In this document: piece after piece, positions 1 through 64,000 of the stretch | Numbering within the stretch: position 1 is the first letter of the stretch | How the letters are laid out: each line of letters starts with the position of its first letter | Origin: Myxococcota bacterium | Lineage (GTDB): Bacteria > Myxococcota > XYA12-FULL-58-9 > JALHOP01 | Assembly: GCA_022842935.1 (NCBI GenBank) | Contig: JALHOP010000017.1 | Coordinates: 62,001 to 126,000 of the forward strand | Direction of reading: 5' to 3' | DNA: 64,000 nt | Made by a program: the position numbers and the translations under genes | The notes under the pieces: generated by a model | The model's input: the letters and a program-made list of their open reading frames with translations, nothing else | What the model was told of the DNA's origin: nothing | Database searches by the model: none

Positions 1-1
1 C

Positions 2-205
2 ACCGGTTTCAACGTCGGCAGCTGGTTCATGGACCGACCGTCCGTCGCAGCGGACGCACTCAAGGAAGTCATTGGCGAAGTCTTGAGCGGGGCAATCCAC
101 GTGCCCACCATCACGACTTTCGGTCTCGGCGAAGCTGGACGAGCGCACGAGCAACTCGAGAGCCGAGCGACGGCAGGCAAGCTCGTCATTAAACCCTGGT
201 CATGA
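2..205 (+). CDS. C-terminal end of a zinc-type alcohol dehydrogenase / NADPH:quinone oxidoreductase (partial)
   Basis: An open frame enters from the left edge and stops at TGA 203-205. The last 67 residues end in the pattern HEQLESRATAGKLVIKPW, the usual C-terminus of MDR-superfamily quinone oxidoreductases, where this helix and strand close the catalytic domain. The nucleotide-binding domain is outside the window, so substrate cannot be judged. A 26-bp direct repeat begins over the last codons, so the stop codon lies inside a repeat unit. Family assignment rests on this tail only. Confidence 0.7.
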   Translation, partial: TGFNVGSWFMDRPSVAADALKEVIGEVLSGAIHVPTITTFGLGEAGRAHEQLESRATAGKLVIKPWS

Positions 206-242
206 GAACACTCAGTAAAACCTGGTCACGAGAACACTTAGC
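191..242. repeat. Two tandem 26-bp direct repeats over a stop codon
   Basis: Units 191-216 and 217-242 are adjacent and match at 22 of 26 positions; both contain CCTGGTCA and GAGAACACT. The first unit carries the final codons and stop of the upstream gene. The second ends 15 bp before the ATG at 258. The array could be a regulatory repeat or a simple duplication; nothing else like it was seen in the window. Confidence 0.7.
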
Positions 243-257
243 AAGGAGCGGATACCC

Positions 258-620
258 ATGGAGTACATGATTCTCTTCAACCAGCCGGCCGCAGAGCTCG
301 AGCGCAAGCGGAACGATCCGGCGGCGAGCCCGTACTGGGAGTCGTGGCGGGCTTACATGAGCGCGGTCTATGCGGCTGGCATCGTCAAGAGCGGCAACGC
401 TTTGCAGCCGCCCTATACGGCAACAACCGTTCGCATCCGTGACGGCAAACGCGCGGTGCTCGACGGCCCCTACGCCGATACCAAAGAGATGTTGGGCGGC
501 TACCTGGTCATCGACGTGCCGTCGCTCGATGATGCCTTGCATTGGGCCGCGCTCAGCCCGAGCAGCGTAACGGGGTCGACAGAGGTAAGGCCGGTGCTGT
601 CGATGCGCGATAGCGGTTAG
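258..620 (+). CDS. YCII-related DGPF-domain protein, ECF42 partner
   Basis: This 120-residue protein has the YCII/DGPF fold signature: an N-terminal MEYMILF strand and the central DGPYADTKEMLGGY motif that names the family. A GGAG ribosome-binding site lies about 10 bases before the ATG. It ends two bases before the GTG of the sigma factor gene, so the two are probably translationally coupled. DGPF proteins are the conserved neighbours of ECF42 sigma factors. Their biochemical role is not settled; the fold resembles small dimeric ferredoxin-like enzymes. Confidence 0.85.
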   Translation: MEYMILFNQPAAELERKRNDPAASPYWESWRAYMSAVYAAGIVKSGNALQPPYTATTVRIRDGKRAVLDGPYADTKEMLGGYLVIDVPSLDDALHWAALSPSSVTGSTEVRPVLSMRDSG

Positions 621-622
621 CC

Positions 623-1885
623 GTGCAGAGGGACGCGCGGCAAAGCGAGAGTGCCCACGCGACCGCTGAGCGCGTGGCGCGCGCGTCGTACGGGAAGCTT
701 TTGGCTCACCTGGCGACGCGTTGGCGCGACGTCGCCGCGGCAGAAGACGCCCTCTCCGAGGCCTTCGCCGCCGCCCTCGAACGCTGGCCTCGGGAAGGTG
801 TTCCGCAGAAGCCGGAAGCGTGGATGTTGGCAGTGGCGCGCAACAAGCTCACCGATGCCGCTCGCGCCACGGCCGTCCGGAAGCGGCCGGACATCGTTGC
901 GCAGGTGGCGGGTGACGCGATGGAGTGGAATGTGATGTCCGCCGACGACGTGCCCGATGAGCGACTCCGGCTGATGCTGGCGTGCGCGCACCCCGCGATC
1001 GACGCCGCGGTACGTCCCGCCCTCATCTTGCAGGTCGCTCTCGGCCTCGAGGTCCGGCAGATGGCGAGCGCGTTTTTGCTCTCGACCGACACCTTGAACA
1101 AGCGGCTCGTGCGCGCCAAGGCAAAGATCAAGGCGACGAACCTCCGCTTCGAGGAGCCCGCGCCAGAGGACCTCGGCCCCCGACTCCACGCGCTGCTCGA
1201 GGCGAACTACGCGGCCTATTTCATCGGCCGCGAGGGCGCCCTCATCGACGGAGATTTCAACGACGAGCTCGCCGCCGAGGCCGTCTATCTCTCGGGTGTG
1301 ATCGCATCGTTGTTGCCAAGCAACCCCGAAGCCAAAGGCTTGCGCGCCCTGCTCCTGTTCTGCGAGGCGCGACGCACCGCGCAGCGCGATGCCGCGGGCG
1401 AGTTCGTGCCACTGCTCGACCAAGACACGCGCCTTTGGGACGGCGCGCTCCTGCAAAACGCATATGAGCTCGTCGGTGAAGCCGCGAGGCTCGGCACCAT
1501 CGGCCCTTTCCAGCTCGAGGCAGCGATTCAAGCGGCGCACTGCTACCGCGCCCGTGCAGGCTCGACCCCGTGGCGCGACATCGCGGCCCTCTACCAGTCG
1601 CTTGTCGCCCTACATCCAACCGTGGGTGCGATGGTTGGGATGGCGGTCGCGACTGGTGAGGCACACGGCGCGACGGCAGGCCTTACGGTGCTCGACACGC
1701 TCGAGGAGTCGCTCGTTCGCAGCTATCAGCCGTATTGGGTCGCGCGGAGCCACCTGCTCGACAAGCTGGGGGAGACCTCTGCGGCCATCCAGTGCCTTAG
1801 CCGCGCCTTGGGCCTCACCAGCCACCCACGCCTGCGCAGCTACTTGCAACGACGCCTTGCCACGATCAAAACCGCACTCGTCTAG
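623..1885 (+). CDS. ECF42-type RNA polymerase sigma factor with C-terminal extension
   Basis: The 420-residue product has sigma region 2 at about residues 20-90 (a helix with PEAWMLAVARNKLTDAAR) and region 4 at about 120-175 (LSTDTLNKRLVRAKAKIK as the helix-turn-helix). A helical extension of about 230 residues follows, with repeats such as LRALLLFCEARR. This extension defines the ECF42 group, which has no classical anti-sigma factor and is thought to be controlled through the extension. The GTG start sits two bases after the DGPF stop, as expected for this conserved pair. Target promoters are unknown. Confidence 0.9.
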   Translation: MQRDARQSESAHATAERVARASYGKLLAHLATRWRDVAAAEDALSEAFAAALERWPREGVPQKPEAWMLAVARNKLTDAARATAVRKRPDIVAQVAGDAMEWNVMSADDVPDERLRLMLACAHPAIDAAVRPALILQVALGLEVRQMASAFLLSTDTLNKRLVRAKAKIKATNLRFEEPAPEDLGPRLHALLEANYAAYFIGREGALIDGDFNDELAAEAVYLSGVIASLLPSNPEAKGLRALLLFCEARRTAQRDAAGEFVPLLDQDTRLWDGALLQNAYELVGEAARLGTIGPFQLEAAIQAAHCYRARAGSTPWRDIAALYQSLVALHPTVGAMVGMAVATGEAHGATAGLTVLDTLEESLVRSYQPYWVARSHLLDKLGETSAAIQCLSRALGLTSHPRLRSYLQRRLATIKTALV

Positions 1886-1950
1886 CACGGCGTCCCGCCG
1901 ACAGTTCTTGACACTGTCCCAGCGCCGGACTACACGAGCGCCCACTTCGT

Positions 1951-2169
<219 letters not shown>

Positions 2170-2726
2170 AGATGCGCATAACGCATCGTCATCTCCATCG
2201 TCGCGTGGCCAAGCAGCTCCTGCACTGCCTTCAGTGGCACGCCACGCATCACGAGATGACTCGCGAAGCTGTGACGTAGCGCGTGCCAACCAAAGTGGCG
2301 CAGACCTGCTCGCTTTCGCGTGCGAGCAAGGGCTGAGCGCATTTGGTCGTCGCTGAGTGCAGTGCCATCGTCGTTGCACCAGACAAGTCGCCCACGCTGT
2401 CCAACAGCGCTGGTGCCGTCCGTCGGGGACGGCTCCGGAAAATTGCCACCGAATATGCGTCGAGATTGCACCACAGCGATCTGAGCGTATTCGGGAAGGT
2501 ACGCAGGCGGGTTCAACCTCGATTCGCTACCGCGGACGGTTGCCACGGTGCGGGCCTTGCCCTCGGCGTTCATCAACGTGAGCTCGACGCGGTCGCCAGC
2601 GCGCAAATTTCGTCGACCAACGTCGAAGGGCGGCGGATGCGGAGACGAGAACGCACGCAGCGCTTCGATGAGCGTGGACTTGCCCGCGTTGTTCCGGGGT
2701 TGCGGACATCGTGCCTCCTGGCTAGA

Positions 2727-2757
2727 TATTCATTATTCGTATTGCGAATAATGAATA
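2727..2757. promoter_or_regulatory. Perfect 13-bp inverted repeat, probable operator
   Basis: TATTCATTATTCG (2727-2739), five spacer bases, then CGAATAATGAATA (2745-2757) form a perfect dyad in an otherwise G+C-rich surrounding. Its right end is 19 bases before the start codon of the winged-helix gene at 2777, so binding there would block initiation. Such A+T-rich dyads are typical of autoregulated antitoxin or repressor genes. The symmetry is seen directly; the binding protein is inferred to be the product of the next gene. Confidence 0.75.
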
Positions 2758-2776
2758 GCTGACGCATGCTCTCGGT

Positions 2777-3304
2777 GTGCTCAACGGACAAGACATCGTT
2801 GTTCTCGCCAAGCTCGTTCTTTCCTCTCAGCCAGACGTGTCTTCGGTTCAGCTTGCCAAAGACCTTGGCTTACCCCAGCCCCAAGTCTTTCGGGCACTCC
2901 GACGGGCTGTGGACAGCCGCGTTATCGCCGTGACATCGCCTCCCCGGGGAAGCAAATCGGGCATCAAACGCGTCAATCATCAGAACCTATACGAGTTGCT
3001 GGCCTTCGGCGTGCCTTACATCTTCCCGGCCCACGTCGGACGCTTGGAACGAGGCGTGCCAACCGCCGGCAGCGCGCCAATTCTGCATGCACATTTTGCG
3101 AAGGATCCCGAGCCCGTCGTTTGGCCGCATCCCGAAGGCACCGTAAGAGGGATGAGCATCGAGCCGCTCCATCCTTGCGTCCCCGGCGTTGCTCTGCAGG
3201 ACCGCCCCTTCTACGATCTTCTAGCGTTGATCGACGCTGTCAGAGGCGGGAAAGCAAGAGAGCGAAAACTCGCCCGCGAGGCGCTGAAGAGCCTGCTTCT
3301 ATGA
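2777..3304 (+). CDS. Winged-helix regulator / antitoxin-like protein paired with a nucleotidyltransferase
   Basis: The 175-residue protein has an N-terminal helix-turn-helix (LAKDLGLPQPQVFRALRRA, residues 26-44) followed by a wing. No membrane segment or enzyme motif is visible in the rest, which is rich in Pro and His at about residues 95-140. Its stop overlaps the ATG of the nucleotidyltransferase gene (ATGA), so the two are one unit. A perfect palindrome precedes it. The arrangement of DNA-binding protein then nucleotidyltransferase resembles the AbiEi/AbiEii plan, and an antitoxin-repressor role is inferred. The protein is not recognisably AbiEi beyond the HTH. Confidence 0.75.
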   Translation: MLNGQDIVVLAKLVLSSQPDVSSVQLAKDLGLPQPQVFRALRRAVDSRVIAVTSPPRGSKSGIKRVNHQNLYELLAFGVPYIFPAHVGRLERGVPTAGSAPILHAHFAKDPEPVVWPHPEGTVRGMSIEPLHPCVPGVALQDRPFYDLLALIDAVRGGKARERKLAREALKSLLL

Positions 3305-4002
3305 CGGACATCAATAGAGCGTTGCTGGTAGCCGTGGTCGACGAGATCGGCGACCTTCGGAACGACGTCGTCTTCTGCGGCGGCGCGATCGCTGGTCTGC
3401 TCGTCACCGATACGGCCGGTGACCCCATCCGTGAGACGGACGATGTCGATTGCATAGTCGAGATCGGATCGTCAGTTCTCAGCTACCAAGAGATCGAAGC
3501 GAGACTTCGCGCATTAGGCTGGCAACCAGGGTCAATGACCGTCGAGGGTGACCCGCTCTGTCGGTTCCGCAAGAAGCAGCTCGTGTTCGACGTCATGCCG
3601 ACACAACGCGAGGTTCTGGGGTTCGCCGCGGAGTGGGCACGAGAAGCGATCAAGCACTCCGTCCCGCGGGTCATCGAGAACGGAAGCATCAAGATCGTCG
3701 CCGCACCGTATTTTCTAGCCATGAAACTCGAAGCATTTAACGGACGCGGCAAGAACGACTACTACGGCAGCCACGATCTCGAAGATTTGGTCGCAGTCGT
3801 CGAAGGCCGACGCGAGATCGTCGATGACGTCCGCAACGCCGCCGCCTCTGTTCAACGCTTCTTGAGCGAGCAGCTCGCTGCAAAATGGGATCGACTCGTG
3901 AGCGAATCGATCCCCGGAGCGATGCGCGGAGACCCCGCCCGCTTTGGCCTAGTCGAGCGACGCCTGAACGCCATCCGCAGCCTTCATCGCGAGCCAAAGT
4001 GA
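3301..4002 (+). CDS. Nucleotidyltransferase-fold protein, putative toxin of the preceding regulator
   Basis: The 233-residue product carries the minimal nucleotidyltransferase signature: a CGGAIAGLL turn (residues 22-30) followed by RETDDVDCIVEI with paired acidic residues, then a third strand with FDVMP. A C-terminal KLEAFNGRGKNDYYGSHDLED segment is common in AbiEii-like and related cassette nucleotidyltransferases. The ATG overlaps the previous stop codon, and a longer upstream reading of the frame overlaps the regulator and is rejected. Known relatives act as toxins that transfer nucleotides to RNA or protein; activity here is inferred from family only. Confidence 0.8.
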   Translation: MTDINRALLVAVVDEIGDLRNDVVFCGGAIAGLLVTDTAGDPIRETDDVDCIVEIGSSVLSYQEIEARLRALGWQPGSMTVEGDPLCRFRKKQLVFDVMPTQREVLGFAAEWAREAIKHSVPRVIENGSIKIVAAPYFLAMKLEAFNGRGKNDYYGSHDLEDLVAVVEGRREIVDDVRNAAASVQRFLSEQLAAKWDRLVSESIPGAMRGDPARFGLVERRLNAIRSLHREPK

Positions 4003-4147
4003 GTGCCGTCAGGTTGCCGCGACCACGTTCAACCAAGCATCTTTAACTTCAACCAACCTCCACCAAACGACTCTTCGAACTCCGCGCCAGTCTTGAACAA
4101 AGTGGGTAGCGCCGCGTCGCGCTTCTTGTTTTCTGTTTCCGCTTAAG

Positions 4148-4328
4148 CGGGCTCATAACCCGAAGGTCCCTGGTTCAAATCCAGGCCCCGCGACCTAAAA
4201 CAATCCGGGGAGTTACTTGCGTTGGCGGTAACTCCCCGGTTGTGCTTTTGGGCTCCTGTTGCCGTAGCTGCGCACCACCGCCTGGGGGCCGAGAAGCTCA
4301 ACCGCCTGCCGCGTGACCGTCGGAGCGT
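4148..4328. repeat. Right att-type direct repeat with second integrase tail
   Basis: Positions 4148-4237 repeat 1979-2068 with one mismatch, giving the 3' half of tRNA-fMet without its 5' half, then the same hairpin (4207-4237). After an 11-base deletion relative to the left copy, the match continues through the integrase end (TVTRQAVELLGPQAV on the minus strand) to about 4328, where similarity stops. The tRNA fragment alone cannot be functional. Confidence 0.85.
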
Positions 4329-4329
4329 G
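4213..4329 (-). pseudogene. Second tyrosine integrase C-terminal fragment
   Basis: About 20 codons match the tail of the integrase remnant at 2079 (TVTRQAVELLGPQAVVRSYGN). Upstream of these, the R-H-R box region is absent and the frame runs into unrelated sequence. A shifted end makes the tail longer than in the left copy. It is the scar of another element that used the same tRNA target. Confidence 0.7.
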
Positions 4330-4422
4330 GCTGATGCGGCGACCTCGACAATCGGTAAGAGAAACCGTTCCATCATTGCGCGCGTGACAGACGGTGTTCG
4401 TGCAGCGCATACAAACGTTCGG

Positions 4423-4800
4423 TTAGGCCAACTCGCAGACCACTGGATACTGCGCGATGATCGGATCCCGCGTCACGAGGGTAAGCCCTTCGATCTTGGC
4501 CTGAGCGATGAGCATGCGGTCGAATGGATCCCTATGGAGAGGCGGAAGCGCCTGAACCTCGTGCGCGTGAGCGAGACTTATCGGGAGTTTTTCGAACCCT
4601 TGGTCTTCGAGGACTGCGGCGAAGTCTGGGGGCACATTGAGTTTTCCAACGCCTTGCTTGACGCGCGCTTCCCAGACGACCACTGCGCTCAAGAAGACTG
4701 TGTTGGCGGGCGACGCAATGATCTCGCGCGCTCGATCGCCGAGCTCAGGGCCATCCATCAACCACCACAAAACGACGTGCGTATCGAGGAGTACGTTCAC
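4423..4800 (-). CDS. PIN-domain ribonuclease toxin, VapC-like
   Basis: A complete 125-residue PIN domain: LLDTHVVLWWL at the start gives the first acidic residue, VVVWEARVKQGVGKL is the conserved second motif with its glutamate, and DPFDRMLIAQAKIEGLTLVTRD supplies the remaining acidic residues. Length is normal for the family. It overlaps the antitoxin gene by 4 bases, as usual for such pairs. VapC toxins cut specific RNAs, often tRNA; the target here is unknown. The pair lies just beyond the right att-like repeat, in the accessory region. Confidence 0.9.
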   Translation of the reverse strand: MNVLLDTHVVLWWLMDGPELGDRAREIIASPANTVFLSAVVVWEARVKQGVGKLNVPPDFAAVLEDQGFEKLPISLAHAHEVQALPPLHRDPFDRMLIAQAKIEGLTLVTRDPIIAQYPVVCELA

Positions 4801-5066
4801 TTGGCGCCCATCGCCTCGGCGATATCATCAGGCAAGACGTCGAAATCCTCAGCGATGGTGATGCGACCGGCAAGAGCTCCCGGTTGCCGTGGCTTCGTCG
4901 GCCCGCGATAACGGATGATTTTTGCCACCGGAACGCCTGCTTTGCCGATCAAGACTTCTTCGCCTCGCCCCACCGCCTCAATGAGCGCGGACAGCTCCGC
5001 CTTGGCCTCCGAAATGTTGCGTATGATCATCTCCTCAATGTGGTCTGGTCGGATCTGGTCTGTCAA
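4797..5066 (-). CDS. Phd/YefM-type antitoxin paired with the PIN toxin
   Basis: The core NISEAKAELSALIEAVGRGEEVLIGKAG is the Phd/YefM DNA-binding region, and the acidic C-terminus (AEDFDVLPDDIAEAMG) is the usual toxin-wrapping segment. The longest frame starts at TTG 5066; an internal ATG at 5030, giving MIIRNISEAKAEL, agrees better with family length but has its GAGGAG directly abutting the start. Either is possible. The antitoxin is expected to repress its own promoter. Confidence 0.85.
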   Translation of the reverse strand: MTDQIRPDHIEEMIIRNISEAKAELSALIEAVGRGEEVLIGKAGVPVAKIIRYRGPTKPRQPGALAGRITIAEDFDVLPDDIAEAMGAK

Positions 5067-5152
5067 GTCAACGCCGTTCCGTTCCGAGGTTCCACCTCAT
5101 CGTGGGCGCGATCAAGGAGTTTGCGGGCCGTTGTAGCTGCGTGGAGGTCGCA

Positions 5153-5773
5153 CTACGCCACGGCAGCAGCATAGGCCGCGAACAAATCCCCCGGCAGGCG
5201 GTGCTTCAACCGCCACGTGATCTGCATCGGCATCTCCCCGGTATGCGACACGTAGGTCGCCGGCCCGAGAAACGTGAACGCGCGACCATCGACGCTCTCG
5301 CGCGCGAACAACATGATGGACCAGTTCTGGGCCTCGTGTCGCTGATAGCGCTGCCCCGTCGCGCTGGCTTCACGCACGACCGACTGTGATTCCCAATGCA
5401 CGAGCTCGGGACTTATCGCGTAGTCCCGGTAACGCGTCGTTGGTGAGAACCGCCCCGAGGTCTTGTCCAGCGTAAACGCCGCGAGCTCCGCTTTGGCGTC
5501 CTTTGCGGAGTAGACGCCGGTTTGCCACGGCGCGACCTTCGCGCCCTCGCCTATCCCGAACGCCGCGAGGATTTCGAGACGTGTGTACTGCGCGTGCACC
5601 TGCAGCGGCGTGTCCGGCCGGTCGTCGAGCGGCTTCGTCAGGTGCTTCACGCGGTCGCTCAACGCATCCATCAACTCGCGAAGCTCCGCGCGCACCTGAG
5701 GATGCGCCCATAGAACGGCAATCGTCATTCTGGGGCGCGGACTCGGCGGAGCAACTTGCGGCAACCGCGACAA
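5153..5773 (-). pseudogene. Orphan DUF3427 domain, remnant of a DEAD/DEAH helicase C-terminus
   Basis: Residues from about 60 to 200 read as DUF3427: YTRLEILAAFGIG, GVYSAKDAKAELAAFTLDK, TRYRDYAISPELVHWESQ and a hydrophobic end. This domain is normally the C-terminal part of large superfamily-2 helicase/nuclease proteins. The helicase motifs are absent and the frame is closed by a stop about 10 codons upstream of the first possible start (TTG 5773). The likeliest start for a shorter product is the ATG of MTIAVLWAHP. A surviving fragment is more likely than a genuine stand-alone protein. Confidence 0.65.
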
Positions 5774-6034
5774 GCCAAAGCAGGATAGATGCTTTGCCCT
5801 CGCTCAACGAAGCAATATTCATCATTTCGCATTCCAAGGGTTAGCGCGCAAGGAACCCTAACCACGCTTTAGCGGAAACCAAGAGGAATGTTCGCTCAGA
5901 GGGATGTAAACGAGCAACGGGACGAATAACGTCCGACTGCACACACGGCGACGCACCAAAACCCTGGATCGCGCAGCCGCGATAGCGCATCGTGCAACGC
6001 ACCGCCGCGGTGTCCCTCCATCCCGAGGTCAGAC

Positions 6035-7831
6035 GTGTCTGAACATCGAAGCAACCGTTACCTAGGCCCCCTACTCGACGCGCTGCGCTCGAGTGACCCG
6101 AAACCCATGCGGCCCGCCGAGGCTGCGGCATGGATTCGCTCTCGGGTGCTGATTCCAGAGGAAGAACTGACGAGGACCGTAAAGAATGGTAGCCAAACCA
6201 TCTTCGAGAACGACGTCGCGTTCGCACGCATGACGCTGGTGCCGCTCGGTTTGGTCGACGCCAGTCAGAGGGGCCTGTGGTCGCTCACTCCGAAGGGCCG
6301 CGAGACGCACATCGATGAGTCGAATGCGGAAAAGCTCCTGCAGGAATCGCGCGCACACTTCAAGAAGCGCCGGGACGAGCAGAGTGACGAGAACGTGGAT
6401 TTCCAGGATGACGGCGTCGCCTATTGGTTCGTGGGCACGAAATGGAACGAGCGAGGTGACCAACTCCCGAGGTTTCGAGAGGAAGGCATTTGGGAGAACG
6501 GCTACCGCGACCAGTATCTCGAGCACGTGAGGCGAATGCGCCCCGGCGACCGCGTTGCTGCGAAAGCAACCTTCACGACAAAGCGCGTGCCGTTCAACGT
6601 CGGCGGCAAGCTCGTTAGCGCGATGGCCATCCGCGCGACGGGCACCGTGCTCGAGAACCTAAACGACGGACGCCGGGTCAAAGTAGCGTGGGATCCTCCG
6701 AAGCCGCAGCGGCTCTGGTACTTCTACACCTATCGCGTGACCATCGTGGAAGCCGACAAGGACTCCGACGACGGTCGCGCTCTCATCGCGTTCACCTTTG
6801 AGGGGGCAACGCAGGACCACAGTCTGTGGCTTCAACGGCCCTATTGGATTGCGAAGTACGGCGTCCGCGAAGGGACCGAAGGACCGGGTAACAACGGCAT
6901 CTCAGAGCCCGATGGGACCGAGGTTGAGGTCGATGATCCAACGTACACGATAAAGGACATCGTGGAAGACGGCTGCTTCATGTCCGAGGCGGAGCTGGAG
7001 GGCATCCTGGCGAGGTGGCGGACAAAGAAGAACCTGATCCTACAAGGGCCGCCGGGAACCGGCAAAACATGGCTGGCCAAACGCCTAGGACTCGCGCTGC
7101 TAGGTACACGCGACAACGAAACCTCGCGCTCACGCTTGCGCGTCGTTCAGTTCCACCCGTCGCTGGCTTACGAAGATTTCGTACGCGGGCTGCGCCCTAA
7201 CAACGACGGCCGTCTAGAACTGGTCGACGGTATCTTCATGGAGTCAATCAGCGCCGCCACAATGGAACCTGACAGGCCGTTCATCTTGGTCGTCGAAGAA
7301 ATCAACCGTGGGAACCCAGCACAGATCTTCGGCGAGATGCTCACACTGCTCGAAGCTTCGAAGCGCACGTCCGCTGAAGCGGTCGAGCTGGCGTATCGTC
7401 GCACACCGGGCGAGCGGGTGCACGTTCCTGACAATCTGTACGTCATCGGCACGATGAACATCGCCGACCGCTCGCTTGCCATCGTCGACCTCGCGCTACG
7501 AAGGCGCTTCGCCTTCGTCGACCTCGAGCCGCGCTTCGGCGAGGCCTGGCGGAGCTGGTGCGTCGGGCGAGGAATTCCGCATGCGATGACCCACGAGATT
7601 GAACGGCGTGTGCACGCTCTCAACGAGACCATCGCGACGGCGCCAACGCTGGGCTCACAGTTCAGAATCGGTCACTCGTACGTGACCCCGGACCAGCCAG
7701 TCACCGGGGATGCGACCGCGTGGTTCCGGCAACTGGTGCACACCGAAATCGGGCCGCTTCTCGATGAGTATTGGTTCGACGCACCATTAACGGCCAGGGC
7801 CGCTCGCGAGGATCTGCTGAGGGGCCTCTAG
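6035..7831 (+). CDS. McrB-like AAA+ GTPase with winged-helix and EVE-like N-terminal domains
   Basis: The 598-residue protein has three parts. Residues 5-90 look like an Mrr-N winged helix. Residues 125-240 (YWFVGTKWNERGDQ, then FREEGIWENGY, then MRPGDRVAAKAT) resemble an EVE/PUA-like pocket of the type that reads modified bases. Residues 315-598 are the McrB motor: GPPGTGKT at 338-345, a Walker B-like VVEEINRG near 412, the MNxADRS signature (MNIADRS) near 473 and an RRRF arginine segment. McrB forms the GTP-driven ring that loads McrC to cut modified DNA. The GTG of mcrC overlaps its stop by one base. Confidence 0.9.
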   Translation: MSEHRSNRYLGPLLDALRSSDPKPMRPAEAAAWIRSRVLIPEEELTRTVKNGSQTIFENDVAFARMTLVPLGLVDASQRGLWSLTPKGRETHIDESNAEKLLQESRAHFKKRRDEQSDENVDFQDDGVAYWFVGTKWNERGDQLPRFREEGIWENGYRDQYLEHVRRMRPGDRVAAKATFTTKRVPFNVGGKLVSAMAIRATGTVLENLNDGRRVKVAWDPPKPQRLWYFYTYRVTIVEADKDSDDGRALIAFTFEGATQDHSLWLQRPYWIAKYGVREGTEGPGNNGISEPDGTEVEVDDPTYTIKDIVEDGCFMSEAELEGILARWRTKKNLILQGPPGTGKTWLAKRLGLALLGTRDNETSRSRLRVVQFHPSLAYEDFVRGLRPNNDGRLELVDGIFMESISAATMEPDRPFILVVEEINRGNPAQIFGEMLTLLEASKRTSAEAVELAYRRTPGERVHVPDNLYVIGTMNIADRSLAIVDLALRRRFAFVDLEPRFGEAWRSWCVGRGIPHAMTHEIERRVHALNETIATAPTLGSQFRIGHSYVTPDQPVTGDATAWFRQLVHTEIGPLLDEYWFDAPLTARAAREDLLRGL

Positions 7832-8940
7832 TGGTCACCGCCGTCGCAGAGGCATCGTCACCAGCCGAGCGTCGAATCGGTCGCGTCCCCGTGCGGAACA
7901 TTTGGCTCCTCATGCTCTACGCTTCTGAGCTGACGCGCACGAACGGCCTTCTGAACAGTCTCGTGGACGACGACCTCAACGACGTCGCGAACCTGGTCGC
8001 GCGACTCCTCGCAACAGCTGTCACAGATAGACTCCGCAAGAATCTGACGCGTGGCTATCGACGCAACGAGAAGAGCATGAGTCGGGTGCGCGGCCGCATC
8101 GACATGTTGCGGACCGAGTCGGGACGTCTGCTCGACAGAGGCGAGGTCTACTGCCGCTTCGACGACCACACCGCCAATACGCCGCGCAACCGACTCGCGC
8201 GCACCGCACTTGAGCGACTTGCGCGCCTCGTAAGCCATCACGATGTCGCAGCGTCTTGTCGTGCACTCGCCGGATCGCTCGGCCAAGCCGGAGTGTCCGC
8301 GGTGCGGCCGTCGCGCGCTGAGCTCGCCGCCGAACAGTTTGGTCGCAACGACGCCTCGGACCGCACGATGGTGTCGCTAGCTCAGCTTGCATTCGACATG
8401 GGGCTGCCAACCGAGGAAGCTGGCGGTCACGCCCTGCTGGCTCCCGAGCGCGAAGAGACTTGGGTGCGGCGTCTCTTCGAGAAGGCGGTGCTTGGGTTTG
8501 CTCGAGTGTCTTTGGAGCCCGCTGGGTACACCGTCCGCGGCGGACACCATTTGCGGTGGCAAGCCGCGGAGCTTTCGAGCGGCATGCAGGACATTCTCCC
8601 GGCGATGATCACCGACATCGTGCTCGACGGGCCTGGTGGGCGACTGGTGGTCGACACGAAGTTCACCGCAATCCTGACGGAACGCCAGCGCGGCGGACTC
8701 AGCCTGAAGAGCGGTTACATCTATCAGATGTACGCATATCTGCGGTCGCAGGAAGGGCGCGAAAGTGCATGGGACGATGCGGGTGGCATGTTGCTGCACC
8801 CTGCTGTCGGTGAACAGGTCGATGAAGAGATGGCGCTGCAAGGTCATCGCATGCGGTTTGCGACGGTCGATCTCTCCAGGCCTCCACGGGACATCGGCGA
8901 GCGCTTGAAGCTGTTGTTGACCGATGGACGGGACCTCTAG
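7831..8940 (+). CDS. McrC-like endonuclease subunit
   Basis: The start is GTG 7831, which shares a base with the McrB stop (TAGTG). A longer in-frame reading from 7771 would run inside mcrB and is rejected. The 369-residue product opens with MLYASEL-type McrC sequence, has a middle region with FDDHTANTPRNRLARTALERL, and a PD-(D/E)XK site in which ITDIVLDG is followed by LVVDTKF, giving the D...DxK pair. McrC is the nuclease that works with the McrB ring. The C-terminal half is full length. Confidence 0.9.
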   Translation: MVTAVAEASSPAERRIGRVPVRNIWLLMLYASELTRTNGLLNSLVDDDLNDVANLVARLLATAVTDRLRKNLTRGYRRNEKSMSRVRGRIDMLRTESGRLLDRGEVYCRFDDHTANTPRNRLARTALERLARLVSHHDVAASCRALAGSLGQAGVSAVRPSRAELAAEQFGRNDASDRTMVSLAQLAFDMGLPTEEAGGHALLAPEREETWVRRLFEKAVLGFARVSLEPAGYTVRGGHHLRWQAAELSSGMQDILPAMITDIVLDGPGGRLVVDTKFTAILTERQRGGLSLKSGYIYQMYAYLRSQEGRESAWDDAGGMLLHPAVGEQVDEEMALQGHRMRFATVDLSRPPRDIGERLKLLLTDGRDL

Positions 8941-19289: not shown

Positions 19290-20396
19290 ATGACCCGACG
19301 TAGCGGGCGTGCGCCCTCACCTCCCCGCGGACGCAAAGGGCCGCCTACCGCGATTGACCTCTTCTCTGGAGCTGGCGGGCTATCACAGGGGCTGAAGAGT
19401 GCCGGCTTCCGGGTCATTGGAGCCGTCGAACTCGACGCGACAGCCGCAGAGACGTATCGGCTCAATCATCCCCGCGTTCAGCTATGGGAGAAAGACGTCA
19501 AGCGGGTTGCTGCGACCGAAGTCAAAAAAGCGCTCCGTCTGAAGCCTGGTCGCTTGGACGTGCTGGCTGGCTGCCCACCCTGCCAAGGCTTCTCAAGTAT
19601 GCGGACACTGAACGGACGACGGCGCATTGTAGATGACGCAAACGATCTCTTGTTCGAGTTCGTCCGCTTCGTACGCGCATTAAGACCCAAGATCGTAATG
19701 ATGGAGAATGTACCAGCTCTGGCACGCAACCATCGCCTGGTAACGTTTCAGAAGAAGCTCGAACGGCTCGGGTACCGTTGCACGCACGCAGTCGTCGATG
19801 CCGCAGACTACGGCGTACCTCAACACCGACGCCGACTCATATTTCTAGCTTCGCGAGTTGGAAGAGTCGGTCTGCCAAAAAAGGCCAAACGCACGAGAAC
19901 GGTGCGCGTTGCAATTTCGCGATTGGAAGCACCGGGGGCTAGCAAGGATCCTTTGCACGCAGTGCCCGAAAGTCGACAACCGCGAATTCGCGAGCTCATT
20001 CGGCACATCCCGGCAGACGGCGGAAGCCGAAAAGACGCGCCAGCGAAGTTCCGCCTCGATTGCCATCGGGGCTTCGACGGATTCTCGGACGTCTATGGCC
20101 GTATGAAGTGGGATGCCCCATCTCCGACAATCACCGGCGGCTGCCACAACCCGTCGAAGGGTCGCTTCCTGCATCCGACACACGATCGGGCGATCACACT
20201 TCGAGAGGCCGCTCTCCTTCAATCATTTCCCAAGGGTTATCGCTTTTCGCTAATACGCGGCAAAGAACACGCAGCGCTCCTCATAGGGAACGCCCTCCCA
20301 CCAGCCTTGATCCGCCGTGTGGCAGTCTCTTTATCGAAAGCGCTGGACGCCCACGTCCAAGGCCAGTCACAGAAGAAGAGGAAGAAGAGGTCGTGA
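19290..20396 (+). CDS. C5-cytosine DNA methyltransferase
   Basis: All main motifs are present in order in 368 residues: SAM-binding DLFSGAGG (23-30), catalytic GCPPCQGFS with Cys98, ENVP, QHRRRLIF, a target-recognition stretch of about 100 residues, and the closing GNALPP. The N-terminus before motif I is short and basic. It transfers methyl groups to cytosine C5 at an unknown site. It lies 143 bases after the Z1 ATPase on the same strand and probably belongs with it. It converges on the Zorya operon. Codon use in this and the Z1 gene looks less G+C-rich than the backbone, in keeping with transfer. Confidence 0.95.
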   Translation: MTRRSGRAPSPPRGRKGPPTAIDLFSGAGGLSQGLKSAGFRVIGAVELDATAAETYRLNHPRVQLWEKDVKRVAATEVKKALRLKPGRLDVLAGCPPCQGFSSMRTLNGRRRIVDDANDLLFEFVRFVRALRPKIVMMENVPALARNHRLVTFQKKLERLGYRCTHAVVDAADYGVPQHRRRLIFLASRVGRVGLPKKAKRTRTVRVAISRLEAPGASKDPLHAVPESRQPRIRELIRHIPADGGSRKDAPAKFRLDCHRGFDGFSDVYGRMKWDAPSPTITGGCHNPSKGRFLHPTHDRAITLREAALLQSFPKGYRFSLIRGKEHAALLIGNALPPALIRRVAVSLSKALDAHVQGQSQKKRKKRS

Positions 20397-20533
20397 CCGA
20401 CAATCTTCGATCGCTGGATCGCCAGCGCTGCATGGCGGGCGAGAGAACAGAGGGTACTGCGCTGGAACTGGCCGTACCGGCCGCTGCGCAAGACGCTTGA
20501 TGCGGGCAATCCAACAACACGCGCGACGCGCCG

Positions 20534-21949
20534 CTAGCGGCGCGGCACGCGTACGGGTCGACGCACTCCGCAGCTTTCTAACGTCTGCTGGAAGTCCTCC
20601 TGCCAATTTCCCTTGTGGTGCGTTCTTTTGGTGATGCTCGTCTGCCTCAGCGTCTCTGCATCGAAGGTCTTGATCTCATTCCGTACGATGCGGGGCATCC
20701 ACTCCTTGGCGAACACCTCGTTCTTGAAGAAGTAGCAAGCGTGCCCGGTGTCGGAAAACTCGACCGCAGTGACAGTCGCGAACTGGAGACAAAATGCCGA
20801 CACCATTTCCTGCCGGCGATTGTTGGCCACATAGACGCGCTCAAGCGGTGACCTGGCCTTAGCGTCTGCGGTGGACAGACGGCGCTCCAACTGCTCCTTC
20901 TTGAGCAGGGCAAGCACACATAGCGACCGATGAACCTGCGGGATGTAGGACTCCCAAAAGGCACGACGCTCGCGATTGGTCATCGCCTTTTCGAAGAAGA
21001 ACTCCAGGTCCTCGCGCACGAGTGACTGCAAGAATGCCGTGTACGCCGTGGGCTCTCTTTCTTTCACGAGCTCCCACCCCGGACTCAACTGGACACCCCG
21101 AGGATCGCCAAACGAGCCTCTCAACAAGCTCGATTCAAATCGCACGAACGCATCGGTCTGCGCATAGCTGCTTTGGCTGAGGGAAGCGTTCAAGAGCGAT
21201 GCGACAACCGAGGCCTGCGCGACCACAGAGAACCCGGCACTAGCTCCGGGCTGCTCCGGATACGGCAACAAGCGACGCAATTCTTCGTCCTCGAGCAGCT
21301 CGGTAATGAGGGACGACGGATTCGTCCGCGTCCTGAGACGCGCAACAACCTGCGCCATTGCATGCCCCATCAGAGACCAATTTCGGCGCATGCCCCACTG
21401 GCGGAATGCCGCGTAGCACTCCCGAGCTGTCTTGGCTCGCGTACCGTCGGCGAGCGCCGCTGGTCCTGAGCTCGACGCGAGCGTCATCATGCTGATGTCG
21501 CAACGCAGTGGATACAGCGACGACGGAATGCTCGCGGCCAACTGCATCCACGCAGGTCGATTCGAGCCATAGTCCTCCCATCGTCTGAGCAGGCCCTCGG
21601 CAAATCGACGCCAAAGGAACGGGCGGTCTGCCAGCAGTCGTTTGAGATTGGTGGGATCGAACTGGGCAAACTCTCGTACAACCCACTTTGCCTCAGGAGC
21701 TGTCAGGGCTTGAACGGTCCCCTTCTCCAAGATGGTCCGAACGCGGGCCGGGTCGATTCCCACAGCTCTTTTCGTAGCGCCGGAGACAGTCTGTCCCTCA
21801 ATCCGAGCTTCAATTCGCGGGAGTTGCTTGCGGAGTGCCTCGAAGCTACTAACGACCTCGTCGCCTCGAGCTTGCATTGCCGCGGCGATCGAACGCGCTT
21901 TGTTCGTCAACTGCGCAAGGCCGGTAGCGTCGTCGAGACGTCCGGTCAC
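20534..21949 (-). CDS. zorC: ZorC, EH-signature protein of type I Zorya
   Basis: The start is GTG 21949, overlapping the zorB stop (GTGA); upstream codons in the same frame lie inside zorB and are rejected. The 471-residue product is alpha-helical and has the EH_Signature-type features of ZorC, with many paired aromatics and basic residues (FLWRRFAEGLLRRWEDYG, FFFEKAMTNRERRAFWESY) and a basic C-terminus. ZorC is a cytosolic component that acts with ZorD on invading DNA after the membrane ZorAB unit senses attack. Identification depends strongly on its place after zorA and zorB, since primary-sequence motifs are weak. Confidence 0.82.
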   Translation of the reverse strand: MTGRLDDATGLAQLTNKARSIAAAMQARGDEVVSSFEALRKQLPRIEARIEGQTVSGATKRAVGIDPARVRTILEKGTVQALTAPEAKWVVREFAQFDPTNLKRLLADRPFLWRRFAEGLLRRWEDYGSNRPAWMQLAASIPSSLYPLRCDISMMTLASSSGPAALADGTRAKTARECYAAFRQWGMRRNWSLMGHAMAQVVARLRTRTNPSSLITELLEDEELRRLLPYPEQPGASAGFSVVAQASVVASLLNASLSQSSYAQTDAFVRFESSLLRGSFGDPRGVQLSPGWELVKEREPTAYTAFLQSLVREDLEFFFEKAMTNRERRAFWESYIPQVHRSLCVLALLKKEQLERRLSTADAKARSPLERVYVANNRRQEMVSAFCLQFATVTAVEFSDTGHACYFFKNEVFAKEWMPRIVRNEIKTFDAETLRQTSITKRTHHKGNWQEDFQQTLESCGVRRPVRVPRR

Positions 21950-22800
21950 AGACTCGTTCCCCCGAAGTCGGGCAGCGCCTGGATCTTCATTACGACTTTC
22001 CGCTGCTTGCTGTCCTCGGCAACAGTCGTCTCCCAGTCTTTCGTTGCTGCCGGCCCGCGACCCGATACAACGAAAAGATGGTCGAGACACTGCGCCAAAC
22101 CCAGGCCCCCCGGAGCCGGGGGAGCGTCGCCAATTGCCTCGCGGAGCGCGAAAAACACTTCCTGAGCTCTTGCTCCGCTGAGGCGGACATTGTTGTAGAG
22201 CTTTTCCGCCGTCTTTGCCTGCACCCCCCTCGCGAGCTCTTCTCGATTCGCAATGGCTGCAGTGCCACATCGAGCGGACGTACCAGCCCGCACCGCATCC
22301 GTGTGCCCTTCGAGTGTGATTGAGAGCTTGGCTGAGGGTGCGTTGTGGCTGGGCGCCGACATCCCCAGGCTGGTCGGGTCATTCTCAAGCGCGAACTGGC
22401 AGACGTTGCGAAGCACAGGGTCTGCAACCTGCTGGACGTTTGAGCGGCGCTTAGAGCGCGGGTGATCAACTAAAGCGCAGGCGCCCTTTTCGAAAGTTGC
22501 CGCAGTGAACTCGATCTCCAACCCAAATGCACCGTCACGCTCGACGGTAGCGATCTCTTTGGGCAACTCCGCGCTAAGCGTCGAGAACAAGCGTTCGACT
22601 GCATCCCGCGTCGACACGATCTTGTTCTCGTAAAGCATGGCTCGTTTGGAAGCAGCTTCCTTTTCACGCAGCGCGCGCTTCTCGCTCTGCTGCGCACGCA
22701 CCATAAAAATGACAGCGATAACGAGAAAGATGGCAGCGATTCCCGCCATCAGGTCCGTCAGCGAGTGCGAGAAGCGGTCAGATGGGCGAGCGGCGGCCAT
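21946..22800 (-). CDS. zorB: ZorB, MotB/OmpA-like membrane component of Zorya
   Basis: This 284-residue protein has one N-terminal membrane helix, LTDLMAGIAAIFLVIAVIFMV (from about residue 14), with the aspartate at its start that in MotB-like stators carries protons. A coiled linker follows, and an OmpA-like peptidoglycan-binding domain is marked by SITLEGHTDAVRAG. ZorB dimers sit inside a ZorA pentamer and anchor it to the cell wall. It starts 4 bases after the zorA stop and overlaps zorC, so expression is coupled. Confidence 0.9.
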   Translation of the reverse strand: MAAARPSDRFSHSLTDLMAGIAAIFLVIAVIFMVRAQQSEKRALREKEAASKRAMLYENKIVSTRDAVERLFSTLSAELPKEIATVERDGAFGLEIEFTAATFEKGACALVDHPRSKRRSNVQQVADPVLRNVCQFALENDPTSLGMSAPSHNAPSAKLSITLEGHTDAVRAGTSARCGTAAIANREELARGVQAKTAEKLYNNVRLSGARAQEVFFALREAIGDAPPAPGGLGLAQCLDHLFVVSGRGPAATKDWETTVAEDSKQRKVVMKIQALPDFGGTSL

Positions 22801-22803
22801 CTC

Positions 22804-24804
22804 CTACGCCACGTTTTCAGGGCGGCTTGTAAGATCCTTCGACAGGGACTGCATCGTGTGACTGAGTTCCTCCATGTTCTCCGCGAGCCCACCGGTACTC
22901 AACTCAAGGACACGCTGAACATCCTCCGCAAGCCGCTTCCAACCTAACTCGAGCTGTCGCTGCTGACCCGCAAGCGTCTCGCCGTATTGATCAAACACGC
23001 CGCGGACAACCGGCATCAAGCGTTCTTGGACCAAGGTCGCGAGCTCCTTGTGGTCCGCTAGAAGAGACGCCTCTTCTTGGATACGTCTTTCGAGCTGCTC
23101 AACGACGACTTTCGAGTTGGAGGCAAACGTCGCCATAGTCTGACTCGCTCTTGCGGCGCCCTCTACGACCGCATGCGCAGCCTCAATCCCCTGCCGAGCA
23201 CCGCCCAGTGTGGCCCTTAACTCATCGGCGAGGCCACGAAATCCTTCGAGACTCGCCTTGAGCTGTCGCTGAACTTCAGACACAGCTTGGTGAGCTGCCG
23301 CGATCTCATTTGAAAACCTCGCGACGTTGCCACCCGCCAACGCGTTAAGTTGCTGCAATTGCTGGCTGACTTGTTGAAGACCGCCAGAGGAAACGCGCAT
23401 GAGATCATCGACGAGCTGTTTCCCCGATGACGAGATGCTTGTTTGCAAGGAAGTCGCAGACTCGGCCGCGATCGAGGTCACAGCTCGCAGAGCTTGCTGC
23501 GAGGACTCTTGGACCTCTCGGTTGGAGTCAACAAGGGCCTGAATCTGACTATTCAGCTGAGCCTTAGCCGAAGCGCTCTCCTCTGCCTGCGTACGGAAGC
23601 TCATTTCAAGGTCAACCCCGACACGTTGCAGTCGTTCCGCTAGACTCGGCAACACGTCCCTGAGTTCCGCCATCGCGGCCACCATGTTTGCAGATTCCGA
23701 TTGAAACCCGCCGGAGAGCGTATCGCGGAGCACTTCCGCGTCTTGCCGAGCTCGCCCAGCCAACGTTGCGTTAACGGCGTTGAAGCCCTCAGCCGCCGCG
23801 GAGCCAATTGCTGAAAACTGATCGACAAGCTTAGCCGTAAGCCTGTCCTCGATCTTGACTGCGAGCGCTCCCAATTCGGCCAACTTGCTTGAGATCCGGT
23901 CGCCAAGTTCGTTGCGCATGAGCTGGCTCAAATGGGCCTGCACATCCTGACCAATCGTCGCGACCGAAACGTTGACGCTTTCGAGTGCCTTCAGTTTGCT
24001 CTCGAGCCTTGTCACTGCAGCGGTGGCAATCTGCTCAAACATCAACCGGTTCTCGGCAGCGATCTTCGTGCTCAAGGCGCGGTCAGCCGCGTGGCGGGCC
24101 TCGGCCAGACCCTCACGATAGACAGCGCCGCTAACAAACGCCTCGCGATGAGGCCAAAGCACGCGACGAGCCTCGCTCTCCAGCCGTGCGGACTGAGCCC
24201 GGTCAGTCTCGTGGAACACAAGGCTCAACACCAAGCCAGCCGCGGACACAAAAAACTTCGCGCCCATGGTGCCCACCGCGAGAGCAAGTTCCTCATTGGC
24301 AGCGTGTCCAGTGTCCGCCCCAAGCAGAGCCGTCGTAACATTCGTAACGAGAACGAGGGCAATGAGTCCGAACGTAAGCACCAGCGCGATTGCCGTCAGA
24401 TTCTCAGCCAAGGCCATGCAGACGCGACCGGGAAGGCTCGCGCGTTGGCGGTAGCTTTTTGCCGATTCGAGAAAGGCGGTCGACGGGTCTTGCTCCGCAA
24501 CCCAGCGTTGCGTCCCGCGAGCATTCGGATTTGGTCGAAGCGCACTTGCGAGCGCGTGAAGTGGCACTGTCGCGTCCACGGCGCTGAGTTGGGAACTCAC
24601 GAGCTGAGTGAGCTTCTCGAGGAATCCGTCATCGGCGCTACTCAGCAATTTCATCTGGGCTGTGTACGCTCGTCGCGCGGCGACCTGGCCCGAGACAAAA
24701 ACCAGGAAGATGATCGCGACAAGAATCTCTGGTCTTTGGAGGGCCCACGACAGGATGGAAATCAAGCTCACCTCACGGACTCGCAGTGCTCGGTTGATCG
24801 CCAA
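22804..24804 (-). CDS. zorA: ZorA, MotA-like stator with long coiled-coil tail (Zorya)
   Basis: The product of about 666 residues has membrane helices near residues 27-44 (EILVAIIFLVFVSGQVAA), 145-170 and 195-215, in the MotA/TolQ/ExbB pattern. A predicted coiled tail of more than 400 residues rich in Ala, Gln, Glu and Ser follows, as in ZorA, where the tail projects into the cytoplasm and relays the signal. The longest frame starts at TTG 24804, overlapping zorD by 32 bases. GTG 24771 or TTG 24765, the latter with AGG five bases upstream, are plausible alternatives. Confidence 0.9.
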   Translation of the reverse strand: MAINRALRVREVSLISILSWALQRPEILVAIIFLVFVSGQVAARRAYTAQMKLLSSADDGFLEKLTQLVSSQLSAVDATVPLHALASALRPNPNARGTQRWVAEQDPSTAFLESAKSYRQRASLPGRVCMALAENLTAIALVLTFGLIALVLVTNVTTALLGADTGHAANEELALAVGTMGAKFFVSAAGLVLSLVFHETDRAQSARLESEARRVLWPHREAFVSGAVYREGLAEARHAADRALSTKIAAENRLMFEQIATAAVTRLESKLKALESVNVSVATIGQDVQAHLSQLMRNELGDRISSKLAELGALAVKIEDRLTAKLVDQFSAIGSAAAEGFNAVNATLAGRARQDAEVLRDTLSGGFQSESANMVAAMAELRDVLPSLAERLQRVGVDLEMSFRTQAEESASAKAQLNSQIQALVDSNREVQESSQQALRAVTSIAAESATSLQTSISSSGKQLVDDLMRVSSGGLQQVSQQLQQLNALAGGNVARFSNEIAAAHQAVSEVQRQLKASLEGFRGLADELRATLGGARQGIEAAHAVVEGAARASQTMATFASNSKVVVEQLERRIQEEASLLADHKELATLVQERLMPVVRGVFDQYGETLAGQQRQLELGWKRLAEDVQRVLELSTGGLAENMEELSHTMQSLSKDLTSRPENVA

Positions 24805-27571
24805 TTAGGTCAGCAGCGGTGATCTCGAGATCCTCCACAGGTGTGAGGAAATCGCGAGCCACAGCGCGTTTCGCTTGAATCCGCGCGTTCAGCTGCGCAT
24901 CGAATCCACTCTCGGGCGCCCCAGGATGGTGCAAGAGCGGGTAGTAGACATGCACTGGACGCGTTTGCCGCATCCGGTAAGCGCGTCCTGTTGCCTGGTC
25001 TTCCTTCGCAGGATTCCACCATCGCCCGTAGTGAATGACGTGGTTCGCGGCTTGAATATTGAGACCCGCACCAGCCGACCGCGGGCTCAGGATGAGCACA
25101 TTGAATCCCGGGTGGCTGCTAAAGCGGTCAATGATTTCATTTGCTCGGTCGCGCGCCCCAGGACTTCCGTTGATGACGTCGACACGAGGGAGCTTGAACT
25201 CCCGCATGCAGAGTGAAGCCAAGATCCACTGCATGTCCCGCCAGAACGTGAAGATCAGTGCCTTCTCATCCTTAGCGGCAATGGTTTGGAGGATAGCGAG
25301 CGTGGCCCTCACTTTGGGGTTGGCGCCCGTTGTTGGTGTGAGGGCCGCTTCTCCGTCGAGCAACTGCGGGTGCTGATAGAGCTTCTGAAGTCGGTCGATG
25401 ACAGCGAAGGGTCCGCGACCCGCCATCTCGCGTCGCACCACCGTCTCTAGAGCAGCCTCGTGGGGCGTCATTTCCACTGGCACAAACTGAGGCTCCACCA
25501 TCTTGGGCACATCGCGCAGAACGTCTTTTTCTCTTCGCAAAACGACCGAACGCTGGGTCGGGTAACCGAGACGGCGTCGCACGTCGGCGATGCCCGCCTC
25601 ACCGCGCTTCTCGTACGCAGCCTCGAACTCCGTACGCGTCCCGAATGCTCGCCGATCACTGCGCTGCTGCAGGGCTTCGAAAATGGCCCAAAGATCTGAG
25701 AGACGATTTTCTACCGGCGTGCCGGTGAGGCCGATGGCGAATTTGCGCTTGAGTCCCTGTGCGGCCCGAGCGCGTTTCGTTGTCTCGTTTTTGATCTCTT
25801 GAGCTTCATCAAATACGACGTGCTCAAAGTCGAGTCGGAGAAGCGAGAGCTGATATGCCGAAAGCGTGTCGTAGTTGGTAAGGATGAGGCGATGGCGTGC
25901 TAGCGCGTCGATTGCAAGCGAGTTGCCCCGACGAAAGGCGTCGAGCCCTGGCCCGTGTAGGATGACTGTGTTCGCGAACACCTCGTCTCGAAAAAATTCG
26001 TTTAACTGCGTGCGCCACCCCTCGAGCAGGATGACTGGCGCTACAACCAGGTCGGTCCCTCGCCGCTGTTCGGCAAAACGAAGCGCGAGAAACGCTGCCA
26101 CTTGTAACGTCTTGCCGAGCCCCATGTCGTCAGCCAGGAGGACGCCAGGTTCGTTCCGTCTCGCGTGCTGGCAGAGCCACGCTATTCCGCGTCGCTGATG
26201 TGGCTGTAGACTAATCGAAGGGCGAAGCAGCTCGCCAAGACGGTCCCAGGGCACGATACTCTCGTCGATCAAGGGGCCGTTGACATCGAAATTGGTCTGG
26301 GAGAGTTCTTCGATGATGGCGGTGTAGCGCTTCCCCGGCTGCTCAAGCGCGCGTGGATCCCCCTCCTTCGAAGCGTCTTCATGCAGACGCACTGCTCGAC
26401 GGACCGTATCCACGAGCTCGGACGTCGCTGCGATACGACGTCCTTCGTAGGTCACCGTTTGGGAGCGGCCGGCGAGTGGGGGCTCGCGAGTCACTGCGAG
26501 CGCCGCCTCACTTAGAAATCCTCTAGCGTCTTCGGCCGTTGGCATCGTGACTGAGGTTCGAGGACCTCCAGCGCCCTCGGTCATCGTGAGCTCGAGGAAC
26601 GGCGCCGACGGATCAGTATCCCGGCCGACCCAGCTCCGACTCTCGGCGACAAAGACGAGAGCACGCTGGGAGCGCGCAACCTCAAAGCCAAGAACACGGT
26701 CCGCATAGGCACTCAGGTCGATCGACGGATCCGGGTCCCACCCTTCCGGAATGACTAGCGAGGGGTCTGCGACTTCGGCGCGCGCTCTGCTTACGGGCAC
26801 ACGCTGTCGCTTCTTCGCTTCGCCCGCTAGCTTCACCACTTCGGACGGCAAGAGCATTGGACGAGATGCGTCGGCAGCGAGAATTCCAGTTGCGGGGTCC
26901 AGAGCATCGAGCGGAACAGGTTGGGTCTCACCTCCCTCGGTGATCGCCTCGAGCTGCAGAGAGACCGTTGGCTGCGCAGTGTCGCCTGGAACCCACCCCA
27001 GTTTGAACCGCGTAGGTGTCTGCACTTCGAGCTTCGCTAGGTGCGCGTCGAAGGTAACGACGAGACGGCCTTCAAGCAGAATCGCGGCGCGGTCGAGTAT
27101 CGCTCGTACTCGCGCCCAGCGAGCTAGCTGTTCCTGGCGGCTCGAGCCCGGGTGAATTCGCGACTCGCGAATCGCAAATGCTACAACCGGTAGCCACGGG
27201 CGATTACCGGGCCACCGGGGTTCCGCGCCGACGGCGACCTCTTGGTCGTCGACGACAAAGACGAGCTGAGACTGAGCTGCTCCGACAAAGCCGACAACAG
27301 AAACGTGTACCCGCTGCGTCGGGAGGCTGAACACATCCGCAAGACAATGATGCAGCGCGACCCACTCCTGCGTGGTCTCGACGTCGCCAGTTGCGGGGAG
27401 CTCACCAAGCGTGCACCACCGGTCAAAGGTGGTGACGATGAAGTCTCCATCGACTACGGCCGCGCCCTCAGTCTGCGAAAAAATCCAACGAACGCGCTCG
27501 CGCGCGAGGTCACTAAGGCGACTAATTTCTAGACGTAGGTCCACAGGTGTCCCGACAGCACATCCCCGCAT
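24773..27571 (-). CDS. zorD: ZorD, Snf2-type helicase of type I Zorya
   Basis: The product of about 930 residues has a non-motor N-terminal half and a C-terminal Snf2 motor. Counting from an upstream in-frame codon at 27631, the P loop DDMGLGKT is at 501-508, the box FDEAQEIKN at 607-615, then IGLTGTPVENRLSDLW, and the second lobe with LSPRSAGAGLNIQAANHVIHYGRWWNPAKEDQ-like sequence ending in a QATGRAYR box. ZorD presence and the absence of ZorE define type I Zorya. In described systems zorD is last; here it is first. The start is uncertain; ATG 27571 is preferred because the codons beyond it run into rpoC debris. Confidence 0.88.
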   Translation of the reverse strand: MRGCAVGTPVDLRLEISRLSDLARERVRWIFSQTEGAAVVDGDFIVTTFDRWCTLGELPATGDVETTQEWVALHHCLADVFSLPTQRVHVSVVGFVGAAQSQLVFVVDDQEVAVGAEPRWPGNRPWLPVVAFAIRESRIHPGSSRQEQLARWARVRAILDRAAILLEGRLVVTFDAHLAKLEVQTPTRFKLGWVPGDTAQPTVSLQLEAITEGGETQPVPLDALDPATGILAADASRPMLLPSEVVKLAGEAKKRQRVPVSRARAEVADPSLVIPEGWDPDPSIDLSAYADRVLGFEVARSQRALVFVAESRSWVGRDTDPSAPFLELTMTEGAGGPRTSVTMPTAEDARGFLSEAALAVTREPPLAGRSQTVTYEGRRIAATSELVDTVRRAVRLHEDASKEGDPRALEQPGKRYTAIIEELSQTNFDVNGPLIDESIVPWDRLGELLRPSISLQPHQRRGIAWLCQHARRNEPGVLLADDMGLGKTLQVAAFLALRFAEQRRGTDLVVAPVILLEGWRTQLNEFFRDEVFANTVILHGPGLDAFRRGNSLAIDALARHRLILTNYDTLSAYQLSLLRLDFEHVVFDEAQEIKNETTKRARAAQGLKRKFAIGLTGTPVENRLSDLWAIFEALQQRSDRRAFGTRTEFEAAYEKRGEAGIADVRRRLGYPTQRSVVLRREKDVLRDVPKMVEPQFVPVEMTPHEAALETVVRREMAGRGPFAVIDRLQKLYQHPQLLDGEAALTPTTGANPKVRATLAILQTIAAKDEKALIFTFWRDMQWILASLCMREFKLPRVDVINGSPGARDRANEIIDRFSSHPGFNVLILSPRSAGAGLNIQAANHVIHYGRWWNPAKEDQATGRAYRMRQTRPVHVYYPLLHHPGAPESGFDAQLNARIQAKRAVARDFLTPVEDLEITAADLIGDQPSTASP

Positions 27572-27679
27572 TTGCAGTTGCGACGTGCAGAGGGGGTATT
27601 CCGCGCTGGCGCGAAAGCGCGAGCTATCCACAATACCGGACTTTCTGGCAAGTCACGCCCAACGCGTGGGTTTACCCGC

Positions 27680-28000
27680 TCAAACCCGTACCCGCCGGGA
27701 TCAACCGCCCCATGATGACGTTCACCCTGTGCTGGCCGGCAACCGCTGTTCATCGCGCGCTCATTCTCGAGCTAGAACTCGGTCTTCTCCACCTGCTCGT
27801 CGATGAGGAACGTGGTGTCACCAACGTCCTTCACGCGAACGCGGCCCAGCATCTGACGGCAACTGCACTCAATGTGCTTGTCGTTAATGCGGACGCCTTG
27901 CAGACGGTAAACTCCCTGGATCCCATCGACCAGGTAGCGACCGAGCATCTTCTCGCCCATGACGCGGAGGATGTCGTGCTGTCCCGGTCAGACGTAGCTC
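27680..28000 (-). pseudogene. rpoC: Eroded 3' fragment of rpoC (RNA polymerase beta')
   Basis: On the minus strand about 60 codons read as the conserved beta' C-terminus: [30 protein letters not shown], then [22 protein letters not shown] stop follows EKTEF; in the same frame beyond it come ENER and GxRPAQGE-like residues. After a loss of about 50 codons and a frame change, VIMGRLIPAGTG appears. These blocks occur in this order in intact rpoC. A TGA also interrupts the upstream side. The true rpoC is not in the window, so this is a duplicated or imported scrap at the right edge of the defence island. Confidence 0.8.
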
Positions 28001-28080
28001 TCCGTCAACAACATGCATGACTCACGACCTGGATGTGGATCCGCTAAACCGGTGTAGCACGACGGAGACAGCCAGCAACA

Positions 28081-28911
28081 TCACAACGACTCGTTGAGCG
28101 AGGTGTTGTCGACGCTGGGCGCTGAACGGACGCGCATGGAGAGCGCCCAATGCTCGAGCTCGATGCTGTGACGCTTGATGTGGACGGCGTGGGTCTTGTC
28201 GTCGTTGAACATGGAGACCTCGAGACGCGTCTGCCCGACGATCCAAGCCACCCGTTCGCCGACGATAAAGGGGTCACCAAGTTGCTTCTCGAAGCTCTTC
28301 AAGACCTTCGAGAAGAGATTGAAGGCGTCCTCAGTCGACGTCGCATGAACAGCAACGTCGATTGCAACGAGTCGGTCGGCCATGACCATGTAGGACGTGG
28401 TGGCCTCGCGACCGTATTGTGCGCCGACCGAGGCTAGGCCAACGCCGCTGGGCTGGACGTTGCGAACGCGCGCGCGGATCTCACTCTCCGACATTCCCCA
28501 GCGCAACGCCCCGAAGCCATCCCGGGAACGATAGCGACGGAGTGCCCGAAGTGCTTTGGCTTCGAGCTCGACGCGCGCACGTGCAACGCGCTCGTGCAAC
28601 GCCCGCTCGAGTCGCGCCTTGCACTCCTGTGTCTCGCGAGCGCTGCGCGCCGCTTCCCAGAGTTGCTGGTGGCAAACGCGCCAGTAGCGTTTGTCGAACT
28701 CCAGGCCGGGGATCGGTGCGGCGAGCAACTCTGGCGCGTACGAGTACGGGTCAACACCTGGGTAGCTCTCGAGCCGCGGCCTTCCGTGGCGCGCGTTCAT
28801 GAAGTCGAGCTCGACGAGAGCTTGGGCGCAGTTGTTCTCTTCGAGCTGGGCGGCCTCGAAGCACTGGTGCGTTGGCGCGGCGAGGACCATGAACATGAGC
28901 AGAAAGAGCAT
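28081..28911 (-). CDS. Secreted protein of unknown function, member of a local two-copy family
   Basis: The start ATG 28911 is preceded by AAGGGGG and gives a signal peptide, MLFLLMFMVLAAP, with cleavage likely just after. The mature part has a helical, charged middle (residues 80-130) and a C-terminal beta-rich part with FGALRWGMSESEIRARV and SFEKQLGDPFIVGERVAWIV. The WGMSxxEIRxRV pattern is common in periplasmic proteins of unknown role. A shrunken paralogue lies at 36976-37137 with the same promoter-proximal sequence. A 16-bp dyad-like site lies 44 bp upstream of the start. Function unknown. Confidence 0.7.
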   Translation of the reverse strand: MLFLLMFMVLAAPTHQCFEAAQLEENNCAQALVELDFMNARHGRPRLESYPGVDPYSYAPELLAAPIPGLEFDKRYWRVCHQQLWEAARSARETQECKARLERALHERVARARVELEAKALRALRRYRSRDGFGALRWGMSESEIRARVRNVQPSGVGLASVGAQYGREATTSYMVMADRLVAIDVAVHATSTEDAFNLFSKVLKSFEKQLGDPFIVGERVAWIVGQTRLEVSMFNDDKTHAVHIKRHSIELEHWALSMRVRSAPSVDNTSLNESL

Positions 28912-28954
28912 CGATGAGCCCCCTTGGACGACTCCTGGACCGTACGCCGCGCAT

Positions 28955-28970
28955 CGGACGTAGAATGTCG
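28955..28970. promoter_or_regulatory. Copy 1 of a shared 16-bp dyad-like site
   Basis: CGGACGTAGAATGTCG fits the pattern CGGACRT-N4-TGTCS found also at 37181 and 38251. Its left edge is exactly 44 bp upstream of the start codon of the secreted-protein gene at 28911. Imperfect symmetry (GGAC...TGTC) suggests a repressor or activator site overlapping a promoter. Confidence 0.5.
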
Positions 28971-29129
28971 CTCTCAACGGGGCTCGCGGTTGATTGCCAA
29001 GGTCGTTCGGTGGCTCGGCGGCGACCGATGCGACGTCACATGTGCAACGTGATGGTCCGTCCCTGGAAGGTTGTGTAGGGCCCGAGTGCCCGCACCATCT
29101 CGCTCGCGCGCAGGTCCGCTTGAATCGCG

Positions 29130-29435
29130 GCGATGGCCTCTTACGCGCGAAGGCGTCCCACTCGGCATCAGGGTGCCTGAGGAGAAATGCTCGGGTCTCC
29201 CTGACGGCCTCTTTGAAGCCCTTCGCGGTCGGACCGGAACCCAGAGCTGCACGAGCTTGTCGAGCCCCGGGTCGCTACCTCGGCGTGCCTGGTGGCTCGT
29301 TTCGCGGCCCTGCCCTCCGTGGCAACGAACACCAGCGATTCGGCAGTCATAGGCTCTCCGACTCGACCACCCGTTCGAGATAGCGAAACGACCCGTCCGC
29401 GAGCTTCATCTGCCCCGGCGTCCGGCATTCCCAGT
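29130..29435 (-). pseudogene. Decayed duplicate of helicase C-terminus plus mazE
   Basis: From 29435 to 29351 the minus strand reads ECRTPGQMKLADGSFRYLERVVESES then stops, nearly the same as the last 25 codons of the helicase ending at 33518. After it come the remains of a MazE-family (DUF3018) antitoxin: KLVQLWVP, then after a one-base loss PTAKGFKEAVRETRAFLLRHPD in another frame. The functional-looking copy is at 33185-33493. The order helicase end then mazE is the same in both places, so this is a duplicated block that has eroded. Confidence 0.8.
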
Positions 29436-29497
29436 GGCCGCCGTCAACGCCGCCCCGGCCGCGTCCAGGTCACGCTGCGTCATCCGCCGCGATTCTC

Positions 29498-30400
29498 TCA
29501 CCGCCAAGGTCCACCAGCACCCCAGTGTTTCTTAAACGTGCCCCTCTCCGACAACGGCTCCTCGACGAAGCGAGCCACGCCTTCGACGACTGAGGCGAGG
29601 TCGCCGATATCACTGCCCTCCACCGCCCGCGAAAACGCAGCCCACTGCGTCTTCTTGACCGCGTCGTCCGCGAACTCGCGCGTGAGCGCCATAGGCAGCG
29701 ACGTGCGGAGCGGTGTGCCCCGGCGCGCGAAGGTTGCACGGATCGCACGCGCGAGGGTCTCGCCGTCAAAGTCGAACATTCTGGACAGCACGAACAGGTC
29801 GTAGAAGTCCTTCATGCGACTGTTCGCGAGGCCGAGCTTCACCATCGCCTCGAGCTTCTCGGCCACCACCGTCTCGCGTGGGTAAGCTCGGAGCTTCGGC
29901 GCCGGGAACTCGAGCAGTGCAGGGAACTCGACGACGCGTGCCTCCGGCGTAATCGCATCGCCGAAGCCAATGTCGACCTGGAGCCGAACCTTCGCCGTGG
30001 CCACATGACCGATGAGGACGACGCGAATGCCGCCATATTGTTGCTCTTCGCGGATCGGCCCGAGCTCGAGCGAGGCAGCGTCGAAGCGGACGCCGTCGTC
30101 CTCGACATCGAGGGCGAGGACGTCGGCAAAGACGGATCTGATGCGCTCCACACTGGGCTCGCCAAAGCCTAGTAGATCGACATCGCGCGTCGCGCGGTGT
30201 GGATGGCCGGTCCACAGCGTGAACAATGCCGCGCCTTTCAGGACGAACTGGGGACCGTGCGCCGAGCTTGCGAGGCGATAGAGCAGTCTTTCGTTGGCGT
30301 AACGTGTCAGGAGGAGCTGAAAGTCCTCACCGCGCCGACGTGCGAGCTGGAGCAAGCGGTCACGAACGGAGGCTCCGATGTTCTTGGGCGCCTTCGTCAT
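29498..30400 (-). CDS. abiEii: AbiEii/AbiGii-family nucleotidyltransferase toxin
   Basis: ATG 30400 is chosen because it overlaps the antitoxin stop; further in-frame upstream codons lie inside the antitoxin gene. The product of about 300 residues has the family signature FVLKGAALFTLWTG (with the KGG-like turn), RATRDVDLLGFG with paired acidic residues, a third acidic strand in RLQVDIGFGD, and the late ETVVAEKLEAMVKLGLANSRMKDFYDL block typical of AbiEii. These toxins use nucleotides, GTP in the best studied case, and stop growth on phage infection. The C-terminus runs to 29498 with about 60 residues past the usual core. Confidence 0.9.
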   Translation of the reverse strand: MTKAPKNIGASVRDRLLQLARRRGEDFQLLLTRYANERLLYRLASSAHGPQFVLKGAALFTLWTGHPHRATRDVDLLGFGEPSVERIRSVFADVLALDVEDDGVRFDAASLELGPIREEQQYGGIRVVLIGHVATAKVRLQVDIGFGDAITPEARVVEFPALLEFPAPKLRAYPRETVVAEKLEAMVKLGLANSRMKDFYDLFVLSRMFDFDGETLARAIRATFARRGTPLRTSLPMALTREFADDAVKKTQWAAFSRAVEGSDIGDLASVVEGVARFVEEPLSERGTFKKHWGAGGPWR

Positions 30401-30999
30401 GAAAGCGCCTCGAGGTACGGCCGCATCAGCACGCCGACGCGGTCCGCGTGCGCCGCGTCGATCAGTGCATCCGTTCCACCTCGGTGCCGCTGGAGGTAGT
30501 CGCGCAGGGCAGCAAGGGCAACGTCGAGCCCAATATGCCGTCGGTAACGGAAGCAATCGGCGACGGTCTTCGCCGCGGTGGTGATACGTACCGTGACGGC
30601 TTCAATCACGCGCGTCTCGACACCGTGGGTGAGCGCGTTGCCGCTCGCCCGCACAACCTCGAGCTTGGGATAGGAGAGCGACGGCATGCGGGCGTGGCGA
30701 TCGATCATGACCCAGACCGCGTGGGGCACCTCGGTCGTCAGCTCGTGCACTTGCAGGGCGCTCGCAAGACAAATGACGGCGTGGGGCACACGCACAGCGA
30801 CCTCGGCGAGGGAGTGAAACTCGGTGACGGGTGCATCGGGAACCCTATAGAGCCCTCGGTCGACCTGCTCGATGAGACCCCGCTCCCGGAGCCGACTGAG
30901 GTAGGCACGGGGGACGCCGGCCGCGGCAAGGTCACGAGCCCGAATGGGGCCCTTGCGCGCAAGCCGAAGGACAACGTCCGCTTTGGTCGATCGAGCCAT
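30397..30999 (-). CDS. abiEi: AbiEi antitoxin/repressor, partner of the AbiEii toxin
   Basis: The 200-residue product starts at ATG 30999 with an N-terminal winged helix (LARKGPIRARDLAAAGVPRAYLSRL) and a wing with LYRVPD. A C-terminal domain follows with the AbiEi-type pattern from VCLASAL through VMIDRHARMPSL to VRITTAAKTVADCFRYR. The overlap with the toxin gene (ATGA at 30397-30400) gives the usual antitoxin-first order. AbiEi normally binds inverted repeats in its own promoter; only a weak short dyad (ATAC...GTAT near 31033) was noticed upstream. Confidence 0.9.
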   Translation of the reverse strand: MARSTKADVVLRLARKGPIRARDLAAAGVPRAYLSRLRERGLIEQVDRGLYRVPDAPVTEFHSLAEVAVRVPHAVICLASALQVHELTTEVPHAVWVMIDRHARMPSLSYPKLEVVRASGNALTHGVETRVIEAVTVRITTAAKTVADCFRYRRHIGLDVALAALRDYLQRHRGGTDALIDAAHADRVGVLMRPYLEALS

Positions 31000-31133
31000 G
31001 ATGCTTAATGTAGGTCCAAACAAATTCCGACATACGTTTTGTATCACATGGTTTTCGCGATGCCTACCCCTAGCGTCACCGCAGTGAGGCCCAGGTTGAC
31101 CGCAGGCCGAGTGCGTGTGCGAATCGGCGGCCC

Positions 31134-32459
31134 ATGCTCCTGCGCTGCACCACCAAGCTTGCCACCGCCCTCCGCTTGGGCGCACTCCCCCGCATCGAGC
31201 TCGCCGAAGCACAGGCGCCCCTCTCCGAGTGGTACGCGAACATCGTCCGCACGAGCGCAGGACGCCTGGTGGTGCTCATGGAGGCGCAGACGCGTCTCGT
31301 CGTCCTCTCCCCACACGCGCACGCCGTGCGCCTCATGAACGACCTCGAAGGCCGCATCGCGAGCCTGCTACGCTCCCTCGCGTTCCCCGACGCGATCGTA
31401 AGCGACGTCGTCCAAGGTCTTGGCACCACGCAATTTGCGAAGACCGCTGATCGCAAGCTCATCGGCGCGCTCAACGAGGCATGCAGCTGTGTAGCCGTAG
31501 CGGACGAGCGACGCGGCCTTGCGCGACCCGGCGCCCTCGATGACCTCCAGGGCTTCCTCGCGCACTTCGTGCACCGCATGCCCGGCACCTTCCCCGACCA
31601 GGTCGCACGAGAGATCCTGTGGCCAGACCGCGCGGGCGTGACAAGGGCATCCGCGCCACTCGAGCTCGTCGTGCACACATGCGCGGATCACACGATGCGT
31701 TGTCACGCACTCGGGACGACGCGCGAGGTCGTGCTGCACGCTCGAGCGTACACAGAGGTACCCGGCGAGATCCTCGTCGTGCAGTCTGCCGAGACGTGGG
31801 AGGCGGGTGGAGAAACGCATGTCGAAGGTAAGGTCGTCGACCATCGCTGCGACGCCAAGCTGCTGGGACTTTCGCCGCTTGCTCTCGAAGACCGCGGCGC
31901 CTGGGATCCCGACGACGCATACTGGGGCGAAGAAGGCGATCCCCTCCCCGCGTGGGCCACGGCGATCGTCGCGCGAGGTCCGCGGTCATGCTTCGAGATG
32001 GAGCAGGTGCTCCCGGGCGTCGACGCCGATGACTTCGACGCCGACCCCATCCTCGCGTCCATCGACCTCGCGGACGCAGGCGACACCATCGCGGCGCGCG
32101 CGGTCCTGATGGGCCTCCTCGCGCAGGATCTGCGCTGCCTCGACGCGCACGCACACTTGGGGAACCTCGCCTTCGACCACACACCCGAGCGCGCGCTGCG
32201 CCACTACACCGTCGGCACGCGCATCGGCGAGCTCTCTTTGGGGGCTCGCTTCGACGGCGTCTTGCCCTGGCGCCTCATCGACAATCGTCCGTTTTTGCGG
32301 TGCATGAACGGACGCGCCCTGTGCCTCTGGCGCCTGAACCAAGTAACCGAAGCGGCGGAGATCTTCCGCGACCTGTTGTGGAAGAACCCAGATGACAATC
32401 AAGGCGCGCGCTTCAACCTTGCGGCGATCGAAGCGGGCAAGAGTTGGACACCCGACTAG
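31134..32459 (+). CDS. DUF6933 domain fused to a TPR-like C-terminal domain
   Basis: Residues 1-160 match the DUF6933 pattern: [14 protein letters not shown] at the start, then SEWYANIV and [14 protein letters not shown]. Residues 310-441 form helical repeats typical of a tetratricopeptide-like cytoplasmic family: [50 protein letters not shown] and [27 protein letters not shown]. No membrane or signal sequence is seen. Function is unknown; DUF6933 sits near toxin-antitoxin and mobile genes in many genomes, and here the gene is between AbiE and VapBC modules. The fusion is the odd feature. Confidence 0.75.
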
Positions 32460-32635
32460 CCGCGACGCTTCACGCGCCGACGAGCGTCCGCCACCGCGGT
32501 AGTCGCGCAGCCCGTATTTCGCTTCGTAGGTAGGATCCGCGTGCCGGGGGGCGGTAGTTGTCTCGAAGGGCGCTGTCGTCCTTCCAGCGATCGCCCTCGG
32601 CCGTGCTTGACGTCTACCTCTAGCTCTACCATTCC

Positions 32636-32896
32636 ATGCCTATGGCGTTGAGCATCAAAGATCCCGCCACCGAAGAACTTGCGCGCGAGCTCGCGCGCGA
32701 GACCGGCGACAGCATCACCGGCTCGATCGCGACGGCGCTGCGGGAGCGTTTGGCCCGCGTCCGACAGGCCAAGCGAAAGCGCTCGTTCGCTGATGAGGTG
32801 CGCGATTTGTCGGCGCGCTACCGCGCGTACCCGCTGTCTGACCCACGTCAGCCCGACGCCCTCGTCGGCTACGACGAGCACGGGCTTCCGCGCTGA
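32636..32896 (+). CDS. vapB: VapB-family antitoxin (Rv0623-like)
   Basis: The 86-residue protein starts [18 protein letters not shown] after an alternative ATG two codons earlier, with the ribbon-helix-helix-like N-terminus of the Rv0623 type of VapB and a C-terminus ([18 protein letters not shown]) that fits the PIN toxin groove. The partner toxin gene follows at once but is broken. The antitoxin itself appears intact and may still act in trans or simply persist. Confidence 0.85.
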
Positions 32897-33076
32897 TGGC
32901 CATCGACACCTCCGCCATCGTCGCGCCATGCTCTTCGAGGAACCCGAATCGGCGACACTCCTCCAGGCGCCCGAGGGCGCCGACGAGCCTACGCGCTTGC
33001 CTCAGTCCGCAATGACGTACTTCTCTTCGTTGGCGATGACTTCCGACGCACGGACGTCAGGGCGGCGTTGACCTAG
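32896..33076 (+). pseudogene. vapC: vapC with internal deletion and frameshift
   Basis: The reading begins right at the vapB stop (TGATGGCC) with [10 protein letters not shown], the first PIN motif, then shifts frame (MLFEEPESATLLQA) and jumps to the C-terminal PIN motif (YALASVRNDVLLFVGDDFRRTDVRAALT) that ends at 33076. About 70 codons of the middle, including the second acidic motif, are missing. No active toxin can be made. Confidence 0.85.
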
Positions 33077-33270
33077 CGACAACCGTCGGAGCGCAGCAGC
33101 GCGTGAGTCCTGGTAGCCCAATGATTCTGTCCAGCATGAGCTGAGAAACCCGCTGGAGCCCATTGGTAGGACTCGGGTCGACGGTCATGCGCGTAAAAAG
33201 GCGGTGGTCGTCCCTCGAGTTGCGAGGTGAACGGCACGACGATGACCATCGGATACGGGAGAAGGTGATC
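33073..33270 (-). pseudogene. mazF: mazF remnant lacking its N-terminus and frameshifted
   Basis: Two frames together give a MazF/PemK core: VQSDHLLPYPMVIVVPFTSQ, then after a shift MTVDPSPTNGLQRVSQLMLD and IIGLPGL, the last conserved MazF helix. The first 30 or so residues of MazF are missing, so the end of the antitoxin gene runs straight into mid-mazF sequence. The gene ends against the broken vapC, tail to tail. Confidence 0.75.
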
Positions 33271-33493
33271 CGATTGCACCCTTACGCGCGAAGGCGTCCC
33301 ACTCGCCATCAGGGTGCTTGAGGAGGAACGCTCGAGTATCCCTGACGGCGTCTTTGAAGCCCTTCGCGGTCGGATCAGGAACCCAGAGCTGCACGAGCTT
33401 GAAGCCGCGATGGCGCATTTCGGCTCGATGCTTTTGCAATCGCGTCCCGGCGTTCTTCGCCGGCTTTTCTGGTCGACGCTTCACTGGCTTCAT
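33185..33493 (-). CDS. MazE-family antitoxin (DUF3018) with out-of-frame mazF tail
   Basis: Residues 1-70 are a normal DUF3018 antitoxin: a basic N-terminus with RLQKHRAEMRHRGFKLVQL followed by WVPDPTAKGFKDAVRD and HPDGEWDAF. After residue 71 the frame enters the mazF remnant in the wrong frame, adding about 31 unrelated residues. It follows the helicase gene by about 24 bases on the same strand. With the toxin gone it is probably an orphan antitoxin. A decayed second copy is at 29130-29350. Confidence 0.75.
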   Translation of the reverse strand: MKPVKRRPEKPAKNAGTRLQKHRAEMRHRGFKLVQLWVPDPTAKGFKDAVRDTRAFLLKHPDGEWDAFARKGAIGSPSPVSDGHRRAVHLATRGTTTAFLRA

Positions 33494-33517
33494 GACCCGA
33501 GTGTTGCATGAAGTGTT

Positions 33518-36500
33518 TCATGTAACAAAGCTCTCCGACGCGACCACCCGTTCGAGATAGCGAAACAACCCATCCGCGAGCCTCATCTGCCGCGGCGTCC
33601 GGCATTCCATGTCGAACAGAGTCGCGCTCGTCACCAGCACGCACGCACACTTCGCCCGCGACGTCGCAACGTTGAGCCGATTCGCGCTGAGCAGAAACTC
33701 CGCGCCGCGCGGTGCATCCGCAATGGTCGAGCTCGTCATCGAGACGATCACTACCGGCGCCTCTTGGCCTTGGAACTTGTCCACGGTCCCAACGCGGGCG
33801 CCGTCGGGCAACGCCGCGCGCAGTCGATCGACCTGGGCGTTGTACGGCGCAACGACCAAGATGTCGGCGATGCCCAGCGCTGCGTCTTCGCCGTTGGCGT
33901 TGCGCCACGTGGCGCCGTGGGCGGTGAGCTTGGCGTAGAGTTGCCGAATCGTCTCGACCTCGGCACGTGATTCGTTGCGCGAGCCCTCGTGGTCAACCGG
34001 CAAGTGGTAGAGCCCTGGGAGCACCAAGGGTGCGGCATGGATGCCTTGCTTCTCGAGACCTGCCACCGACTTCAGGCGCTCCTCGTAGAAGGTGGTCGTG
34101 AACGCAGTGACGTCGGGATGAAGCCGCCATGTCTCTTCGAGGAACAACCCAGCGTCGTCCTTCACCGTCACAGCGTCGCCGAGCAGATGCTCGAGCGCCG
34201 AAACACCCGCACCGTCGGGATGCGAGCCACGCTGCGGTTGCTCGAGCTGTCGCGGGTCGCCAAGCAGAACCACGTTGTTTGCTGCCGTCGCGACCGCGAG
34301 CGCATTCGCCAGCGAGAACTGTCCGGCCTCGTCGATGAACAGATAGTCGACCTTCTTCACGCGCGCGTTGGGGGACGACCACAACCAAGACGTGCCGCCG
34401 ACCACGTTGAACGACTTGTCCGCGATGGCAGCGTAGGCTTCGTCGTTGTCATCCGTCTCGATGACATCCTCGCGATGCTCGTCGAAATCCTTGATCTTCT
34501 GCAGGCAACGAACCTTGAGACGGAGCTTGCCTGCGGTGGTCGCGACGCGGTCCATGAGGTTCGAAATGACCTTGTGACTCACGGCCGTCACGCCGACCGA
34601 AAATCCAGCGTCCGCCAATGCCGCGATCATGTGAGCGCCCGTGAAGGTCTTTCCCGTGCCGGGTGGGCCTTGGATGGGCAGCACACCGCAGCTCAATGAC
34701 TTGGCTAGCCGTGTCGCCCGCGCAAGTGTGTTTTCACCCTCGCGGCGCGCAAGCTCTGACGGTCCGCCACGAAGCCGCGGCTGCCGGCGCTGCAGAAGAT
34801 CGATGGCGGCGCTCTGCCCCTGCAGCGCTGCGCGTGCACCATCGGCGACAGCAGTTGCGAGCTCGAGAAGTGCATCACGCATCGGGGCCGCGCTGATGAA
34901 TTCGTGAAAATACGCGTCGGTGAGCGGCAGGTCGGAGCGCGTCTTCACGCGGTGCAAGACGAGCACGCAGTTGTCGCGATCGATTGCGACCACGTTGCCA
35001 ATATCCTTCTCGTCCTCGGGCGCGTTGACACGGTACGCATCGTCTCCCACCCGAACATCGACAACCTGCGGTGGATACGCGTAGCGCCGCCACAGCGGAT
35101 TGTCGTCTGGTTCGGCGGGTAGTGGCGTGAGCCCCGCAAGCGCATGCGGCTCGTCCTCGACCTCCTTGGCCGGCAGGTCACGCAGGCGGAACAACTCCCA
35201 CCACACGACCTTCTCCTCGCGGATGTGGAACTCGACCAGGTTTGCGAGAAGTCGAAGCGCCGCAGATTCTTCTCCGGTCGTCTTGTCTGCCATCGCCGCC
35301 AAGCGCTCGCGCAGCTCACGCGCACGCTTCTTGGCAGCTTCGCGCTTTTCGTCCGCCGGCGGTTTCACCACAACCTGCGGCCGCGCAAAGCTCGTGTTCG
35401 CCCTCCTCTCCTCTTCGCTACGCAACCCCTCGAGCCAATCGCGTAGTTCCCACGTGGCAAAGCAATCGTCGCGATTGTAATCGCGGACAACGTCCATCCA
35501 CTGCGGATGGATGTCGGTCTTGCCGCCCTCGGCGAGCTCGAGCTCCGCTTCGAGACGACGCTTGTGCTCGCCGAGCTCATCGAGCTTCACCGCGCGCACG
35601 TAACCGAAACACGGCTCGAGCTTCTTGATGGAGTAGCTCTCGACGCCGATCCGCACGCCCTCGCGCACGACGGCGAGCAGGTCGATGAACACGCCTTTGC
35701 GCAGCATGTCGTCAATCTGTTCCGCGCGGCTCGCGTGGCGCAGCATGAGGCGCTTGAGAGCCGCCGGCTCGTACGGGGCAAAGTGGTAGACGTGCATGTC
35801 TGGATAGCGACGTCGCCGCTCCTCCAGCCAATCGACGAACGTCTCGAACGCGGCTTTTTCGGTGACGTGATCGAGCGCCCAGAGATGGTCGAACCGCCGC
35901 TCGCCGGCGTCGCGATACGCGTAGCCGAACAGGTACTCGAGACCACCGCCGCGGACGAACGGGTCGCCTTCGAAGTCGAAGAAGATGTCGCCCTCGGACG
36001 GCTTGGGGAGGCGCAGCAGTCCCTTACCTTCCGCCATGGGTAGCAGCTCATGCTTCGGTACCGCGGCGCCGCGTGACGCGAGCTGCACGCGCGCCTGATC
36101 GCAGGCGCGTTCGATCGACTCCTTCGAGCCGCGCGATGGCTTCCATGTGAGCGGCAGCTCTTCGCGCGCAAGCCGCGTGAGCGTCTCGATGCCCTGCTCG
36201 CCGAGCACGTCGCGCTGCTGACGGGACAGGCGCGCGACGAACGACAGGTGATCGACCGCACGCAGATCGCTCTCGCACTGGCGGAACCACTCGCAGGTAT
36301 CGCACTTCGGTACGGGCTCGGGCTTGGTCGTCGCGAGAATGTCCGGCGACGACACCGCCTCCTCGAAGCGCTTGCGGACGGCCCGGTAGTACGCCCGGTA
36401 ATCGGCGAACAGCATGCTGTCGAGGACGAAGGTCCCTGCGTCGACACCAGGCGCAACGACGGTCATCGCGCGCGGCCGAACGCCCTGCATCTCTTCGAGG

Positions 36501-36979
36501 ATGTCGGAGTACAGCGCGAGCTGCAGGACCGCGGTCGCCTTGGTCTCACGCGAAAGTTTCGTGTCGTAGGCTTCGTACGACCACGTAATGTCGTTGCCAC
36601 TCTCCTCGCGGTCGTCGCGCGGATGCTTCACCTTCACGAGGAAGTCCGCATAGCCAAGCCAGGTGCCGCTGGTCATCGTCGCCTGCGGGATGACGTCGTA
36701 GCCCTCGCGCATCAGGGCGATGACGCGTTCGCGGCTGTGAGCCTTCTGGCCCGGCAGGAGCTCTGCGATCACCTTCCCGTCAGCGCGCAGCTTCTCGAGG
36801 TAGGCCGCCTCGTGCCGCAGACCGCGTTCTTTCAGCGTCTCGCTCGTCGGGTCGACGTAGCCGGAGGGCGGACGCTTCTTTTCTGCCACCTCGCGACTGA
36901 GCCGCGTGAGGTGCCGGCACCCGAGGGAATTCGCAAGGTCTGTCGCCGACAGACGCAGCGCTGCGTCAACGACCTTCAT
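33518..36979 (-). CDS. TM0106-family RecB-like nuclease fused to a superfamily-1 helicase
   Basis: The 1153-residue protein begins with a RecB/Cas4-like nuclease region of about 230 residues ending in CDTCEWFRQCESD, cysteines of the kind that hold an iron-sulphur cluster. A ribonuclease H-like domain follows (IFFDFEGDPF, then VYHFAPYEP, then YNRDDCFATWEL). The last 420 residues are an SF1 helicase with GPPGTGKT, FIDEAGQFSL, GDPRQLEQPQ and TVDKFQGQEAPVVIVSM before LNVATSRAK. Such proteins process nucleic acid ends; some are defence-island residents. The start overlaps the stop of a 53-codon secreted-protein gene (ATGA). MazE follows. Confidence 0.88.
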   Translation of the reverse strand: MKVVDAALRLSATDLANSLGCRHLTRLSREVAEKKRPPSGYVDPTSETLKERGLRHEAAYLEKLRADGKVIAELLPGQKAHSRERVIALMREGYDVIPQATMTSGTWLGYADFLVKVKHPRDDREESGNDITWSYEAYDTKLSRETKATAVLQLALYSDILEEMQGVRPRAMTVVAPGVDAGTFVLDSMLFADYRAYYRAVRKRFEEAVSSPDILATTKPEPVPKCDTCEWFRQCESDLRAVDHLSFVARLSRQQRDVLGEQGIETLTRLAREELPLTWKPSRGSKESIERACDQARVQLASRGAAVPKHELLPMAEGKGLLRLPKPSEGDIFFDFEGDPFVRGGGLEYLFGYAYRDAGERRFDHLWALDHVTEKAAFETFVDWLEERRRRYPDMHVYHFAPYEPAALKRLMLRHASRAEQIDDMLRKGVFIDLLAVVREGVRIGVESYSIKKLEPCFGYVRAVKLDELGEHKRRLEAELELAEGGKTDIHPQWMDVVRDYNRDDCFATWELRDWLEGLRSEEERRANTSFARPQVVVKPPADEKREAAKKRARELRERLAAMADKTTGEESAALRLLANLVEFHIREEKVVWWELFRLRDLPAKEVEDEPHALAGLTPLPAEPDDNPLWRRYAYPPQVVDVRVGDDAYRVNAPEDEKDIGNVVAIDRDNCVLVLHRVKTRSDLPLTDAYFHEFISAAPMRDALLELATAVADGARAALQGQSAAIDLLQRRQPRLRGGPSELARREGENTLARATRLAKSLSCGVLPIQGPPGTGKTFTGAHMIAALADAGFSVGVTAVSHKVISNLMDRVATTAGKLRLKVRCLQKIKDFDEHREDVIETDDNDEAYAAIADKSFNVVGGTSWLWSSPNARVKKVDYLFIDEAGQFSLANALAVATAANNVVLLGDPRQLEQPQRGSHPDGAGVSALEHLLGDAVTVKDDAGLFLEETWRLHPDVTAFTTTFYEERLKSVAGLEKQGIHAAPLVLPGLYHLPVDHEGSRNESRAEVETIRQLYAKLTAHGATWRNANGEDAALGIADILVVAPYNAQVDRLRAALPDGARVGTVDKFQGQEAPVVIVSMTSSTIADAPRGAEFLLSANRLNVATSRAKCACVLVTSATLFDMECRTPRQMRLADGLFRYLERVVASESFVT

Positions 36980-37137
36980 GGGTCACGACCTGGATGGGGA
37001 TCCGCTAAAGGATCACCAAATTCCTTCTCGAAGGTCTCGACCAGCCTATCGATGCACCTGTTCTCTTCCAGCTGCCGGGCCTCGAAGCACGGACTCGGGG
37101 AAGCTGTGAGCACGATCACGGGGAACAGAGCGAGCAT
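36976..37137 (-). CDS. 53-residue secreted mini-protein, shortened paralogue of the protein at 28081
   Basis: ATG 37137 opens a frame with a signal-like MLALFPVIVLTASPSP, then CFEARQLEENRC, then TFEKEFGDPL and a stop that overlaps the helicase start. The first 28 residues align with the start of the larger protein (CFEAAQLEENNC), and the FEKxxGDP block aligns with residues near its C-terminus, so about 200 residues in between have been lost in frame. It may be a relic that now only couples translation to the helicase. A 16-bp dyad-like site lies 44 bp upstream, as in the paralogue. Confidence 0.6.
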   Translation of the reverse strand: MLALFPVIVLTASPSPCFEARQLEENRCIDRLVETFEKEFGDPLADPHPGRDP

Positions 37138-37180
37138 CGAGCGGCCTCCTTGGATGGCAGGCTAACCCTACCCGGCGAAT

Positions 37181-37196
37181 CGGACGTGTAATGTCG
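37181..37196. promoter_or_regulatory. Copy 2 of the shared 16-bp dyad-like site
   Basis: CGGACGTGTAATGTCG differs from the copy at 28955 at two positions. It is 44 bp upstream of the start of the mini-protein/helicase operon and lies 19 bp beyond the end of the WYL regulator gene. Confidence 0.5.
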
Positions 37197-37214
37197 CGTT
37201 CGGCAGCGCAAGCA

Positions 37215-38207
37215 CTAGCCCCGACGCTCCGCCAGCTTCGCCGCCAGCATGTCCGGTGCAACGACGGAAGCGCTCTTGCCGTACCCACAGATCCAATGCA
37301 GCAGCTCTTCGGTGACCCCCACGCGCAGCGACACCTCGATGGCTCCATCATCCACGTCGCGCACGCGCATCGACGGATGCCACAAGCGGCTGCGCACATA
37401 GGGCGCGACCTTCGCGTCGAACCGCACCACCACCTCGCACGGATCCTCACCAACGATGATGCCGAACGCGCCTGAGAAGAACTGACTCGGGTCATAGTCG
37501 GCCGGGACGATGAAGGTCTCCTGGCCGAGGTCCGTCGTCGCGATGCGCTCGAGCGCGAAGGTCCGCACCGCATTGGCGTACTGCGAGCGACCGACCACGA
37601 AGAGCGCGTGGTTGTGCAACACGAGCGTGTACGGGTCGAGGGTGTCCACATAGGATTTCTTGCCTGGGCGCTTGTATGTCATCGCGATCCGCCGCTCGCT
37701 GACGATGCCCTCCACGACGTCGTCGAGCACACCGTCAGCGCTCGCGTAGCTACGTGGACTGCCGACAGTGCAGTGAAACTTCTTGGGCAGCGCCGCGCGG
37801 ACGTTGTCGCGGCGAGAAGCAAGGCGCAGCGAGAGCTTGTCGTAGAGCGAATCGATCGAGCGCTTGAGATCGGTGCCCTCGGTGAACGCGAAGACGTTGC
37901 GCCCCATGTACAGCGCGATCATCTCGCCCATGGTGATGCGGAACATCTCGACCTTGCGCGTCGATGCCGGGCGGAAGCGCTTCTCGTTCTCCGGGGTGCG
38001 CCCGTCTTCTTCGACTGCGACGATGTCTTGCAGCACGTTGAGGTCGCGCTGGATGGTGCGGCGATCGACGCTGAAGAGCTCCATGAGCTGCGGGATGGTC
38101 ACGTACTGCCGATGATGCAGCAGCTCGTACATGCGCAGCAGCCGTGAAGCTTGGGAGTACTCTGCCTTGGGGCGACCGACCTTCTTGGGAGCGAGTCTGG
38201 TAGTCAC
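37215..38207 (-). CDS. WYL-domain transcriptional regulator
   Basis: The product of about 330 residues has an N-terminal helix-turn-helix (YVTIPQLMELFSVDRRTIQRDLNVL), a linker rich in basic residues, a WYL domain (RIAMTYKRPGKKSYVDTLDPYTLVLHNHALFVVGRSQ), and a C-terminal WCX-type region ending near EELLHWICGYG. WYL regulators often sense nucleic acid or nucleotide ligands and control defence genes (BrxR and CapW are examples). GTG 38207 is preferred to the longer GTG 38288 because the shared 16-bp site then lies 44 bp upstream, as at two other genes. It is divergent from the FHA gene. Confidence 0.88.
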   Translation of the reverse strand: MTTRLAPKKVGRPKAEYSQASRLLRMYELLHHRQYVTIPQLMELFSVDRRTIQRDLNVLQDIVAVEEDGRTPENEKRFRPASTRKVEMFRITMGEMIALYMGRNVFAFTEGTDLKRSIDSLYDKLSLRLASRRDNVRAALPKKFHCTVGSPRSYASADGVLDDVVEGIVSERRIAMTYKRPGKKSYVDTLDPYTLVLHNHALFVVGRSQYANAVRTFALERIATTDLGQETFIVPADYDPSQFFSGAFGIIVGEDPCEVVVRFDAKVAPYVRSRLWHPSMRVRDVDDGAIEVSLRVGVTEELLHWICGYGKSASVVAPDMLAAKLAERRG

Positions 38208-38250
38208 GTGCTCGATTGTAGCGGACAACGGAGTGAGCGGGTGACGTAAT

Positions 38251-38266
38251 CGGACATATCCTGTCC
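38251..38266. promoter_or_regulatory. Copy 3 of the shared site, a perfect 5-5-5 inverted repeat between WYL and FHA genes
   Basis: GGACA-TATCC-TGTCC at 38252-38266, preceded by C, is the most symmetric of the three copies. It lies between divergent genes: 44 bp before the WYL start and 33 bp before the FHA start. An autoregulatory operator of the WYL protein is the simplest reading. Confidence 0.55.
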
Positions 38267-38299
38267 ACCGACCACCGTAGGACACCACGAGGTGCTCCT

Positions 38300-39235
38300 A
38301 TGGATTCACGGCGCTTTGTCTCCAGCTTCGACGCAACCCACTACAAACACCCGGTGATCCGCGATGAGGCGCACGCCCGTAGCGCCGTGTTCGCGCACTT
38401 CCAAGCCATGCGAGCGATGCTCGCGCAGTCCGAGGCGGAGGGCGTGCTCATCGCCGTGATTGGGCCGGCGGGTGACCTCGAAGCCTTGCGTCTCCTCACG
38501 TCTCGAGAATCGGGCGGCGCGATGTGGTGCATTGGCCGCCACGCTATTGCGGACATCCGCCTCCAGGCGAGCGAGGACGCACCGCTGCGCGCGCTCGCAG
38601 TTCACGTCGTCAGCACTGAGATGCCGCACGTGCGCATCATCGATCTGCAGACACCGAGTGGGTTCTTCGTGCGTGGCCAGGGACCGTGCCGGGACATCAC
38701 GCTCATCGGTCCGGCGCTGCTCGAGCTCGCGGGATACCTTCTCATTGTCGCTCCCACAGCAGGCGGGAAGGCACTGCGGGCCAATAGCGCGTCGGCGTTC
38801 TGGGACGTTCTTGCGCACCCGCTCGTCCGCGATGTCGTCGCCATGGGCGGGCCCATCGCAGAGGAAGACGAAGAGCCAGTGACCTCGATGCGGTCGTTCC
38901 CCCACATCGGGAGGGACACCACCGCGCGCGCCGTCTTCGACATCGTCTTCGCCGACGCACACATCATGAGCGCCGTCTCGCCGGTAGAGCTGCGCCGCGG
39001 TGTGCTCTGCGGCCGTTATGCTCGTTGCGAGCTGGGCGGCCGAGCGCTTCACGCAATGCAAAGGGTTTCGCGCGTTCACTTGCTCGTGAGGCTGGCCGGC
39101 GAGCGTTTGTATGGCTTTGACCTCGGAAGTTCCTGCGGAACGACGCTCAACGGGGTCACACGGCGCTATTTCGAGATCGCGCCTGGTGACATCGTCGAGC
39201 TCGGCGGCGAAGTGCGGTTGCGGCTGATCACCTGA
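38300..39235 (+). CDS. FHA-domain protein
   Basis: The 311-residue protein ends with a clear FHA domain at about residues 235-305: RGVLCGRYARCEL, then QRVSRVHLLVRLAGERLYGFDLGSSCGTTLNG and GDIVELGG. FHA domains bind phosphothreonine. An earlier segment (CIGRHAIADIRLQ...VSTEMPHVRIIDLQTPSGFFV) looks like a second, degenerate FHA. A GAGG site precedes the ATG. No kinase gene is adjacent, so the phosphorylated partner is unknown. It is divergent from the WYL regulator. Confidence 0.85.
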   Translation: MDSRRFVSSFDATHYKHPVIRDEAHARSAVFAHFQAMRAMLAQSEAEGVLIAVIGPAGDLEALRLLTSRESGGAMWCIGRHAIADIRLQASEDAPLRALAVHVVSTEMPHVRIIDLQTPSGFFVRGQGPCRDITLIGPALLELAGYLLIVAPTAGGKALRANSASAFWDVLAHPLVRDVVAMGGPIAEEDEEPVTSMRSFPHIGRDTTARAVFDIVFADAHIMSAVSPVELRRGVLCGRYARCELGGRALHAMQRVSRVHLLVRLAGERLYGFDLGSSCGTTLNGVTRRYFEIAPGDIVELGGEVRLRLIT

Positions 39236-40118
39236 CGAGCGCGTAAGCTGTCCGACGATTCGCGTAAACTGCAGTTCAATACGGCGCCCCTGCAAGACCG
39301 GGCTAGGAGCTCGTCAGCGACCACTGTTACCCGCGGCTCACACCCCGCATGCCAGCTGGAAACTCGAGCTCACGGTCGACGACGCGCCTCGTGGATCCCT
39401 GCGTCTTCGCGCGCGGCACGACGATTGCTCTCACCATCGCGAAAGGCTGGGACACTATCGCGCTCAGTCGCAAGCAATTCTCGGAGAGACCATGTCAAAC
39501 GCAGTATCGAGTGGCCGCACTATTCCGCAACAGCAGGTGGGTGGATCCCACATCAACGAGCCGCAACACGGGAGCAACCAAGGAACGCCGTGCGCCTCAG
39601 CAGGTCCAGTGACTGGCCACGGCAGCGTAGGCGGTAACGGTGTCGACCGGGGCGCCGGCCCCCTGCCGAGGGCGCCACGGCCAGTTCCGAATGGCGGCAG
39701 CGCCGCGTTGTGCGAAGCAATCCGCCCGACTGACCGCCAGTAGCACGAGAGGCGCGGGGCGACCTCCTGAGCCGCCGGCTTTGTCCCACGACAGAAGCCG
39801 GTGGCCGGCAGGTTACGCAGCCGATTGTAGCGTGAACAACGTCGCCACTTGGCGCGTGCGGCACGTACGAGAACACCGAATCCAGTAATTCGTACTCTCG
39901 AGCACGCGTGCGCCCGTCGCAGGTTGAGCGACGAGATCGTTGACGAATCGTTTGGCGCTCCCCCGACGAGCCGCGCCGTGTGACGTAAAATTGGTTGACC
40001 AACCGCTCTCATAGGCGCATCCGTAGGTGCGCTCTGTGGACCTTCTTCGTCGCGTCTGAGGCCCATCCGCTTTTACGCCCATCGCATGCGCGCCCATGTG
40101 CCGGGCACCTGAGGCCTC
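39236..40118. other. Region of about 880 bp with no confident gene
   Basis: Readings in all frames are short or of unlikely composition. The only candidate with a reasonable ribosome-binding site is the 83-codon frame at 39492. Base composition swings from G+C-rich to A+T-richer pieces (around 39820-39990). It separates the accessory block from the CheB-CheR hybrid gene, so it may be the scar of rearrangement. Confidence 0.5.
39492..39743 (+). CDS. Possible small Gly/Pro/Ser-rich protein
   Basis: An 83-codon frame starts MSNAVSSGRTIPQQQVGG after GGAGAG and is rich in Gly, Pro, Gln and Asn with no membrane or signal segment. Composition suggests a disordered peptide. There is no family evidence, and chance is a serious alternative. 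Confidence 0.25.
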   Translation: MSNAVSSGRTIPQQQVGGSHINEPQHGSNQGTPCASAGPVTGHGSVGGNGVDRGAGPLPRAPRPVPNGGSAALCEAIRPTDRQ

Positions 40119-43100
40119 ATGCGAAGAAGCAAACGTGATGTACGTCCCTCGTTTCCCATCGTGGGTGTCGGTGCCTCGGCTGGCGGACTCGACGCGCTCA
40201 CGCAGCTCTTTAGCGCGCTGCCAGATGATCTGGGGATGGCGTTCGTGGTGGTGCAGCACCTCGACCCCGCGCACCCGAGCTTACTCGCCGAAGCTCTGGC
40301 CAAGGTGACCGCGATGGCGGTCACACAGGCCAAAGACGGTGACGTCGTGGCGTCCAACTGTGTCTACGTCGGGCCTCCAAACACTCAGCTCACCATCGCC
40401 GCAGGTGTCTTGCACCTGGCCCCACGGACGAACCAGCGGCGAAAAAACACCTTGCCGATCGACGCCTTTTTGCGGTCCCTCGCCGAAACGCATGGCAGTC
40501 ACTCCATCGGCGTCATCTTGTCGGGAAACGCTTCGGACGGTACCGACGGATTGCGAGCAATCAAGGGCAGCGATGGCATCACATTCGCTCAGGACCCTCA
40601 ATCGGCGAAATTCGACGGAATGCCACGCAGCGCGGTGGACGCGGGTGTCGTCGACTACGTCTTGCCCATCGCCGAGCTGGCCACCGAGCTCGCGCGACTC
40701 AGCCATCATCCCTACATCGCGAACGAAGGTTCGGCGTTTGACCCCGAGACGCGGGAATCGGTGATCGCGCTCTTGCGCACGACCGTGGGCGTCGACTTCA
40801 GCAACTACAAGGTCGCGACGTTCGATCGGCGCCTGGCGAGGCGCATGGCGCTACGGAACACCGACACCTTGTCGGCTTACCTTGCGCTGCTGACGGCAGA
40901 GCCGCGCGAAGCCACCCAGCTCTACGAAGATATCCTCGTGCATGTGACGTCGTTTTTTCGGGACGCAGAAGCCTACGACTGTCTACGCACGCGCGTCTTT
41001 CCGGAGATCATCAAGTCACGAGGCGAGGGCCAGCCCATTCGCGTCTGGGTCGCAGGCTGCTCTTCCGGCGAAGAAGTCTACTCGATGGCAATCTTGCTGC
41101 TCGAGGTCCTTGGTAGCGAGGCGCGCGAATGCCCCATCCAGATCTTCGGCTCCGACATCAGCGAGGCGATTATCCAGAAGGCGCGCCAGGGCATCTTTCC
41201 AGAGAGCGCCTTGGAAGACGTCGACGACGAGCGCCGCCGGCGTCACTTCACGAAAGTCGAGACCGGTTATCGCATCAACAAGAATGTTCGGGATCTATGC
41301 GTCTTCGTACGCCATGACCTGACGTCCGACCCGCCGTTCTCGAAGCTCGATCTCGTCACCTGTCGCAATGTGCTCATCTACTTCGACCAGGCCCTGCAGA
41401 AGCGCGTCTTGCCGATTCTCCACTATGCGCTCAACCCCAAGGGTTTCCTTCTGCTTGGGCGGACCGAGAGCATCTCGGGATTCGCGTCGCTATTCACTCC
41501 GATCGACAAGGCCAACAAGGTGTTTTCGCGGACTGCGACCCCAAGCGTGTTGCGCTTTGCTCCGCGCCCAGAAGCACCGCCAATGGCGTCGCCCGCGTCG
41601 CGTATTCCGCGCGGCGAGCTCGCGCAACGCTTCGGAAGCCTAACAAGTCAGCTCGACCGACTACTCCTTGGTCGCTACTCGCCGCCTGGCGTGGTCATCA
41701 ACGAGCGCATGGATATCTTGCAGTTTCGTGGTGAGACCGGCGCTTACTTGCAGCCTGCGCCCGGCAAACCCCAGAACAACCTCATGAAGATGGCGCGCCC
41801 CGGCCTCGCAGTGGCGTTGCGCGCCGCGGTTACCAAGGCCCGGGCCGAGTCCATCTCGGTGCGCACGGCTGACGTGGAGATCGAGCCGGGTGGCGACCTG
41901 TGTGATGTCGTCGTCGTGTCGGTACCGGGCTCGGCAGACGACGTCGAGCCGTTGTTGCTCGTGCTCTTCGAGCAGTCCACCGTCTCACGCGGGGTAAAAC
42001 CAGCGGGCGCGGCAGGCGAAGATGTCGTGGCACTCCTGCCGGCGGACCCGACGCAGCGCTCACGCAAGCTCGAGATCGAGCTCGCTGCGACACGCGACTA
42101 CCTGCAGTCCCTCGTCGACGCTCAAGATCAAGCCAACGAGGAGCTCAATGTCGCAAACGAAGAGCTCCTCTCTGGCAACGAAGAGTTGCAGAGCCTCAAT
42201 GAAGAGCTCGAAACCGCTAAAGAGGAATTGCAGTCGACGAACGAAGAGCTGATCACGGTCAACGACGAGCTTCAGAGTCGCAATCAAGAAGCGGCGGAAG
42301 CCAACAGCGACTTGGTCAACTTGCTGTCGACCGTCGATGTGCCGATCCTCATCCTCGACATGAAGCGCCGCATTCGCCGCTTCACACCCAAAGCGCGCAG
42401 CATCTTCAACATCGTATCCGCCGACGTCGGGCGACCCATTGAAGACCTCAACTTGCATCTGAACGTCATCGGGCTCGACACGCGCATCGCGGAGGTGATC
42501 GCGAGCAACACCATGCACGAGTCCGAGGTGCAGGACCGCAGCGGCCGTTGGCATCGTATGCAGATCCGTCCGTACAAGACCGTCGATGACAAAATCGACG
42601 GTGCTACCCTATCGCTCGTCGACATCGATACCTTGAAGCAACTGCTGATGGACGCGCAACGCGCAACGCTCGAGGCCGAGAAGGCCAATCGCGCCAAGGA
42701 CGAGTTCCTGGCCACCCTGTCGCACGAGATCCGTACGCCACTCTTCTCGATGCTGATGCATGCTCAGCACTTGAGTCACGGCGACATGTTGGCGACCAGC
42801 GTGAAGCAAGCGGGCGAGGCGATCGAGCGTGGCATCATGACACAGGTCAAGCTCATCGATGACATGCTCGATGTGTCGCGAATCGTCACCGGAAAGTTCC
42901 GTATGGAGCTCAAGACGGTTGACCTTCAGGCCGTCATACGCGGAGCGCTCGAGAGCGTCGCGGCACCGGCGCGAAACAAAGAAGTGACCATCGAGTTCAA
43001 GTACGAGGGCGAGGTTGCTCGAGTGCGTGGCGACCAAGTGCGGCTCCAGCAAGTCGTTACTAATTTGCTCGCCAACGCCATCAAGTTCAGCCCCGCCAAG

Positions 43101-43874
43101 AGCAAGGTGTTGGGCCTGGTCGACTCGCTACCTGGATTCGCTCGGATCCGCATCCAGGACTCGGGCTGCGGGATCGAACCTGATTTCTTGCCGCACGTCT
43201 TCAGCCGATTCTCACAGGAAGACGGAACCACGGTACGCCGCCATGGCGGACTCGGCTTGGGGCTTGCCATCGTTCGGCATCTCGTCGAGGCGCACGGTGG
43301 AGTCGTGCGGGCCGAGAGCCTGGGGCGCAACAAGGGCGCCACCTTTTCAGTGTTGTTGCCGATCGAGACCGAGCCTGGCCTAGGCGACTCGTCCATCGAC
43401 AGCAACGGCTCATCGCAGGTTTCTAGCAAAGGTGCGGCCGGGAATCGGTCGCTCGAGGGCATCCGCATCGTCCTCGTCGACGACGATCAAGAGACGAGCG
43501 AGGTCGTGGCCGCCATGCTGACCGCGATGGGCGCGTTAGTGCGGGTCGCGGCGTCGGCAAGCCAAGGGGTCATCGCCGTGGAGAGTTTTCGGCCTGACGT
43601 TTTGCTCTCCGACATCGCCATGCAGGGTGAAGACGGCTACTCGCTCATGCGCCGCGTCAAGGGGCTCGGGGCGGCGCGCGGTGGCGGTGACCTCCCTGCT
43701 ATCGCTCTAACCGCTTTCGCGGGCGAAGAAGCGCGCCAGAAGTCCCTCGCCGCTGGCTTCCGTCTCCACATCGCGAAGCCCGTCGACATCGAGCGCTTGC
43801 AGGAGTCCGTAGCCAGTCTGTGCGCGCGCGACGAGAGTCGCCGCCACAACCCCAAGAAGCACTCAGAGCTTTGA
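40119..43874 (+). CDS. CheB-CheR-PAS hybrid histidine kinase with C-terminal receiver
   Basis: The 1251-residue protein fuses five modules. Residues 12-195 are a CheB methylesterase (GVGASAGG with Ser20, QHLDP with His47, LSGNASDGTDG). Residues 205-480 are a CheR methyltransferase (RVWVAGCSSGEEVYSMAI, LVTCRNVLIYFD). A long Glu/Asn/Leu coiled coil follows (about 650-735), then a PAS domain. A kinase core has LATLSHEIRTPLFSML with the phosphorylated His and a HATPase (NLLANAIKFSP, GGLGLGLAIVRHL). The last 120 residues are a receiver (IVLVDDDQETSE, LLSDIAMQGEDGY). It joins chemotaxis-type methylation chemistry to phosphotransfer. No receptor or CheA gene is nearby, so inputs are unknown. Confidence 0.93.
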   Translation: MRRSKRDVRPSFPIVGVGASAGGLDALTQLFSALPDDLGMAFVVVQHLDPAHPSLLAEALAKVTAMAVTQAKDGDVVASNCVYVGPPNTQLTIAAGVLHLAPRTNQRRKNTLPIDAFLRSLAETHGSHSIGVILSGNASDGTDGLRAIKGSDGITFAQDPQSAKFDGMPRSAVDAGVVDYVLPIAELATELARLSHHPYIANEGSAFDPETRESVIALLRTTVGVDFSNYKVATFDRRLARRMALRNTDTLSAYLALLTAEPREATQLYEDILVHVTSFFRDAEAYDCLRTRVFPEIIKSRGEGQPIRVWVAGCSSGEEVYSMAILLLEVLGSEARECPIQIFGSDISEAIIQKARQGIFPESALEDVDDERRRRHFTKVETGYRINKNVRDLCVFVRHDLTSDPPFSKLDLVTCRNVLIYFDQALQKRVLPILHYALNPKGFLLLGRTESISGFASLFTPIDKANKVFSRTATPSVLRFAPRPEAPPMASPASRIPRGELAQRFGSLTSQLDRLLLGRYSPPGVVINERMDILQFRGETGAYLQPAPGKPQNNLMKMARPGLAVALRAAVTKARAESISVRTADVEIEPGGDLCDVVVVSVPGSADDVEPLLLVLFEQSTVSRGVKPAGAAGEDVVALLPADPTQRSRKLEIELAATRDYLQSLVDAQDQANEELNVANEELLSGNEELQSLNEELETAKEELQSTNEELITVNDELQSRNQEAAEANSDLVNLLSTVDVPILILDMKRRIRRFTPKARSIFNIVSADVGRPIEDLNLHLNVIGLDTRIAEVIASNTMHESEVQDRSGRWHRMQIRPYKTVDDKIDGATLSLVDIDTLKQLLMDAQRATLEAEKANRAKDEFLATLSHEIRTPLFSMLMHAQHLSHGDMLATSVKQAGEAIERGIMTQVKLIDDMLDVSRIVTGKFRMELKTVDLQAVIRGALESVAAPARNKEVTIEFKYEGEVARVRGDQVRLQQVVTNLLANAIKFSPAKSKVLGLVDSLPGFARIRIQDSGCGIEPDFLPHVFSRFSQEDGTTVRRHGGLGLGLAIVRHLVEAHGGVVRAESLGRNKGATFSVLLPIETEPGLGDSSIDSNGSSQVSSKGAAGNRSLEGIRIVLVDDDQETSEVVAAMLTAMGALVRVAASASQGVIAVESFRPDVLLSDIAMQGEDGYSLMRRVKGLGAARGGGDLPAIALTAFAGEEARQKSLAAGFRLHIAKPVDIERLQESVASLCARDESRRHNPKKHSEL

Positions 43875-43906
43875 TGAAGCACGAACGGTGAGGTACACCG
43901 AGGCCA

Positions 43907-45865
43907 GTGCCTGCACTCATACCGAGGCTCCCGCCAGTGCGCTTCACGTGGTCCCGTGCGTTTCTTGCCCCGCTGTTCTGTCTGTCCCTCGTGACCGCCT
44001 GTGGCGACGACCAGGACGACAACGACGTCGATGAGGACCCGGGAGAAAACCTCATCGTCAACTGCGCCCGTTCGCTCGACGGCACGCCCTGCGGCAGCTC
44101 AGCGCAGACGGATTGCGACGCGCCAGATACCTGCCTGGCCGGACAGTGTCAGCATAACTTCATGCCCCCGGGCACAGCCTGCGGCGATGCGTCGTCCGGT
44201 GCCTGCGACGTCGCCGACACCTGCAACGGCGCCGGCGATTGTCTGCCGAATCACTTCCCCGACGGCACGGCGTGCGGCGAGATCGTCAACACCACGTGCA
44301 ATCCACTCGATGTCTGCTCGGGCGGATTGTGCGAAACCCGATACGCGGCGGCCGGCACCCCCTGCGGCAGCGCGACGCAAACCGAGTGCGACGCGGCGGA
44401 CAGTTGCGACGGCTCCGGCACCTGCCTCATCAACCACGTGCTTGACGGCAGCGCCTGCGGAGACGCGACCGACACCCCGTGCAACCCAGCCGACACCTGC
44501 TTCGGGGGCGCGTGCCAGGAGCGGTTGACCCCGGTAGGCACGGCGTGCGGTGACCCGAGCGTGACGGAGTGTGATCTCGCCGACACGTGCAACGCCGTCG
44601 GAGACTGCCTCGTGAACCACGTCGCCGCGAACACCCCGTGCGGCGACGCGACGACGACGGAATGCGACTTGGCCGACACCTGCGATGGAGATGGCGTCTG
44701 CGCGTCCAACTACGTCGCTGCCGGAACACCGTGCGGCAGCGCGACCGACACCCAATGCAACGCGGCCGACACCTGCAACGTCGGTACCTGCGCGCCCAAC
44801 ACGGCGGACGACGGCTTCGCTTGTTATGACTGTTCCGCTGGCGCGGGTAGCTGCGATGTTTGCAACGCGGCGGTCTGCGATAGCCGCCCGCAACGCGTGT
44901 GCGAAGCGAGCGCTCTATCGACGACCGCAGCGAGCGGGAACAATCAGCGCGGTAACATGTTCACGATCATCGCAAAGGAGCACGTGGTCATCCGCAGCTT
45001 CGACGCGTATCCAATGTCCAATACGACCATCGAGATCTACACGCGCGCCGGGGGCTACGCGGGATTTGCCTCGGATTCGGCGGGGTGGACGCTGCTCGGT
45101 CGCGCGGCCGTGACAGCAACCGGCGGGATTATCCCAGTACCGGTCCCGGTCAACGTGGAGATCCGCGCAGGGGAGACGCAGGCCTTCTACATCACGAGCA
45201 ACACGCAAACGGTGTCCATCAACTACAGCAACGGCTCGAGCGAAGGCGCCGTCTACGCCGAGGACGCAAACCTCCAGTTCACCGAGGGCATCGGTCTCGA
45301 TTACCCGTTTACCGCCGGCACCGGAGGGGTGTTCACGCCGCGCGTCTTCAACGGAGCAATCCACTACGACACGGTTGCACCGCTCGACAGCACCGGCGCC
45401 GCCTACGACGGCGTCAACGCTCAGGGGGTGATGTTCGATCTCCAGGCAGTCGCGAAAACGGACATCGGCGGCGTCAGCGTAGAGCTTGAAGCAGGCACCC
45501 ACGACGTCAACGTGTATTTCCGTCGCGGCACCTTCGTCGGCCACGAATCGTCGCCCACCGGCTGGGAGCTCATCGGCTCCGTCAACGCGGCAAGCTCGGC
45601 GGGCGGCGGCGCTTTGACGCGCGTGAGCTTCGCCGACCGCATCGAGCTGGACGTGGGCGAAACCGTCGGACTTTACGTCGATACCCTGCAGGCCGCTCAG
45701 CTCCGTACGACTGCGGGTGGGACGGTGGGTGACATCGCAACGACCGCGAGTCTTGCGATAACGCGCGTGGGCAGAAGCGTGGGCGCGACCTTCGCCAGTA
45801 GCGGCGACTCACCCGCGGCGGTTCGTGCGGTGGTCGATACATCGCCTTGCGTGATCACGCCGTAG
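43907..45865 (+). CDS. Lipoprotein with Cys-rich disintegrin-like repeats and a beta-rich C-terminus
   Basis: The 652-residue product has a signal with lipobox SLVTAC, an Asp/Glu-rich spacer, then about eight repeats of 30-35 residues (about 50-320) with the pattern GTxCG...TxCDxADxC...G.C, each with six Cys. The remaining 330 residues have two similar beta-sandwich-like blocks (each with IRSFDAYPM- or VSVELEAG-type strands and a DSAGWTLLG or SPTGWELIG motif). Such repeat proteins are frequent on the surface of Myxococcota and probably act in adhesion or matrix. Strong repetition creates long false frames on the opposite strand. Confidence 0.85.
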   Translation: MPALIPRLPPVRFTWSRAFLAPLFCLSLVTACGDDQDDNDVDEDPGENLIVNCARSLDGTPCGSSAQTDCDAPDTCLAGQCQHNFMPPGTACGDASSGACDVADTCNGAGDCLPNHFPDGTACGEIVNTTCNPLDVCSGGLCETRYAAAGTPCGSATQTECDAADSCDGSGTCLINHVLDGSACGDATDTPCNPADTCFGGACQERLTPVGTACGDPSVTECDLADTCNAVGDCLVNHVAANTPCGDATTTECDLADTCDGDGVCASNYVAAGTPCGSATDTQCNAADTCNVGTCAPNTADDGFACYDCSAGAGSCDVCNAAVCDSRPQRVCEASALSTTAASGNNQRGNMFTIIAKEHVVIRSFDAYPMSNTTIEIYTRAGGYAGFASDSAGWTLLGRAAVTATGGIIPVPVPVNVEIRAGETQAFYITSNTQTVSINYSNGSSEGAVYAEDANLQFTEGIGLDYPFTAGTGGVFTPRVFNGAIHYDTVAPLDSTGAAYDGVNAQGVMFDLQAVAKTDIGGVSVELEAGTHDVNVYFRRGTFVGHESSPTGWELIGSVNAASSAGGGALTRVSFADRIELDVGETVGLYVDTLQAAQLRTTAGGTVGDIATTASLAITRVGRSVGATFASSGDSPAAVRAVVDTSPCVITP

Positions 45866-45990
45866 CGTTGGCACAGAGCCCATATGCGCGCGGTCCGAAT
45901 TGTTGTGCGCTTCGAGCGGTCGGTCTTGCTCGGCCGCCGCTTCAGCTCGACAGGGAGATTGGTTCGTGAGACGCAACATGGTCGTACCTC

Positions 45991-47649
45991 ATGCGCCCCA
46001 TCAATGACGTCGCCCAAGAGCTGGGCATCGACCTCGCGGATGTCCTCCCTTACGGCCGCGACAAGGCCAAGATCGACCTCGCGGCGCTTGGCCGCGGCAA
46101 GAGTGGTAAGGGAAAGCTGGTTTTGGTTTCAGCGATCACGCCGACGCCACCCGGTGAAGGCAAGACGACCACCAGCATCGCCCTGGCCATGGGACTGCGC
46201 CGTCTCGGGCACAGGGCCGTACCCGCTCTGCGTGAGCCATCACTCGGACCCGTCTTCGGAGTCAAAGGGGGCGGCACCGGCGGCGGCAAATCTCAGCTCG
46301 TACCGAGTAACGACATCAACCTGCACTTTACGGGAGATCTGCACGCCATCACCTCGGCGCACAACCTTCTGTCCGCTTTAGTCGACAACGAGTTGCACTT
46401 CGACGACGGTGCGGCCGGGGGCAAGCGTCTCGATCCGCGCCGTGTCAGCTGGCGGCGCGCCATCGACATGAACGACCGCGCCCTGCGCAGCGTGATGGTG
46501 GGTATGGGTGGACGCAACGGAGGCGTGCCACGGGCGACCGGCTTCGACATCACGGCGGCGAGCGAGGTCATGGCGATTCTCTGTCTCGCGACTTCACACG
46601 AAGACCTGCGCAAACGCCTCGGACGCATCGTGGTTGGACGCACTTACGACCAACGGCCCATCACGGCAGCCGACGTTGGCGCCGATGCCGCGATGACCGC
46701 GCTCCTCAAGGACGCCCTCCTCCCCAACCTGGTCCAGACCGCCGAAGGCGGGCCGGCGTTCGTGCATGGCGGTCCGTTCGCCAACATCGCGCACGGCTGC
46801 TCATCGATCGTGGCCACCCGCTTGGCCCAACACGTCGCCGACGTCGTCGTGACCGAGGGGGGCTTTGGCTTCGATCTCGGCGGCGAGAAGTTCCTCGACA
46901 TCAAATGCCGGACGGCCGGAATTTGGCCTGACGCAACGGTGGTCGTAGCGACCCTCCGTGCCCTCAAGTTCCACGGCGGCGTCGACGCGAAGAACGCGGG
47001 CGCGCCCAACCGTGAGGCGCTCGAGAGAGGCATCACAAACCTCGAGCGTCATCTGGAGTCCGTGCGCTACTTCGGCCTGCGCGCCGTCGTCGCAATCAAC
47101 GCCTTCGACAACGATCCCGAAGATGAGCTGACCGTGGTGCGGCGACGCTGCGAAGAGCTGGGTGTGCCGGTCGAGCTATCACGTGGCTTCACGCTCGGCG
47201 GAGAGGGAACCATCGATCTCGCCCGCACCGTTGCAGCCGTGCTCGCGGACGCCTCACAGGCGAGCGCGCCCAAGTTCTGCTACGCACTCGAACAAAGCTA
47301 CGCCGCGAAGCTCGAAGCGATCGCACGCAATGTTTACGGCGCGGACGGCGTCGACCTCGACCCAGTCGCGCGCGACGACCTCGACGCCATCGTCAAGGAC
47401 GGCTTCGCGGGCCTTCCTATTTGTATGGCCAAGACGCATTTGAGCCTGTCCGATGACCCGAAGAGGCAGGGCCGCCCGAGCGGCTTTCGCGTCACGGTAC
47501 GCTCGGCGCGCCTGAGCGCGGGCGCTGGGTTCGTCGTAGCGCTCTTGGGCGACATCATGACGATGCCCGGCCTTCCCAAGGTTCCGGCCGCGCGCGCCGT
47601 GCGCGTCGACGCCGATGGTCAGATTCGCGGACTCATGCAGAACGAGTGA
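45991..47649 (+). CDS. fhs: Formate--tetrahydrofolate ligase
   Basis: A full-length 552-residue Fhs. The ATP-binding signature TPTPPGEGKTTTS (near residue 50) and the family block GPVFGVKGGGTGGGKSQLVP with DINLHFTGD are both intact, and the C-terminus ends in the usual GDIMTMPGLPKVPAA. It makes 10-formyltetrahydrofolate from formate, ATP and THF for purine synthesis, initiator tRNA formylation and one-carbon balance. It stands alone; the desaturase gene behind it converges. No riboswitch was recognised in the 125-bp leader. Confidence 0.97.
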   Translation: MRPINDVAQELGIDLADVLPYGRDKAKIDLAALGRGKSGKGKLVLVSAITPTPPGEGKTTTSIALAMGLRRLGHRAVPALREPSLGPVFGVKGGGTGGGKSQLVPSNDINLHFTGDLHAITSAHNLLSALVDNELHFDDGAAGGKRLDPRRVSWRRAIDMNDRALRSVMVGMGGRNGGVPRATGFDITAASEVMAILCLATSHEDLRKRLGRIVVGRTYDQRPITAADVGADAAMTALLKDALLPNLVQTAEGGPAFVHGGPFANIAHGCSSIVATRLAQHVADVVVTEGGFGFDLGGEKFLDIKCRTAGIWPDATVVVATLRALKFHGGVDAKNAGAPNREALERGITNLERHLESVRYFGLRAVVAINAFDNDPEDELTVVRRRCEELGVPVELSRGFTLGGEGTIDLARTVAAVLADASQASAPKFCYALEQSYAAKLEAIARNVYGADGVDLDPVARDDLDAIVKDGFAGLPICMAKTHLSLSDDPKRQGRPSGFRVTVRSARLSAGAGFVVALLGDIMTMPGLPKVPAARAVRVDADGQIRGLMQNE

Positions 47650-47698
47650 CCAGCCTGGTCGCGACGATGCGCGGGTAGAATCAGTAGCGGCGTCTAGC

Positions 47699-48616
47699 TC
47701 ACTCGGCCATACGCGTGCGGTCCGATTCGAGCGACGCGTCGTCGCGTTCGACACGGACGCCGGTCGGACGCGTCCAGTAGTCGCGTTGGCGTCGGAACGG
47801 CATGGCCAGCGCCCGCAGGATCCCGTTGTCTTCGGGGAGGGAGTAGCCTGCGACACCGACCACGACCTGCGACTGCGGTACGTTCAACCGCAACGTCCGA
47901 TGCATCCAGTCCCACCAGGGGAAAACCACTCCGTAGTTCGAGCGGCTCTCGCGCATGACCTGCGAGTGGTGGATGCCATGCATGCGCGGAGTCACCAGCA
48001 CCCAATTGACGATGCGCTCGACTGCCAGCGGCAACTTCACGTTGCTATGGTGAAAAAGCGTGCCGCACTGCAGCGCGAGGTCATAGACGAGGTAGGTCGA
48101 AAGCGAGGGTCCGATGACCGCAATCTGCACGACGCGAAAAGCCGTCGAGAGCGCGATCTCGCCGAAGTGAAAACGGAACGTCGTGCTGACGTCGAGCACC
48201 GGGTCGGCGTGGTGCACGTTGTGAAAGCGCCAGAGTAGCGGCACGCGATGATTGAGCTGATGCCAGTAGTAGAACGACAGGTCCATCAACACGAAGGCGA
48301 CACAGGCGCGTAAGAGGTCGGGGAGAGCGCCGAGGTGCAAGACGCCGACGTGCGACTGTTCCGTCCACCCCAGCGTCTTCAACGCTACAGGCTGCACGAC
48401 CGCCATTGCGGCGACGAACGTCAGCGCAGCGATGGCAACGTTGACGAGCAGTCGTCGAAAGAAGGGCGCACGACCGAGGCGCAGCGGCGCGAAGCGCTCG
48501 AGCAGGAGCAGCATGACCGCCAGCGCGACCACTCCGATGATCGCTTCCATCATGAGATCCCCAACTGTGGCCGTGGATGCATCTGGGGCGACGTCGTCGA
48601 TCGCGAACGGTCCCAT
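47699..48616 (-). CDS. Sterol desaturase / fatty acid hydroxylase family membrane protein
   Basis: The product of about 305 residues has three to four membrane helices and the His boxes of the di-iron hydroxylase family: YYWHQLNHR, RFHNVHHAD, FRFHFGE and MHGIHHSQ. Such enzymes hydroxylate or desaturate sterols, carotenoids or lipids at the membrane. Substrate cannot be assigned. The start may be ATG 48616 or one of the two ATGs 21-22 codons later, just before the first helix (MEAIIGVVALAVMLLLL). Confidence 0.88.
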   Translation of the reverse strand: MGPFAIDDVAPDASTATVGDLMMEAIIGVVALAVMLLLLERFAPLRLGRAPFFRRLLVNVAIAALTFVAAMAVVQPVALKTLGWTEQSHVGVLHLGALPDLLRACVAFVLMDLSFYYWHQLNHRVPLLWRFHNVHHADPVLDVSTTFRFHFGEIALSTAFRVVQIAVIGPSLSTYLVYDLALQCGTLFHHSNVKLPLAVERIVNWVLVTPRMHGIHHSQVMRESRSNYGVVFPWWDWMHRTLRLNVPQSQVVVGVAGYSLPEDNGILRALAMPFRRQRDYWTRPTGVRVERDDASLESDRTRMAE

Positions 48617-48703
48617 GACATGTATTTACATGTACAGCCAAGATGCCAACGTGGAGCAACCCCTACTCGTGTACCATTGCAGCAGCCGTGGGCCGAAGCG
48701 CCC

Positions 48704-50071
48704 TCACTCCGGTCTATGCAAGGGACCGTCCGCGCGAACGGTCAGCGTGAAACGTGAGCCCTCGGCGGCCGCCTCCCCCGCGTGCATCCGCGCGATGTCG
48801 CGGACGATGGCAAGGCCGAGTCCCGCACCGGCGCTGCTCCTGCCACGATAGAAGGGCTCGAAGACACGTTCGCGCTCTTCGGGGGCAACACCTTCGCCTT
48901 GATCGCGAACGGTGATGCGCCAGTGCGTTGCGTCGCGCGTCAGGCCGACTTCGATGGTCGACGATGGCGGTGCGTGCCGGCAGGCGTTGGCGAGAAGATT
49001 GTCGACGGCTTGCCGCAATGCTGTTTGATCGAACGTCGCGGTGGCCTGCCCTGGAGCCACGAGCGATAAGGTAAGTGAACCTTGCTCGGCGGTCGCACGG
49101 TAGGCGGCTATGGATTCATTGAGGAGCTCAACCAGGTCGCCCGAGCGCAGCTCGCGCTCCACCTTGCTCGCCGCCGCGAGCTCCAGCAGTCGTGCTGCGA
49201 GATACGCCAACCGATCGACCTCGGCGCGTGAGGCAGCGAGAGCCGCGCGCAGCTCTTCGGCCGAGCGCTCGCGCCGGAGCGCAAGATCCATCTGCGTGCG
49301 CATGATGGTGAGCGGCGTGCGCAACTCATGCGCCGCGTTGGCAAGCAGACGTTCCTGAGCGACACGAGCGCGTTGCAGACGCACAGCCGCATCCGCCAAA
49401 GCATCCCGCTGCTCGGCGATCTCGTCACCGGCTCGATCTTCGGGCAACGCCGCCAGGTCAAGCACACCGTCGCGTAGCTTCGGCAGATAGTCCGTCATCG
49501 CACGCAGACGGCGGACCAGGGTATGTGCCTGCCAAGCCTGAGCGAGCAACAACAGCAAGGCGACGATGACGGCTACCGACGAGGTTGCTCGATAGAAGGT
49601 GCGCACCGTGGTCTCGATGGAGCTCATGGGCGAGGCCAACCGCAGCAAGTAGTCGTTGCCATTCGTCGAGTGGACGACCATGCGTAGCTCACGCACCGGA
49701 CGCCCGGTGGCGTCGTCGCGTGTCGTGCCAAGCTCCGTGATGTCTGACGTTGACCAGGCGAGCCGCGGAGGCGAGTGGCTGCCGTGTGGGAACTGGATGA
49801 GGGCGCTACCTGAGCGGTCGTACACCGCCACGACACTGGGGTGGTCGGCGGTGTCCACGACGCGACCGTCGTCGCGCTCGACCAAATGCGGCTCCCCACT
49901 GGGCCCATCGAACAGGCTCACCCGCTCGACCGATGCTTGGGCGCGCATCGCTTCATCGAGGTTACGGATGAGAGAAAGTCGAAACAGCTCCCCAGCCACA
50001 ACGATGGTGATGGCAAGACCAACCGCGGGAAGGACGACACCGAACAGCCAGAGCCGAGGCCGAAGTTTCAC
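48704..50071 (-). CDS. Sensor histidine kinase of the metal-efflux operon
   Basis: GTG 50071 overlaps the response regulator stop, giving a 455-residue protein. It has two membrane helices (residues 8-27 and about 165-185) around a periplasmic sensor domain of about 135 residues, HAMP-like sequence, an H box (NAAHELRTPLTIMRTQ), and a HATPase with NLLANACRHAP, RDQGEGV and GAGLGLAIVRDIA. The layout suits a CzcS/CusS-type metal sensor. All five genes upstream to 56082 are on this strand with 4-base overlaps. Confidence 0.92.
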   Translation of the reverse strand: MKLRPRLWLFGVVLPAVGLAITIVVAGELFRLSLIRNLDEAMRAQASVERVSLFDGPSGEPHLVERDDGRVVDTADHPSVVAVYDRSGSALIQFPHGSHSPPRLAWSTSDITELGTTRDDATGRPVRELRMVVHSTNGNDYLLRLASPMSSIETTVRTFYRATSSVAVIVALLLLLAQAWQAHTLVRRLRAMTDYLPKLRDGVLDLAALPEDRAGDEIAEQRDALADAAVRLQRARVAQERLLANAAHELRTPLTIMRTQMDLALRRERSAEELRAALAASRAEVDRLAYLAARLLELAAASKVERELRSGDLVELLNESIAAYRATAEQGSLTLSLVAPGQATATFDQTALRQAVDNLLANACRHAPPSSTIEVGLTRDATHWRITVRDQGEGVAPEERERVFEPFYRGRSSAGAGLGLAIVRDIARMHAGEAAAEGSRFTLTVRADGPLHRPE

Positions 50072-50751
50072 GTCGCTTCCGTGATGACCAGCCGGTAGCC
50101 CGTGCCCCGAACCGACTTGATGGTGATCTCTTGATCGACACCAAGACGCCTCAGCTTCGCGCGTACGTAGCCGACATACACGTCGACCACGTTCGGTGTC
50201 CCGTCGAAGCCAGCGCCCCAAATTGACGTGAGCAGCTCCGAGCGTGTGAGGGTCTCGCCCGCGTGCCCAGCGAGCTCAGAGAGGAGCATGAACTCGCGGG
50301 CGGTAAGCGATTCTTCGAGATCGCCGACCGCCAAGGTTCGTCGATTCGCGTCCAGGCGCGCTCGCCCCAAGCGCCGTCGTGCCTCGTGCCCTCCACCGCG
50401 TCGATGTAGCGCTTCGAGCCGCGCCAAGAGCTCGTCGAAATCGAACGGCTTCGTCAGGTAGTCGTCCGCTCCAGCGCGCAGGCCTGTCACCCGCTCGCCC
50501 ACCGAGCCACGAGCCGTCAGCATCAACACCGGTGTGCGAAGACCCGCGTCACGCCAGCGTCGGAGCAAGGCGATCCCATCGAAGTCGGGCAACGACCAAT
50601 CGAGCAGCACGACGTCGTAAGGCACCGCTGCTGCCTGATCGAGCGCATCCGCGCCGCGCGTGCACAGATCGACCTCGTGGCCTTCCTCGCGAAGACCACG
50701 TTGCAGCAAGGCCACCATCTTCGCTTCGTCTTCGACGACGAGAACTCTCAT
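50068..50751 (-). CDS. OmpR/PhoB-family response regulator of the metal-efflux operon
   Basis: The 227-residue protein has a receiver domain (VLVVEDEAKMV, with the phosphorylated Asp in VVLLDWSLPD, the Thr in MLTARG and the Lys in YLTKPF) and a winged-helix DNA-binding domain (LTAREFMLLSELAGHAGETLTRSELL, then NVVDVYVGYVRAKLR). It overlaps the efflux pump gene and the kinase gene. Control of the upstream efflux genes is expected by analogy with CzcR/CusR. Confidence 0.95.
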   Translation of the reverse strand: MRVLVVEDEAKMVALLQRGLREEGHEVDLCTRGADALDQAAAVPYDVVLLDWSLPDFDGIALLRRWRDAGLRTPVLMLTARGSVGERVTGLRAGADDYLTKPFDFDELLARLEALHRRGGGHEARRRLGRARLDANRRTLAVGDLEESLTAREFMLLSELAGHAGETLTRSELLTSIWGAGFDGTPNVVDVYVGYVRAKLRRLGVDQEITIKSVRGTGYRLVITEAT

Positions 50752-53700
50752 CGCACACGCTTCTCCACGAACAACGGATACAGCGCAGGCAAGATGAACA
50801 ACGTCAACAGGGTCGAGGTCACGAGCCCCCCAACGACGACCGTGGCGAGTGGTCGCTGCACCTCGGCGCCTACGCCGCTCGCGAGCATCATGGGTACGAA
50901 GCCGAGACCGGCAACGAGCGCGGTCATGAGGACCGGACGCGCACGCGAGCGGGCCGCCGTAATGGCAGCCTCGGACGGCTGCGCACCGTCACGCTGGTTC
51001 TCGAGGATACGCGACATCAGAACGACGCCATTCAGCACGGCAACGCCGCTCAAGGCGATGAACCCAATGGCGGCGGAGATCGATACCGGCATGGCGCGCA
51101 CGACGAGCGCGATGATGCCACCAACGCACGCAAACGGCACGTTGGCGAAAACCAAGAGGGTCGCGCGCAAGTTGCGAAACGCAACATAGAGTAGCGCCAG
51201 GATGGCAACCATGACGATGGGAATGACGACGCGCAGCCGGCCAACGGCAGCTTCGAGCTGCTCGTATTGACCGCCCCAGACGACCCGATATCCGTCGCGA
51301 AGCTCGAGCTTGGCAATTGCCTCCTGCCCTTTTGCTACCACCTCACCGAGGTCGACGCCGCGCACATTGAAGCCCACGAGCAGGCGACGCGCGCCATCTT
51401 GATGGGCGACGAGGCTCGCCGTGCGTGTCTGACGGATGTCGGCAAGCCGTGATAGCGGAACAAGACCTCCACCCGCATGCGCGAGAGGCAAGCGCTCGAT
51501 ATCGAAGGTGGTCGGCGACCAGTCGAGACGCAACATGATCGGCACACGCACCACCCCCGCGTAGGTGTAGCCAACCTCGATCCCTTGACGCAGAGCTTGG
51601 ACGGCGTCGAGCACATCCTGAACGCTGTAGCCGAAAGCAGCGACATCGAGGGGCCGTGGTCGCACCTCGACGAGCGCGACATCCGGTGGCGCAAGGACGC
51701 GAACGTCGACCGCGCCTGGCACGGAACGCAGCGCCTCACGCACCCCCTCGGCGAGCTCACGCAAGACGGCGAGGTCGTCGCCGTAAACAGCGACCGAGAC
51801 ATCGGTTACGGACCCCCCCAAGAGCTCATTGAAGCGCATCTGGATGGGCTGCGTGTACGACGGGTCGGAGCCAGGCGCCTTGGCGGCGACGACGCGGTCG
51901 ATGTCGGCGATGAGCGCCGCCCGGTCGAGACCGGCGCGCCACTGAGAGCGTGGCGCCAAGCGAACGAAGACATCGGCTTGATCGAGGCCCATGATGTCGG
52001 TCGCCACCGCCGGGCTTCCGACCCGAGAGGTGATGCTCAGCACCTCGGGCACCTCAGCACGAAGTACGCGCTCGAGATGCGTGGCGTCGCGAATCGCGCC
52101 TTCGATGCTCGCGTCGGGCGAGCGCGTCGTTTGAATGACCAGGTCACCTTCGTCGAGCTGGGGTACGAACTCGCTTCCTGCCTGCCAGTACAGGCCAACG
52201 CCGAGAGCGAGCAGAGCGGCGCTGGCCACAATCACGATACGCGGGTAGCGCACGACGCGCCCCAGCAACGGGTCATAGAAGCGCTGGAGAAGTCGCGGCA
52301 GCCACGGGGTCGTCCGAGGTACGTGCGCCGGTGCAAGAGTTGCGGCAAGCGCCGCGGGCACGAAGGTCAACGACAAGACCAGCGAGCAGACGAGGGCCAA
52401 CACGACAGTGAGGGCCATGGGGCGAAACATCTTGCCATCGACGCCAGTGAGCGACAGCACCGGAATGTAGACGACCAAGATGATGAGGACCGAGTAGAAC
52501 ACCGGCCGCGCCACGGCCGCGAGTAACGCGTCGACCTTCTTGCCAAGCCGCTCGCGCGGACGCGGTTCAGGCGTCGCTTGTAGCGTGTGAAAGACGTGCT
52601 CGACCATGACCACCGCGCCATCGACCACGAGCCCGAAGTCGATGGCGCCGAACGACATGAGGTTTCCCGGGATACCGAAGAGCACCATCCCAGCGAGCGC
52701 GCCCAACATCGAAAGAGGAATGACTGACGCAACGAGGAGTCCGGCGCGCACGCTACCGAGCATGAGCAGCAGGACGGCGATCACCAGGACGCCTCCTTCG
52801 AGCAGGCTCTTGCCGACCGTTTGCATGGTCTTCTCGACGAGGTCGCTGCGCTCGTAGACGTGATCGACGATCACATCATTGGGCAGAGCGGCGCGGACGT
52901 CGTGCATGCGCTTCTGGATGTCGCGCACGACACGTAGCGCATTGGCTCCACGGAGCATCTGCACCATGAGATAGACGGTCTCGCCGTTGCCATCGCGCGT
53001 TGCTCCCCCGATGCGCTGGAGGGCGCCTTCGCGCAAGTTGGCGACGTCAGCGAGACGCACGGAGCCGCTATCGCTATGGCGAACGATGGCGAGACCCAAC
53101 TCGGTCGGCGTCCGCGGCAAGGAGACCACCCTGAGTAGCGCCTGTCGACTTCCAGCAGAGAGGGTCGCAGCGGGTGCCGTTCCCACCGCGTTCTCGACCG
53201 CTGTGCGCAGGTCTTGAAGCGTCAGGCCACGCTCGGCGAGCCGGAGCGGGTCAGCGACGACATCGATGGTTCGCCGCTCCCCGCCCCACGTGTTGACCTC
53301 GACCACGCCCGAGACCGATCGCAACAACGGCGCGACGCGCAACATGGCAAGCTCGTAGAGCTCGGCGGTCGTACGGGTCGGCGACCGTAACGTGAAATGA
53401 ACGATCTCGCCCAAGCCTCCTGTGACGGGGCCGAGCTCCGGCGCTTCGACGCCTTGGGGCAGTTGTCCAACCACCGTATTGATACGTTCCTGCACGAGCT
53501 GACGGGCGCGATAGGTATCGACATCGTCCGCGAAGACGGTCGTCACGGACGAGATGCCGTAGCGCGACAAGCTGCGTTGAAGCTCGAGACCAGGCATGCC
53601 ACCAAGCGCGACCTCGAGCGGCCGGGTCACGCGCACCTCGACCTCTTCGGGAGTAAGCCCTGGCGCGCGCGTCAAAACGAGGACCTGATTGGTGGTCACG

Positions 53701-53822
53701 TCGGGTAGCGCATCGAGATCGAGCCGCGTCGCGGTGACTGCGGCGGCGACGGTGAGCACCGCCACGAGGGCCAGTGTCACACGCCAGTGCGCGACCGACA
53801 GCGCGACGACCCGCTCAATCAT
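50748..53822 (-). CDS. Heavy-metal efflux RND pump, CzcA-type
   Basis: The 1024-residue inner-membrane protein has the twelve-helix RND plan. The membrane helix motif DFGLVVDGAVVMVEH (near residue 400) fits the DFGxxxDGAxxxVE pattern that marks divalent-cation (Zn/Co/Cd/Ni) HME-RND pumps, rather than the copper/silver pattern of CusA. It uses proton flow to expel metal with the adaptor and outer-membrane proteins encoded just upstream. Substrate class is inferred from that motif only. Confidence 0.93.
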   Translation of the reverse strand: MIERVVALSVAHWRVTLALVAVLTVAAAVTATRLDLDALPDVTTNQVLVLTRAPGLTPEEVEVRVTRPLEVALGGMPGLELQRSLSRYGISSVTTVFADDVDTYRARQLVQERINTVVGQLPQGVEAPELGPVTGGLGEIVHFTLRSPTRTTAELYELAMLRVAPLLRSVSGVVEVNTWGGERRTIDVVADPLRLAERGLTLQDLRTAVENAVGTAPAATLSAGSRQALLRVVSLPRTPTELGLAIVRHSDSGSVRLADVANLREGALQRIGGATRDGNGETVYLMVQMLRGANALRVVRDIQKRMHDVRAALPNDVIVDHVYERSDLVEKTMQTVGKSLLEGGVLVIAVLLLMLGSVRAGLLVASVIPLSMLGALAGMVLFGIPGNLMSFGAIDFGLVVDGAVVMVEHVFHTLQATPEPRPRERLGKKVDALLAAVARPVFYSVLIILVVYIPVLSLTGVDGKMFRPMALTVVLALVCSLVLSLTFVPAALAATLAPAHVPRTTPWLPRLLQRFYDPLLGRVVRYPRIVIVASAALLALGVGLYWQAGSEFVPQLDEGDLVIQTTRSPDASIEGAIRDATHLERVLRAEVPEVLSITSRVGSPAVATDIMGLDQADVFVRLAPRSQWRAGLDRAALIADIDRVVAAKAPGSDPSYTQPIQMRFNELLGGSVTDVSVAVYGDDLAVLRELAEGVREALRSVPGAVDVRVLAPPDVALVEVRPRPLDVAAFGYSVQDVLDAVQALRQGIEVGYTYAGVVRVPIMLRLDWSPTTFDIERLPLAHAGGGLVPLSRLADIRQTRTASLVAHQDGARRLLVGFNVRGVDLGEVVAKGQEAIAKLELRDGYRVVWGGQYEQLEAAVGRLRVVIPIVMVAILALLYVAFRNLRATLLVFANVPFACVGGIIALVVRAMPVSISAAIGFIALSGVAVLNGVVLMSRILENQRDGAQPSEAAITAARSRARPVLMTALVAGLGFVPMMLASGVGAEVQRPLATVVVGGLVTSTLLTLFILPALYPLFVEKRVR

Positions 53823-54880
53823 GGAGCTGCCTCGCCGATGTCGTTCGCTCGTTCGTCGTCGAGCACGCGCTGGCCGTCCATGGCGACGGCATCTCCGACC
53901 GCGAGCGCGCCGCGCACGAGCGCATCGGCGCCGGACGCCGCGATGACCTCGACCTCCAGCCAGTCGTTCTTTCGGCGAATGCGCGCTCCGTCGGGTCCCA
54001 CGACGAGGGCGCTTGCCGGTACCAGGACGACGTCGGGGCCGAGCTGAATACGCACGCGTTCCTTAGAGCCCACCGCGAGCTCCGCCTCTTCGGGAGCATC
54101 GAACCAGGCCATACGGGCGCCGTCGATGGGATCGACAGCTGGCGACACGGCGACCAGACGCAGGGGGATCGTCGTACCGTTGCGCGCCGCGAGGCTGAAG
54201 CTCGCGTCGCTCGGGGGCAGGCGCGCAAGGTGAGCCTCGACGCGCCGGCTACTGCGACCAACGATGCGGGCGAGCGCTGGGGCGCTAGGGTCGCGCGTCT
54301 CGCCGACAACGGCGTTCACCTGGGTGACGACACCTGCGATCGGGCTACGCAAGACGATCGAGCCATCGCGTTCCACGAGTGTCCCTGCGATGCTTGGGTC
54401 GACACCCGCGGCGCGCAGCATGGCGAGAGCGGTGGCGATCTCCGCTTTGGCGTCGGCGATGCGGCCTTGGTTCTCGATCGTGTCCGCGGCGCGCATGAGT
54501 CCCTCTTGTTGCAGCGAGACGAGGCGTGCCCGGCGCGTCTCCTCGGCCGCAAGACGCGTCGTCGCGGCAACGTAGGCGCCGGCTGCCGACAGCACCTGGG
54601 GCACGATGACCAGCGCGATGCGGTCACCCCGCGCCACGTTGTCGCCAGGCCTCACGAACAGGCTCGTCACCCGACCGATGAACGGCAGACCTACGGCTGC
54701 GCTGCTGTCGACGTCGCCACGAACCTCGGCCGGGACCTCGAGCATCGAAACGCCAGCCGTGTCGCGTACCGGCACCCAACGTGTCACGGCGCTCGCTTTG
54801 CTGGGCGGCGCGGGCGCCTCGGGGGTCGAGCGCTCGGAGCAACTATAAAGAGCGAGACAGACCAACAGCAGCAGTTTCAT
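53819..54880 (-). CDS. RND efflux periplasmic adaptor, CzcB/CusB-like lipoprotein
   Basis: ATG 54880 overlaps the outer-membrane factor stop (ATGA) and gives a lipoprotein signal, MKLLLLVCLALYSC. The mature part of about 335 residues has the adaptor order: a first half-lipoyl motif (FIGRVTSLFVRPGDNVARGD), an alpha hairpin, the second lipoyl half (VLRSPIAGVVTQVNAVVGET), and beta-barrel strands. It joins pump and outer-membrane channel. No His/Met-rich metal-binding tail is visible. It overlaps the pump gene by 4 bases. Confidence 0.92.
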   Translation of the reverse strand: MKLLLLVCLALYSCSERSTPEAPAPPSKASAVTRWVPVRDTAGVSMLEVPAEVRGDVDSSAAVGLPFIGRVTSLFVRPGDNVARGDRIALVIVPQVLSAAGAYVAATTRLAAEETRRARLVSLQQEGLMRAADTIENQGRIADAKAEIATALAMLRAAGVDPSIAGTLVERDGSIVLRSPIAGVVTQVNAVVGETRDPSAPALARIVGRSSRRVEAHLARLPPSDASFSLAARNGTTIPLRLVAVSPAVDPIDGARMAWFDAPEEAELAVGSKERVRIQLGPDVVLVPASALVVGPDGARIRRKNDWLEVEVIAASGADALVRGALAVGDAVAMDGQRVLDDERANDIGEAAP

Positions 54881-56082
54881 GACGTATCCGCCATCGCCGA
54901 CAAGAACAACCAAAGCTTCACCCTCGCCCAGGTGTACGCCGCACGCGCGGATTCGAGGCGCCGTTGTGCGACGACCAGCGTGCGCCTTGCGAGGAGCGCT
55001 TCGATCACAGTCGCCTCACCCCCGCGCATCAGACGTTCGCGTAGGCGCGCCGCCTCCCGAGCGGCGGGGACCAGGTGGGCTTCGAGCTCGTTGAGGATCT
55101 CCCGCATGTGCTCGACTTCATGAATGGCAAGACGCACGTCGTGTGTGGCCTGAAGGCGAGCCTCGACTACGGCCCCTTCGCTACGCGTCGCAGCGACGAT
55201 GAGGTCCGCCCGCTCACGCTCGGCTCGATCGAAGAGCGGCAGCGAGAAGCGCGCGATGCCAGATACGATCGCCCCTCCGGTCGACGAGTCGCGGGCCGCG
55301 ACCACCCCAAACTGGCCGACCACACCGCGCGCCGCATGCTCCTCGATGTCGCGGGCACGACGTGCGCGGGCCTCGAGCGCGAGGCGGCGCGCATCGGGGA
55401 GCTGGTCGACGCCCGCGACGAAGGTCTCGGGGTCGTCGAGGTCGGGCAGCTGAGGAGTAGGTAGTGCGCCATCCGCGCTCGTGGGAACCGAGGGCGTGGT
55501 CCCCAAGGCGCGTGACAACGCCAACCCGAGCTCGAATAGGCGTCCTTCGGCGTCGAGCTCCGCGAGGCGAACTTCCGAGAGATACGAGCGGGCATCTTCG
55601 ACATCGGCGACCGTCGCCTCACCAAGCTCGCTGGAGCGCAGCACCAAATGCTCGAGCTCAACCGCGAGCCCGACCTCTTGCGCAACGACGTCGCGGACTC
55701 GGAGCGTCTCCCAGGCATCGAGCCAAGCGCGCGCCACGCCGAGTCGCTCGAAAAGTGCTGCCGCCCGCACCTCGGCCGTGAGCACATCCTCCTCGAGACG
55801 CATCGACGCCTTCCGCGCCCTGCTGTGTCCCGAGAAGTTCCACCCTTGGGAGACCTCGACCACGAGATCGGGGTTGCGCTCACCGGTGGCGTCGAAGCGC
55901 AGACCCGGCTGCACCGCGACCTGCGGATTGAGCGTCAGGGTGCCAACCTCCTTATCTGCTTTGCGCTTGGCGGCCTCGGCCTCGGCTGCGGTACGTACGC
56001 GTGGGGTTGCGGCGGCGAGCATGAGCGCCTCATCGAAGGTCACCCCCGGAGCCAGAACCAGCGCGAGCGCTACGACGATCAT
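54877..56082 (-). CDS. TolC-family outer membrane factor, CzcC/CusC-like
   Basis: The 401-residue product has a short signal (MIVVALALVLAPG), then two similar halves of long Ala/Glu/Arg-rich helices with the FDEALMLAAATPRVRTA start typical of outer-membrane efflux proteins. It forms the channel for the pump encoded downstream and is the first gene of the five-gene operon ending at 48704. No divergent regulator is seen upstream; the operon carries its own two-component system at the end. Confidence 0.9.
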   Translation of the reverse strand: MIVVALALVLAPGVTFDEALMLAAATPRVRTAAEAEAAKRKADKEVGTLTLNPQVAVQPGLRFDATGERNPDLVVEVSQGWNFSGHSRARKASMRLEEDVLTAEVRAAALFERLGVARAWLDAWETLRVRDVVAQEVGLAVELEHLVLRSSELGEATVADVEDARSYLSEVRLAELDAEGRLFELGLALSRALGTTPSVPTSADGALPTPQLPDLDDPETFVAGVDQLPDARRLALEARARRARDIEEHAARGVVGQFGVVAARDSSTGGAIVSGIARFSLPLFDRAERERADLIVAATRSEGAVVEARLQATHDVRLAIHEVEHMREILNELEAHLVPAAREAARLRERLMRGGEATVIEALLARRTLVVAQRRLESARAAYTWARVKLWLFLSAMADTS

Positions 56083-56268
56083 GAGAGAGTGTAATCATGC
56101 GGCCATCTGGACGGGGGATTCTTGAGAGAAAAATGAGAGAACTCTCAGACTCGTTATGGATTGGCCTCGGTTGGGGGGACCGCGACCCCAAAACCTGCGT
56201 TGCCCGCTTCACCAAGACTGTTCATCTCGCACATATGTCGCGATAGCGGACACAGGCGACGGCGTGGT

Positions 56269-56622
56269 TCACTTCTCGGACATCTTGTTGGCGGTGGGCA
56301 GAGCGACCAGGGACAGCAACAGATGTCGACACCGCGGGTACTCCTCACACGCTTCGGCGTAGACCGCTCGCTTGCCGCAACCATCGATCACGTGGCGCGG
56401 CTGCGCGACGTTCGCGTAGTCACGGTTGAACGTAAGCACCACGTCGACGTCGGAACAGTCCAAGTCGAGCTTGGCTGCTCGAGTCACCGCGCCCAAGCGG
56501 GAGTCCTCGCTGTCCTCGTCTAACGCCTCGGCGTTGCTCACCGTTGGATGCACGGGTGTACCGACGATCGTACAAGCAGACAGGGTGAACGCGAAAAGCA
56601 GAAACGGACGCGAAGCGTGCAT
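56269..56622 (-). CDS. Small lipoprotein of unknown function
   Basis: ATG 56622, seven bases after a good GGAGG, gives a 117-residue protein with signal MHASRPFLLFAF and lipobox LSAC. The mature part has three cysteines within CSDVDV, DGCGKRAVYAEACEEYPRC and is otherwise polar. This CG-rich DGCG...C..C pattern is frequent in small Myxococcota lipoproteins. Function unknown. Confidence 0.7.
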   Translation of the reverse strand: MHASRPFLLFAFTLSACTIVGTPVHPTVSNAEALDEDSEDSRLGAVTRAAKLDLDCSDVDVVLTFNRDYANVAQPRHVIDGCGKRAVYAEACEEYPRCRHLLLSLVALPTANKMSEK

Positions 56623-56666
56623 TGCCAGTCCTCCGAGGTAGGAGTCTCGAACCCGCAGTTCCACCA

Positions 56667-57062
56667 CTACTCGACGAACCCTAGCGCCGGAAGGTCGATG
56701 AGCACCTCAGGTGGCCTTGTGGCGCTACAGCGAATGGGGACCACTGCGTTCGGCTGGACGCTACCCACTGCGACGCTTGGCACGACCGCGACAACCGAAT
56801 GGGCGAAGGGCGCGATTGGCGCGGCGTTTTCTTGCGTGGCCAAGATCTCCAAGCTGAGCTCGAGCTCGAGCGCACGGCCGTGAGGCCTCGACGCGAGCTG
56901 GCGAATCTGTTTGATGCGGGCCCGCCCGCGCGTGCCCGAGCGCAGCAGCGCACGCTTGCGCTCGGTTTCGATGGCGTTGCGCTTGCTCGCACGCAAGATG
57001 CCGATGACGACGAACAGCGTGAACGCGAGCGGCAAGCTACCCATGACAAGCGCGACGATCAT
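56667..57062 (-). CDS. Single-pass membrane protein of unknown function
   Basis: The 131-residue product has one N-terminal membrane helix (IVALVMGSLPLAFTLFVVIGIL), a basic juxtamembrane segment (RASKRNAIETERKRALL), and a beta-rich soluble domain with RGRARIKQIRQL and ALELELSLEIL that may be OB-like. It lies 44 bases upstream of the small lipoprotein gene on the same strand and may share its transcript. No family is recognised. Confidence 0.6.
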   Translation of the reverse strand: MIVALVMGSLPLAFTLFVVIGILRASKRNAIETERKRALLRSGTRGRARIKQIRQLASRPHGRALELELSLEILATQENAAPIAPFAHSVVAVVPSVAVGSVQPNAVVPIRCSATRPPEVLIDLPALGFVE

Positions 57063-57331
57063 CCGATAGGCCTAGCAGAACGGATGTTCCGAGGCATCAC
57101 GCACGTCTCGCGCTGCGCCTCGCACAAACCGCGGGTTGTCCCCGACACTCCGCTCATCACGACGGAATCGCGACGGGCTATTGACCCGAGGTGCGGGATG
57201 AACATCGTGGTCGAAGACGACAGACCGCCGTTGCGGCACGGAGGCGTCAGTTGCTATCTCTGCTGTAGGCTCCGCGCGCGGACCTTCGAAAGCGAATCTC
57301 GGAAGCTCACCAAGCAATGAGGAGAAGCGAA

Positions 57332-58087
57332 ATGCTCGAGCTGCACTCTCGGCGGGAAGTCATCAAGACGTTAGCCGCTGGCGCCCTGGCGCTGCCGCTC
57401 CTCGACTGCGCGACCTCTGCTCCGTCCTCTCTTGCGGAGTCCAAGACATCGACGCAGCCTATGTCCGCTGGAGCGTATCCCTACGAGCTTCCGGCGCTCC
57501 CGTACGCCGTCGATGCCCTCGAGCCGCACGTGGATGCGCGCACCATGACCATCCACCATGACGCTCACCATGCCGCGTACGTGAAGGGCCTGAATGCCGC
57601 GCTCGCCAAGCACCCCGAGATCCAGACCGTGCCTCTCGGCGAGTTGCTCGGCGATCTCGAGCGTGTCCCCGCCGACATCCGAGATGCCGTCCGCAACCAT
57701 GGAGGCGGATTCGTGAATCACGCGCTCTTCTGGACGATGATGAGCCCCAAAGGCGGCGGCGCACCGCCCGCTGAGCTGTTGTCCGCTATCGAGCGCAGTT
57801 TCGGAACACTCGACGCGTTCAAAGCGAAATACAAAGCGAGCGCCCTGGGAGTCTTCGGAAGCGGCTGGGCGTGGCTCACCGCCGACGCGACGGGAACGCT
57901 GCGCATCGAGCAATTCGCCAATCAAGACACGCCCGCCATGCGTGGTTTAACGCCCATCCTTGGCATCGATGTCTGGGAGCACGCCTACTATCTGAAACAC
58001 GAGAACCGACGGGCCGACTGGGTCGATGCCTTTTGGAATGTCGTCGACTGGGATGCGGGGTTCGCCGCCTATCGTCGAACCGCCTAG
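57332..58087 (+). CDS. Exported Fe/Mn superoxide dismutase with Tat-like and lipobox signal
   Basis: ATG 57332 has AGGAG seven bases upstream; another ATG 15 bases earlier lies before that site. The N-terminus SRREVIKTLAAGALALPLLDC combines a twin-arginine motif with a lipobox-like LPLLDC, so the enzyme is probably exported folded and lipid-anchored. The catalytic domain (about 195 residues) has the metal ligands in TIHHDAHHAAYV, NHALFW and DVWEHAYY with the final His. Most Fe/Mn SODs are cytoplasmic. It removes superoxide at the cell surface or periplasm; metal choice cannot be read from this alone. Confidence 0.9.
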   Translation: MLELHSRREVIKTLAAGALALPLLDCATSAPSSLAESKTSTQPMSAGAYPYELPALPYAVDALEPHVDARTMTIHHDAHHAAYVKGLNAALAKHPEIQTVPLGELLGDLERVPADIRDAVRNHGGGFVNHALFWTMMSPKGGGAPPAELLSAIERSFGTLDAFKAKYKASALGVFGSGWAWLTADATGTLRIEQFANQDTPAMRGLTPILGIDVWEHAYYLKHENRRADWVDAFWNVVDWDAGFAAYRRTA

Positions 58088-58163
58088 CGCAAATGAGCTC
58101 CTGCGGCGGGCCGTTCTGCGCTTGTGGGTTGGCAACGCTACTGGGCTTGTGCAGATTCTCGCC

Positions 58164-58721
58164 ATGGCCAAGAAAAAGACTGGAGTCGGAGCGAGCGCCA
58201 AAGGCGACTTACTAAGCACCTTGCGTTCGCGCTTCGAAGCGAACGGGCATCGCCATCGCGGACTTGCGTGGGACAAGGTCGCCATACGGCTCGACGCCGC
58301 CGCGCTCGAGAAGCTGCAAGCGATGGAGGCGAGCGGAGGCGAGCCCGATGTCGTGCTCGTCGAGGGGCCAAAGGTCATCACCTTCGTCGATTGCGCAGCC
58401 GAGAGTCCGGCCGGACGACGCAGCCTTTGCTACGACCGCGAAGCATGGCAGGCACGCAAAGAAGCGCGGCCCTCCAACAACGTGCTCGATGTCGCGTCGT
58501 CGATGGGGGTCGAGCTGTTGACCGAAGACGAGTACCGCGTCCTCCAGCAGTCCGAAGCCTTCGACACCAAGACCTCGAGCTGGGTAAGCACACCAGACGC
58601 GATTCGCGCGCTTGGCGGCGCACTCTTCTGCGACCGGCGCTACGACCAAGTCTTCGTCTATCACAACGGCGCGCAATCGTATTACGCCGCGCGAGGGTTT
58701 CGCGCCAAAGTACGCCTGTAA
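58164..58721 (+). CDS. DUF4256 family protein
   Basis: ATG 58164 gives a 185-residue protein starting MAKKKTGVGASAKGDLL, with the DUF4256 features LLSTLRSRFEAN, LAWDKVAIRL, SLCYDREAWQARK, and the closing ALFCDRRYDQVFVYHNGAQSYY. A longer in-frame start overlaps the dismutase gene and is rejected. No enzyme function is known for the family. It lies 76 bases after the dismutase on the same strand. Confidence 0.85.
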   Translation: MAKKKTGVGASAKGDLLSTLRSRFEANGHRHRGLAWDKVAIRLDAAALEKLQAMEASGGEPDVVLVEGPKVITFVDCAAESPAGRRSLCYDREAWQARKEARPSNNVLDVASSMGVELLTEDEYRVLQQSEAFDTKTSSWVSTPDAIRALGGALFCDRRYDQVFVYHNGAQSYYAARGFRAKVRL

Positions 58722-58778
58722 CCGGCGCGTAGGTCGACCTGGACTCGACGCCGCCGGCGGGGGGCTCTACTTTGTCGC

Positions 58779-59273
58779 TTACTTTCCGCGTTCGGACGTC
58801 GGCTTGTAATTCTCATGCAAGAAGGCCGCGATGTCGGCGAGTTGGCGAACCGTCATGACGCGCGTGAAGTCCGGCATGCGCGAGCCGCCGGTCGGGTCCG
58901 CCGTGGAGTCGGGTGAACGGTACCGCGCAATGTGCCGCGACGGGTCGAGGATGGAAGAGAGAATCTTGTTCTCCTCGGGCGCGACCGGCCAGATGCCGCC
59001 GAGCACCGGCCCGGGCGGGTCGACCGTGGGAGAAGGCAGGTCGACGCCATTCACCGCGTGACAGCTGTTGCAACCAAGCGCCACGAAGGCCTCTTTGCCC
59101 GCCGCGATGTCACCGTTGGGGAGCCGAACGCGGACGGTGTGGTGCTCGTTGTCAGCGCCGACCGCGCGCCCAGACATCCCGACCCGCGTCTCGCCATCGG
59201 CCGACTTCGGGGGTTGTGAATCACAAGCGCTCGACACAAGGCCAAGGAGCAAAGCCCAACATGACGGTTTCAT
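58779..59273 (-). CDS. Lipoprotein c-type cytochrome
   Basis: ATG 59273 gives a signal with lipobox (MKPSCWALLLGL, VSSAC). The single heme motif CNSCH is near residue 70, and the likely axial Met is in GSRMPDF near the C-terminus, followed by LADIAAFLHENY, the usual last helix of small cytochromes c. The order fits an electron-transfer cytochrome anchored outside the cytoplasmic membrane. A longer start adds 12 codons without benefit. Redox partners are not in the window. Confidence 0.88.
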   Translation of the reverse strand: MKPSCWALLLGLVSSACDSQPPKSADGETRVGMSGRAVGADNEHHTVRVRLPNGDIAAGKEAFVALGCNSCHAVNGVDLPSPTVDPPGPVLGGIWPVAPEENKILSSILDPSRHIARYRSPDSTADPTGGSRMPDFTRVMTVRQLADIAAFLHENYKPTSERGK

Positions 59274-59330
59274 GGCCAGAGCTTCTCTCAACCGACGGCT
59301 TGAGCTCAATGCCAGGCGACCTCAAAAAAA

Positions 59331-60515
59331 TTAGAGGCCAACCCGCGCAAGGCGCACCAGAAAGCCTGCGCACACATCGACGACCGACAGCTCAGCATCC
59401 CCTGGCTCGAGGGCAAGTCCCGATAGGCACGACGTAGCGGACATGGGCGGCCTCAGGCGGGCGTTACCATAGACGGTCATGAGCTCATCATCGCCGGTCG
59501 CAAGTCCGTCCGCTCCAGCGAGCACTTGCCGGACGGTGAAGCCGCTCGCGATGAACAGGTTTCCGAAGCTGTCGACCGCGAGGCTCCGCGGCTGTGTCAT
59601 GGCGACGAAGCGAGCGGTTCCGGAGCCTGCGAGTCCAGGGCTGCCATCGCCAGCGACCACGTACACGAGCCCCGCAACGCGATCGACGCGACGAACTTGA
59701 TGATTGCCTGTATCCGCAACGAGTAGGTTGGCAGGGCCTGCGCCCCGTGGTTCGATCAGAACGCCCTCGGGCAACTGCAGGTGAGCCTCGGCGATCGGAA
59801 CCCCCGCCGTCACGTCGAAGTCGGGCAAACCGAGGTGCGCGATACCGACCACGGTGCTGGTACCGGCGTCGGTGACCGCACGCACGACGTGATTGTTGCG
59901 GTCGGCCACGTAGAGCGTTCCGTCTGCCGGGTCGAAGGCGAGTCCCATCGGCGTATCGAACCGACTCGCGAGTCGAGCGCCGTCTGCGTAGCCGTTCCCC
60001 CCACCACCAGCGTACCGGTTGACGATCCACGTGCGCGAGTCGGTTGGCACGACGAGCTCGATCCGATAGATGAGCCTCGGCGTCGGAGACGAATAGCCGC
60101 GCAGGCAAGGTTCGGGCGTCCACGTGCGCGCTTCGGAGCCTACGGGTGCCCGCACGGTTGCCGTGGCCGCTCGAGATTCGCGGCCTCGAAGGCCCCTGTG
60201 CCGAAGGGATCGACGCGGCCCAGAGCTGTCGTCAGCTCGCCGTCAGGGTCGACGCCCGGCCTCGCCTGCGTCGGTCGTGCACGCGTTACCGTCCGCTGCG
60301 GCGAGCAGGTCGGTACCCACGGCTTGCACGCACGGACGACCAGGTGATGCGCAGATGCCGAGATCGACGACGCAGCTGGTGCCATCGGGACATTGCGCGC
60401 TCGTCGAGCAGGTCACCTGCGAGCCGCTGGGGATCGGCAGGTTCACACCACAAGCCATCACCAGCGGCGCTAACCAGGGAGCTCCCCAGACGAGCACGTC
60501 GAGTCTTGGACGCAT
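59331..60515 (-). pseudogene. NHL-repeat lipoprotein gene interrupted by a stop and frame changes
   Basis: The 5' part (60515-60243) encodes a lipoprotein start (MRPRLDVLVWGAPWLAPLVMAC) and a Cys pattern (CSTSAQCPDGTSC) common in surface lipoproteins, then hits TGA at 60245-60243. The 3' part, in the same frame from about 60155, encodes a beta-propeller of NHL repeats (DTPMGLAFDPADGTLYVADRN, PANLLVADTGNHQVRR, PRSLAVDSFGNLFIAS). Between them the sensible codon pattern is in another frame (PGVDPDGELTTALGRVDPFG), so two compensating indels are likely. A single intact protein would have about 390 residues. A recent pseudogene or sequencing errors are both possible. Confidence 0.7.
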
Positions 60516-60686
60516 CGGTCAGGGATTATTCGGGCGCCGGCGCCGACGTGCAACCGTTTCCGACCGGACAGGAGCTTTGAGCGACGGCCCTTTCACACCT
60601 CGTGACACAACGTCACACCCTCTGACGGCGATAGTTCCTCCTGGTCCCACCGGCCGAAACAACCAGAATATTCAGGAGATCTCACG

Positions 60687-61079
60687 ATGGCATTGGTAAT
60701 TTCCGCAGATGCGCCGGTCCGCGAAAGCAGCGTCGCGGTAGGTGGCTCGTCGAGCAATGCGCCTCGAAGCGGTAGCACTCTCGTCGCAGCGGCCCTCGCG
60801 CAGCCCATTCAGACCGCAGAGCTGAATGCGACCATGCAGTGGTTTGGGCCCGGTCCACGCTTTCCGCGCCCAGACCGCGACTGGGATGGTATCCCGGACC
60901 ATCGCGACCGTGACCGCGATAACGATGGCATTCCGAATCGTTGGGACCCGAATCCCAACCGCCCGAACTATCCCTATCGGATTCCGCCGTACCACCGCTT
61001 CGACCGGCCCTGCCGACCCTACGAAAGGCCGGACTTCTACAACCGGTTTTGGCAGCCGCGCTGCTACGGGCGGTACTAG
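60687..61079 (+). CDS. Small protein with thrombospondin type-3-like DxDxDG repeats and aromatic/Pro-rich tail
   Basis: The 130-residue protein begins MALVISADAPVRESSVA without a classical signal peptide. At about residues 58-80 it has DRDWDGIPDHRDRDRDNDGIPN, two calcium-loop-like DxDxDGIP units as in thrombospondin type-3 repeats. The remainder is rich in Pro, Tyr, Arg and Asn (NRPNYPYRIPPYHRFDRPC). A TCAGGAGA site precedes the ATG. Calcium-dependent surface or matrix role is suggested by the repeats; export route is unclear. Confidence 0.65.
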   Translation: MALVISADAPVRESSVAVGGSSSNAPRSGSTLVAAALAQPIQTAELNATMQWFGPGPRFPRPDRDWDGIPDHRDRDRDNDGIPNRWDPNPNRPNYPYRIPPYHRFDRPCRPYERPDFYNRFWQPRCYGRY

Positions 61080-61141
61080 AGCCGAATCGCCGTCGCCCGC
61101 CGTCAGGGAGCGGGCGACAACCGGCTTCTCGCCTTCGGAGC

Positions 61142-62515
61142 TCAGGGCTCGGCGAGTCCGGGCTCACTGACGAGCCCGCCGATCTTGTGGCGCACCAGCT
61201 CGAGGTGCCGCCGCAACAAGTAGATTTGCTCGGCATGCGCGCCAGCCACCTTGCGACTTACGATCGCTTGCTCGATTTCATCGAGCTTCTCGAGGAGCTC
61301 GGTGCGACGCGCCTCCGTCAGCACCGCGCGTAGCGTCGCGCGCTCGACCTCGGCGATCTCACCATACCGCTTGTTGATGCGGCGCTGGACCCGCCAGGCG
61401 AACACCTGTGGAAGCAGTCGAAACGCCGGGATGAGGAGCACCAAGATCGGGATAATCGACAGGGCAATCCGGTTGACGAAGCTCGCCACCCAGAAGGGCA
61501 GGTAGCGGTACGTTAGGCTCCTATCGCCCGACTTGTAGTAGCGCGCTGCATCCGCGCTAATCGGCAACTTGAAGGTCGATGGGTTGGGGAACTGACCTGC
61601 GGCTTGCAGCAGAGAGGCGCGCCGGTGTGCTTGAAAAGCGGCCTCGAGAAGCAAATCTGACAGAGCTGGATGCAAGTCCGCTCGCGCGACCAACTCGACG
61701 GTGGGCGCCAAGAGGTGCGTGTCTTCCCTCGGCAATCCCTCGCCCAGATCGAACGCCCCCGCTGGGATGTCGAGCTTACTCAAGTACGGGAACCGGCGCA
61801 CGTAGCCATCTGCTTGTATGAACTCGAAGAGCCGAATGCCCTCTTGGCGCAACAGCCCGCGCATCGACTTGAGCGAGGCCGAGTCACCCGACAGAACGAT
61901 CGCGTCGACGCGTCCCTCGATGAGCGCCTTCGACGCGTCTTCGCCTTCGAGGCTCAGCAAGGTCGTCTCGCCTTTGGGCTCGATGCCATTCGCCTTGAGG
62001 AGCGCGAGCGCGAGCCACTCGGTACCACTCCCCTCGGGGCCAATGGCGATCCGCTGCTTCTCGAGCTCGGAGAGGCGCTCGATGCGCTTCTGTCCGCGAT
62101 AGAAAATCATCAGCGGCTCGTAAAACATGCTGCCGAGCGAGCTCAGGGACGCATGGTCGTCGCCTGGAGTAAGTCCAGACTGGACGAACGCGATGTCGAC
62201 CTTCGACGCCGGGTCTTCGACACGCTTCAAGTTGTCGAGCGAGCCGTCGGTCTCGAGGACGATGAGCTCAATGCCGTTGCGCGCCAGGATGGGTTGATAG
62301 CGTTTGGCCATCCTCTCGAAGGTGCTGCCCTTGGGGCCAGCCGCAAGCGTAAGCACCTGCGGTGGCGCGGAGCGCACGAAATAGGTCGCCGCCCAAACAG
62401 TCGCGACGGCGCTCAGCACGACGATAGCCGCGACCTGGATCCAGCTTCGCTTCGATGGCGCAGTGCCATCTGCCCGTGACTCTTCGGCGATTGTCATGGA
62501 GGCCTTATCGGGCAC
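61142..62515 (-). CDS. TAXI-family TRAP-type solute-binding protein with membrane anchors
   Basis: The product of about 457 residues has an N-terminal membrane helix (IQVAAIVVLSAVATVWAATYF) and a TAXI-type periplasmic binding domain (LTLAAGPKGSTFERMAKRYQ, VDIAFVQSG, RIAIGPEGSGTEWLALALL). A second hydrophobic stretch near 350-375 (IALSIIPILVLLIPAF) is followed by a basic helical C-terminus. Stand-alone TAXI proteins with a C-terminal helix are known without TRAP membrane subunits nearby, as here. Ligand unknown. The start may be 62515 or ATG 62497 (MTIAEES). Confidence 0.85.
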   Translation of the reverse strand: MPDKASMTIAEESRADGTAPSKRSWIQVAAIVVLSAVATVWAATYFVRSAPPQVLTLAAGPKGSTFERMAKRYQPILARNGIELIVLETDGSLDNLKRVEDPASKVDIAFVQSGLTPGDDHASLSSLGSMFYEPLMIFYRGQKRIERLSELEKQRIAIGPEGSGTEWLALALLKANGIEPKGETTLLSLEGEDASKALIEGRVDAIVLSGDSASLKSMRGLLRQEGIRLFEFIQADGYVRRFPYLSKLDIPAGAFDLGEGLPREDTHLLAPTVELVARADLHPALSDLLLEAAFQAHRRASLLQAAGQFPNPSTFKLPISADAARYYKSGDRSLTYRYLPFWVASFVNRIALSIIPILVLLIPAFRLLPQVFAWRVQRRINKRYGEIAEVERATLRAVLTEARRTELLEKLDEIEQAIVSRKVAGAHAEQIYLLRRHLELVRHKIGGLVSEPGLAEP

Positions 62516-62653
62516 GGGCGGGCGCGAGGGAAGAATCGAGGCGATTGTTCCTTGATTCAGCCGGGTTGGCGCGAGCCGGGCTCAGCGCGCGGGTGACCGG
62601 GCCGCCGCAAGAACCACGAAACACGCACCCACCCCTCCCCGATACTCGCGCTC

Positions 62654-63130
62654 ATGGATACCTCTTCGATCGGACGCCTCGGGGCCCGCGCGTTCGCCTC
62701 GGCCAAGGCCGCGCCTTCCCAAGGTCAGCTCTTGAGCGAGCTGCTCATCGCCATGGCGGCCGCCGTGCCTGCGACAGGCACCAAGAAGTTCTCCGCCAAG
62801 GAGATTGGCGAGGTCTTGAAGCTCGCAGGCGATGACTTGAAGCGCTTCATGCCACTCGTCGTCGAAGCCTCGCTTACGAGCGCCGGAGCGGTGACCCTGG
62901 TCCTGCGCGACGAGTTTCGCTTTCGCCCCACCCCTGAAGCGCGCGACCTGGTCATCCGCATCGCGTTCCGCGGCGTCATCGCGCCGGGCAAGCTGACGAT
63001 CGACGAAGGGCTCGCCGCAGTGGTTGGCTTCGTGAAAACGAACATCAAGCGCATCGAAGAAGCAGCCGAAGAGGGCGTGCGGGGCGTGCGCGTCGTCGCT
63101 GGGCTCGGCACTGAGTTCTATCCCATCTAA
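62654..63130 (+). CDS. Protein of unknown function, 158 residues
   Basis: ATG 62654 opens a soluble protein with alternating helices and strands (MDTSSIGRLGARAFASAK, VEASLTSAGAVTLVLRDEFRF, VRGVRVVAGLGTEFYPI). No signal, membrane helix or catalytic motif is recognised. Codon use is high in G+C at third positions, which supports coding. It is flanked by the TAXI gene (divergent) and the O-antigen-ligase-like gene (convergent). Confidence 0.6.
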   Translation: MDTSSIGRLGARAFASAKAAPSQGQLLSELLIAMAAAVPATGTKKFSAKEIGEVLKLAGDDLKRFMPLVVEASLTSAGAVTLVLRDEFRFRPTPEARDLVIRIAFRGVIAPGKLTIDEGLAAVVGFVKTNIKRIEEAAEEGVRGVRVVAGLGTEFYPI

Positions 63131-63170
63131 TCGCTACGCGGCTCGCGCCTACCGCCCGCGCTCGTGCGCC

Positions 63171-64000
63171 TCATGGGCTCGTCAAGTCAGCGGACAATAG
63201 TGTTCGCAAGATGTCCCGCGCCTGCGTTCGCGCGCGTTCGGCCCGAGCCGTCGGCTGCGGGTTGGCGAGCACGGTTTCGAACGCGGTAACGGCCGCCGCA
63301 CGGTCGTTGGCCTGCAGATAGAGCGCGCCGAGACGCAGTTGGGGCGTAACGAGCCCCGGAAAGCGCGACGCGAGCTCTTCCCAGAGCTCGATGGCTTCTT
63401 TGCGCTCGAGAGAGCGAGCCTGCAGATCGCGCCTGAAGAGCTCATCGTCGAAGTCGAAACGCAGCGCGGCGGCCTCGGTCGACGCTTCGATCGCGGCATC
63501 CATACGGCCAGCCTTAGCCAGCGCAAGGGCGTGCTGCGATGCGCTACGGCCGTGCTCGGGCAAGAAGAAGCGAGCGCGCTCGAGATACGTCGCTGCAGGT
63601 CGGCCGGCGCGCAGCGCGTCACGCCCGAGGGTCCAGTAGGCGTTGCCAACGAAGAAACGCACGCCCTGCAAGGCGCCAACAACCACGACCGCGGCGATCA
63701 GAATGCGATGCCCGCTGGAGCGCACAGCAGTAGGTGAGAGCCAGCCCAGCAAGAAGAACAACAGAACGAACGTCGATGGCACGCGCAATGGCGAGTCCGC
63801 GAAGCCGTTCACGACGATCGCCGCGATGGCCGCCCCGGCGGCGACCGAAAGTGGTTCGGCGCGCCGACAGGCGTACGCCAAAGCGGACACAACCAGAACC
63901 AGGAATGCGATGACGGTGGGCAACCCACCCTCGGCCGCCAGTTGCAGAAGGTCGTTGTGCACGAAATCGACGCTCGACAGCGGCATGAACACCAACGGGT
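63171..64000 (-). CDS. O-antigen ligase/Wzy-like membrane protein with TPR tail (5' end outside window)
   Basis: The gene enters from the right edge and ends at 63171. The visible part begins inside the Wzy_C/WaaL domain, with SVDFVHNDLLQLAAEGGLP as the family loop, continues through four membrane helices (about 25-115), and ends in a soluble region of TPR-like helical repeats (AASQHALALAKAGRMDAAIEAS, TPQLRLGALYLQANDRAAAV). Such proteins polymerise or ligate cell-surface polysaccharide; the TPR tail is common in long versions. The start is not visible. Confidence 0.82.
   Translation of the reverse strand, partial: PLVFMPLSSVDFVHNDLLQLAAEGGLPTVIAFLVLVVSALAYACRRAEPLSVAAGAAIAAIVVNGFADSPLRVPSTFVLLFFLLGWLSPTAVRSSGHRILIAAVVVVGALQGVRFFVGNAYWTLGRDALRAGRPAATYLERARFFLPEHGRSASQHALALAKAGRMDAAIEASTEAAALRFDFDDELFRRDLQARSLERKEAIELWEELASRFPGLVTPQLRLGALYLQANDRAAAVTAFETVLANPQPTARAERARTQARDILRTLLSADLTSP

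Follow-up and report, generated by a model that had tools for sequence, protein, structure and literature searches.

WYL-domain regulators of phage defence have been described as repressors, and WYL activators have been associated with genotoxic stress (PMC10693628, 2023). The closest described relative of the regulator considered here is DriD of Caulobacter crescentus (PDB 8tp8; PMC12340889), a homodimeric activator of HTH-WYL-WCX architecture with the reported consensus ATACGAC-N7-GTCGTAT, whose GAC-N7-GTC core lies over the -35 position, 11 bp (by our own count) from a poor -10 element. Its reported targets are didA, bapE, recJ and dnaG, and one of its sites, next to driD itself, faces the gene transcribed away from it. 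PafBC of mycobacteria (PMC11804915) also activates promoters that lack the usual -35 element, and is described as a heterodimer in which PafB alone contacts promoter DNA, at -24/-26. SiwR of Mycobacterium smegmatis (PMC10693628) is a homodimeric WYL activator that controls DinB-like genes from a 19-bp imperfect palindrome between -35 and -10. CapW (CBASS) and BrxR (BREX) are WYL repressors of defence operons whose binding sites are palindromes or inverted repeats, those of CapW overlapping the -10 (PMC9122588) and those of BrxR having 11-bp arms and a 5-bp spacer downstream of the predicted -10 (PMC9122601). Among the papers listed in literature searches, none pointed to a WYL-controlled Zorya or to a regulator dedicated to it.

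The locus analysed here, within a 64-kb stretch of Myxococcota DNA (the window), appears to join both themes, in that a promoter code of the damage-activator type, together with a protein akin to such activators, occurs with several operons of anti-phage type, Zorya included. It includes a WYL gene (37215..38207, minus strand) encoding a 330-aa protein with the Pfam domain order HTH_11, WYL (7e-13) and WCX (2e-15). The first-pass annotation had likened it to BrxR and CapW, an analogy that the protein's kinship does not support. The best match in the PDB is DriD (4e-8 in a single-sequence search, over residues 16-325; 2e-17 with a profile), and the next best among the other named molecules is PafBC (profile 4e-10). 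Chains 7tb5 (1e-4) and 7qfz (1e-3), presumably CapW and BrxR, fall far behind in the profile search and are absent from the single-sequence search up to E 10. In sequence, DriD and PafBC, both of them activators, are thus much nearer to the protein than the CapW/BrxR branch is. It retains two arginines (R215 and R221) of the R-W-R-L-D-R stretch of DriD; the middle one, which is conserved, presumably binds ssDNA and may correspond to PafB R211, is Ala218 here and alanine also in the nearest relative, so that ssDNA is not assured as the ligand. A structure prediction from a two-row alignment gave a mean pLDDT of 51.6 and a pTM of 0.32, and was set aside on that account.

Three sites had been proposed to share a pattern, CGGACRTNNNNTGTCS, and this holds: it matches exactly three times in the window (28955, 37181 and 38251) against an expectation of 0.04, and three or more matches arose in none of 100 shuffles. 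A search of the whole 6.28-Mb genome (G000) returned nine matches against three for the reversed pattern, and the many random copies that might have undone the proposal are not seen, the six matches outside the window falling within long open frames (four) or in a CGGATGTC-type tandem repeat (two). The first site, S1 (28955..28970, minus strand), is the dyad CGACATTCTACGTCCG, with its arms arranged as GAC-N7-GTC and a -10-like TACGGT (28939-28944) beginning 11 bp after the 15-bp core. S2 (37181..37196, minus strand), 18 bp past the WYL stop codon, is the dyad CGACATTACACGTCCG, followed at the same 11 bp by TAGGGT (37165-37170). S3 (38251..38266, assigned to neither strand) lies between the WYL gene and an FHA-domain gene, and is the perfect dyad GGACATATCCTGTCC, that is, GGACAGGATATGTCC. 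A search for GAC-N7-GTC-N12-TANNNT revealed a fourth site that the first-pass annotation had missed, S4 (16691..16706, plus strand; CGACATTCTCCGTCCG), one mismatch away from CGGACRTNNNNTGTCS and followed by TATCCT (16717-16722).

The left edges of S1, S2 and S3 do stand 44 bp from in-frame ATG, ATG and GTG codons, as first noted, but this is not the informative distance; what stays constant is the 11 bp from core to -10-like hexamer. As a functional distance the 44 bp was rejected, given that at two sites of a related genome no more than 6 nt separate the hexamer from the ATG, and that the S3 hexamer lies on the FHA side. There, TAGGAC (38278-38283, plus strand) is 11 bp from the core, whereas on the WYL side the -10-like TACAAT (38215-38220, minus strand) is 31 bp away, which weakens the suggestion that the WYL gene controls itself. 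Such autoregulation is further doubtful because the site adjacent to driD is reported to drive the divergent operon alone (PMC12340889). As the start of the WYL gene, the GTG at 38207 was a choice, for the open frame extends to 38288 and at that length would contain S3; being 7 nt after TACAAT, the GTG start would make the WYL mRNA leaderless.

It could be argued that the sites reflect chance and duplication, S1 and S2 being copies and S3 and S4 accidental. The neighbourhoods of S1 and S2 are indeed duplicates, as originally proposed, with 70% DNA identity over 139 bp from the dyad onward (BLASTN) and two more blocks of similarity, 70 and 36 bp long. The S4 dyad is also similar to theirs across some 20 bp, and the window therefore provides fewer than four independent events. 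The surroundings of S3, on the other hand, have no significant BLASTN match to those of S1 or S2, in agreement with the earlier reading. Set against the excess of exact matches, the discovery of S4 by the arm-and-hexamer rule in front of another defence-type operon, and the recurrence in other genomes described below, which largely contradicts it, this explanation seems to us very improbable.

The promoter layout was examined in a set of seven promoters, made up of S1-S4 and three sites of the related genome G193. GAC-N7-GTC is present in all seven, and TANNNT stands 11 bp after the core in five, whereas the remaining offsets between 0 and 44 show it in 2 of 308 cases; S4 was found through the TANNNT pattern, and leaving it out gives four of six. 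The exceptions are TAGGAC on the FHA side of S3 and CATCCT at G193 site G2, and the looser YANNNY fits at 11 bp in every promoter. The best match to TTGACA, with spacers of 16-18, is a mere 1-2 of six positions in six of the seven promoters, S2 having a 4/6 -35-like hexamer located inside the dyad. The sites are thus predicted to cover the -35 position and to leave the -10 free. A promoter scan of 27500-38400 returned no sigma-70 promoter, which says little because shuffles average only 1.2. PafBC promoters carry the motif TGTCR...TANNNT with a similar spacing. Our own count on the published letters of three DriD promoters places CAATCT, CAAGGT and CAAGCC at the same 11 bp, with -35 matches of 1-2/6, although the flanking arms differ, being GGACA/TGTCC here.

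This layout also bears on whether the WYL protein might instead be a repressor like BrxR or CapW, with dyads over the -35 and spacer blocking polymerase until phage infection and S3 serving autorepression. Where PMC10693628 (2023) and PMC11888443 (2025) name WYL proteins that regulate transcription of defence systems, these are, as far as those accounts go, repressors; a dimer covering -38 to -24 would keep polymerase out, and the -35-like hexamer inside the S2 dyad would suit such a role. However, with at most two of six -35 positions matched in six of the seven promoters there would be little to block, and the strictness with which 12 bp is preferred from GTC to the -10 fits a protein-polymerase contact better than blocking. 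Nor do the sites resemble operators of the BrxR/CapW type, which overlap or follow the -10 (for CapW, PMC9122588), since here the -10-like hexamer comes 11 bp downstream of the end of the core. Together with the kinship to DriD and PafBC rather than CapW/BrxR, this leaves repression unlikely, though it is the most serious of the alternatives considered.

A departure from DriD lies in the genes behind the sites, which are of the Zorya, nuclease-helicase and Z1/C5-methylase kinds. The first gene after S1 (28081..28911, minus strand) encodes a 276-aa protein whose N terminus, judged by eye, resembles a secretion signal. Behind it, in the same direction, lies a type I-like Zorya operon that had escaped the earlier reading, with genes for a ZorD-like SNF2 helicase (24773..27631; PADLOC ZorD1 6e-132), a ZorA-like protein (22804..24804), a ZorB-like protein (21946..22800; ZorB1 1e-11) and a ZorC-like EH_Signature protein (20534..22270; Pfam EH_Signature 4e-23, PADLOC ZorC1 2e-13), all on the minus strand. 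The ZorA match is weak (ZorA1 2e-4), the gene being placed between zorD and zorB, and the true start of zorC is probably downstream of 22270 because its frame overlaps zorB. All four components therefore stand together behind S1, in the order D-A-B-C, which differs from that of type I Zorya, and S1 and zorD have 450 bp of recombination debris between them. The junction between the secreted-protein gene and zorD (27673..28048, minus strand) is composed of a 70-bp block (27979-28048) that matches the nuclease-helicase start and of pieces of the 3' end of the host rpoC (27673-27978).

S2 is followed by a short frame (36976..37137, minus strand), a remnant of the secreted-protein gene with an internal deletion, whose ATGA overlap leads into a TM0106-family RecB-like nuclease fused to an SF1 helicase (33518..36979, minus strand; TIGR03491 2e-62; AAA_12 and RNase_H_2 in Pfam). 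Behind S4, on the plus strand, come a 145-aa protein with no Pfam match (16757..17194), a Z1-domain helicase (17191..19146; Pfam Z1 6e-35, PADLOC Helicase_II 1e-85), whose open frame spans 16996-19146 and whose start at 17191 is ATGA-coupled to the preceding gene, and a C5 cytosine methyltransferase (19290..20396; Pfam DNA_methylase 4e-57). The FHA-domain gene (38300..39235, plus strand; Pfam) diverges from the WYL gene.

The nearest relative of the WYL protein, at 45% identity, is found in G193, from another family of the order, on the 15-kb contig JAKLEG010000091.1 (MAG RA.bin128), and was the only relative found above 31% identity. Sites stand there upstream of three sets of genes, one of them a nuclease gene, all with GAC-N7-GTC, and two of the three exact motif matches in that genome sit on this contig. 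One of the three layout hits on it (L044:1823) is within a SIR2 gene and looks accidental. Upstream of the G193 WYL gene (TGACTAGATATGTCT), GAC-N7-GTC is present with no TA hexamer at 11 bp (the other side was judged by eye), and it was assigned to no promoter. Scans for WYL relatives with the single protein in genome contigs and with a two-row alignment in viral contigs found none, and the two-row alignment in genome contigs returned the G193 contig and nothing else. Of eight searched genomes of the order, the motif clusters at a WYL gene in the two that carry the window protein or its 45% relative; the other six gave neither a WYL match at 1e-20 nor a hit of the seven-promoter model better than E 0.1. 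In the same eight genomes (at most 150 candidates each) that model recovered the sites it was built from, with no other strong one among its hits, the next best in the window's genome scoring 12.2 bits. A model built from the three G193 sites alone scores the window sites weakly (E 0.49-5.2; S3 first, S2 second, S1 fifth), matching mainly the dyad. Genome-wide, the C/G-flanked layout is no commoner than its reversed control (8 vs 5 in the window's genome, 4 vs 6 in G193), so it is only the clustering at the WYL gene that is unusual. With this clustering, support is gained for the proposal that the nuclease-helicase operon and the secreted paralogue belong to a single regulon, probably along with the FHA gene.

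The layout also recurs beyond the order. In 35 other Myxococcota WYL loci (513,258 bases), scanned over a grid of arm gap by distance to the -10, the cell with gap 7 and distance 12 holds 14 hits in 8 genomes, while the other 62 cells total 26, with 0-2 each; shuffles gave a mean of 0.73 for that cell and a maximum of 3 in 30. A single genome, with four paralogous loci, accounts for half of the 14 hits, and 24 of the 35 loci are without a hit. These data are pertinent to the idea that another regulator or sigma factor reads the sites, the WYL gene being no more than a bystander, or else one of the targets. The position of S3 beside it would fit a target gene, and a further, tandem pair of WYL genes (G000:C1:312540-314023) is present in the same genome. 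These are, however, 29% and 23% identical to the window protein, with no GAC-N7-GTC-N12-TANNNT in the 19.9 kb around them, and in the window's genome as in G193 the motif is concentrated around the WYL gene of this kind, with the layout recurring near WYL genes across the phylum. We consider a different reader improbable, and the neighbouring WYL protein the likely binder.

The directly computed sites, layout, recurrence with WYL relatives and protein kinship lead us to propose, with a probability of roughly 0.7, that the WYL protein acts as a DriD-like homodimeric activator of a defence regulon controlled from S1-S4. The dyad and the single WYL gene, in contrast to the PafBC heterodimer, suggest a dimer, which would bind [C/G]GAC-N7-GTC[C/G] centred near -31, over the missing -35 and 11 bp before the -10, placing its downstream arm near the position contacted by PafB (PMC11804915). 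Once bound, it would bring in RNA polymerase at promoters that are too weak to work unaided. The regulon would comprise the secreted-protein and Zorya genes (S1), the TM0106 nuclease-helicase (S2), the 145-aa, Z1 and C5-methylase genes (S4) and the divergent FHA gene (S3). We infer activation rather than repression, and likewise that Zorya is co-transcribed from S1. If DriD and PafBC are a guide, the protein may respond to a nucleic-acid signal produced by damage or infection, in which case several defences would rise together. The match to DriD-type sites in both sequence and position suggests that one regulator turns them on jointly instead of just keeping them off; if so, a shared signal would induce defence in a positive manner.

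A broader reading, for which we see the odds as even, is that a DriD-type nucleic-acid-sensing WYL activator, sometimes FHA-paired, runs an entire Myxococcota defence island (Zorya, nuclease-helicase and a restriction-type operon), with a damage or infection signal turning on unrelated defences at once, and that GAC-N7-GTC-N12-TANNNT is a general promoter code of WYL activators from Caulobacter to Myxococcota, which would make their regulons predictable from sequence. The spacing rule already renders other WYL regulons searchable, having yielded S4, recA and FHA-WYL gene pairs. FHA relatives were detected by tblastn at 10 of 36 other WYL loci, two of those ten having supplied queries. Output genes adjoining a WYL gene include recA in one genome (G157), with the site before recA, and an FHA gene upstream of the WYL gene in another (G010).

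Three exact copies of the motif CGGACRT-N4-TGTCS, as claimed in the first-pass annotation, are found in the window at 28955-28970 (−), 37181-37196 (−) and 38251-38266 (referred to here as S1, S2 and S3), where shuffled sequences lead one to expect 0.04, and the claimed spacing also holds, with an in-frame start codon 44 bp from the left edge of every site. A search of the whole host genome (46 contigs, 6.28 Mb) returned nine matches versus three for the reversed pattern; since the remaining six fall within long open frames (four) or in a tandem repeat (two), the three of the window are the only exact copies before genes. Read on the gene strand, S1-S3 each have the form GAC-N7-GTC, and 11 bp after the 15-bp core [CG]GAC-N7-GTC[CG] stands a −10-like hexamer: TACGGT at S1, TAGGGT at S2 and, on the FHA side, TAGGAC at S3. 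At the −35 position the match to TTGACA is 2/6, 4/6 and 2/6, respectively. Searching the window for GAC-N7-GTC-N12-TANNNT retrieves S1, S2 and one new place, S4 (dyad 16691-16706, with hexamer 16691-16722, +), with 0.19 expected in all.

S1 precedes a gene encoding a 276-aa protein whose N-terminus is signal-like (28081-28911, −), followed by ZorD-, ZorA-, ZorB- and ZorC-like genes; behind S2 the secreted-protein gene recurs as a short remnant, which overlaps a TM0106 nuclease-helicase gene by ATGA. S3 is intergenic, flanked by the WYL regulator gene (37215-38207, −) and a divergent FHA-domain gene (38300-39235, +). S4 lies before a 145-aa gene, whose ATG is 34 nt after the hexamer and which overlaps a Z1 helicase gene, and then a C5 methylase. 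A type III restriction-modification pair (10368-16311, −) and an AbiEi/AbiEii pair (29498-31212, −) are part of the same defence island; neither pair shows a DriD-type site (GAC-N7-GTC with TANNNT after N12) of its own.

Among 195 Myxococcota genomes searched, the closest relative of the WYL protein (45% identity; next best 30-31%) belongs to G193, a Myxococcota MAG of the same order as the host and a different family. Its 15-kb WYL contig carries two of that genome's three exact motif matches, together with a third site that deviates from the motif at one position. The genes behind the three sites are one of 273 aa without a known family, one for a DUF2779/RNase H-like nuclease, and one of 154 aa, which is itself followed by a 347-aa gene and a SIR2-domain gene. 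At two of these sites the ATG is 6 nt after the hexamer, so that the mRNA would be leaderless. Over the seven promoters of both genomes, TANNNT occurs at offset 11 in five, against 2/308 for the other offsets 0-44 together. S4 was found with this very pattern, and the FHA direction of S3 was chosen after seeing it; leaving out S4, the count is 4/6. Genome-wide, the C/G-flanked layout shows no enrichment against the reversed control (8 vs 5 in the host; 4 vs 6 in G193), and 3/8 and 2/4 matches, respectively, fall within these loci. What stands out is thus the clustering of the layout, not its frequency. The FHA gene, too, has a relative on the G193 WYL contig (26% identity), which was absent among the matches listed in the genome-wide search of G193, where 11 of 14 candidates received a score. 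No WYL match at 1e-20 turned up in the remaining six genomes of the order; the exact pattern occurs in these six 0-3 times and the reversed control 0-4 times, with inspection confined to the DNA adjoining pattern matches.

A single-sequence search of the PDB with the WYL protein placed 8tp8 and 9pfq at the top, with the same aligned sequence, and PafC as the next specifically named chain, behind three named only 'WYL domain-containing protein'; up to E 10 the listing contained no chain of 7tb5 or 7qfz, which we take to be CapW and BrxR. A four-sequence profile gave 2e-17 for 8tp8, 4e-10 for PafBC, 1e-4 for 7tb5 and 1e-3 for 7qfz. By sequence the protein is far closer to DriD and PafBC, and the earlier comparison with BrxR and CapW is not supported. 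According to the portion of PMC11804915 consulted, 8tp8 is DriD. DriD recognises ATACGAC-N7-GTCGTAT, in the available part of PMC12340889, at sites that overlap the −35 and keep a constant spacing to weak −10 elements; the promoters printed there have the same 11 bp, counted as here, as those of the window. Next to driD lies a site that serves to activate the divergent operon, not driD itself, in the same excerpt. CapW sites overlap the −10 (PMC9122588), and a predicted −10 box lies upstream of the BrxR repeats (PMC9122601), both as described in the sections seen. We conclude that the WYL protein most likely activates the S-site promoters as DriD does; it would keep polymerase in place where no usable −35 exists. 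For ssDNA, PafBC depends on a pair of arginines in its WYL domain, as given in part of PMC11804915; the stretch in the window's protein reads R215-T-F-A218-L-E-R221, and its middle position is occupied by alanine here and in the G193 relative. The literature drawn on, in partial texts, comprises PMC12340889, PMC11804915, PMC9122588, PMC9122601, PMC10693628, PMC12409362, PMC12255303 and PMC11888443. In the open-access literature searched, outside which most subscription journals lie, we found no description of defence operons activated by a WYL protein, nor of Zorya under WYL regulation.

The layout recurs at other Myxococcota WYL loci. We counted GAC-N(g)-GTC-N(d)-TANNNT for g 4-10 and d 8-16 at all 35 other WYL places listed (E <= 1e-20), each with flanks of as much as 10 kb per side where the contig allowed (513,258 bases). 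The cell g=7, d=12 holds 14 matches, the other 62 cells 26 in total with a maximum of 2, and dinucleotide shuffles give a mean of 0.73 for that cell (maximum 3 in 30). A comparison set of 38 loci fetched as FHA or secreted-protein relatives (129,770 bases, including one, L066, that overlaps a WYL locus) yielded 1 match. The 14 matches are spread over 11/35 loci in 8 genomes, leaving 24 loci without any, and 7 of them come from four paralogous loci of a single genome, G010. In G157 (L046:10174-11348) a DriD-type site lies at the activating distance before recA, which is divergent from the WYL gene; judged from this arrangement, recA is likely under WYL control in this member of the Myxococcota. 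Further DriD-type sites precede an FHA gene that itself precedes WYL (G010) and an AAA ATPase gene divergent from WYL (G158). FHA relatives are found near WYL in 10/36 loci, G193 included. Two of the ten were the source of query sequences; the four G010 paralogues also count among them, and their FHA protein matches the one from G193 and not directly the window's. Each G010 paralogue (L118, L120, L121 and L122) combines WYL with an FHA gene and a DriD-type site, and in three of the four another gene is preceded by a further site of this kind; in L118 one such gene encodes a RING-finger-like domain protein. The host also carries two further WYL genes in tandem (contig C1, 312540-314023), possibly a PafB/PafC-like pair, with no DriD-type site in the surrounding 19.9 kb.

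Between the S1 and S2 copies, similarity extends over the dyad, leader and secreted-protein start (70% over 139 bp) and resumes downstream in a 70-bp block at 83% (27979-28048 and 36940-37009, −). At S2 this block is the end of the remnant plus the first codons of the nuclease-helicase; at S1 it lies downstream of the secreted-protein gene, and between it and zorD come pieces of the 3' end of the host rpoC (27673-27978, −; 91% over 257 bp and 82% over 57 bp) that lack the intervening rpoC sequence. These pieces, with 62 aa at 94% identity to the host's own rpoC on contig C13, are on sequence grounds a recombination scar. Because the S1 block matches the nuclease-helicase start, the S1 promoter and secreted-protein gene probably once stood ahead of a nuclease-helicase copy. 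Taking the shared blocks together with the rpoC pieces before zorD, the junction points to a WYL-controlled promoter cassette that seems to have been copied and to have had its downstream gene exchanged for Zorya.
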